Shown here: one piece after another, positions 1 to 36,521 of the stretch | Numbering within the stretch: position 1 is the first letter of the stretch | Layout of the letters: the number at the start of each line of letters is the position of its first letter | Source of the DNA: Bacteroidia bacterium | GTDB taxonomy: Bacteria; Bacteroidota; Bacteroidia; Bacteroidales; Azobacteroidaceae | Direction of reading: 5' to 3' | DNA length: 36,521 nt | Assembly: GCA_025996865.1 (NCBI GenBank) | Contig: BNTV01000043.1 | Coordinates: 1 to 36,521, forward strand | Notes under the pieces: model-generated | The model's database searches: none | What the model was told of the DNA's origin: nothing | Seen by the model: the letters and a program-made list of their open reading frames with translations, nothing else | Made by a program: the position numbers and the translations under genes

Positions 1-130
1 AAGTATCGGGCAAGTGCGGGCCGCGGCAGAGGTCGGTAAATACGCCTTGTGTATAAGTTGTGATTGTTCCGTCGGCTAATTCGCTGATTAATTCGGTTTT
101 ATAGGTTTCATTCCTGTCGCCGAACATGTC
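1..130 (-). pseudogene. thrS: Inverted fragment of threonyl-tRNA synthetase (second domain)
   Basis: Read on the minus strand, this stretch is open throughout and encodes 43 residues that include [18 protein letters not shown]. This is the signature of the threonyl/alanyl tRNA synthetase second additional domain (SAD, editing region) of ThrRS. The next gene on the plus strand is the C-terminal part of the same enzyme, in opposite orientation. About 200 residues that should lie between the two pieces (end of SAD to motif 2) are missing. The joint lies between about 113 and 130, where both readings remain open. It is either a true inversion breakpoint or a fold-back joint at a contig end. Because ThrRS is essential and single-copy in most bacteria, an assembly or amplification chimera is the more likely cause. 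Confidence 0.85.
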
Positions 131-886
131 AAGGAAGAATTTATCAAGGTGATGGAAATTATCCACATCATTTTCCGCGCCTTGGATTTTAAGGATTACG
201 AAGCGCAGATTTCTTTGCGTGATCCCGAAAATAAAGAAAAATACATCGGCTCGGAAGAAAATTGGGAACGAGCTGAAAAAGAAATCATTGAAGTTTGTGA
301 AGAAAAAGGAATCAAAGCCAAAATCGAATTAGGCGAAGCTGCTTTTTATGGACCAAAGTTGGATTTTATGGTGAAAGATGCTTTGGGTCGCCGCTGGCAG
401 TTGGGAACGATTCAGGTCGATTACAATTTGCCTGAACGTTTTGAATTGGAATATACCGGAGCGGACAATCAAAAACACCGTCCGGTCATGATTCACCGTG
501 CGCCTTTCGGTTCGATGGAACGCTTTGTGGCTGTGTTGATTGAGCATACTGCCGGGAAATTTCCCTTGTGGTTGGTGCCTGATCAGGCAGTCCTTATTCC
601 GGTCAGTGAAAAATTCAATGCGTATGCTGAAGAGGTTGCCAAAGAATTGAGGCAAAAGGATGTTCGTGTCATTATCGACGACAGGAATGAAAAAATAGGA
701 CGCAAAATCAGGGATAATGAATTGAAAAAAATCCCTTATTTGTTGGTGGTTGGGGAAAAAGAAATTGAAAACAAAGAAATTTCGGTAAGAAAACAAGGAG
801 AAGGTGATATGGGTTCAATGAAAATTGCTAACTTTGCCGAAATAATTAATAATGAAGTAGAAAAACAAAGTCTCGTTAATTCCTAA
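122..886 (+). CDS. thrS: Threonyl-tRNA synthetase, C-terminal part (5'-truncated)
   Basis: ThrRS charges tRNA-Thr with threonine in the cytoplasm. The segment begins just after class II motif 2 (reading [11 protein letters not shown]) and continues through the catalytic core: [44 protein letters not shown], and class II motif 3 as [11 protein letters not shown]. The C-terminal anticodon-binding domain follows (from about [17 protein letters not shown]). The intact family is about 640 residues and only about 255 are here. A GTG at 149 could be read as a start but is internal to the protein by homology. The frame is open only back to 92, and sequence 5' of about 122 no longer resembles ThrRS in this frame because an inverted thrS piece begins there. 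The stop codon directly abuts the infC start (TAAATG), as expected for the thrS-infC-rpmI-rplT operon. Confidence 0.93.
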
Positions 887-1477
887 ATGAAGAAAGACAA
901 TCTTAAAGATCAGTACCGGATCAATGAAAAAATCCGGGCAAAAGAGGTTCGTTTGGTGGGGGACAATATGGAACAGGGTGTTTATCCGCTCAACGAAGCT
1001 TTAGCAATTGCGAAAGCCCAAGATTTGGATTTGATCGAAATTTCGCCGAATGCCGTGCCGCCTGTTTGTAGAATTTTGGATTACCAAAAATTTATCTACC
1101 AACAAAAGAAACGTCAGAAGGAACAAAAAGCCAAATCCGTGAAAATTGTGGTCAAAGAGATTCGATTCGGCCCGCAAACCGACGATCACGACTATAATTT
1201 CAAGTTGAAACATGCGAAAAACTTTCTCGAAGAAGGCGCAAAAGTGAAAGCTTATGTGTTTTTCAGAGGAAGATCGATTCTCTTCAAAGAACAGGGAGAA
1301 GTGTTGTTATTACGCTTCGCCAACGATTTGGAGGAATATGCGAAAGTGGAACAGTTACCTCTTTTGGAAGGTAAAAAGATGATTATTATGTTGGCTCCCA
1401 AGAAATTGGGTGTAGTGCAAAAGAAACTTGCAAAACCGGAAAGTAGTCCGGCTGAGCAAAAAATAGAGAATAATTAA
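887..1477 (+). CDS. infC: Translation initiation factor IF-3
   Basis: IF-3 binds the 30S subunit, prevents premature 50S joining and proofreads start-codon selection. The 196-residue protein has the N-domain motif [15 protein letters not shown] (about residues 12-26), the linker region [15 protein letters not shown] (about 57-71) and the C-domain motif [15 protein letters not shown] (about 88-103). The C-terminal tail (about 175-196) is charged, low in complexity and longer than in E. coli (180 residues), which is usual for Bacteroidetes. The ATG lies directly after the thrS stop with no spacer, so translation is probably coupled. Many proteobacterial infC genes use a rare AUU start for autoregulation, but an ordinary ATG is seen here. 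rpmI follows after 21 nt. Confidence 0.97.
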
Positions 1478-1498
1478 TAAACTAAATTTAAAACAAAC

Positions 1499-1696
1499 AT
1501 GCCTAAAATGAAGACTAATTCCGGTGCCAAAAAAAGATTCGCTCTTACCGGAACAGGAAAAATCAAGAGAAAACATGCTTACAAAAGTCACATTCTGACG
1601 AAGAAGACCAAGAAGCAAAAAAGACGGTTGACACGTTTCTCCATTCTGAGTAAAGAAAACGAACGGAGTGTAAAAGAAATGTTGGGAATGAAATAA
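1499..1696 (+). CDS. rpmI: 50S ribosomal protein L35
   Basis: This is a 65-residue, strongly basic protein of the large ribosomal subunit. It starts [14 protein letters not shown] and contains [16 protein letters not shown] and the KTKKQKRRL stretch, all diagnostic for L35. Its length matches the family (about 65). It lies 21 nt after infC and 96 nt before rplT in the conserved infC-rpmI-rplT order. The sequence before the ATG is AT-rich and has no clear Shine-Dalgarno motif, as is usual in this phylum. Confidence 0.97.
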
Positions 1697-1792
1697 CCGT
1701 AAAAAAGAGTTTTTTAAAGATTTATTAACAGAGAGTTAGCACAAAAGACCGTTTAAGTGCGGCGCTGACAATCACAATCATTTTAATTAATT

Positions 1793-2137
1793 ATGCCGAG
1801 ATCAGTAAATCATGTAGCTTCAAGAGCTAAAAGAAAAAAAATCCTCAAACTGACGAGAGGTTATTATGGCGCGAGAAAAAATGTATGGACAGTCGCCAAA
1901 AACACGTGGGAAAAAGGTTTAACGTATGCATTCCGTGACCGGAGAGCCAAGAAACGCAATTTTCGCGGATTATGGATCCAACGTATCGGAGCAGCCGCTC
2001 GTTTGGAAGGGATATCTTATTCCCAGTTTATGGGCGCTTTACACAAAAATGGAGTAGAAATCAACCGCAAAGTTCTTGCCGATTTGGCAATGAATCACCC
2101 GGAAGCGTTCAGAGCCATAGTGAACAAAGTAAAATAA
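1793..2137 (+). CDS. rplT: 50S ribosomal protein L20
   Basis: This 114-residue basic protein organises 23S rRNA early in 50S assembly. It carries the L20 start [19 protein letters not shown], the [14 protein letters not shown] segment, and [16 protein letters not shown], which contacts rRNA. Its length is typical (about 115-118). In E. coli and Bacillus, L20 represses its own operon by binding the leader mRNA. The 96-nt gap upstream of this gene could hold such a site, but I see no convincing pseudoknot or rRNA mimic by eye. The gene is last in the operon and is followed by a strong hairpin terminator. Confidence 0.97.
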
Positions 2138-2167
2138 ATCCATCCTCACACCTTATAACGTGAGTAG

Positions 2168-2203
2168 AAAAGCTGCAAATCTGTCAAGGGTTGCAGCTTT
2201 TTT
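2168..2203. terminator. Bidirectional rho-independent terminator between rplT and the GNAT gene
   Basis: An 11-bp perfect stem (AAAAGCTGCAA at 2168-2178 with TTGCAGCTTTT at 2191-2201) closes a 12-nt loop and runs into T residues on the plus strand. The minus-strand reading also ends in a T run (CTTTTC). The two flanking genes converge here, and the stop codon of the minus-strand gene lies at the edge of the stem, so the hairpin can end both transcripts. Confidence 0.85.
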
Positions 2204-2681
2204 AATGCAAATATTTCCGCCAATAAAAATGAACCGGCTCAGCGTCCTCAAACCCCAAACTCCGGTAAAGTTTTTGCGCCGTATCATTGTCATGCCTCAC
2301 TTCAAGCGTAATGCGGCTGCATTGCCGTTTGCCGGCTTCTTCAATAAGGGCGTCCATCAGTTTCCGGCCGACGCCTTGTCCCCTGTATTCTTTCCGGACG
2401 ATGACGTCGTGAATATTAACCATCGGACGGACTGTGAAAGTGGAAAAATTCTCGAAGGCAACCAATAATCCGCTAAAAATGCCGGCCGTTTCCGCCAATA
2501 TCACTACCGACTTCGGATGTTTTTCCAAGCCTTCGACTAATCGTTCAGCTTCTTCGGCTGATAACGGGTTTCCACCGCCCATTTCGTCGGCGATATAAAC
2601 ATTTATTAAATCTGATACTGCTTGTTTATGAGCAGGATTGGAGTAATCACAAAAAAATGTTTTTGTTTCAAGTGTTTGCAT
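2202..2681 (-). CDS. GNAT family N-acetyltransferase
   Basis: This is a 159-residue cytoplasmic protein of the GCN5-related acetyltransferase fold, which moves acetyl from acetyl-CoA to an amine. Motif A is clear: HDVIVRKEYRGQGVG (about residues 91-105) holds the R/Q-x-x-G-x-G/A pyrophosphate loop as RGQGVG. Motif B follows as LYRSLGFED (about 138-146). The acceptor cannot be told from sequence; small-molecule and protein acetylation are both possible. It stands alone on the minus strand, 154 nt after the NUDIX-like gene, and ends inside the shared terminator with rplT. In the upstream gap a TACCTTTG motif (minus strand, 2771-2778) resembles a Bacteroidetes -7 box, without a clear -33 partner. 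Confidence 0.9.
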   Translation of the reverse strand: MQTLETKTFFCDYSNPAHKQAVSDLINVYIADEMGGGNPLSAEEAERLVEGLEKHPKSVVILAETAGIFSGLLVAFENFSTFTVRPMVNIHDVIVRKEYRGQGVGRKLMDALIEEAGKRQCSRITLEVRHDNDTAQKLYRSLGFEDAEPVHFYWRKYLH

Positions 2682-2835
2682 AATTATGAATGACGGACTA
2701 CAACTTTTGAGATGGTATCAATTGATAACTTTGTAGTATGATTGCGGATAATCATAAAAAAAAGTTAAGGCAAAGGTATGAAAATATATTTGTCTTTGAG
2801 GAATAATTAGGTTAAATTTTCATCTGATGCGACTA

Positions 2836-3408
2836 TTATTTATCAATCGCCAATACCGTCGAGTCAAGAAACTCAAATTCATTTTCAAAAAAATCGGAAA
2901 AAAGCCCGGTCTTCAAATTTTCTTTAATCTGTTTGCTTGTCCACCATTTCCCGTTACTCTGATTTATTTTTTCCAACAAACTGTCTTCGCGGATATTGCA
3001 GACATAGAAATAGACCATGCGGTGCATTTCTTCGTTACGGTGAACATAACGAAAAAGGTAATTACAGTTAATATCCGTTTTGGAACCGTTGGACTGAAAA
3101 GTTTTTGTTACAGCTTTATCTATGGTTTCCTTGTAAAAAACAGATCTTTCAAAAGGATAATCTAAACAAGATTTGTCATTCGCTTCTCCGTTTTCTTTTT
3201 CTCTCAAGAAAATTTTCCCGTTATGAACCAGTGCGATACGAACGATCGGATGTAAATATTGATTTTTCATTTGCATGGATTGACTATAAGCGATTTTTCC
3301 ATATACCTTCCCCGATTCGTCAATAATCGGAAGCCATTTCTCGTTGTGTATCATGCGAACGAATAATGAGGGTATAAATAAAAATCTAATTGTTTTACTA
3401 ATTTTCAT
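2836..3408 (-). CDS. NUDIX-fold protein with a degenerate catalytic box
   Basis: The opening NEKWLPIIDESGKVYGKI, then LHPIVRIALVHNGKIFLREK, matches the N-terminal half of isopentenyl-diphosphate-isomerase-like NUDIX proteins common in Bacteroidales. Where the family has G-x5-E-x7-REUxEExGU, this protein reads SVFYKETIDKAVTKTFQSNG. Only the first glutamate (KET) survives and the metal-binding REUxEE core is absent. It is therefore probably not a normal pyrophosphohydrolase, and may be a binding protein or an eroded paralogue. Length is 190 residues; homology starts at the second Met, giving an alternative start at 3354 that removes an 18-residue hydrophobic extension. It lies 50 nt after lipA on the same strand, likely on the same transcript. 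Confidence 0.65.
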   Translation of the reverse strand: MKISKTIRFLFIPSLFVRMIHNEKWLPIIDESGKVYGKIAYSQSMQMKNQYLHPIVRIALVHNGKIFLREKENGEANDKSCLDYPFERSVFYKETIDKAVTKTFQSNGSKTDINCNYLFRYVHRNEEMHRMVYFYVCNIREDSLLEKINQSNGKWWTSKQIKENLKTGLFSDFFENEFEFLDSTVLAIDK

Positions 3409-3458
3409 ATTATAAATGATATATCTTATAACATTTTAGAATATAAAAAGTTTCAAAA

Positions 3459-4352
3459 TCAGACTAAAAAATTCGCCGAATGATAAGATGAACGAACCAA
3501 TGGCCCGCTTTCTACATGCTTAAATCCTTTGTTGTAAGCTATTTCTTTGTATTTGTTAAAAATGTCGGGATGAATGTAATCTTCGACCGGAATGTGTTTT
3601 TTGGATGGTTGCAGGTATTGGCCGATGGATAGAAGCATACAACCCACATTCAGTAAATCGTCCATTAATTCGTAAATTTCATTTTCCGTTTCTCCCAAGC
3701 CCAGCATTAATCCGGATTTAGCAGCAGCTCGTGAGTCCGAAATATGTCGTAGAACCGCCAGACTTCGTTCGTATTGGGCAACGCTTCGTACTTTCGGAGT
3801 CAGCCGTTTAACGGTTTCCATGTTGTGGGAAATTATTTCCGGTTGGGTTTCGATAACAAGGCTTAGGTAATTCGTATTTCCTTTGAAATCAGGGATAAGC
3901 GCTTCAAGTGTAGTTTGAGGATTCAGTTGTTTAATCTGCCGGATGGTTTCCGCCCAATGTCCCGCTCCGTAATCCGGTAAATCGTCCCGATCGACGGAAG
4001 TGATTACGGCATGTTTCAAACCCATTTTTTCGATGGAACGGGCGATTTTCAAAGGCTCGTCGGGATCGAGGGGCAAAGGGCGTCCGGACTTTGTGTTGCA
4101 GAATTTACAGGAACGGGTGCAAATGTCTCCGCCAATCATGAAAGTGGCCGTTCCGCGATTCCAACATTCGCCTAAATTCGGGCATCTTCCGCTTCGGCAA
4201 ATCGTATGCAGGTGCTGAGATTCCACAATGTTGCCGGTTGCCGAAAACTGTTGGTTGTTTCCCAGATTAATTTTTAACCATTCCGGTTTTTTTGCCCCCC
4301 GGATAACCCCCCGGCCCCCTGAAGGGGGAGTTGGAATAATGAGTTTGTTCAT
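3459..4352 (-). CDS. lipA: Lipoyl synthase (radical SAM)
   Basis: LipA inserts two sulfurs into protein-bound octanoyl groups to form the lipoyl cofactor of 2-oxoacid dehydrogenases and the glycine cleavage system. Both iron-sulfur sites are intact: the auxiliary cluster motif CRSGRCPNLGEC (Cys52, 57, 63) and the radical SAM CTRSCKFC (Cys78, 82, 85). The C-terminal RSSYHSA carries the serine ligand typical of the family. Length is 297. The first 19 or so residues (MNKLIIPTPPSGGRGVIRG) are encoded by a dispersed GC-rich repeat. Family homology begins only at KPEWLKINL, with no other Met between, so the repeat appears to supply the start codon. The gene is 23 nt downstream of the S9 peptidase gene and 50 nt upstream of the NUDIX-like gene. 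Confidence 0.96.
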   Translation of the reverse strand: MNKLIIPTPPSGGRGVIRGAKKPEWLKINLGNNQQFSATGNIVESQHLHTICRSGRCPNLGECWNRGTATFMIGGDICTRSCKFCNTKSGRPLPLDPDEPLKIARSIEKMGLKHAVITSVDRDDLPDYGAGHWAETIRQIKQLNPQTTLEALIPDFKGNTNYLSLVIETQPEIISHNMETVKRLTPKVRSVAQYERSLAVLRHISDSRAAAKSGLMLGLGETENEIYELMDDLLNVGCMLLSIGQYLQPSKKHIPVEDYIHPDIFNKYKEIAYNKGFKHVESGPLVRSSYHSANFLV

Positions 4353-4392
4353 TTTGCTACGGCTTAAAGCCCCCTTCAGGGGGTTGGGGGTA
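4305..4392. repeat. Dispersed GC-rich repeat, copy A (88 nt, inverted ends)
   Basis: The element starts AACCCCCCGG, then the palindrome CCCCCTGAAGGGGG, a core of about 40 nt (TTGGAATAATGAGTTTG and onward to TGCTACGGC), and a closing arm CCCCCTTCAGGGGGTTGGGGG. The closing arm is the inverse complement of the start. It aligns without gaps to a second copy at 30362-30450. It sits between the S9 peptidase gene and lipA, gives the peptidase its TGA stop, and encodes the N-terminus of lipA. It can fold into a hairpin at each arm or one long stem. Confidence 0.85.
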
Positions 4393-6553
4393 CATTTTTA
4401 TCCAAAAAATCAATAATTCTGCTGTACAAATGCATCCGCGTATCCAAGCCCGAAATACTGTGATTTTTGACCGGATATATTTGAGTATCAAACATTTTTC
4501 CTGCTTTTTCCAATGCCTGCGTATAATACATGGTATTCTGGAAATGTACATTATCATCGGAAGTGCCGTGTACCAACAGCAAACGTCCTTGCAAACCGGC
4601 TGCCAAATTCAAAGGGGAAGAAAGGGTATAACCGGTTTCGTTTTGCTGCGGCGTTCTCATAAACCGTTCTGTATAAACCGAATCGTAAAACCGCCAGTCG
4701 GTAACGGGTGCGATGGCGATGCCGGCTTTGAAAATGCCGTTTCCCCGGCTCATGGACATCAATGTGTTGTATCCGCCGTAACTCCAACCCCAAATGGCTA
4801 TTTTGTCCTTATCCACGTAGGTTAAACTGCCCAAATATTTTGCGCCTGCAATTTGGTCGTCCGATTCGTAAATGCCCAACTGCATGTAGGTACATTTGCG
4901 GAAAGCCTCGCCCCGCGCGCCTGTCCCGCGACCGTCAACGGCAGCGACAATGTACCCGAGATTAGCGAGATAAACCGTCCAATCCATTTCGTATTTGTCC
5001 AAAACCGTTTGGGAATCGGGACCGCTGTATTGCACCATCAACACGGGATGTTTCCGGCCGGCATTGAAATTTACCGGTTTCATCATCCATCCGTTTAGTA
5101 CGTCGCCGGACGAGTTGGTGAATGTGAAAAATTCTTTTTTCGGATATTGAAGCGTTTTCAACGTATTCTGTAAAGCCGAATTATCGTTCAAGACTAAAAG
5201 TTGTTTGCCTTTTTCGTCACAAACGGTAACGATGGTCGGAGTTGTCGTATTTGAGTAATAATTGACGAAATATTGAAAATTGCTGCTGAATGTTGCCGAG
5301 TTAGTTCCCTCATTGACAGATAATTTAGTCTTTATTCCTTTTGCATCGACTTTATACACGGAACGTCGCAAAGGATTTTCCTCTGCCGATTGATAATAAA
5401 CCGTTTTCGTTTCGGGATTAAATCCGTAAAGCGCTTTGACATCCCAATTTCCGGTAGTCACTTGCCTTTCCTGAATGCCATTGATCGTGTATAAATAAAT
5501 ATGGGCAAATCCGTCTTTTTCGCTGACATAAAGGAAGTTGTCTTTGCTGAAACAAATAGCGAGAATCCAATCGGGGTCAATATAATACTTGTTTTCGTCG
5601 TGAAGAATCAGGCGAGCAACGGTTGATTTGGGATTGACGTAGTACATGTCGAAACGGTTCTGATTCCGGTTTAAGGTCATAACAGCCAATTGGTCAACGT
5701 TTTCCGTAAAGCGAATTTCCGGAATGTAACCGTCGGCGTCCATCGGAATGTTCATTCTTTTTGTGTCTTTGGTATCTATATTGTAAGCATAAGCGCCTAC
5801 CGTAGAATTATTTTCACCGGGTTTCGGATATTTGTACTCATAAAAACCGGGGTACAAGGAACCGTCAAAAAGTTGAAAACGGTAAACCGGCACTTTCGAC
5901 TCGTCGGATTTGACGAAAGCCAGAAATTTGCTGTCGGCCGACCAGGACATCAGGTTGGTTTTTGAAAATTCTTCTTCATACACCCAGTCTGTCACGCCAT
6001 TTAATATTTTTCCAAATTCGCCGTCTTGGGTGACCTGCGATTCGGTATCGTAGTCGAACTTCTTCAACCAGATATTGTTATCTCTTACAAATGCACACAT
6101 TCTCCCATCAGGCGAAAAGGCAGGAATCATCAATTTTCCCGGAGTGTCGGACAACGGTTTCAGGAAATTTCGTCTTACGTCGTAATCATAAATAGCTGCT
6201 TTCCACGAACGGCGGTAAATAAATTCTTTGTCCGTCCAGACCAAAATGCGGAATCCGGTATTGCTAATCGTATATCCCTCAATCTTTTTTAATTTGGTTT
6301 CGCGCACTTTATCCACGTGAAACAGCGTATCGGTTATTTTTCCGGTTTTGTAAGCGTATTTGAGAATCGCTTTGCCGTCGGCGCTCAACATCGTATAATG
6401 CTCTCCCTCGGGCAGCGGACGCATTTCACCTGACTCTTTCGGAGCATACGTTCGTTTGAGTATGTCGTTGAGCTGTATTTGATTGTTTCCGGTTTGAGCG
6501 CTTGAAAAATTCCATGAAAAAATAAGAAGAAACGAAATGATTGCCTTATTCAT
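4376..6553 (-). CDS. S9B prolyl peptidase (DPP-IV / prolyl tripeptidyl peptidase type)
   Basis: This secreted serine peptidase should remove di- or tripeptides ending in proline, feeding peptide uptake. The signal peptide is MNKAIISFLLIFSWNFSSAQ. The N-terminal beta-propeller (about 40-460) includes DWVYEEEF, the Glu pair that binds the substrate N-terminus in DPP-IV and PtpA. The C-terminal alpha/beta-hydrolase domain has the oxyanion tyrosine in VQYSGPDSQ, Ser591 in GWSYGG, Asp666 in HGTSDDNVH and His698 in KNHSI. Length (725) fits the family. Sequence alone does not separate DPP-IV from prolyl tripeptidyl peptidase; the neighbouring lipA is compatible with the PtpA-type locus as I recall it from Porphyromonas. 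The last residues (PPTP) and the stop codon come from the GC-rich repeat. A promoter is seen upstream. Confidence 0.93.
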   Translation of the reverse strand: MNKAIISFLLIFSWNFSSAQTGNNQIQLNDILKRTYAPKESGEMRPLPEGEHYTMLSADGKAILKYAYKTGKITDTLFHVDKVRETKLKKIEGYTISNTGFRILVWTDKEFIYRRSWKAAIYDYDVRRNFLKPLSDTPGKLMIPAFSPDGRMCAFVRDNNIWLKKFDYDTESQVTQDGEFGKILNGVTDWVYEEEFSKTNLMSWSADSKFLAFVKSDESKVPVYRFQLFDGSLYPGFYEYKYPKPGENNSTVGAYAYNIDTKDTKRMNIPMDADGYIPEIRFTENVDQLAVMTLNRNQNRFDMYYVNPKSTVARLILHDENKYYIDPDWILAICFSKDNFLYVSEKDGFAHIYLYTINGIQERQVTTGNWDVKALYGFNPETKTVYYQSAEENPLRRSVYKVDAKGIKTKLSVNEGTNSATFSSNFQYFVNYYSNTTTPTIVTVCDEKGKQLLVLNDNSALQNTLKTLQYPKKEFFTFTNSSGDVLNGWMMKPVNFNAGRKHPVLMVQYSGPDSQTVLDKYEMDWTVYLANLGYIVAAVDGRGTGARGEAFRKCTYMQLGIYESDDQIAGAKYLGSLTYVDKDKIAIWGWSYGGYNTLMSMSRGNGIFKAGIAIAPVTDWRFYDSVYTERFMRTPQQNETGYTLSSPLNLAAGLQGRLLLVHGTSDDNVHFQNTMYYTQALEKAGKMFDTQIYPVKNHSISGLDTRMHLYSRIIDFLDKNVPPTP

Positions 6554-6591
6554 GTGATTAATTTGTTTTAAAAAATCTGTAAAAATTTATG

Positions 6592-6624
6592 CAAATATAA
6601 CGTTTTTTTATTAGATGAACCAAA
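6592..6624 (-). promoter_or_regulatory. Bacteroidetes-type promoter for the S9 peptidase gene
   Basis: On the minus strand, TTTG (6624-6621) is followed after 21 nt by TATATTTG (6599-6592). This matches the phylum's -33 TTTG and -7 TAnnTTTG boxes. The peptidase ATG at 6553 lies about 40 nt downstream of the -7 box. Confidence 0.65.
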
Positions 6625-6651
6625 TTTCATTTGAAGAATCAGCGTCAATAA

Positions 6652-6682
6652 TTTGAATTATCCGAAAAATGTACTACTTTTG
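6652..6682 (+). promoter_or_regulatory. Bacteroidetes-type promoter for the DUF2851 gene
   Basis: TTTG at 6652-6655 and TACTTTTG at 6675-6682 are separated by 19 nt, an exact match to the -33/-7 consensus with optimal spacing. The ATG is at 6721. It is divergent from the peptidase promoter, with 27 nt between the two -33 boxes. Confidence 0.72.
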
Positions 6683-6720
6683 CAAAAGAAAATCAAAACA
6701 AAAAAATGCTAAAATAGACT

Positions 6721-7989
6721 ATGGAAACGCTATTACATTATGTATGGAAATACAAACTGTACGAATCCGCAAATTTAGTTACAAGTAACGGGAAGATACT
6801 CGAAATTATCGATCCGGGAGTGTATAATTTAAATGCAGGCCCTGATTTTTTCAATGCAAAAATCAAAATGGATGGTGAAATTTGGGCGGGAAATGTCGAA
6901 ATTCATACGACAGCTTCCGATTGGTACAAGCACCGGCATTATGAGGATAAGGCTTATAATTCCGTTGTGTTACACGTCGTTGAGCATCTGGATGTGTCGG
7001 ACGTGTTCAGCCAATCGGGACGTTCGATTCCGCAATGGGCGATGAAAATTCCCGAACACATCCATGCGAACTATCAGTTTTTGTTAAACAGTGATTTGTC
7101 CGTTCCTTGTTTGGGTAAAATCCGGGAGATTCCTGAAATTTATCTTTCGGATTGGAAAAATGCACTTTTAACCGAACGTTTGGAACGGAAAACCAATGCT
7201 TTGCTTCAACTGTTGAGCGAGTACAAAGACGATTGGAACGAAGTGTTTTACATTACTTTAGCGCGTAATTTCGGTTTCGGCATTAACAATGATGCTTTTG
7301 AACGGTTGGCAAAAAGTCTCCCGTTAAAAACCATTCTTAAACATCAGGATTCTCCAATCCAGATTGAAGCTTTGTTTCTGGGACAAGCCGGATTGTTGGA
7401 AGATGAAAGTCCTGAAAATGAATACTATACAAAACTCCGAAAAGAATATTTTTTCCTTCGGAAAAAGTATAAATTAAAAACCCTTGAACCTTATATTTTC
7501 AAGAGTTTGCGCATACGTCCCAATAATTTTCCGCACATCAAAATCCTTCAGTTAGCGGGAATTGTCAGTAAAAAGCAAGGACTGTTCGCCCAAATGCTGG
7601 AAATTGCGGAGGATGAAAAACTTCATTCGCTTTTCGTTACCGAACTAAGCGAATATTGGCTTACCCATTATCATTTTGAGAAAGTTTCGGTTAAGAAAAA
7701 CAAATACCTGGGTTTGCAAGCAAAGCAAATTCTGTTGATAAACGTAGTCGTGCCTTTGTTTTTCGCGTATGGAAAGAAGAAAAATTCGGAACAACCTGTC
7801 GAAAGAGCTATCCGGTTATTGGAATCTTTGAAACCCGAAAACAATTTTATCATTACGATGTTTTCCCGCGCCGGAATCAATGTGGCAAATGCCTGCGACA
7901 CCCAAGCCCTGATTCAACTCAAAAGGGAGTACTGCGAAAAGAAAAAATGTATTTATTGCCGGATCGGACATAAATTGTTGGCGAGGTGA
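6721..7989 (+). CDS. DUF2851 family protein
   Basis: This 422-residue cytoplasmic protein has no signal peptide or membrane segment. The N-terminal half carries the family hallmarks: LHYVWKYKLYE, NAGPDFFNAKIKMDGEIWAG, NVEIHTTASDWYKHRH and NSVVLHVVEH. These are conserved acidic and histidine residues that could form a metal or nuclease-like site. The C-terminal end has a cysteine cluster, CEKKKCIYCRIGHKLL, a possible zinc knuckle. DUF2851 is widespread in Bacteroidetes and, to my knowledge, without an assigned role. The D-x-K / E-x-H arrangement (PDFFNAKI, NVEIHT) recalls PD-(D/E)xK folds, but this is my inference. It stands alone with its own promoter. Confidence 0.88.
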   Translation: METLLHYVWKYKLYESANLVTSNGKILEIIDPGVYNLNAGPDFFNAKIKMDGEIWAGNVEIHTTASDWYKHRHYEDKAYNSVVLHVVEHLDVSDVFSQSGRSIPQWAMKIPEHIHANYQFLLNSDLSVPCLGKIREIPEIYLSDWKNALLTERLERKTNALLQLLSEYKDDWNEVFYITLARNFGFGINNDAFERLAKSLPLKTILKHQDSPIQIEALFLGQAGLLEDESPENEYYTKLRKEYFFLRKKYKLKTLEPYIFKSLRIRPNNFPHIKILQLAGIVSKKQGLFAQMLEIAEDEKLHSLFVTELSEYWLTHYHFEKVSVKKNKYLGLQAKQILLINVVVPLFFAYGKKKNSEQPVERAIRLLESLKPENNFIITMFSRAGINVANACDTQALIQLKREYCEKKKCIYCRIGHKLLAR

Positions 7990-7999
7990 GGCTGTTCTT

Positions 8000-8227
8000 T
8001 TACCCGCTGTGCTTTTCGTGTTCATTCATTAATACCAGTCCGCCCATTGCCGATAAATCGGGGGCTGTAAAACTTGCTTCAACGGCTTTGCCTTGAACGG
8101 AACTCAAACAAAATAATGTTTGTTCGTGTGTTGTGTCAATTTTTTTGTATCTTTGTGCATGGAAAAAGTTTGTTTTAGTCTTTGTTTTTGACACTACAAA
8201 AATACTAATTATTTTGCTGAAATACAA
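8000..8227 (-). pseudogene. IS1380-like transposase N-terminal remnant
   Basis: The minus-strand reading contains SSVQGKAVEASFTAPDLSAM followed by GGLVLMNEHEKHSG. This resembles the start of IS1380-family DDE transposases, where a beta-strand motif (F-x5-LTS-x-GGLxLL) is followed by a catalytic domain of about 400 residues. A stop comes right after HSG, and the remaining sequence is already the 3' end of the DUF2851 gene, so only about 35 recognisable residues remain. I read it as the stub of a deleted insertion sequence; no terminal repeats could be assigned. The rest of the gene-poor stretch 7990-8286 is AT-rich. It holds a plus-strand TATCTTTG (8148-8155) that could act as a -7 box, though its -33 box is poor. 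Confidence 0.42.
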
Positions 8228-8286
8228 GCAAATAACAAATTTTTTTCTTTTTTAGTGTGAATAATTCAGGTTCATAACATAACTCT

Positions 8287-8622
8287 ATGAATTGTAATAA
8301 AAAAGCGGCGTTATCCTGTTTTCTCCTGTTATTTTTATCACTAACCGGATTTGCACAACAAATTCGCGTTGAATCAGAATCTCCGGCAGGACGGAAATTT
8401 TCAAAAAGAGTTGAATACAACTTCGGAAGTGGAGGATTAAACAATTTTAATTCTAAGACAGATATTGAAAAACTTTTCTTTGGCAATTTCAATGCAACGA
8501 TTGAGTTTTTCATTGAGACTTCTTCCGAACACGAGGAAGGTCCTTACGGATTTCGTGTTTTCCCAGATTCATTAAAAACCGGTTATGTCATCGAAAGCAA
8601 GCGCATTAACATTATGAGATAA
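8287..8622 (+). CDS. Secreted protein of unknown function, N-terminal part (probable frameshift)
   Basis: This 111-residue reading starts with a clear signal peptide (MNCNKKAALSCFLLLFLSLT, then GFAQQ). It continues as a soluble domain with no family I recognise, and ends abruptly after KRINIMR. Directly after, the next frame is open from 8610 and reads HYEITSQSLPVNNLFAEK, continuing another 105 or so residues without its own signal peptide. One missing base between about 8608 and 8620 would join both into one secreted protein of about 220 residues. I think this is the N-terminal half of a broken or mis-sequenced gene. It follows the IS1380-like remnant, in an accessory region. Confidence 0.6.
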   Translation: MNCNKKAALSCFLLLFLSLTGFAQQIRVESESPAGRKFSKRVEYNFGSGGLNNFNSKTDIEKLFFGNFNATIEFFIETSSEHEEGPYGFRVFPDSLKTGYVIESKRINIMR

Positions 8623-8633
8623 CATCTCAATCT

Positions 8634-8951
8634 TTGCCTGTAAATAATTTATTTGCGGAAAAATTGCATGAGACTTTTGTTGCCTCAATAACTGATTTTG
8701 TTGGGAAAGGGAGACCGGCAGGAATTAGGGATGGCTATTCCGCAACGTTTCGGTGTGTGGTTGAAGATGAAGTGTGGACATTAACAATTCAAGTGCCTCA
8801 AGGCGAATTTCTTAAATTAACAGATATATGTAAACAGATAATGGAAAACATTGAAACGAATACTTTAAATGAATCGAAATATGTTGAGTTATTGGATGAA
8901 TTTCTCCAAACTAAAAAAAAGCAGCGTATTTTAGAGAATAATAAACATTAA
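8634..8951 (+). CDS. C-terminal part of the same unknown protein (frameshifted)
   Basis: This is a 105-residue continuation in another frame, with only a TTG available as start. The frame is open from 8610, just after a stop at 8607-8609. It has a mixed alpha/beta pattern (RPAGIRDGYSATFRCVVEDE, VWTLTIQVPQG) and an acidic-basic C-terminal helix ending KKKQRILENNKH. It has no signal peptide, no ribosome binding site and no recognised domain. Its placement and secondary-structure flow make it the likely second half of the preceding secreted protein. As an independent gene it would be poorly supported. Confidence 0.45.
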   Translation: MPVNNLFAEKLHETFVASITDFVGKGRPAGIRDGYSATFRCVVEDEVWTLTIQVPQGEFLKLTDICKQIMENIETNTLNESKYVELLDEFLQTKKKQRILENNKH

Positions 8952-8958
8952 AAATTTT

Positions 8959-8996
8959 AATCTACGCTGATTGTTTCGATGATTAACGTAGATTTT
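8959..8996 (+). terminator. Possible rho-independent terminator
   Basis: AATCTACG (8959-8966) can pair with CGTAGATT (8987-8994) around a 20-nt loop, followed by only a short T run. It lies just after the frameshifted gene pair and before the next unknown gene. The loop is long and the T tract short, so this is tentative. Confidence 0.4.
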
Positions 8997-9018
8997 CCAA
9001 AAAATTATGCTATACGTA

Positions 9019-9675
9019 ATGAAAAAAATTATATTAATTGTTTGGTCTTTGTTGATTATTTCTGCTTTTGGTTATTCGCAATCAGGAGTTGATTCCGTTT
9101 GTACTTCAAATATCGAAAATATTTTCAAAGTACATGACCTTAAGATTAAATATAAAACGGTTCAATATATATACGAGGAGAGTAAGAAAAATCATAAATT
9201 CCCGAAAGACAATGATTTATTAAATAGCTATTTTGAGATGATCAGAGGGTTTCCGCTGTATCCTAAAAAACAAAATGACTCAATTTCCAGAGTAAATCCC
9301 GGAGAATTGGTGGAAGTAAAATGGATGTCAGAGGAAGAAATGAATAGATATATTAAACAGATAAATTGTACACCGGAAGAAGCACTGAAAGAATATAGAG
9401 ATTTTATTCAGCATATAAAATCTGAAAAAGAACTCTATTTGAAGTGTATAAATACAGAACTTGCCAAAGGGGATTTGTCGGAATATGTGAAAGTCAGTAT
9501 AGCGCCATACAACTTTCTTCCTCCCGGATGGTCACTTATGGCTCGACCTGCAAGTATCACAAAATTAGATTTTTTGAAGGTTTTCAAAGAATTTATTTTC
9601 AACAACAATGAAGAAGTTTTACCCGAAGGCTTGATTGTGTACGAATATCTTAAATGTAATTGTAAAATTCTTTAA
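9019..9675 (+). CDS. Secreted protein of unknown function
   Basis: The protein begins with a signal peptide (MKKIILIVWSLLIISAFGYS), so the ATG at 9019 is preferred to the ATG at 9007, which adds only MLYV. The mature part (about 195 residues) is mostly helical and charged (TVQYIYEESKKNHKFP, SEEEMNRYIKQINCTPEEAL) and ends with cysteines (YLKCNCKIL). No known domain is recognised. It is AT-rich compared with the operon that follows and lies in the accessory patch with the IS1380-like remnant. It converges on the end of the large minus-strand operon, with 31 nt between the two stop codons. Confidence 0.65.
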   Translation: MKKIILIVWSLLIISAFGYSQSGVDSVCTSNIENIFKVHDLKIKYKTVQYIYEESKKNHKFPKDNDLLNSYFEMIRGFPLYPKKQNDSISRVNPGELVEVKWMSEEEMNRYIKQINCTPEEALKEYRDFIQHIKSEKELYLKCINTELAKGDLSEYVKVSIAPYNFLPPGWSLMARPASITKLDFLKVFKEFIFNNNEEVLPEGLIVYEYLKCNCKIL

Positions 9676-9706
9676 ATAGTATAAGTATCAATTTTTAGAG
9701 GTGCCC

Positions 9707-11968
9707 TTATGGTTGATACGTGAATCTAAAATTTCTAATGTTTGGCGCCCCTACATGAAATATTAACTTTATCCGGTGCGTTCCCGCCGTCAATCTTATG
9801 GGTTCCGATGTTAGATTTTGCCACGCCCAACTATCCCATCCGCCGGTTGTAGGGAAGGGATCGCTGATACCCATATCCTTTCCGTCCACTTTAAATCTGA
9901 AGGTGGATGGAAATGTTTGTGAATATTCCAATTCCACAAGGTAGTCTCCCGCCTCTTCCGCTTCTACCGTGTAGATCAGCCAGTCGCCCGGTGTGTTGTA
10001 TCTGACGGTTGAGCGGTCGGCCTCAATATTAACATCCGGACTTCTCTTATCGCCGCGATCTGTCCGGTACTTTGTTCCGCTGCCATTTCCGGCTACATTT
10101 CCTGCCGTTTTGTTAAAATATGCAACGTACATACCGCCAAAATCGAAATCAACAGCTTTCAAAACGTATGGAGCAGCGGCAGTCAGCGTATGCGGTCCAT
10201 TAAACGGGCGTGACGTTGCTTTTGTCGCTTGATAATATGTGAACCTGAAATTCCTGAAGTTTGAACCCGCTGCATCAATCATAAGTTTTATTCTGTGTGT
10301 TCCTTTCGTCAATCTAATGGGTTGTGGCATGTTACCCCATCGCCAAATAGTGTAATCGCCGGTGCTTGCCAAAACCACCGGTTCGTTCAATACATCTTTG
10401 CCATCAACCTCAATGATGATAGCGGAGCCAAAACCAGGATCTGAAAATTCTAACTGCATCAAATAGTCCCCCTCATCTTCCACTTCTACCGTATAAAGCA
10501 CCCAGTCTCCTGCTGTCGCATATTCTATAATGCCGCCTGAACCGATATCCACATAAGGTGATAACCAATAAGGATCATTCGCCCGTAAATTATGCCCCTC
10601 TCTGATAATGCCGTCGTTGTTTACGTCTCGGTAACTGCATTCCGGACCGCCGATGTCGAATTTCCATGCCGCCAGTGTATATGGCTTGGCGGAAGAGAGG
10701 ATATGAGTACCCATGAACGGCCGGGCAATTTGCATCGAATCCGGATTAAAAAAACGACAAATACTGTCTTCGTTCACAAGGAATGGATGCGATGCCGGAT
10801 ACAGAACACCGCGATTATAAAAAACTGGTTGATACAATATATTTTTATTTACCGATAGAAATTGAATATGATCGCCGTTAACAGTGCCCCATCCTATTAG
10901 ATTCAACTCTTTTCTATGGTGAGTAGCCAGAAAAACGTATCCTGTTTCGTTCAAATGACTGTTTAGTAGCGGAGCCTTTACATCCGTGGCATATCCATAT
11001 TCGGAGGTTACATCAACAATGTTATTTACATCTTGCAATAACGGCGGAATGTTGTTCATGTATAGCGCCACATTCTGCTGTATGCGATAAGTCCGGCGAT
11101 ATACTTTGGCTTTATTACGTATCGTTCCCTGATGAGGTTCCCCGGGATTGGTTTCGCATCCCATAAAGGAAATATGATTTCCGCTGCTGTCTCTTACACT
11201 GTTCCACGAGTGTCCCGCCACCGCTCCGATATATTTATGCGTAAAATCAAAAGTAACCGGGATACCCAACCCGCGCATCGCAAATAGGGCCAAGTCTGCC
11301 ATGGCGTCGCATGTTCCGCGTGTGGACGCCATCAACTGTGAATAACTCATATCAGGGAAATCCTTATCCATTCTGAAACGCGGTAATATGTCGTTCACCT
11401 TGCTGCATGCCTGAACGGAAGTGATCGTCGGATTTTTCATGAACGACCGGTACAAATCGGCGAAACTGGCAAGTACCTTTTCGCGCCAGTTTTCGAGCGG
11501 CTCGGTACCCACACGGTAGGGGAGTATCTCCTCGCAGAAAACATCGAATGGAATATCTTTGCCCCACGGCATCTCTTGCCATACCATAAAAGATATTTCG
11601 ATGTTGTTGATAAGATATTTCGCCGTGATATTCGTTACATCGTCTTGTATTATCGGTTCGCCCATTTGGTAAGAATCCAAGACCATTCCCTTATCTGATG
11701 AACTTGTCCATCGTAAATGCACGGTTGCCACGTCATTCCATGGCGCATCGTAATATTCCGAATATTTGCCGGGCATGTTTACAATCAGAAATTCGGCTGC
11801 GCGAAGTTTCAGGCTGTCGGCCGGGTTTTTGCCGTAATATTTAAGAACTTCCTCTAATTCCTTGCGGTTTTTACCTGCCTGCTGAAGCACTTCCTCAATA
11901 GCTTCGGGATACGATGTACAGGAACTGACCAAAAATATAATAACAAATAAAGAACAGAATGCTCGCAT
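9707..11968 (-). CDS. Transglutaminase-like lipoprotein with two CBM6-like modules
   Basis: With the ATG at 11968 the protein starts MRAFCSLFVIIFLVSSC, a lipoprotein signal with Cys17; longer readings add 16 residues before it. Residues about 200-290 form a transglutaminase-like core: STRGTCDAMADLALFAM (Cys220) and AGHSWNSV (His253). The usual third acidic residue is not obvious; the region SFMGCETNPGE is closest. Two tandem modules (about 415-580 and 590-753) share ATAGDWVLYTVEVEDEGDY-type and RLTKGTHRIKLM-type strands, typical of CBM6/CBM35 beta-sandwiches. Length is 753. It is the last gene of the Sus-type operon, 113 nt after the DUF1080 gene. I infer a surface or periplasmic enzyme acting on a glycan-linked amide, peptide or glycopeptide bond; an isopeptide-forming role or a non-catalytic one remains possible. 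Confidence 0.8.
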   Translation of the reverse strand: MRAFCSLFVIIFLVSSCTSYPEAIEEVLQQAGKNRKELEEVLKYYGKNPADSLKLRAAEFLIVNMPGKYSEYYDAPWNDVATVHLRWTSSSDKGMVLDSYQMGEPIIQDDVTNITAKYLINNIEISFMVWQEMPWGKDIPFDVFCEEILPYRVGTEPLENWREKVLASFADLYRSFMKNPTITSVQACSKVNDILPRFRMDKDFPDMSYSQLMASTRGTCDAMADLALFAMRGLGIPVTFDFTHKYIGAVAGHSWNSVRDSSGNHISFMGCETNPGEPHQGTIRNKAKVYRRTYRIQQNVALYMNNIPPLLQDVNNIVDVTSEYGYATDVKAPLLNSHLNETGYVFLATHHRKELNLIGWGTVNGDHIQFLSVNKNILYQPVFYNRGVLYPASHPFLVNEDSICRFFNPDSMQIARPFMGTHILSSAKPYTLAAWKFDIGGPECSYRDVNNDGIIREGHNLRANDPYWLSPYVDIGSGGIIEYATAGDWVLYTVEVEDEGDYLMQLEFSDPGFGSAIIIEVDGKDVLNEPVVLASTGDYTIWRWGNMPQPIRLTKGTHRIKLMIDAAGSNFRNFRFTYYQATKATSRPFNGPHTLTAAAPYVLKAVDFDFGGMYVAYFNKTAGNVAGNGSGTKYRTDRGDKRSPDVNIEADRSTVRYNTPGDWLIYTVEAEEAGDYLVELEYSQTFPSTFRFKVDGKDMGISDPFPTTGGWDSWAWQNLTSEPIRLTAGTHRIKLIFHVGAPNIRNFRFTYQP

Positions 11969-12081
11969 TTTGAAATGATATTTTACGTTTATTGAAATAA
12001 TCGGTAAAAACTGCACTTATATCGCTATCGGTATTACGCAAAGTCTATCTGTTGAAAAAGCCTGTCACTTTATACGGATGA

Positions 12082-12807
12082 TTATTTTTTCAATTCTTTT
12101 ACCCGGATATTTCTGAATTTAACAACAGAGTTGTGGCCTAAGAAAGCAATATATCCTTTCTTGTAAAACAATGAAGCCGGAATATTATCTGTAGGACTGT
12201 TTTTTGTAGCTTCTTTTAAGTTACCGTCAACAATAACTGTTCCGTTAAGAATGACTGTAATATTATCGCCATCCGCTACAACTTCCTGATAATTCCACTC
12301 TCCTGCGGGTTTCAAGAAGCCTCGTTTCGCGGGTATCCATCCATATACCGATCCATGGTACTGATACGGTTTTAAGTCTTTATACACAAGCGCCTCATTA
12401 TCCAGTATCTGTAATTCCATTCCATCGTATCCGCTTTGTGTAGTCACCATTTTATGTCGCAATCCCAACCCGCTATTTGCTTCAGGGGTCAGTAAAAATT
12501 CAAAACGTAAAATAAAGTCATCAAACGCTTGTTTTGTGTACAAATTTCCATAGCCGGCTTTCGGGTACATGACAATGCAACCGTTTTCCAAAACATATTC
12601 ATCCGTATTGCTTGTCCATTGCGACATGGATGTACCGTCGAAAAGAACCTTATATCCCTCCTTTTTTTCTTCTTTTGAGAGGTGAAATGTAGTCTCTTTA
12701 CCGGTAGTTGCTTGTTGAGAACCACTGTCCCTCGATATATGACAAGAGACAGTGATAAAAAAAGCCGGTAAAAAGATGAGAATAATCTTTAAGTGTTTCA
12801 TCTTCAT
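12082..12807 (-). CDS. DUF1080 lipoprotein (3-keto-disaccharide hydrolase family)
   Basis: The signal peptide MKMKHLKIILIFLPAFFITV ends at Cys22, indicating a lipoprotein. The mature part is a single DUF1080 concanavalin-like jelly roll (about 50-240), with GYKVLFDGTSMSQWT at the start, NSGLGLRHKM, GMELQILDNEA and GHNSVVKFRNIRVKEL at the end. Members of this family have been shown to hydrolyse 3-keto-glycosides after a partner oxidises the C3 hydroxyl. The partner candidate is directly upstream: the start codon overlaps the oxidoreductase stop (TAATG), so the two are translationally coupled. Length (241) is normal. Substrate is not predictable from sequence. Confidence 0.9.
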   Translation of the reverse strand: MKMKHLKIILIFLPAFFITVSCHISRDSGSQQATTGKETTFHLSKEEKKEGYKVLFDGTSMSQWTSNTDEYVLENGCIVMYPKAGYGNLYTKQAFDDFILRFEFLLTPEANSGLGLRHKMVTTQSGYDGMELQILDNEALVYKDLKPYQYHGSVYGWIPAKRGFLKPAGEWNYQEVVADGDNITVILNGTVIVDGNLKEATKNSPTDNIPASLFYKKGYIAFLGHNSVVKFRNIRVKELKK

Positions 12808-14147
12808 TATTTTTTTATTTTGAGTTTCTCAGCATCCCATTCAATTGCTTCATTTTTCAAGTAGCTTTCATAACTTAACAATGCCGGGGCAGCCGTTCTA
12901 ACAGCAAAAAGGACATCTGCCGTCAAAGGTGTGTTATTCCTGATTCCATGGATAAAATTAAAATGATGGTCATAATGTCCTCCTCTATACCCTTTCTCCG
13001 CATAAAAGACAAACTCCCGCGGAGATACTTTTTCGGGAACATCCATCCCTTGCCCCAATTGTCCTAATACCTCAAAATCCTTCGTATTCACATCTTCGAT
13101 TGTTTTCAGGACAACTTTATCCCAACCGACATCCAACGAACCTTTCGAACCAACAATCCTGAAGTCCATACTTCCCCATTTCTTTGATATGCCATCTACA
13201 TAATTAGCGCCTAACTGTACCGTGAAAGCGCCTGAATCATTTCTGTCCGGATAATCAAAATATCCCAGCATAATATCAGGAGTATCACGTAAACCGTCAG
13301 TATAATGACGTATTCCTCCGGTAGTATATACCTTCTCCGGACCCATTGCATCCATGATATAATGAATACTGGACAGGACATGGACAAACAGGTCTCCCGC
13401 TATACCCGTACCATAATCTTTCCAGTTTCTCCATGCAAAGAAATGCTGGGGAGTAAAGGGTATTTTAGGTGCATTTCCCAGAAAACGGTTCCACCAGATT
13501 GTTTCTTCGGATGCATCATCGGGTGCTGTAAATGCATTCAGCTTGCCGGGAGCCCCGGTAAACTGCCCGTCAATGAAATTCACTTTCCCAATCACGCCCT
13601 TTTGTACCAATAACCGTGCTGCCCTGTTTCCTAAAGACGACATGCCCTGGCTTCCAACTTGGAACAGCACCCCATTTTTTTTCTGTGCTTCAATTAATGC
13701 TTTCCCTTCCTGCAATTTATGGATGACCGGTTTTTCGCAATACACATGCTTCCCGGCTTTCATCGCCTCAATGGCTATAGGCTGGTGCCAATGGTCGGGA
13801 GTAGCGATGATTACCGCATCAATATCTTTCCGCAAAAGAATTTCCCTATAATCTTTTGTAACGAAAATTTCATTTCCCCATTGTGCCTTGGCATCCTTCA
13901 AACGTTTGTCATACAAATCACAAACCCCAACAAGCTTAACACCTTCAATCGATAAAGCGGTGAAGGTATTTGAGGTTCCCATACCACCCTTACCTATCAG
14001 GGCGATATTGATAAAAGAGTTGGGAGATACCGACCTTTTCACCTCTTTGGCTAATTTACCTCCTGCTGCCGAGAGCAATGAGGGAGCCGAATTAAAAGCG
14101 ACAGCACCTATGGCCACTTTTTTTAAAAATTCGCGTCTGTTTTGCAT
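12807..14147 (-). CDS. Tat-exported Gfo/Idh/MocA family oxidoreductase
   Basis: This is an NAD(P)-dependent sugar oxidoreductase of the glucose-fructose oxidoreductase type. The ATG at 14147 gives MQNRREFLKKVAIGAVAFNS, a twin-arginine signal. Longer readings start inside the previous gene. The Rossmann domain follows (IALIGKGGMGTS, about 48-60; DAVIIATPDHWHQPIAIEAM; the conserved EKPVIHK). The C-terminal alpha/beta domain (about 170-446) contains GDLFVHVLSSIHYIM. Tat export means it is folded with its cofactor before crossing the membrane. It begins 1 nt after the preceding stop and overlaps the DUF1080 gene by 1 nt. With DUF1080 it may oxidise a glycan C3 hydroxyl to a ketone before cleavage; that pairing is known for other loci and inferred here. 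Confidence 0.92.
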   Translation of the reverse strand: MQNRREFLKKVAIGAVAFNSAPSLLSAAGGKLAKEVKRSVSPNSFINIALIGKGGMGTSNTFTALSIEGVKLVGVCDLYDKRLKDAKAQWGNEIFVTKDYREILLRKDIDAVIIATPDHWHQPIAIEAMKAGKHVYCEKPVIHKLQEGKALIEAQKKNGVLFQVGSQGMSSLGNRAARLLVQKGVIGKVNFIDGQFTGAPGKLNAFTAPDDASEETIWWNRFLGNAPKIPFTPQHFFAWRNWKDYGTGIAGDLFVHVLSSIHYIMDAMGPEKVYTTGGIRHYTDGLRDTPDIMLGYFDYPDRNDSGAFTVQLGANYVDGISKKWGSMDFRIVGSKGSLDVGWDKVVLKTIEDVNTKDFEVLGQLGQGMDVPEKVSPREFVFYAEKGYRGGHYDHHFNFIHGIRNNTPLTADVLFAVRTAAPALLSYESYLKNEAIEWDAEKLKIKK

Positions 14148-14148
14148 A

Positions 14149-15489
14149 CTATTCTTCCCCCAACACATTAAATTCGGCTATATCGCATCGCGCCCCGCTT
14201 GCAGGGCCTCTAGCCTGATTATCATACTCAAAAGCGTCACTGATTACAAATTTGAGATATCGAGCCGAAGAGCCATCCTGGGTGAAAGTGTGTTCACGTG
14301 GTGCGTTGCTGCTAACACTCCAATCGGACAACTTTGTCCATGTGACATTATCAGCGCTGATCTCAAAATAGCCGTTTTTAAGGTTCCCCCTCCAAGAGTC
14401 GTTAGGTTTAGTAAAACCAATCCTGTAAATTTTATACTCTCTCTTCATGTCGAAGATAAAATAATAGGGAAGTGGTTTGGGAGCGTCCCATTTCGATCCC
14501 CAGAAAGTGGCCACATTCCCATCGAGCATTTTCTCCGGAGTGCGGTTAAGTGATACATATTGAGGCTCTTCGGAGATACATGAATTCCAATCAATAATTT
14601 CCCAATCTGTGCGGTTGAGAATACCGGGATTTAATGCGACGATTATAGCTATCTTCGCATTTACAGAAGGATTACTGTTGAGTGAAACAGTAACAACAGC
14701 TGAACCTGTGCCAACCGGTTCGATTTCGCCATCCGTCACTTTCACAACGGATTCATCGGAAGACTTCCAAACGAGAGAAGGATCTCTAACTCCGTAGTCT
14801 GTCGGCAACAGTACGGGGATCACAGTGTGTTTATTATTCAGCTTCAAAATCAAATCGCTCTCCACTTGAATTGCAGTTATAGAATTCTCCAAAACTTCAA
14901 CGGAAATAACCTTCTTTACAGATGGTTTATCTGCCACACTGACCGTGATTTCAGCATTACCGAAATAAACGGGTGTTACTATTCCATTCTCATCAATTGT
15001 TACAATGTCTTTATCAGACGATTTCCAAATGAGGTTGAAAGGAATTTTTTCATTGTAATTTGACGGTATTGCGCTTGCGGCTAATTCCGTGGTTTTACCC
15101 ATTGATATGGGAATATGGTCAACAGATGCAAGATTTGCTTTATTGAATACCTCAATCCCTTCAAGCAGCAGAAGTTTTTCTACATCTACAGGTATCGACC
15201 TTCTCAGACCTTCGCTGCTTGTTATATTGATAAAACATGTGCCATCGCTGATTGCACGAACCAACCCCGTTGAACTGACCGTGGCCACTGCGGCGTCGGT
15301 AGTTTCCCATGTAAACGTCTGAGTCGTAGGGCTTGCCGTAATTTGAAATTCCTCGCCTTCTATCAATTCTATGGTAGAATGGGTGGAATAAATTGTATAT
15401 TCTACATTTCTTTCCGGACCCTCGCTACAAGCTGTGAGTGTCAACAAACCGGCGAAAATGGATGATGCCCGATATAAAAATCTATTCAT
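14149..15489 (-). CDS. Surface lipoprotein with Ig-like (Big_2) repeats and F5/8C domain
   Basis: The lipoprotein signal MNRFLYRASSIFAGLLTLTA is followed by Cys21. Three bacterial Ig-like Big_2 repeats follow (about 35-105, 110-200, 205-285), each with the W-x-S/T-S/T-D...V.T...G.V signature, as in WETTDAAVATVSSTGLV, WKSSDKDIVTIDENGIV and WKSSDESVVKVTDGEI. The C-terminal F5/8 type C (discoidin, CBM32-like) domain spans about 290-446, ending ARYLKFVISDAF and ARCDIAEFNVLGEE. No catalytic domain is seen. The design, a stalk carrying a carbohydrate-binding tip, suggests a surface glycan-binding protein working beside SusC/SusD. It lies 30 nt after the DUF1735 gene and 1 nt before the oxidoreductase gene. 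Confidence 0.87.
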   Translation of the reverse strand: MNRFLYRASSIFAGLLTLTACSEGPERNVEYTIYSTHSTIELIEGEEFQITASPTTQTFTWETTDAAVATVSSTGLVRAISDGTCFINITSSEGLRRSIPVDVEKLLLLEGIEVFNKANLASVDHIPISMGKTTELAASAIPSNYNEKIPFNLIWKSSDKDIVTIDENGIVTPVYFGNAEITVSVADKPSVKKVISVEVLENSITAIQVESDLILKLNNKHTVIPVLLPTDYGVRDPSLVWKSSDESVVKVTDGEIEPVGTGSAVVTVSLNSNPSVNAKIAIIVALNPGILNRTDWEIIDWNSCISEEPQYVSLNRTPEKMLDGNVATFWGSKWDAPKPLPYYFIFDMKREYKIYRIGFTKPNDSWRGNLKNGYFEISADNVTWTKLSDWSVSSNAPREHTFTQDGSSARYLKFVISDAFEYDNQARGPASGARCDIAEFNVLGEE

Positions 15490-15519
15490 ATTTTTTAGCT
15501 TTTATCAGTTCTTAATTTG

Positions 15520-16452
15520 TCAATTATCTTCTATCCGTATCAACCTTTCCTCTACTTCTCTCCATGCGGTAAAGGTTCCATTGCTTTGCTTGAGTCGAAA
15601 ACGGTAGTTTAAGTAGAATACACGTTGCTTGCTTGTACCTTGCAAAAGTTCAGGGACATATTTGTTATAACCGTTTACATTATCAAGCATTTCTACTTCC
15701 ATAGAGCCATAAGGAGTAACCAAAAGTGAATTATCCTCCTTTATCTGTACCACAACGGATAGTCTTTCAATATCGGCAACGGTGGTAGCACTTCCATAGG
15801 TTTCGTTGCCAATAAACATCCTCACCTTGTCTTTTTCCAGCGGTTGCACTAATTTTGTACCACTCAACACGGTAACAGGGTTTGTCATCGTACCGCTTTT
15901 TGCGTAATAGGTGGGTATTATTTGTTGGGCATAATCATTTTCAATGGCTACGCGGAAGAGCACATCACTTTTGTCCTCATTCACATCATAGTGCGAAACA
16001 CTTTTGATTTTCAACGGAATGAAATAGATCGAATCCGGAGACAAACCCAACGCGCGAACTTTCACAGGCATTCTTACGTAGTGATAATCCGAATTGGCGG
16101 GTAACGTTACCGTATATGACTCAATTTCGTACCTGTCGGCAGGTAACAATTTGGCATACTCGCTTTGGTAATTATAGTTCAAACTGTTGAACTTGTCTAA
16201 CATATCCGGATTCGGCTCGAGCGTTACCGTGATATCCTTTTCATTACTATTTGAACCGCCGCATCCAATGGTAACATACCTGACAGGTTCCTCTTCATTG
16301 AGCGTATAGGATGTGGCATAAACATTTTCCGTGCCACTTAGCAAATAAACCAAAATTTTATATTGTTCATCCTGATAAATGGCGTCGGTGTTGCAACCGG
16401 CAAGACTAAGCGCCACGATACATGTAATGAATATTTTTAATGATATTTTCAT
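15520..16452 (-). CDS. DUF1735-type surface lipoprotein
   Basis: The ATG at 16452 gives MKISLKIFITCIVALSLAGC, a clean lipoprotein signal with Cys20; a longer reading begins at a TTG and adds 8 residues. The N-terminal half (about 25-160) shows the DUF1735 pattern: repeated strands, NPDMLDKFNSLN, then YAKLLPADRYEIES and VTLPANSDYHYVRMPV. The C-terminal half (about 165-310) resembles the DUF4361-like domain found with DUF1735. Such proteins are surface glycan-binding partners in Bacteroidetes glycan loci. No enzyme motif is seen. It begins 24 nt after susD and precedes the Ig-like/F5-8C gene. Confidence 0.82.
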   Translation of the reverse strand: MKISLKIFITCIVALSLAGCNTDAIYQDEQYKILVYLLSGTENVYATSYTLNEEEPVRYVTIGCGGSNSNEKDITVTLEPNPDMLDKFNSLNYNYQSEYAKLLPADRYEIESYTVTLPANSDYHYVRMPVKVRALGLSPDSIYFIPLKIKSVSHYDVNEDKSDVLFRVAIENDYAQQIIPTYYAKSGTMTNPVTVLSGTKLVQPLEKDKVRMFIGNETYGSATTVADIERLSVVVQIKEDNSLLVTPYGSMEVEMLDNVNGYNKYVPELLQGTSKQRVFYLNYRFRLKQSNGTFTAWREVEERLIRIEDN

Positions 16453-16476
16453 ATATTTTTCAATTTTTACTTTCAA

Positions 16477-18459
16477 TTAATATTGGTATCCCGGGTTCTG
16501 ATCCATTGAAGGAGATTTCCTTATCTCGTTCAATTCAATTGGAACAAGAATCAATTTTTTATCCACCACTCTGTTTCTGGCTACTGTTTGATTGACAGGA
16601 ACAATATTGTAAAACGCCAATCCGTCTGCATCCATATCCATACCCAGAATAGGTTCTCTTTCTGTGGTTTCGTACTTGCCCCAGCGCCGCACATCCCAGA
16701 AACGCGCGTTTTCGTGAAGCAATTCCACCATTCGTTCGCGTTCTATCAGACTCTGCATGGTTTCTTTCGAAACAAGTTCAGCATCAGTCAGTCCCGGTAA
16801 TCCGGCTCTGAAACGAATCATATTGAAATAATAACGCATTTCTTCTATATTCCTTGATAGTTGATAATTTTCGACGGTATGAGTGGAGGTCAGATTATTC
16901 AAAGCTTCCACATACGCAAGCAGGATTTCTGCATACCGGATAATAGGATATGCTTTTTCTAACCGCCGGGAATTTTCGTACCCCTCACCTTGACCGGGAG
17001 CTCCCCATGAATCTTCAGGGTGCACGAATTTTCTCAACGAATAGCCCGTTGTATTTACGTTGTATGGTAAATTCCGGTTTGAATTTTTACCGGCGTTACC
17101 ATTCAGGTTATACCAAAATTGGATATTTCTCTTGCTTAAGTTTGAAGTGGAAAGCATGGGCCAAAGTGCTCCGCTGAATCCGATACTGGCATAGAACCTC
17201 AATTCGCGGTTTACATACATTTTGTGGACATTTCCTTTTAACGTATAGCCGGAAAAAGTCAGATCAGTTCCATTATTCCATATACCATCCGTTAAGTAGG
17301 GATATTTATCGCTTGAATTTTCAATGGTACGTCCGTCTGCCATCAGGAAGGCGTCAATTACTTTTTGCGGTATCGATACAGTGGCATATCCGTTGTATAT
17401 TTCATAAGGAAAAGCATGTCTCGAATAATTTTCCAAACCGGATGATCGCTGCGCCCACAGATATTCAGGATTACGCGCAAACGGCGACTCTCCGGTGAAC
17501 ATATCGGAATATGACCGGAAAGGGTCAATATCTCCCGCTCCCGATGGAAAACTAAGTTGCGATACATTATCGGGCAGAGGAGCGGTATCCGGCATTTTTT
17601 TTACGGTGTGTAAAGCAAAGATGTTCATGTCTATAATACGCTTGCAAACCGCAGCTGCCGCAGCCCATTTACGTTCGTCGTATGTTTGTGAAACATAGTT
17701 TACTCCATCAGTTGACCTTTTCCACGTTCCATACGTTCTACGGGCTGCCAATCCTCCATTCCAGAGCGGACTTGCCTGAATCAGCCGCAGACGGGCGCTC
17801 AACCCCAGTGCAGATCCGGAGGAAGGACGTCCGAAATAACTGGGTGTGACAATGTCCGGCATAAGCTCCGCCGATCGTTCCAATTCACTGCAAACATAAT
17901 CCACCGATTCGTCGAATGTCGCTCTTGGACGGTCGTAGTAATCTTCCGTTTCATTTGTTTCCATCACGTCGTCGCCTAATATCACAATGGGACCATAATA
18001 CATGATCAATCTGTAATAGGCATAGGCGCGCATGAAATAGAGATAGCCCGTTAGCTCATTCTTTTCCCTTCCGGTCAGGTCGGTTGCCTTGTCTATGTTG
18101 TTAAGAACCGTATTGACTTTACGAACAATGATGTACACGCTGTTCCAAATATTAAACGACCTAAGATTAGTAGGAGTTATGTTCCCCTGTACAAAATCTA
18201 ATGAGGCATAGTCGGAAATCATTATCGAAAAAGCCTCATCGGTGGCAAACGAACCCAGTTTGTCGAATTTGTAACCTTCATCAGGAAACAGAGACGCTAT
18301 ATTCCATACGTAACGTTCCAGATTTGTTTTATTTACAAAAATTGAATCATATTTAAACGACTCTTCAAAATTATCGGCAACGTCCAGGTAATTGCAAGAT
18401 GACATCGTCATGATTGCCACACAGGCACAAACTATTGTATGCTTAAATATATTTTTCAT
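16477..18459 (-). CDS. SusD/RagB family outer-membrane lipoprotein
   Basis: This protein is the lid that captures glycan (or peptide) ligand above the SusC transporter. The lipoprotein signal MKNIFKHTIVCACVAIMTMS is followed by Cys22 (SCNYLDV). The N-terminal TPR-like region contains YLYFMRAYAYYRLIMYYGPI, diagnostic of SusD-like proteins. The C-terminal RagB/SusD region has LIERERMVELLHENARFWDV followed by RRWG, and the family ending (ELNEIRKSPSMDQNPGY). Length 660 is at the long end of the family (about 500-650). It lies 12 nt after susC. Ligand identity is not readable, although long variants often bind branched or large ligands. Confidence 0.96.
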   Translation of the reverse strand: MKNIFKHTIVCACVAIMTMSSCNYLDVADNFEESFKYDSIFVNKTNLERYVWNIASLFPDEGYKFDKLGSFATDEAFSIMISDYASLDFVQGNITPTNLRSFNIWNSVYIIVRKVNTVLNNIDKATDLTGREKNELTGYLYFMRAYAYYRLIMYYGPIVILGDDVMETNETEDYYDRPRATFDESVDYVCSELERSAELMPDIVTPSYFGRPSSGSALGLSARLRLIQASPLWNGGLAARRTYGTWKRSTDGVNYVSQTYDERKWAAAAAVCKRIIDMNIFALHTVKKMPDTAPLPDNVSQLSFPSGAGDIDPFRSYSDMFTGESPFARNPEYLWAQRSSGLENYSRHAFPYEIYNGYATVSIPQKVIDAFLMADGRTIENSSDKYPYLTDGIWNNGTDLTFSGYTLKGNVHKMYVNRELRFYASIGFSGALWPMLSTSNLSKRNIQFWYNLNGNAGKNSNRNLPYNVNTTGYSLRKFVHPEDSWGAPGQGEGYENSRRLEKAYPIIRYAEILLAYVEALNNLTSTHTVENYQLSRNIEEMRYYFNMIRFRAGLPGLTDAELVSKETMQSLIERERMVELLHENARFWDVRRWGKYETTEREPILGMDMDADGLAFYNIVPVNQTVARNRVVDKKLILVPIELNEIRKSPSMDQNPGYQY

Positions 18460-18471
18460 TCTTTTTTATTT

Positions 18472-21400
18472 TTAAAAGTTAAGGTAAAGCTGCAGCGTAT
18501 ATCTCGATGGTATCGGATAAGCGCGTCCGTTTCTAAATCCCTGTTCCGGATCCCAGTCTTTAACCTTGTCCCAAACATAAAGATTATTCCCGACTAACTG
18601 TATATCAGCAGATGATAAGCCCAGCCGTTTGAGAAATCCCGCTCTGAGATTGTAATTGAGCGTTACTTCCTGCAGGCGCAGGTAGCGGGAATCACCCTTC
18701 CAAAAGGTGGACAACTGCGAATTATTAGCATTGTATCCGTATGAGAGTCGCGGAAAGCGCGCATCGGGATTTTCCGCCAGAGCCGGGTCAATCCCGTTTG
18801 CCAAAGCATAATCCATCGGAATCCAACGGTTGGCCGGGTTATTGACGACCATAGTCAGCACATTACCGATTTTCCCATCGTTGAAAGGTACGTAACCCGG
18901 TCCATTGGTGCCATAATCTGCATGATAATAACCCACATGATAAAAATCGGTTTTACCTGTTCCTTTGAACAATATGCCCAACGTGAAGTCTTTGTATTTC
19001 ATTTCCCCGCCGAATCCAAACATTAATCGCGGATAAGTAGGATCAGACAAGAACACCCTGTCGTCCGTATTGATCACTCCGTCTCCATTGACGTCTTTGT
19101 ATTTGATATCGCCGGGCATGACTTTGAAGCCTCCGAAAGACTGAACAGCGCTATATGCAATATCGTCTTCGTTTGCGAACAGTCCTGTGGCAATGTAACC
19201 GCGTATCGCCTGGTGAGGATATCCGTTAAGCGGTTGGTATGGATATCTGGTAGGCGGTTCTTCCCAATTGATGATTTCGTTTGCCGAATAGGTATAATTT
19301 CCCCGTATTGTAAAACTCCAGTCCTTACGGATTTCATGCGTATAGGAAACATTACCGTCGCTACCGTAACTGTGCATACTCCCTACATTACCATACGGAC
19401 GCGCAGAATAGACCAATCCGGCATAACCGGGGATAGTTTCCCTGCGTTGGAAAATATTTTCACGTTTATCGTTAAAAAAGTCCACAACAAATGATAACCG
19501 ACTATCCAACATGTTCCCTTCAATACCCAAATTAGCTTTCAGCGCTTTTTCCCACATCAGGTTGTTGGCGCCGAATTGTAATTCGCTCACGCCGTTGAGC
19601 GTACTACCCCAGCCTACAGGCTGGCTTTCTCCAATAATGGTCATGAATGGGAACCGGAAATCGGCAATGCGATCACTACCTACCGACCCGTATGAAGCGC
19701 GTATTTTCAAAAAGTTAAGCCAGCCTACATGATCCGTTACCCATTGATAACCGGTAGGAATCCATCCGACCGCCAGCGAAGGGAAGAAACCGAACTGTTT
19801 CCCGGGTTCAAAGTTTTCTGAACCCGTGTAGCCGAAATTAAAATCGACCATATAGGTATTTTTGAATCCGTATGTAATCCGGCTGGAAATTCCCTGATAC
19901 CTTTTAGGAAGGGCTTCTAAGGCGCGACGACCTGCACCGGCTCTATCAGCATCTCTTGTGTCTTGTTGGTCGCTCATATAATAATAAACCAGTGCGCTCG
20001 CACGATGGTCGTCCGAGATGAGTTTGTCCCATGATAGCGTACTTTCAAAATGATATTTCCGGGACTGCCGCTGAGAATTCATGTATTGGGGACTAACCGC
20101 GTCATAGCTCTTTGCCCTTTGTAATTCGCCCCAGGTAGTACGCCCGCTCGCCAGATACAATTCGGGCATTACAAATCGGGTTTCGTCTTTCCATGAAAGG
20201 TTGTCGTAGGCTCCTTGCATTCTCAATTTCAGATCTTTGATCAGATAAGAGAAATCATGGGATAAAGCCAGCGTTGCCTTGCCTGTATATTGCTGGTTGG
20301 TTTGTTTTCCTGTGTGATTCAGCAGTACATAGGGTGATACACCGGCTCCCCCATACGATGAACTGTAAGCCGGCAACTCTCCTGTCGAATATCTGATAGG
20401 AACGGTAATCGGCGTAAGCATCGACTGAGCCTCCCACATGGCGTCCGTATTGGCAAAACCGGGTTGCGTCCTCAGCGACATGAAACCGTCTGTAGCAAAA
20501 TACAAAGTGGTGCCTTTGGTCAGATCAATATCCAGATTGATACGGTAATTATAAGTGTTGTAGCCAACGCCGGAGCGAATGGTGTTTTCCGGAGCCACTT
20601 TGTAGGCGGCGTCTTCTATCGAGGTACCTAAACTGATAAAGTAACGCGCTGCTTCGCCGCCGCCCTGCGCACTCATATAATAAGTTTGCTGTAAACCGTT
20701 TCGTTTCATGATCTCATCCTGCCAACTGATGTCGGGATAAAGATCATCATCCAAATGGTTCTTGATAAGTTTCAACTCCATATTGTCATAAAGAATCTCT
20801 TCGTTACGTACCGTCCTTGCTTCATTGGCTAAAACGGCATAATCGTATGCTCTCAGATATTCAGGCATCCGGTTCAGGTACGACAGCGTATAATTGGCTC
20901 TTGCCTTAATTTGCAACTTGCCGCTTTGTCCGCGCTTAGTCGTGATCAGTACCACTCCATTGGCTCCACGAACTCCATAAACAGCCGTTGCAGAAGCGTC
21001 TTTCAGTATGGAGAATGATTCGATATCAGCAGGGTCGATGGAGTTTATATTACCCTCCAATCCGTCTATTAATACCAACGCCGAACTACTCGCGCCGAAT
21101 GTACCAATACCGCGCACCCAGAACTCCGAAATGTTTTTGCCCGGTTCGCCGCTGCCTAATACGGTAATCATACCGGCAACACGTCCGCCAAGCATATTTG
21201 CAATGCTTGTAGCAGGCGTTTGAAGATCTTTTACATCCAATGACGTAATAGCGCCTACAACACTGATTTTACGTTGGGTTCCCAAGGCGGTAACAACCAC
21301 CTCTTCAATTTCAGTGGCGCTTGGCGTCATGGTGACGGAAATTTTTTCATTTTCAGCGTCAACAAGATATTCCTTATTTTCGTATCCTATATATGAAAAC

Positions 21401-21624
21401 ACAAGAACATCTCCCTTAGCAGCCTTGATCTTAAACACGCCGTTGGCATCGGTTGCCGTACCAACCATGGCTTGCGCCTTCAGATAAATGTTAACTCCCG
21501 GAAGTGCCTCTCCATTTTCGTCATATACGGTACCCCCCATATTATACGTCTGCTGTGCCGCGACTGATAATGGAAACAAACACAGTAAACAAATAACCAG
21601 AATATTTCTATAATTAAATTGCAT
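18472..21624 (-). CDS. SusC/RagA family TonB-dependent transporter
   Basis: This outer-membrane barrel imports oligosaccharides using TonB energy. It has a signal peptide (MQFNYRNILVICLLCLFPLS), an N-terminal carboxypeptidase-regulatory-like domain (about 27-110, GTVYDENGEALPGVNIYL and SYIGYENKEYLV), a TonB-box-like segment EEVVVTALG, and a plug with SILKDASATAVYGVRGANGV, the SusC signature. The 22-strand barrel fills the rest, ending in aromatic YTLQLYLNF. Length is 1050. There is no STN domain, so it is not predicted to signal directly to an anti-sigma factor, in keeping with the lack of a local sigma/FecR pair. It lies between the IPT/NHL gene (26 nt) and susD (12 nt). Confidence 0.97.
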   Translation of the reverse strand: MQFNYRNILVICLLCLFPLSVAAQQTYNMGGTVYDENGEALPGVNIYLKAQAMVGTATDANGVFKIKAAKGDVLVFSYIGYENKEYLVDAENEKISVTMTPSATEIEEVVVTALGTQRKISVVGAITSLDVKDLQTPATSIANMLGGRVAGMITVLGSGEPGKNISEFWVRGIGTFGASSSALVLIDGLEGNINSIDPADIESFSILKDASATAVYGVRGANGVVLITTKRGQSGKLQIKARANYTLSYLNRMPEYLRAYDYAVLANEARTVRNEEILYDNMELKLIKNHLDDDLYPDISWQDEIMKRNGLQQTYYMSAQGGGEAARYFISLGTSIEDAAYKVAPENTIRSGVGYNTYNYRINLDIDLTKGTTLYFATDGFMSLRTQPGFANTDAMWEAQSMLTPITVPIRYSTGELPAYSSSYGGAGVSPYVLLNHTGKQTNQQYTGKATLALSHDFSYLIKDLKLRMQGAYDNLSWKDETRFVMPELYLASGRTTWGELQRAKSYDAVSPQYMNSQRQSRKYHFESTLSWDKLISDDHRASALVYYYMSDQQDTRDADRAGAGRRALEALPKRYQGISSRITYGFKNTYMVDFNFGYTGSENFEPGKQFGFFPSLAVGWIPTGYQWVTDHVGWLNFLKIRASYGSVGSDRIADFRFPFMTIIGESQPVGWGSTLNGVSELQFGANNLMWEKALKANLGIEGNMLDSRLSFVVDFFNDKRENIFQRRETIPGYAGLVYSARPYGNVGSMHSYGSDGNVSYTHEIRKDWSFTIRGNYTYSANEIINWEEPPTRYPYQPLNGYPHQAIRGYIATGLFANEDDIAYSAVQSFGGFKVMPGDIKYKDVNGDGVINTDDRVFLSDPTYPRLMFGFGGEMKYKDFTLGILFKGTGKTDFYHVGYYHADYGTNGPGYVPFNDGKIGNVLTMVVNNPANRWIPMDYALANGIDPALAENPDARFPRLSYGYNANNSQLSTFWKGDSRYLRLQEVTLNYNLRAGFLKRLGLSSADIQLVGNNLYVWDKVKDWDPEQGFRNGRAYPIPSRYTLQLYLNF

Positions 21625-21650
21625 AATAAACGTTCAATTATTTATGATAA

Positions 21651-22967
21651 TTACTCTATAGTTAACTTTCGGACAACATTGTTTCCGAGGTCTGTAATAT
21701 AGATGTTGCCATCCGGTGTTACAGCGACACCTCTTGGTTCATTGAAAAGGGCATCCTCGGGATTACCGTCCTGATAACCGGCAACGCCTCCTTTGCCGAT
21801 AACGGTCGATACCACGCCTCCGCCACTATCGTCAAGGGTAATCATGCGGATGCAATGGTTGCCCCTGTCTGCCAGATACAGGTTGCCATTGGGGGCAACG
21901 ATCAACTGGTTGGGAACATTAAACCGGGCTTCCGATAATGGCCCGTCTTGCCATCCGGACTCACCGTTTCTGCCGGCAAAAATAGTATGCTCTTTCTTTT
22001 CGAGGTCATATTTGCCGATACAATGCAGGGATGAATAGGAAATGTAAATAATATTGGGATTAACAGGATCAAAAACGAGGTAAGAATCAGATGAAGTCAA
22101 CGTTTCTGCGACTAATGAACCCTCCCTTGTGACAGGATCGACCTTGATGAGATGCCCTGAGGCGTAATAACGAGTATATAGCTCTCCTGTTACCGGATGG
22201 GCCGCAAGACTATGCGCCGTACTGACTGTAAAGGGAACTCCTCCTGCTCCTGCCGGTAGAATTGAGCGTTGCCTTGGCGTCCAGCCTTCAGCAGGATCGA
22301 AAGTAAAAAAGATTCTACCTCCATCGGAAATCGCAGAGACCGTGCCATTTGCATCGATTGTCGGCGCGCCCAACGCATAAGTGGCATCTGAAGAACTTCC
22401 GGGCAATACCGCTTCTACAATGTCTTCTTTCTCGTTAATTCGAACAAAACAAAATGGAACGCGCCAATGAGAAATAAAGATGTTGCCTTGAGTGTCCACT
22501 GTTATAGTGGAAGGTTGATGAAATTCAGCCTCCGACAATCTTCCTCCCTTGAACTGGGTCGTACCTTTTCTTCCGGTAATGGTTTGTATAATATACATAG
22601 TACGGTACAAGTATTTCTTTTGGGTAAAAGCAGTGGAATCGTTATTCACTACAACAGATATGACGTTCTCCTTGCCCGGCTGTCGTGGAGTAATCGTGTA
22701 AATATGCTTCCCGTCGGAGCCGACAACCGGCGCGGGTACATCGTTGAAATACACTTTGATTTTGGATACATCCGAGCCAAAGTTACTCCCTGTTATAAAT
22801 ACTTTGGTGGACATCCCTCCTGAATCCGGTTCAAAGCCGGTGATTTCGACCCGTTTTGATGGATCGTAATTTTCCCGCCCAAAATTATCGGACTTGTCGC
22901 CTTCGCATGACCAAAAAATAATAATAGCCACAACAAAGATGATACTTAATTGCTTTTGTCTCTTCAT
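21651..22967 (-). CDS. IPT/TIG and NHL-repeat lipoprotein
   Basis: This is the first gene of the operon. The lipoprotein signal MKRQKQLSIIFVVAIIIFWS ends at Cys21. One IPT/TIG Ig-like domain (about 40-125) has ITGFEPDSGGMSTKVFITGS and PAPVVGSDGKHIYTITP. NHL beta-propeller repeats follow (about 140-438), most clearly NGNLYLADRGNHCIRMITL and DGNIYITDLGNNVVRKLTI near the end. It has no catalytic signature. Proteins of this kind accompany SusCD pairs in many Bacteroidetes loci and are thought to bind glycans or glycoproteins at the surface. A -7-like TATCTTTG lies upstream. Enzyme activity (NHL proteins include lyases) cannot be excluded. Confidence 0.85.
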   Translation of the reverse strand: MKRQKQLSIIFVVAIIIFWSCEGDKSDNFGRENYDPSKRVEITGFEPDSGGMSTKVFITGSNFGSDVSKIKVYFNDVPAPVVGSDGKHIYTITPRQPGKENVISVVVNNDSTAFTQKKYLYRTMYIIQTITGRKGTTQFKGGRLSEAEFHQPSTITVDTQGNIFISHWRVPFCFVRINEKEDIVEAVLPGSSSDATYALGAPTIDANGTVSAISDGGRIFFTFDPAEGWTPRQRSILPAGAGGVPFTVSTAHSLAAHPVTGELYTRYYASGHLIKVDPVTREGSLVAETLTSSDSYLVFDPVNPNIIYISYSSLHCIGKYDLEKKEHTIFAGRNGESGWQDGPLSEARFNVPNQLIVAPNGNLYLADRGNHCIRMITLDDSGGGVVSTVIGKGGVAGYQDGNPEDALFNEPRGVAVTPDGNIYITDLGNNVVRKLTIE

Positions 22968-23018
22968 GTTAAATGAATTATATAAATTAGTTTAATAAGA
23001 AAATTTAAAAATGTTCAA

Positions 23019-23026
23019 CAAAGATA
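23019..23026 (-). promoter_or_regulatory. Possible -7 box of the Sus-type operon promoter
   Basis: The minus strand reads TATCTTTG, an exact TAnnTTTG match 52 nt before the ATG of the IPT/NHL gene. The -33 box is weak (AT-rich, no TTTG at 19-21 nt). The surrounding gap 22968-23185 is very AT-rich, and I see no operator or leader structure in it. Confidence 0.38.
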
Positions 23027-23185
23027 GGTATATTTTTAAAATAAAAAAAATATTTAAGAAATTTTTTAGACTTTTTGCTCAGTCTCTACTTTGGCAAAAT
23101 TTTTGCTACTTATAACCGGTATATGTAAGTAAAATAAAAATGATTTTATAGTATCTCATTCAGATACAAATAAAAACATAAAATT

Positions 23186-23770
23186 ATGGAGGTTATGAGT
23201 AAACACAACGAACAAGAATATCCTGAAAAAGAACAGGATTGGGCTGACAATTTTGCAGACAATACGTCAAAAGAACAGGTAGAAGAATCTATTTCCGGAG
23301 AGGAAGAAGCGGAAAATTCCGAGAACACTGACAATGTGTCGGAAGAATTGGAAAAATTGAAGGATTCTTATGTCCGTTTAATGGCAGAATACGATAATTA
23401 CAGGAAACGTACCATAAAAGAAAAAGCGGAATTGATAAAAAACGGCGGAGAAAAGACGCTTATCGCTCTTCTTCCGGTCATCGATGACTTTGAACGCGCC
23501 CGGCAAACGCTCGAAACGGCTACGGATATCGAAGCTGTAAAAGAAGGCATAGAGCTGATTTACAATAAGTTCATGTCTTACCTTCAACAAAACGGCGTAA
23601 AAACAATCGATACGCAGGAACAAGCGTTCGATGCTGATTTGCACGAAGCCATTGCGATGATTCCGGCAACTGAGGAGTCGCAAAAAGGAAATATTATCGA
23701 CACGGTTCAAACAGGTTATACATTAAACGACAAAGTGATACGTCACGCAAAAGTAGTTGTGGCGAATTAA
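23186..23770 (+). CDS. grpE: Nucleotide exchange factor GrpE
   Basis: GrpE releases ADP from DnaK in the Hsp70 cycle. The 194-residue protein has a long acidic N-terminus (about 1-55), then a coiled-coil region with YVRLMAEYDNYRKRT (about 62-76), LLPVIDDFERARQTL, and the beta-wing/C-terminal motif DTVQTGYTLNDKVIRHAKVV. All are diagnostic. The ATG at 23186 is used; an ATG at 23195 (MSKHNEQ) is an equally plausible start, and a GGAGG lies 2 nt before it. dnaJ follows after 15 nt. No CIRCE/HrcA operator (TTAGCACTC inverted repeat) is visible upstream. dnaK is not adjacent. Confidence 0.95.
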   Translation: MEVMSKHNEQEYPEKEQDWADNFADNTSKEQVEESISGEEEAENSENTDNVSEELEKLKDSYVRLMAEYDNYRKRTIKEKAELIKNGGEKTLIALLPVIDDFERARQTLETATDIEAVKEGIELIYNKFMSYLQQNGVKTIDTQEQAFDADLHEAIAMIPATEESQKGNIIDTVQTGYTLNDKVIRHAKVVVAN

Positions 23771-23774
23771 AATA

Positions 23775-23781
23775 AGAGGAG
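23775..23781 (+). promoter_or_regulatory. Shine-Dalgarno site of dnaJ
   Basis: AGAGGAG lies 4 nt before the dnaJ ATG at 23786. This is notable because most genes in this window have no recognisable ribosome binding site, and it supports the chosen dnaJ start. Confidence 0.6.
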
Positions 23782-23785
23782 CAAA

Positions 23786-24955
23786 ATGGCGACAAAAAGA
23801 GATTATTACGAAATTTTGGAAGTTCCCAAAACGGCGACATCCGAAGAAATAAAAAAGGCTTACCGGAAAAAGGCTATACAATATCATCCGGATAAAAATC
23901 CGGATGACAAGGCTGCGGAAGAGAAGTTCAAGGAAGCGGCCGAAGCGTATGAAGTTCTTGGAAATGAGGAGAAAAGAAAACGGTATGACCAATTCGGACA
24001 TGCGGGCGTAGGCGGTAGCGCATACGGCGGAGATTTCGGCGGCGGAATGACGATGGAAGATATTTTCTCTCAATTCGGAGATATATTCGGCGGCCATTTC
24101 GGAAATTTCGGAAATTTTGGCGGATTCAGTACGGGATTTGGCGGCGGCAGAAGTGCGCAGCGAGTCAACCGCGGAACGGATTTGCGCGTAAAAGTAAAAC
24201 TCACTTTGAAAGAAATTGCAACCGGCGTTGAGAAAAAAATCAAAGTAAAAAAATACATACAATGTAAGTACTGCAACGGTACGGGTGCGGAAAATAGTAC
24301 CGCTTTTACCACCTGTACGACCTGTAAAGGTTCGGGAGTCATCACCCGCGTAACGAATACCATTTTGGGATCGATGCAAACCGCTACGACTTGTTCTGCT
24401 TGTGGGGGCGAGGGCAAAATCATCACCAAGAAATGTATCCATTGCAGCGGCGAAGGTATTGTCCGCGATGAAGAAGTGATTACGCTGAATATTCCGGCTG
24501 GCGTGATGGAAGGTATGCAACTTTCGATGAGCGGAAAGGGAAATGCCGCCCGGCATGGAGGAATCAACGGCGATTTATTGGTCGTCATTGAAGAAGAACC
24601 GCACCCCGAATTGATTCGTGACCAAAACGATGTCATTTACAACCTTTTATTGACTTTCCCGACTGCTGCGATGGGAGGCACTGTGGAAATTCCTACTTTG
24701 GACGGAAAAGCGAAGATAAAAATCGACCCGGGAACACAACCGGGAAAAGTCTTGCGTTTGCGTAACAAAGGCTTACCATCCATAAACAGCTATGGAGCAG
24801 GTGATTTGCTGATTAATATTGCTGTTTACGTTCCCGAAAATCTGACTACAGAACAAAAAAATATATTAAATGAAATGGATAAAGCGGCCAATTTCCAACC
24901 GACAAAAGCGGTGAAAGATAAAATTTTCAGTCGATTCCGGAATATTTTTGAATAA
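23786..24955 (+). CDS. dnaJ: Chaperone protein DnaJ
   Basis: DnaJ delivers clients to DnaK and stimulates its ATPase. The order is classic: J-domain ([23 protein letters not shown] motif in YHPDKNPDD near residue 33), a Gly/Phe-rich linker (about 70-130, many GGF/GNF units), and a zinc-binding domain with four CxxCxGxG repeats ([32 protein letters not shown]). The C-terminal substrate-binding domain follows ([18 protein letters not shown]). Length 389 matches type I DnaJ. It forms an operon with grpE. The convergent gap to rimM (24956-25030) holds only a weak 7-bp hairpin and no clear terminator. Confidence 0.97.
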
Positions 24956-25030
24956 TTTTCTGTTTTCTTGTTGGTATTAATGGGGGTCTCCTCTGTCGTC
25001 AACAAAAGGCTTATGCGATAAGTCCCCGAG

Positions 25031-25555
25031 TCAAGAAAGCTCCAACAAACCTTCGGGAAGCGCTACGTGCAATTCTTTTTTTTCTTCGTCAACGCCGGTA
25101 ATCATTTCACCGGCTGCCGGAATAAGTATTTCGCCGGTTGCCGTTTCAATAATAAACAAAGCATTGAGCGTGGATTCTTCAACATCGGTAATTGTACCGA
25201 TTTTCCCGGAATGTTCGTCGATTACGGTAAACCCAATAAAATAATCCCAAGTATGGGAATCTTCGGAAGTCCTTGCGACAAGCTGCTCTTTCGGAAAATA
25301 AATTTCTTTGTTGGAAAGAAACCGGACTTTGCTGTCCGAATCAAGGTTTTTCAAGCGAACCATACCTGCCGTGTCGGAAGTAAACCGGTAATCTTCAACA
25401 CGAAAAGGGACAAAAATACCGTCAATCTCACCAATAAAGAAAGGACGTTCGTTATTTTCGAAGGAATCATCGGTGAAAGTAAATGTTATTTCTCCTTTGA
25501 CGCCGTGCGGCTTCTTAAATTGTCCGATTTTTACCAGATTTTCCCGTTTAATCAT
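25031..25555 (-). CDS. rimM: Ribosome maturation factor RimM
   Basis: RimM assists maturation of the 30S head domain by binding ribosomal protein S19. The 174-residue protein has the N-terminal beta-barrel (VKIGQFKKPHGVKGEI, about 8-23) and a C-terminal PRC-barrel (about 100-170; WDYFIGFTVIDEHSGKIGTI, then EILIPAAGEMI). Length fits the family. Its ATG overlaps the murA stop by 4 nt (ATGA), showing translational coupling. rpsP and trmD, partners of rimM in many other phyla, are not next to it. Confidence 0.94.
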   Translation of the reverse strand: MIKRENLVKIGQFKKPHGVKGEITFTFTDDSFENNERPFFIGEIDGIFVPFRVEDYRFTSDTAGMVRLKNLDSDSKVRFLSNKEIYFPKEQLVARTSEDSHTWDYFIGFTVIDEHSGKIGTITDVEESTLNALFIIETATGEILIPAAGEMITGVDEEKKELHVALPEGLLELS

Positions 25556-26859
25556 GATCTTCTCATAATTCTTGCGCCCAAGGCATTCAAACGTTTGTCA
25601 ATGTCCTCATAACCACGGTCAATCTGATCGATATTCTGAATACAACTCGTACCTTCAGCGCTCATCGCAGCAATCAACATCGCAATTCCGGCGCGAATAT
25701 CGGGCGAAACCATCGTCGTCGCACGCAGGTTATAACGGCGGTTGGCGCCGATAACCGTAGCGCGGTGCGGGTCGCACAAAATAATTTGCGCCCCCATGTC
25801 GATCAATTTATCAACGAAAAACAACCGGCTCTCAAACATTTTCTGGTGAATGAGTACACTTCCGTTGGCTTGCGTGGCAACCACAAGGAAAACACTCAAC
25901 AAGTCGGGCGTCAGTCCGGGCCAGGGCGCATCGGCAATTGTCAGAATTGAACCGTCGATAAAGGTTTCTATCGTATAAGAATCTTGTTCGGGAATCACAA
26001 TATCCTCATTTTCTCTCACAAGAGAAATCCCTAACTTTCCGAAAGCGTCGGGGATTATCCCCAAATCGTCGTAAGAAACATTTTTGATACGCAGGTTGGA
26101 ACGGGTCATCGCTGCCATACCGATAAAACTTCCCACTTCAATCATATCGGGAAGAATCGTGTGTTCGCAACCGTGCAAAGTTTCAACGCCCTCAATCCGA
26201 AGGAGATTGGAAGCCAGGCCTTCTATCCGCGCACCCATCGCCATTAGCATTTTCGTCAGTTGTTGCAGATAAGGTTCACAAGCGGCGTTGTAAATCGTTG
26301 TTTTGCCTTCTGCCAAAACAGAAGCCATCAGGATGTTGGCGGTTCCGGTCACTGAGGCTTCGTCGAGCAACATGTACGTTCCTTTCAGACCGTTTGATTT
26401 TACTTCGAAAAGCTGACGTTCAGGATCATAATTAAAATCAGCGCCTAATTTTTGTATGCCGATAAAGTGTGTATCCAAACGGCGGCGGCCGATTTTATCT
26501 CCTCCCGGCTTGGGAACAAGCGCTTCTCCGAAGCGGGCTACCAGCGGGCCAACGAGCATAACCGATCCTCTCAAAGTGGTCGATACTTTCAGAAACGCTT
26601 CTGTTTTAAGGTATTCCAAGTCTATGTCATCGGCTTGAAAAGTGTAAGTGCCCGGTTTCGGACGATCCACCTTAACGCCGATTTCCTTTAACAGCACAAT
26701 TAAATTGTTCACATCCAGAATATCCGGGATATTGTGGATGGTAACTTTTTCGGGTGTGAGCAAAGTCGCGCAGATGACCTGCAACGCTTCGTTTTTCGCT
26801 CCTTGCGGAACGATTTCTCCCGATAATTTATGTCCGCCTTCGATAATAAATGATGCCAT
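25552..26859 (-). CDS. murA: UDP-N-acetylglucosamine 1-carboxyvinyltransferase (Cys-to-Asp variant)
   Basis: MurA adds enolpyruvate from PEP to UDP-GlcNAc, the first committed step of peptidoglycan synthesis. The 435-residue protein has the lysine motif QGAKNEAL (Lys22), the LRGSVMLVGPLVARFGEA segment and the mobile loop KPGGDKIGRRRLDTHF. The catalytic loop Cys of E. coli MurA (Cys115 in GGCTIG) is Asp121 here (GGDKIG). The Asp form is active and naturally resistant to fosfomycin, which alkylates the Cys; this is known for mycobacterial and chlamydial enzymes. murA lies between the DUF4290 gene and rimM. Its start abuts the heptanucleotide repeat array. Confidence 0.96.
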   Translation of the reverse strand: MASFIIEGGHKLSGEIVPQGAKNEALQVICATLLTPEKVTIHNIPDILDVNNLIVLLKEIGVKVDRPKPGTYTFQADDIDLEYLKTEAFLKVSTTLRGSVMLVGPLVARFGEALVPKPGGDKIGRRRLDTHFIGIQKLGADFNYDPERQLFEVKSNGLKGTYMLLDEASVTGTANILMASVLAEGKTTIYNAACEPYLQQLTKMLMAMGARIEGLASNLLRIEGVETLHGCEHTILPDMIEVGSFIGMAAMTRSNLRIKNVSYDDLGIIPDAFGKLGISLVRENEDIVIPEQDSYTIETFIDGSILTIADAPWPGLTPDLLSVFLVVATQANGSVLIHQKMFESRLFFVDKLIDMGAQIILCDPHRATVIGANRRYNLRATTMVSPDIRAGIAMLIAAMSAEGTSCIQNIDQIDRGYEDIDKRLNALGARIMRRS

Positions 26860-26865
26860 AATGAA

Positions 26866-26957
<92 letters not shown>

Positions 26958-26966
<9 letters not shown>

Positions 26967-27551
26967 TTGCCTTCTGGCAAGGTTTTTATTTTTCTTCGAT
27001 AAAATATCTTTCGATTCAGTCAATTTATGGGAATCTTCCGTCAATACGATTTTTCCACCGGATAAAACTTCCAAATCCTTGAAAATCTTTTGGTCGTCAA
27101 CCACTTCTTTGTTCCACGTCAGGAATGATTTTTTCATGTGGTTGGCCAACATGCTGATCAAAGAATCTTTCAACTCGCCGTTTTCGTATTCCGTAGCCTT
27201 TTTAATCATATTCTCCAAGTTTCTGCCATAATGTTTATAGGTTATTCTTCCTTGAGAATAAGGTAGTTTCGGCGGTTTTATATACAAATCTTCGCGTTTG
27301 ATTACTTCGTAGGGATAATCAATATCCAAAGCGAAATCGGCCATGATTGCCAAGTGATCCCACAAAATATGTTTGAAGTCATTGACGTCCCGCAAATGAG
27401 GAAACATGTTCCCCATAATGTTGATAATCGTGTCGGCGCACCGCGTCCGCTCTTCCCTGTCGGAAATGGAAACGCAGTAATCGACCATATTCTGAATGTT
27501 TCTACCGTATTCCGGTAAAGCCAAATGCTTTTCTTTTGTATTGTACCGCAT
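26958..27551 (-). CDS. DUF4290 family protein
   Basis: This is a cytoplasmic helical protein of about 197 residues. Hallmarks are MRYNTKEKHLALPEYGRNIQ, REERTRCADTIINIMGNMFP, FKHILWDHLAIMADFALDID and YKHYGRNLENMI. DUF4290 is a Bacteroidetes family with no assigned function; its usual place before murA and rimM hints at a link to cell-envelope or ribosome biogenesis. Homology begins at MRYNT, so I prefer 27551; a start at 27563 would add four residues and overlap the epimerase gene by 11 nt. The final Asn codon and TGA stop are at the edge of the heptanucleotide array, so the C-terminus may have been reset by the repeat. Confidence 0.86.
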
Positions 27552-27552
27552 G

Positions 27553-28587
27553 TCAAATGTCATAATTTTCGTTAGATTTTATTTTTTGCGCAGTTACCTG
27601 CATGATTTTTATTATTTTATCAGTCCAAGTATCGAACTCCGGATCTTCCTGCTGATATTCGGGATGAGCCAGAATGGATTCAATTGTTTCCTTAATGCCT
27701 TCGTCAAAACGTTTTACGGCAACAAATCCGGGAACCAAACGTTTCAGTTTCGTATTGTCGAATACGGCCGAAATCGCTTTGTCACCCAACAGCCCGCCGT
27801 AAAAATCGTAAGGGCCGGCGGCGGCCAGAAATTCCGACGATACATGCACCGCTTTCAACGGGCGGTTGACAGCCCGGGCGATGCACTGGTAAATCTGATT
27901 CCATGTAAGCGTTTCATCCGAAGTGATTTGGACGGCTTCGCCCAAAGCGCGGATGTTTCCGATTAATCCGGCAAAACCTTTCGCAAAATCGCTGTTGTGA
28001 GTCATTGTCCATAAGGCAGTTCCGTCACCGTGAATAATCACCGGTTTGCCGTCGATGATGCGTTTCACGACCGACCAGGTTCCTTGCGTACCGTGTACGG
28101 CCAAAGGTACTTTCCGCTCGTCGTAAGTATAGCTCGGACGGACAATTGTCACCGGAAAACCTTCTTCCCTGTACAGTTTCATCAAATAATCTTCGCAAGC
28201 GATTTTGTCCCGTGAATATTGCCAATACGGATTCGCCAGCGGTGTTGACTCCGTCACCCGGTAATCGGACAACGGTTTTTGATAAGCCGAAGCTGAACTT
28301 ATAAATATGAATTGTTTTGTTTTCCCTTTGAATAAACGGTAATCTCGTTCTAATTGCTTCGGAACGAAAGCAATAAAATCAACGACGCAATCAAAATCCA
28401 AGTCTTTGATTAAACCGGCTACTTTTGCCTCATCGTCGATATCGGCAATTAAATAATGCGCCTTTTCGGGAAGCACACCATTCCTTTTTCCTCTGTTCAG
28501 GAGGTACAAATCATGCCCCGACTGAATGATCAGCTTGGAAATTGCCGTACTGATTGTGCCTGTACCACCTATAAATAAAATTTTCAT
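27553..28587 (-). CDS. NAD-dependent epimerase/dehydratase (extended SDR)
   Basis: This is a 344-residue extended short-chain dehydrogenase/reductase. It has an N-terminal Rossmann motif (MKILFIGGTGTIS), an acidic cofactor-binding position in LIADIDDEAKV, the FISSASAYQKPL segment and a YxxxK-like catalytic pair in YSRDK. The C-terminal substrate region includes TWNQIYQCIARAVNRPLKAV. It may act on a nucleotide sugar or a related substrate; similarity to UDP-glucose-4-epimerase-like and mRNA-binding-type (CSP41) SDRs does not fix the reaction. It has its own promoter and is followed with almost no gap by the DUF4290 gene, so it probably heads the murA-rimM transcript. Confidence 0.88.
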   Translation of the reverse strand: MKILFIGGTGTISTAISKLIIQSGHDLYLLNRGKRNGVLPEKAHYLIADIDDEAKVAGLIKDLDFDCVVDFIAFVPKQLERDYRLFKGKTKQFIFISSASAYQKPLSDYRVTESTPLANPYWQYSRDKIACEDYLMKLYREEGFPVTIVRPSYTYDERKVPLAVHGTQGTWSVVKRIIDGKPVIIHGDGTALWTMTHNSDFAKGFAGLIGNIRALGEAVQITSDETLTWNQIYQCIARAVNRPLKAVHVSSEFLAAAGPYDFYGGLLGDKAISAVFDNTKLKRLVPGFVAVKRFDEGIKETIESILAHPEYQQEDPEFDTWTDKIIKIMQVTAQKIKSNENYDI

Positions 28588-28604
28588 ACGGATAATTTTG
28601 GGTA

Positions 28605-28634
28605 CAAATATACGAAAATATATCTGTTGACAAA
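28605..28634 (-). promoter_or_regulatory. Bacteroidetes-type promoter of the epimerase-DUF4290-murA-rimM genes
   Basis: On the minus strand TTTG (28634-28631) and TATATTTG (28612-28605) are 18 nt apart. The -7 box ends 17 nt before the epimerase ATG, leaving a very short leader. Confidence 0.6.
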
Positions 28635-28660
28635 AGGGCAGGATCTATTTTGTGTTACCT

Positions 28661-29077
28661 TTATGCATAATCAATTAGCAATTTCGGATCGATATGTAAT
28701 GATTCATGCAGTTTTTTTGCGGTGCGCATAGATATTGTTCTTTTCCCCCTTATGATTTGAGATAATGTCGGCTCATTTATTCCAAGCAGCTCTGCCAATT
28801 CCTTTTGTTTAATATTGCGATTATACATTTCATTCTCAATACTTTGTATCAGCGGAGATTTTTTCCTGACATTGAGATGTTTGAATTGAATAGATTCGTT
28901 TTCGTAAACAGCGCCCAAATAAGACAAACGCCCTATTTCACGGGTATATTTGTTGTCGGATTCAGGGTTGTCCAATGCACCATTAGCTGTGGCTTCACAA
29001 ATTAACTCGTCCACACGACGACGGACAGCTTCATATTGCTCGCGAGTTTCAATTTTTTTTATATCCTTTAAGTCCAT
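28661..29077 (-). CDS. higA: HigA-type antitoxin with Xre-family HTH
   Basis: This 138-residue protein has an N-terminal helical region (REQYEAVRRRVDELICEA) and a C-terminal Xre/Cro HTH (about 80-135) seen in RNIKQKELAELLGINEPTLS and QIIRGKRTISM. The two-part plan, a toxin-facing N-terminus and a DNA-binding C-terminus, is that of HigA antitoxins. It follows the toxin gene by 11 nt, in the toxin-first order typical of higBA. It probably represses its own promoter together with the toxin. Annotation as a stand-alone regulator is less likely given the partner. Confidence 0.88.
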   Translation of the reverse strand: MDLKDIKKIETREQYEAVRRRVDELICEATANGALDNPESDNKYTREIGRLSYLGAVYENESIQFKHLNVRKKSPLIQSIENEMYNRNIKQKELAELLGINEPTLSQIIRGKRTISMRTAKKLHESLHIDPKLLIDYA

Positions 29078-29088
29078 AATACTTTGAA

Positions 29089-29382
29089 TTAAACTGTTTT
29101 ACAATTAATTTTACTATATTCATCATGTGTTCCGATAAATCGAATCGTAAGTGTTCCGGCTATAAATACCACAACTGCCACAATCCTGTATCCATTGCCT
29201 TTTATATTAAATACATACCGACTATTACCCACATAATCGACTGATGGAAATGTTTGTTTCAGTTCATTGTGATTTTTCCATTTGGAAGATTCTGCAATAT
29301 ATATCCATGCGTTAAGAGCATCTTTTGTAATGGCATGTTTCGCTATATATTTTTCTATGTCTGTTTTGCCGAATATTTCCAT
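29089..29382 (-). CDS. higB: HigB-type mRNA interferase toxin
   Basis: This is a 97-residue RelE-superfamily toxin that would cleave mRNA on the ribosome. Recognised features are HAITKDALNAWIYIAESSKW, then FPSVDYVGNSRYVFNIKGNG and YRIVAVVVFIAGTLTIRFIG with a closing THDEY. The last motif matches HigB proteins of the IRFxGTHxEYD type, with basic and His residues that contribute to RNA cleavage. The ATG at 29382 (MEIFGKTD) is preferred; a TTG three codons earlier is less likely. It is transcribed before the antitoxin and sits 31 nt after the kinase stop codon. Confidence 0.88.
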   Translation of the reverse strand: MEIFGKTDIEKYIAKHAITKDALNAWIYIAESSKWKNHNELKQTFPSVDYVGNSRYVFNIKGNGYRIVAVVVFIAGTLTIRFIGTHDEYSKINCKTV

Positions 29383-29401
29383 GTTGGTCAATTATAGTTT
29401 G

Positions 29402-29432
29402 CAAAAATAATAATTAATTATCAATTGTGCAA
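29402..29432 (-). promoter_or_regulatory. Possible higBA promoter inside the kinase 3' end
   Basis: On the minus strand TTG (29432-29430) and TATTTTTG (29409-29402) are 20 nt apart. The -33 box lies within the last codons of the upstream kinase gene. The AT-rich CAATTG-containing sequence between is a plausible HigA operator, but no perfect inverted repeat stands out. Confidence 0.5.
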
Positions 29433-30349
29433 TTATTTTGTAATTTATAATCCCAACCTACATAATTCTCCATTGTCCGGCAAACCGCCGAAGCAAACCT
29501 TTCCCCGGATTCGATAAGTTTATTCCATTGATTTTCAGATAAATATTCCAAATCATCCAATAGAATTTTTTCCCGCATCAACCCCAATATCAACCCCGCA
29601 TTGAAATTATCACCCGCCCCAATTGTGCTGACCGGAACGAAAGTTTCGACCGGATAACTTTTTTCAAAAGCTTCCGTTTTCAGCAAAATATCCTCTTTTC
29701 CTTGTGTAACAATAAAATACTTACAATAAGGCGCGATGTGTTTTTTATAAATTTCCGATACGGTTTCACCCGGAAACAATACTTCCAAATCCTCGGAAGA
29801 ACAACGCACAATCGTTGAAAACCTGAAATTTTCAATAAAACCGGGCATCAGTTGCAAACGCTCTCCGGCGTGAGGTTTCCTGAAATTAATGTCGTAATAG
29901 ATAATGGCTTTTTGCTGCTCGGCATAAGTGAGCAGACGGACGATTTCCTTCCGTAAAACAGGATTGACGGCAAAGTAGGAACTTAAAATCAGAATGTCAT
30001 TTGCTTGTATCTCAGGGAATTTGATTTGAAGCCGTTTTTCGGGGAAATCCCTGTAAAATTGGTAAGAAGCATTTTGTTGCTCGTCCAAAAAAGCCAAGGA
30101 AACGGGCGAACTGCCATCCTCAAAAAAATCAATGTAATCCGGCGACAAATGATTTTCAACCATAAAATCTTTAATCAGATGTCCGACCTTATCATTGCCT
30201 AATTCGCTGATAAACAAGGCAGGAATCCCGCAACGCGCCAAGGAAACCATGCCATTGAAAACCGAACCGCCGGGAACCGCCTTTTCCGGCTTGTTGTTCC
30301 TGAAAATAATGTCTAAAATCGTTTCTCCTATTCCGATTACTTTTCTCAT
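29414..30349 (-). CDS. PfkB family carbohydrate kinase (fructokinase-like)
   Basis: This 311-residue ATP-dependent sugar kinase has the ribokinase fold. It opens VIGIGETILDIIF, has the substrate-binding PGGSVFNGMVSLARCG, the PfkB region DINFRKPHAG and the anion-hole motif STIGAGDNFNAGLILG with the catalytic Asp near residue 259. Length and motif order fit fructokinase/2-keto-3-deoxygluconate kinase relatives; the substrate is not fixed by sequence. It lies between priA (98-nt gap filled by the GC-rich repeat) and higBA. There is no adjacent sugar transporter or hydrolase. Confidence 0.92.
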   Translation of the reverse strand: MRKVIGIGETILDIIFRNNKPEKAVPGGSVFNGMVSLARCGIPALFISELGNDKVGHLIKDFMVENHLSPDYIDFFEDGSSPVSLAFLDEQQNASYQFYRDFPEKRLQIKFPEIQANDILILSSYFAVNPVLRKEIVRLLTYAEQQKAIIYYDINFRKPHAGERLQLMPGFIENFRFSTIVRCSSEDLEVLFPGETVSEIYKKHIAPYCKYFIVTQGKEDILLKTEAFEKSYPVETFVPVSTIGAGDNFNAGLILGLMREKILLDDLEYLSENQWNKLIESGERFASAVCRTMENYVGWDYKLQNNCTIDN

Positions 30350-30361
30350 ACTGTCATTATT

Positions 30362-30450
30362 AACCCCCTAACCCCCTAAAGGGGGGATTGGAGCAGTGAA
30401 TTTATCAATTGTGCTGCGGCAAACTCTCCCCTTTAGGGGGTTGGGGGTTA
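30362..30450. repeat. Dispersed GC-rich repeat, copy B (89 nt, inverted ends)
   Basis: It starts AACCCCCTAACCCCCTAAAG, runs through a core (ATTGGAGCAGTGAATTTATC, and TGCTGCGGC) and ends CCCCTTTAGGGGGTTGGGGG. It aligns along its whole length, without gaps, to copy A at 4305-4392 in the same orientation. It fills the priA-kinase gap, and the last TTA (30448-30450) is the priA stop codon on the minus strand. Confidence 0.85.
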
Positions 30451-32691
30451 CACCGGATCAACATCATACTGTATCAAAATATATTTAAAATCCGGATTTT
30501 CCGCCAACCGGTTTCGCGCGTCTTCCAAAATCTCCCGCAAAGCCTGAATGGAAGCCGTCACCTCGATCTTCAACAAAATCCGCCGAATAAACCAATTTTG
30601 CACACGACCGACTGCCGGCTTGTCCGGACCCATGACCCGGTCGCCTAATTTTTCGCGCAAGACGTCGGCAAAATGCGTAGCCGCCTCCCGCAAGATTTCT
30701 TCTTTCCGGTGTTTGAAGTCGATGTTAATCAGCCGGAAATAAGGCGGATAACGGAACAACTGCCTTTCTTCCGATTGCATTTCATACATGCCTTCATAAT
30801 CGTGATTAAGCACCATTTGGATAAGCGGGTGTTCGGGATGCGAAGTCTGCAAGATGACTTCCCCTCGGGTTTTCCGGCGGCCGGTGCGCCCTGCTACCTG
30901 CGCCATCAATTGGTAAGCCCGTTCGTATGCCCTGAAATCGGGGAAATTCATCAGGGAATCGGCGCTGAGAATTCCGGCCAGACTTACTTTTTCAAAGTCT
31001 AATCCTTTGGAAATCATTTGAGTGCCAATTAAAATCTGCGTTTCTCCCGATTCGAAGCGGGAAATAATTTCTTCGGAAGATTTTTTGCTGCGGGTGGTAT
31101 CCGAATCCATCCGTGCGACCGAAATTTCAGGGAAAAGCTCGTGGATTTCGTCTTCTATTTTTTCCGTTCCGAAGCCCCAGGGTTTCAGTTCGGTATTTTC
31201 ACATTCGGGACATTTTCCGGGCAATCTGTAAATCCGTCCGCAGTAATGACAAGTTAAATGATTGGCTTGTTTATGATAAGAAAGGCTGATGTCGCAATAT
31301 TTGCATTTCGGCGTCCAATCGCAGATTTTGCAGACAAGCGTGGGCGAAAATCCCCGGCGGTTGTGAAACAGCAGTACTTGTTCGCCTTGTGCCAAAGCTG
31401 TTTGCATTTTTTCTATCAACAAAGGAGAAAAAAGCGTTTTCATTTTCTTTTTCCGCCTCAATTCTTTGACATCGACCGGAATAATCAATGGTAATTCGGT
31501 TTCTTCAAAGCGTTTATTCAGTTGGACATAACCGTATTTTCCGGTTTGGGCATTGTAGAAAGATTCAATGCTTGGCGTGGCGCTTCCCAAAACGACTTTC
31601 GCTCCGTGCATTTTGGCAAGGACAATCGCTGCATTACGGGCGTTGTAGCGCGGCGCAGGATCTTGTTGCTTGTAACTCGGCTCATGTTCCTCGTCCACAA
31701 TAATCAAGCCTAAATTTTGAAAAGGCAAAAAAATCGAAGAACGCACACCCAAAATAATCGGGTAAGCCGAATCGGTCAATAGATTATTCCAAATTTCAAT
31801 CCGTTCATTTTCATTGACTTTCGAGTGGTAAACCCCCAATTTATCTCCATAAAACTTTTTAAGCCGATGGGTGATTTGGGCGGTCAAAGCGATTTCGGGA
31901 AGCAGCAATAAAACCTGCCGGTTCAATTCCATCGTTTTTTCGATGAGATGCGTGTAAATTTCCGTTTTTCCGGCAGATGTAACGCCGTGCAAAAGGCAGA
32001 CATCTTTTTCGCGGAAGCTTTCAATTATTTCATTATAAGCTTTTTGTTGAAAGTCGTTTAATGTATTTAATACTTGTACTTCTTCATCCGATGTTTGCAG
32101 CCGGCTGATTTCTTTTTCAAACGTTTCAAGAATACCTTTTTCGGTTAAACCGTTCAAAACACCGCTGTTAGCCTGACTTTTCGACAGTAATTCCTTTTTT
32201 GTAATCTCGCCTTTAGCCGCGTGCGAATGTTGGATGAAAGCCAAAAATAATTCTTCTTGTCTGGCGGAGCGTTTTAACTTTTGAAATGCTTCGTCCAGAT
32301 TTTGATTTCTGTAAGAATCGGATAGGCGGATAAAAGTTTCTTTTCGAGCTGAATAAGTGAATGAGGAATCGGAACGCAAACCTGAAGGAATTGCGGCATG
32401 GCAAACCTCACCCAATTTGCACAAATAATATTGCGAAAGCCATTCCCAAAAACGGATTTGAGGCCTTCGGACGACCGGTTGTTCCGTTTCGACTGCGAGA
32501 ATGGGTTTGATTTTATCCAACGATTCGGGTGGAATTTGCCGGATGTAACCGACTACCCCCGAATATTTCTTGGATTTTCCGAATTCTACCGTTACCAATA
32601 CGCCCGGACTTATTTTCGTTTCCATTTCCGGAGGGACGAAATAAGTGTAGCTATCGGCCAAAGGTACCGGTAAAATTACTTCAATATACAT
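30448..32691 (-). CDS. priA: Primosomal protein N' (PriA helicase)
   Basis: PriA reloads the replisome at stalled forks. Counting from MYIEVILPVPLADSYTY (ATG at 32691), it has the N-terminal DNA-binding domain (1-100), Walker A HGVTSAGKT (about 235-243), Walker B DEEH (about 333-336), SATPS, and a cysteine-rich zinc region (about 454-500, CKICDWTPKCKYC ... CHYCGRIYRLPGKCPEC). The C-terminal helicase lobe includes ISKGLDFEKVSLAGIL and VAGRTGR. Length is about 747. A TTG at 32721 would add 10 residues inside the upstream gene and is not favoured. The ATG overlaps the stop of the barrel gene (TAATG). The stop codon is provided by the GC-rich repeat. Confidence 0.97.
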   Translation of the reverse strand: MYIEVILPVPLADSYTYFVPPEMETKISPGVLVTVEFGKSKKYSGVVGYIRQIPPESLDKIKPILAVETEQPVVRRPQIRFWEWLSQYYLCKLGEVCHAAIPSGLRSDSSFTYSARKETFIRLSDSYRNQNLDEAFQKLKRSARQEELFLAFIQHSHAAKGEITKKELLSKSQANSGVLNGLTEKGILETFEKEISRLQTSDEEVQVLNTLNDFQQKAYNEIIESFREKDVCLLHGVTSAGKTEIYTHLIEKTMELNRQVLLLLPEIALTAQITHRLKKFYGDKLGVYHSKVNENERIEIWNNLLTDSAYPIILGVRSSIFLPFQNLGLIIVDEEHEPSYKQQDPAPRYNARNAAIVLAKMHGAKVVLGSATPSIESFYNAQTGKYGYVQLNKRFEETELPLIIPVDVKELRRKKKMKTLFSPLLIEKMQTALAQGEQVLLFHNRRGFSPTLVCKICDWTPKCKYCDISLSYHKQANHLTCHYCGRIYRLPGKCPECENTELKPWGFGTEKIEDEIHELFPEISVARMDSDTTRSKKSSEEIISRFESGETQILIGTQMISKGLDFEKVSLAGILSADSLMNFPDFRAYERAYQLMAQVAGRTGRRKTRGEVILQTSHPEHPLIQMVLNHDYEGMYEMQSEERQLFRYPPYFRLINIDFKHRKEEILREAATHFADVLREKLGDRVMGPDKPAVGRVQNWFIRRILLKIEVTASIQALREILEDARNRLAENPDFKYILIQYDVDPV

Positions 32692-33290
32692 TAGAAAAAA
32701 TAGGCGGCTGTAACCGACCAAATCCGGTTTTTACCTTTTATATTCAAATTTTCGCTGTCAAGCGATTTATAGTCGTCGGTCATGCTTATTTTGTAATTGA
32801 CGCCTATTTGCAAATGTTCGAACAATTCGATGCCGCCGCCCAAATTGATGCCGGCGCCGAAAGATTTGTTTTTGAGTTCATTCTTGATGCCCTCCCAAGC
32901 CACAGAAAAATTGTCTCCGGATAACTTGAAACTGGCATAAGGCCCTGCTGTCAGAAAACCGCCTAAATTATTGACTAATCCGAATTTGAATTTCAAATTA
33001 ACCGGTACGTCCAACGTGCTCTCTTTCTTTTCAAAATCCATATTATCCAGTTTTAATCCTTGCTGACTGTACAGAACAGCAGCGTCTAACTTAATCCCGA
33101 CAATCGGAATATCAAATTCGACAATCGGCCCTGCTTGAAAACCGGTAAAATTGGATGTCTTAATAATGTCTTTGTTGAAAGAAGTATTTGCCAGATTTAC
33201 GCCGGCTTTTAAGCCCAACCGGATATCGGCCTGAATGGAAGAGATGAGAATAAAGCTGAAAACAGCTAAAATAATTGCAACTTTTTTCAT
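32691..33290 (-). CDS. Outer-membrane beta-barrel (porin-like) protein
   Basis: This 199-residue protein has a signal peptide (MKKVAIILAVFSFILISSIQ) and amphipathic strand repeats: GLKAGVNLANTSF, FTGFQAGPIVEFDIP, LDAAVLYSQQGLKLDN, FGAGINLGGGIEL and LQIGVNYKIS. It ends in aromatic AAYFF, as outer-membrane barrels do. It fits the OMP_b-brl_2 family, probably eight strands. Function is unknown; such proteins are small structural or adhesin-like barrels. It overlaps priA by 1 nt (TAATG), an odd pairing of an envelope and a replication-restart gene. A -7-like box lies upstream. Confidence 0.85.
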   Translation of the reverse strand: MKKVAIILAVFSFILISSIQADIRLGLKAGVNLANTSFNKDIIKTSNFTGFQAGPIVEFDIPIVGIKLDAAVLYSQQGLKLDNMDFEKKESTLDVPVNLKFKFGLVNNLGGFLTAGPYASFKLSGDNFSVAWEGIKNELKNKSFGAGINLGGGIELFEHLQIGVNYKISMTDDYKSLDSENLNIKGKNRIWSVTAAYFF

Positions 33291-33318
33291 TATGTGAGAT
33301 GTTTTTAATATATAAGCA

Positions 33319-33326
33319 CAAAGATA
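33319..33326 (-). promoter_or_regulatory. Possible -7 box of the barrel-priA genes
   Basis: The minus strand reads TATCTTTG 28 nt before the ATG at 33290. No good TTTG is found 19-21 nt further upstream, so this is tentative. Confidence 0.4.
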
Positions 33327-33352
33327 AGTACTTTCATTTAAAAGATATGGAT

Positions 33353-33360
33353 TATCTTTG
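33353..33360 (+). promoter_or_regulatory. Possible -7 box of the fucosidase gene
   Basis: TATCTTTG lies 16 nt before the fucosidase ATG at 33377, implying a very short leader. It is divergent from the barrel-gene -7 box and has the same sequence. The -33 region is only TTTC-like. Confidence 0.42.
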
Positions 33361-33376
33361 TAAAAAATTTAATCGC

Positions 33377-35167
33377 ATGAAAAAATATCTTTCAGTTCTA
33401 TTTTTCTGTTTGGTGTCTTTAGTCATTTACAGTCAAAAACAAACCAACGAACGGGCAAAATGGTTTGTCGATTCCCGTTACGGAATGTTCATTCATTGGG
33501 GACTTTACAGCGCCGCCGAAGGTTTTTGGAAAGGTGAGAAAATCAGAAACGACAACAACTATGGAGAATGGATTTTTTACCGGAATCAAATTCCGAAATC
33601 AGAATATCTGACCTTGACCAATCGTTTCGATTGGAATGAGATCGACCCGGAAAAATGGGTTGTTTTAGCCAAAGAGGCCGGCATGAAATACATCACGTTT
33701 ACGGCCAAACATCACGATGGCTTCGCTTTGTGGGAAAGTAAGGTAAATGATTATAGCATTGGCAATTATACAAATCCCAAAAGGGACATTGTAGGTGAAT
33801 TGGCCGCTGCCTGTAAAAAGCATGGTATCCGTTTGTGTTTGTACTATTCGCATTGGGTGGATTGGGAACATGCGTATGGATGGAGTCACGAACGTGAATT
33901 GACGGGGCTTAATCCGAAAGATTATGACCAATATTGGCAGGAAAAAGTGATTCCCCAAATCCGGGAATTGCTTACTAATTACGGAGAAATTAGCATGTTA
34001 TGGTTCGATATGTGGCTTCACCACTCAGAGACTGTGGTTACTAAAGAACAACTTTTTCAATTGAAAAAGTTAATTCGGGAACTTCAACCCAACTGTTTGG
34101 TTAATTCGAGGTTAGGCTTATCCATTCAGGAAGATTCGGATGTTGATTTTAAAACTTTGTCGGATAATGAATTAGGCAATCAAAAAGAAGATTTTCCCTG
34201 GGAGTCTCCCGGAACGGTAGCTCATTCCTGGGGATTTCATTCGGCGGAAACAGAATGGAAATCAACCGGTTTTTTGTTGAAATCACTGATCGGCAATGTC
34301 AGTTTGAATGGCAATTTTACGTTGAATATCGGCCCTCGTGCGAACGGCGAAGTACCGTATGAAATTGAAAACCGGTTGCTTGAAATAGGTAAATGGCTTG
34401 AAATCAATGGAGAATCAATCTATGGCGCAGAGGCTTTTGACTTGGACAAAAACCTGCACAATTGGGGTAAAATCACAATGAAACAGGATGGAAACAAAAT
34501 GCGGCTTTATCTCCATGTTTATAATTGGCCGTTAAACAAGCATTTGCCGTTATCAGGGATAACAACTTCTCCTGCAAAGATTTATTTGTTGGCCGACAAA
34601 CAAAAACAACCATTGCCTTATACCCGTGAAGGCCTTTTTACAGACATACAACTACCTGCTTTACAACCGGATCCATATATATCGGTGGTTGTAGCTGAAT
34701 ATGATCGAACGCCTGAAATTGTGCAAGGATTAGTCGCAAAAACAACGGAAGGCGGTTATTCAATGACCTACGAGAATCAATCGAACGATAAAACATTAAA
34801 AATCAGTGGAAAAAGCCGGTATGGAACAATTCCTTCCCATGTTGAAATACAGAGTCCTCAAAAGCTGAAATGGCGTTTTTACGTAGATCAACCCGGAGTC
34901 AAAACGATGGATATTTCCTACAATTTTCAAGGGAAAAAGTCCGCTGGAAAAATGGTTTGCCTGACGCCCGGCGTCCAATTGTCGCATGTTTTCGAACCTA
35001 CCGGAAAAACGGTTGGCGAACCCAATTCGGACTGGGTCGTGGAACGGTTTCTCTCTCATCGCATTGGAACAGTTTCTTTTGACAAATCCGGAATTTATGA
35101 ATTGGAGTTTGAACTAAGTCCCCCCAAAGACAATGGGGTTAAATTTCAGTGGATTTGGGTGGAGTGA
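33377..35167 (+). CDS. GH29 alpha-L-fucosidase
   Basis: This exported retaining glycosidase removes alpha-linked L-fucose. The ATG at 33377 gives the signal peptide MKKYLSVLFFCLVSLVIYSQ; longer readings start 34 codons earlier in the divergent promoter region and are rejected. The catalytic domain (about 25-370) has RYGMFIHWGLYS, TFTAKHHDGFALW, YYSHWVDW and the nucleophile region ISMLWFDMW (Asp211). The WESPGTVAHSWGFH segment (Glu276) corresponds to the usual WE...SWGY stretch. The C-terminal beta-sandwich runs from about 390 to 596. The Ser-Pro-Gly variant of the WE segment suggests a divergent subfamily. The sigma-factor gene starts 16 nt downstream. Confidence 0.94.
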   Translation: MKKYLSVLFFCLVSLVIYSQKQTNERAKWFVDSRYGMFIHWGLYSAAEGFWKGEKIRNDNNYGEWIFYRNQIPKSEYLTLTNRFDWNEIDPEKWVVLAKEAGMKYITFTAKHHDGFALWESKVNDYSIGNYTNPKRDIVGELAAACKKHGIRLCLYYSHWVDWEHAYGWSHERELTGLNPKDYDQYWQEKVIPQIRELLTNYGEISMLWFDMWLHHSETVVTKEQLFQLKKLIRELQPNCLVNSRLGLSIQEDSDVDFKTLSDNELGNQKEDFPWESPGTVAHSWGFHSAETEWKSTGFLLKSLIGNVSLNGNFTLNIGPRANGEVPYEIENRLLEIGKWLEINGESIYGAEAFDLDKNLHNWGKITMKQDGNKMRLYLHVYNWPLNKHLPLSGITTSPAKIYLLADKQKQPLPYTREGLFTDIQLPALQPDPYISVVVAEYDRTPEIVQGLVAKTTEGGYSMTYENQSNDKTLKISGKSRYGTIPSHVEIQSPQKLKWRFYVDQPGVKTMDISYNFQGKKSAGKMVCLTPGVQLSHVFEPTGKTVGEPNSDWVVERFLSHRIGTVSFDKSGIYELEFELSPPKDNGVKFQWIWVE

Positions 35168-35183
35168 AGGGTTAGCCCCAGAT

Positions 35184-35741
35184 ATGAAAAATGAACTGCC
35201 AAATATCCGATATTTGCTTGAAGGGCTTTCTTTTAAGGATTCTGAACAGGCCTTTCAGTCTCTTTATTATGCTTATTCCGACAAGATGATGCGGTACATA
35301 TATATGTACGTGAAATCGCATGACGCGGCGGAAGAGTTGGTGTCCGATGTGTTCTTTGCACTTTGGGAACGCAGGAAAACCATCCATGAGATAAACGATT
35401 TCAACGCCTACATTTACAAGATAGCTAAATTCAAAGCCCTGAACCATCTTCGAGACAACAAACCCGAATTGGTGGATTTGGATGAAATACCCCTCGACCT
35501 TTTCGCCTATACCGAAACAACACCCGAAGACGATTACATATCAAAAGAATTAATAGGCAGCGTGAATGAAGCCATCGAACAACTGCCTCCAAAAACCAAA
35601 TTAGCTTTCAAATTAGTGCGCGAAGATGGCATGAAATACCGCGAAGCCGCCGACCATTTAGGCATATCCGTAAAAACCCTTGAAAGCCATCTGACATCCG
35701 CCATGAAGGCCATCTCCAAAATATTATCTGTCCGTCCCTAA
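35184..35741 (+). CDS. ECF RNA polymerase sigma factor (Bacteroidetes type)
   Basis: This 185-residue sigma-70-family protein starts at MKNELPNIRY (35184); a reading from 35133 overlaps the fucosidase gene and is not favoured. Region 2 is seen as FQSLYYAYSDKMMRYIYMYV and AEELVSDVFFALWERR (about 20-70). Region 4 is IEQLPPKTKLAFKLVREDGM and YREAADHLGISVKTLESHL (about 130-175). Such sigma factors are held by a FecR-type anti-sigma factor until a TonB-dependent transporter signals ligand. That anti-sigma gene follows after 71 nt. Together they probably control a second glycan locus beyond the window, and possibly the fucosidase gene. Confidence 0.92.
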   Translation: MKNELPNIRYLLEGLSFKDSEQAFQSLYYAYSDKMMRYIYMYVKSHDAAEELVSDVFFALWERRKTIHEINDFNAYIYKIAKFKALNHLRDNKPELVDLDEIPLDLFAYTETTPEDDYISKELIGSVNEAIEQLPPKTKLAFKLVREDGMKYREAADHLGISVKTLESHLTSAMKAISKILSVRP

Positions 35742-35812
35742 AAAAAAATCAATTCCGGGTAAGGGTAAAATCGTTTTTTTGTTACTTAATATATAGAGTA
35801 GCAAAAAAACAG

Positions 35813-36521
35813 ATGGAGCAGGAAATAGAACAAATTATTGTAAGGAATTTATCGGGTGAGGCTTCAAGTGAAGACCTCATCAGGCTTTCGGAGTGGCTTG
35901 CCTTAAAAGAAGAAAACAAAACTTCTTTTTTGAGGTGTAGTAAATATTGGCGTGCAAGCGTGTCGGGCATTCGTATCCAAGACAAGGAAGATGCTTACAA
36001 ACAACTCGCCAAGCGGATTGGAACATCCCGGCGCATGTTTCCCCGTTGGTTTAAATATGCCGGAATAGCTGCCGCTATTGCTCTTCTAATAGGTGTCACC
36101 GCCTTTTGGGGTGTTCATAAATCAACGCCGGAAGCCATCCATCACTATTCGTATGTCACCGGAAACTCCACTTCCACCTTCAATCTACCCGATGGAACGG
36201 AAGTCTCCCTCAACAGGCATAGCACCCTTACGTATTCCAACCAATATGGAATCGAGATGCGCGAAGTGACCCTGCAAGGAGAAGCTTATTTCAACGTAGT
36301 GAAGAATAAGGAACGGAAGTTTATTGTCGATTTGAATGATAGCCGTATCACTGTGTTGGGCACCACCTTCAATGTAAGGCAATACCCTGAAGAAAACAAG
36401 CTGACGGCCACCCTGATAGAAGGCTCTATCCAGTTTGAAACCCCGCAACAAACGGTTATACTCAAGCCCAACCAGCAATTAGCCTACAGCCGGCTTGACG
36501 ACCAATTAATCATCGACATGA
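35813..36521 (+). CDS. FecR-family anti-sigma factor (3'-truncated by the window end)
   Basis: The frame is open from the ATG at 35813 to the end of the window (236 codons, no stop). The N-terminal cytoplasmic anti-sigma part is MEQEIEQIIVRNLSGEASSE and onward to about residue 80. One membrane segment follows (FKYAGIAAAIALLIGVTAFW, about 83-102). The periplasmic FecR domain begins near 115: TSTFNLPDGTEVSLNRHSTL, LQGEAYFNVVKNKERKFIVD and ITVLGTTFNVRQYPEE. The missing C-terminus would carry the domain that contacts the TonB-dependent transporter. It follows the ECF sigma gene by 71 nt. A SusC-like gene with an STN domain is expected next, outside the window. Confidence 0.93.
   Translation, partial: MEQEIEQIIVRNLSGEASSEDLIRLSEWLALKEENKTSFLRCSKYWRASVSGIRIQDKEDAYKQLAKRIGTSRRMFPRWFKYAGIAAAIALLIGVTAFWGVHKSTPEAIHHYSYVTGNSTSTFNLPDGTEVSLNRHSTLTYSNQYGIEMREVTLQGEAYFNVVKNKERKFIVDLNDSRITVLGTTFNVRQYPEENKLTATLIEGSIQFETPQQTVILKPNQQLAYSRLDDQLIIDM

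Follow-up and report, generated by a model that had tools for sequence, protein, structure and literature searches.

A seven-gene uptake operon with a predicted oxidative-eliminative glycoside cleavage cassette and signs of horizontal transfer in Bacteroidales

The window, i.e., the whole stretch of 36,521 nucleotides analyzed here, belongs to contig C43 of a 5.42 Mb assembly (421 contigs, 88% complete) and holds a real and coherent system, most likely a mobile uptake operon with predicted oxidative-eliminative cleavage activity. We consider it fairly probable that seven genes, from 12082 to about 23066, combine glycoside uptake with periplasmic cleavage of this kind, and the host, a gut-type bacterium, probably acquired the set horizontally. 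Surface lipoproteins and SusD would bind a small glycoside or oligosaccharide and pass it to SusC for import. In the periplasm a Tat-exported Gfo/Idh/MocA oxidoreductase (hereafter Gfo) with bound NAD(P) would oxidise a ring hydroxyl, probably at C3, and Gfo and the DUF1080 protein would split the imported glycoside via 3-oxidation and then elimination. The keto-sugar would be re-reduced by the same Gfo cofactor, making the process net redox-neutral, or be handed to other enzymes.

Table 1. Features of the operon and its neighbor in the window.
Feature	Position	Strand	Basis and remarks
Candidate operon promoter, TATCTTTG	23019..23026	-	Match to Bacteroidales -7 box TAnnTTTG, upstream of first gene
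TIG + NHL-repeat lipoprotein, putative surface glycan-binding	21651..22967	-	Pfam
SusC/RagA TonB-dependent outer-membrane transporter	18472..21624	-	Pfam Plug, CarboxypepD; TIGR04056 963 bits
SusD/RagB lipoprotein	16477..18459	-	Pfam
BT_3987-like_N + BT_3044-like_C lipoprotein, putative surface binding	15520..16476	-	Pfam; acidic export signal
Big_2 + F5/8 type C lipoprotein, putative surface binding	14149..15489	-	Pfam; acidic export signal
Gfo/Idh/MocA oxidoreductase, Tat signal	12807..14147	-	Pfam, motifs; ORF could start at 14168, Tat-bearing start at 14147
DUF1080 / 3-keto-disaccharide hydrolase family lipoprotein, predicted periplasmic	12082..12807	-	PF06439
Transglutaminase-like + CBM6 lipoprotein	9707..11968	-	ORF could start at 12016; operon neighbor

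As the original prediction had it, eight closely packed ORFs lie on the minus strand between 9707 and 22967, their place and strand being verified here. With the likeliest starts the gaps are, in gene order, 26, 12, 0, 30, 1, -1, and 113 nt; the third, between the SusD and BT_3987-like genes, becomes 24 nt if the latter uses a possible later start at 16452. The Gfo stop and the DUF1080 start indeed share the sequence TAATG, and the domain content (Pfam, NCBIfam) agrees with SusC, SusD, and three lipoproteins of putative binding role, the tandem SusC/SusD pair with further lipoproteins that characterizes a Sus-type uptake locus. The claimed absence of carbohydrate-active enzymes also held, no GH, PL, or CE catalytic family being matched in the eight proteins (Pfam and NCBIfam, E 1e-3), and the operon is not a CAZyme-bearing polysaccharide utilisation locus, defined by at least one GH, PL, or CE. 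Among the 18 window proteins scanned against Pfam no regulator was found, and the sole classical GH was an alpha-L-fucosidase (GH29, 33275-35167), about 10 kb from the operon and on the opposite strand. Bacteroidales -7 boxes have the form TAnnTTTG, and the window contains 41 matches to it vs. 36 expected by chance, a signal that is weak alone. Base composition does not change clearly at either end of the operon.

Searching GTDB genomes once with Gfo as the query yielded 19 loci. Independent loci with at least 58% Gfo identity number 16 (L125, on the same contig as L091, was dropped); at E 1e-80 the protein occurs in 10 of 393 sampled genomes of the order, own included. The order NHL, SusC, SusD, BT_3987-like, Big2-F5/8C, Gfo, DUF1080 is kept in L079 (Proteiniphilum sp. 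X52), L080 (Tannerella MAG Cd354_bin75), L083 (P. acetatigenes), and L087 (a Bacteroidales MAG, its SusC split into two ORFs), where the TIG/NHL orthologues are 63-91% identical. The original prediction expected an eight-gene order in other Bacteroidetes genomes: seven of the genes thus recur in four Bacteroidales loci, and the eighth does not. At the DNA level the Tannerella and Proteiniphilum copies are 85-92% similar to the window (L080, 90.8% over 10.9 kb). This similarity starts precisely at 12082, the DUF1080 stop, in L080 and L083, at 12094 in L079, and at 12072 in L087, and upstream of the operon patches of it extend to 23064-23066 in L079 and L083. Because the similarity ends at the DUF1080 stop and the eighth gene is absent from all 16 related loci (same strand, up to 9 kb, contig ends allowing), we delimit the unit to seven genes.

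It is accordingly very unlikely that all eight genes form a glycopeptide system with the transglutaminase-like protein as an active member. The eighth gene lies on the same strand, separated from DUF1080 by a 113-nt gap with neither a terminator-like fold nor an exact TAnnTTTG that would mark a separate promoter, and may be co-transcribed with the operon; its product carries a lipoprotein signal, matches CBM6, and gives a Transglut_core match (PF01841) of 20.8 bits against a cut-off of 23, and in 11 homologues Cys236 is nearly invariant while His269 and acidic residues including Asp335 are invariant, their roles being guessed. None of the 31 other fetched stretches with homologues (30 in other genomes and one on contig C22 of the host), however, contains a Gfo or DUF1080 relative; SusC occurs in one of them and an RND pump within 6 kb in seven. 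Two paralogues (54-58%) are located on contig C22. An eight-gene unit was therefore rejected, and the gene, previously proposed to encode a further enzyme of the route, is probably a local neighbor outside the unit.

The seven proteins share 79-96% identity with their counterparts in L079, L080, and L083, whereas the DnaJ proteins of the same genomes reach 68-72%. In the sister genome G321, DUF2851 (85%) and GrpE-DnaJ (82 and 89%) flank a different single ORF and no operon, its DNA similarity to the window breaking off at 7980 and returning at 23088. Since the proteins of the operon show more cross-family similarity than DnaJ does and the sister genome lacks the operon at this site, the seven genes were probably acquired horizontally. 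The right end of the imported segment would lie between about 23066 and 23088, given that similarity to the copies reaches the former position and similarity to G321 resumes at the latter, while the stretch 7981-12081 matches neither the operon copies nor the sister genome. At E 1e-60 Gfo was not found in the 44 other genomes of the window's family, many of them incomplete, whereas all 44 have pieces that match the right flank (grpE, dnaJ, and the sequence after them), with up to 88% identity. A chimeric or contaminated contig is an unlikely origin of the operon, as the DUF2851, GrpE, and DnaJ flanks form one neighborhood in G321; a misassembly likewise appears improbable. Downstream of the L080 copy are genes for an AbiE-type antitoxin, Vsr, and a phage-type integrase.

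Gfo bears the Tat-type motif RREFLKK, and RRxF[LIVM] is present in 106 of the 114 full-length sequences among the 120 homologues listed; TatC is encoded in the host genome. In an alignment of 35 sequences G59, G61, G64, K146, P147, D259, and H263 are invariant; we take the glycines to be the Rossmann cofactor motif, K146 the EKP lysine, and D259/H263 part of the catalytic helix, as in members of the Gfo/Idh/MocA family. A loss of cofactor-binding or catalytic Lys/His residues, which the original prediction named as a sign against oxidation, was not found, and the oxidation reading stands on this point. The solved structures nearest to Gfo by sequence are glucoside 3-dehydrogenases. The protein nonetheless scores 154.9 bits against the cut-off of 750 for the BT_2158 glycoside 3-dehydrogenase equivalog (NF058561), and it would represent a subfamily distinct from the BT_2158 type; as it falls outside the characterised equivalog, C3 is given here as its probable position of attack. 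The DUF1080 protein matches PF06439 over its full length (143 bits, cut-off 26.8), and its predicted fold is that of 3-keto-glycoside eliminase/hydratases, an activity likewise predicted; its residues Glu131 and Asp136 are invariant. The enzyme pair thus fits the proposed oxidation and hydrolysis or elimination outside the cytoplasm, the C3 position being the inferred part of that claim.

In Bacteroidota, acidic residues after the lipid cysteine mark surface lipoproteins, and location was judged from the net charge of residues +2 to +6 in sequences with a recognised lipobox. This charge was negative in all such Big2-F5/8C (7/7), BT_3987-like (4/4), and SusD (4/4) orthologues, in none of nine operon-type DUF1080 orthologues, and in about 3% of 67 DUF1080 homologues, i.e., those with a recognised lipobox among 120 listed. 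Sequences in which the lipobox pattern failed were left out (6 of 15 operon-type DUF1080, one of five BT_3987-like, and one of five SusD orthologues), and the NHL lipoproteins, with no pattern match in five, fall outside the test. These signals put the tested binding lipoproteins on the surface and the DUF1080 protein in the periplasm, as predicted locations; together with the Tat motif of Gfo they suggest binding outside and cleavage in the periplasm, which favors uptake of a small glycoside or oligosaccharide in intact form over surface depolymerisation. Such a substrate appears likelier than a polymer because no surface-directed depolymerase is encoded and DUF1080 has no surface signal. The nearest solved relatives of SusD (5cjz, 5ck1, and 7bll) gave no ligand information.

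Location also bears on whether DUF1080 hydrolyses poly- or oligosaccharides directly, like the endo-xanthanase of Thermogutta, with Gfo merely modifying or epimerising the released sugar. The accessible text of PMC10881899 reports hydrolase activity on xanthan and beta-glucans for a DUF1080 protein, and some loci with Gfo of this clade lack DUF1080; the general lack of an acidic surface signal among the homologues, however, suits a polymer hydrolase poorly. Moreover, Gfo and DUF1080 are no more than 50 nt apart in 12 of the 16 loci, and this adjacency and the overlapping start and stop codons favor an intermediate shared by the two proteins, making direct hydrolysis improbable. SusC and SusD are found upstream on the same strand in seven of these 12 loci, the L081 sequence ending 350 bases upstream. 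Close relatives of the window locus thus show a strong pairing, which becomes looser with distance, DUF1080 being adjacent in one of eight loci with more distant Gfo (38-44%).

The uptake genes and the Gfo/DUF1080 cassette do not always travel together. Across the five uptake genes the DNA of L080 and L083 is 91-95% identical to that of the window, against 85-86% for Gfo and DUF1080, the step being located at the Big2/Gfo junction; it was not seen in L079, which is 82-87% identical throughout. In L082 and L095 the Gfo and DUF1080 proteins reach 86-90% with SusC at 34-35% and SusD at 25%, the Big2-F5/8C protein being retained (55-57%) although SusC/D differ, and in L090, a Parabacteroides MAG, the values are 67% for Gfo, 58% for DUF1080, 33% for SusC, and 27% for SusD. 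The cassette is thus swapped between unrelated SusCD pairs, and the uptake module and the cleavage cassette are separable. Conversely, eight stretches with related SusC (45-61%) were fetched, seven from other family members and one on own contig C106. Beside NHL-SusC-SusD they showed GH97 (L142), GH36 (L141), GH20 and GH127 (L144), GH5, GH13, and another Gfo (L143), or another DUF1080 (L139), with no GH seen in the partly scanned genes of L137, L138, and L140. Deducing the substrate from the uptake module was rejected, given different GHs in four of the eight loci (one also with another Gfo) and DUF1080 in one.

The same GHs raise the question of whether the pair only trims or repairs an unusual sugar after the main cleavage by remote glycosidases or esterases, the operon being one arm of a dispersed system. 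All four DUF1080-free loci have GHs instead, namely GH2 in L084, GH97, GH2, and GH123 with sulfatases in L085, GH2 with an esterase-like protein in L086, and GH78 with GH127 in L088, and the fucosidase in the window adds to this side. Within 8 kb downstream of the L083 copy, on the other strand, are a sugar transporter, two DUF4434 proteins, and a GDSL esterase, which may belong to the same metabolism as the operon; DUF4434 is downstream in L081 as well. The seven genes, however, keep their order in four loci with no GH among them, and the scanned flanks (L083, two L079 proteins, three L080 proteins) gave no GH match, so that we hold an accessory role to be doubtful. The Gfo of L084 adjoins a xylose-isomerase-like TIM barrel (PF01261), a fold that includes known 3-keto-glycoside eliminases according to the accessible text of PMC10628242. 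Returning to uptake coupled to oxidative-eliminative cleavage, we tentatively extend it to a mobile, self-sufficient locus where SusCD and a redox-neutral pair of Gfo and bifunctional DUF1080 would replace all glycosidases, exchangeable SusCD setting the specificity and a broad-specificity cassette the chemistry, with recombination at the Big2/Gfo junction and movement between Bacteroidales families.

The nearest known system is the non-hydrolytic 3-keto-glycoside pathway of gut Bacteroidota, i.e., the BT2156-BT2159 / Alistipes AL route (8tdf, 8tdh, 8tda, 8v31, 8rr2, 9fbe), which is alike in its Gfo/Idh/MocA and DUF1080 proteins, export signals, folds (predicted here), and conserved Lys/Asp/His. 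A complete pathway of that type has a second dehydrogenase (BT_2159) and an IolE-like TIM barrel in the cluster. The operon encodes neither; it has a single dehydrogenase of a different subfamily and comes with a dedicated SusCD pair plus three additional lipoproteins. The BT_2159 equivalog was absent from the 88% complete host assembly, a degree of completeness that makes such absences provisional. Own contig C101 carries a true BT_2158 member (NF058561, 829 bits), a DUF1080 gene, and an IolE-like protein (62.6 bits, under its model's cut-off), and the host genome has 13 PF06439 matches. In the accessible text of PMC11300592, BT2158 acts in the periplasm as a glycoside 3-dehydrogenase on disaccharides and glucosinolates, and its deletion abolishes growth on trehalose, leucrose, and palatinose; in that of PMC9007349, BT2157 is a 3-ketotrehalose hydrolase and a DUF1080 protein is the proposed partner of LacABC in Caulobacter. 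This lactose route shares periplasmic oxidation followed by DUF1080, but its LacABC is membrane-bound instead of a Tat-exported Gfo, and the same portion of the paper mentions no SusCD. The CGE/OGE C- and O-glycoside eliminases also act by C3 oxidation and then beta-elimination, although they are TIM-barrel Mn enzymes and not DUF1080 proteins (PMC10628242, accessible text). With Sus-type polysaccharide utilisation loci the operon shares SusC, SusD, surface-type lipoproteins, and a single coding strand, and differs in having Gfo and DUF1080 as its cleavage cassette.

The chemistry is already known from relatives, and few descriptions exist of it in the form of a transferable uptake operon: our literature search, with subscription journals mostly outside its scope, turned up no publication on SusCD operons that have Gfo and DUF1080 alone. 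Novelty lies in the distinct Gfo subfamily, the dedicated glycosidase-free SusCD operon, and its modular horizontal spread. Because the seven genes are compact and Proteiniphilum acetatigenes DSM 18083, a named strain, carries a close copy, substrate and mechanism are directly testable; Gfo and DUF1080 of that copy are 89% and 86% identical to those of the window. If the reading is true, loci that CAZyme-based annotation sees as enzyme-less would in fact be complete systems for degrading glycosides, and non-hydrolytic cleavage would count as a mobile trait that brings its own transporters.

The genome of the window harbors further sets pairing these enzymes: on contig C101 an IolE-like protein, a DUF1080 protein and a true BT_2158 equivalog together form a BT2156/2157/2158-like set, and on contig C63 a further Gfo/Idh/MocA oxidoreductase (Gfo) precedes a protein of 1041 residues that matches DUF1080 twice. 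In the window itself, an alpha-L-fucosidase gene (PF01120) lies about 10 kb off the operon. A secreted-looking ORF of 222 residues, for which a Pfam search gave no match, occupies a stretch that has no counterpart in the shared operon or in the sister genome. An RND (AcrB-type) pump was found within 6 kb of the transglutaminase-like lipoprotein gene in 7 of the 31 loci L048-L078, and on contig C22 of the same genome a pump gene is directly followed by two tandem lipoprotein copies.

Coordinates of the features (percentages, identity to window proteins)
Feature	Locus	Positions	Remark
Transglutaminase-like lipoprotein	window	9707-12016	family also in L048-L078
222-residue ORF	window	9007-9675	
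Alpha-L-fucosidase	window	33275-35167	
BT2156/2157/2158-like set	L041 (C101)	6622-9832	
Gfo, 1041-residue protein	L044 (C63)	6970-11365	
Opposite-strand cluster	L083	13820-19548	Pfam
Opposite-strand cluster	L081	2413-6184	Pfam for DUF4434 only, rest by eye
Partial second DUF1080 copy	L095	10015-10509	87%
HEAT-repeat protein, CotH kinase	L126	6682-13959	adjoin Gfo (58%)
PIG-L-type deacetylase	L127	2201-3091	Pfam
PIG-L-type deacetylase	L128	8346-9215	by eye, N-terminus
PIG-L-type deacetylase	L131	2131-3030	by eye, N-terminus
Other DUF1080 gene	L139	2-727	27%
Other Gfo gene	L143	4740-6119	29%

Beside the operon in Proteiniphilum acetatigenes (L083), and likewise at L081, a sugar transporter, DUF4434 and a GDSL esterase are clustered on the opposite strand; at L095 the partial DUF1080 copy lies downstream of the Gfo-DUF1080 cassette. 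The HEAT-repeat protein at L126 (1109 residues) carries two DUF1080 stretches. PIG-L-type deacetylases adjoin three distant Gfo relatives (40-43%), hinting at aminosugar substrates.

The other DUF1080 and Gfo genes at L139 and L143 each lie directly upstream of a related NHL-SusC module, in genomes of the window's bacterial family; it looks as though modules of this uptake type repeatedly recruit DUF1080/Gfo-type enzymes.
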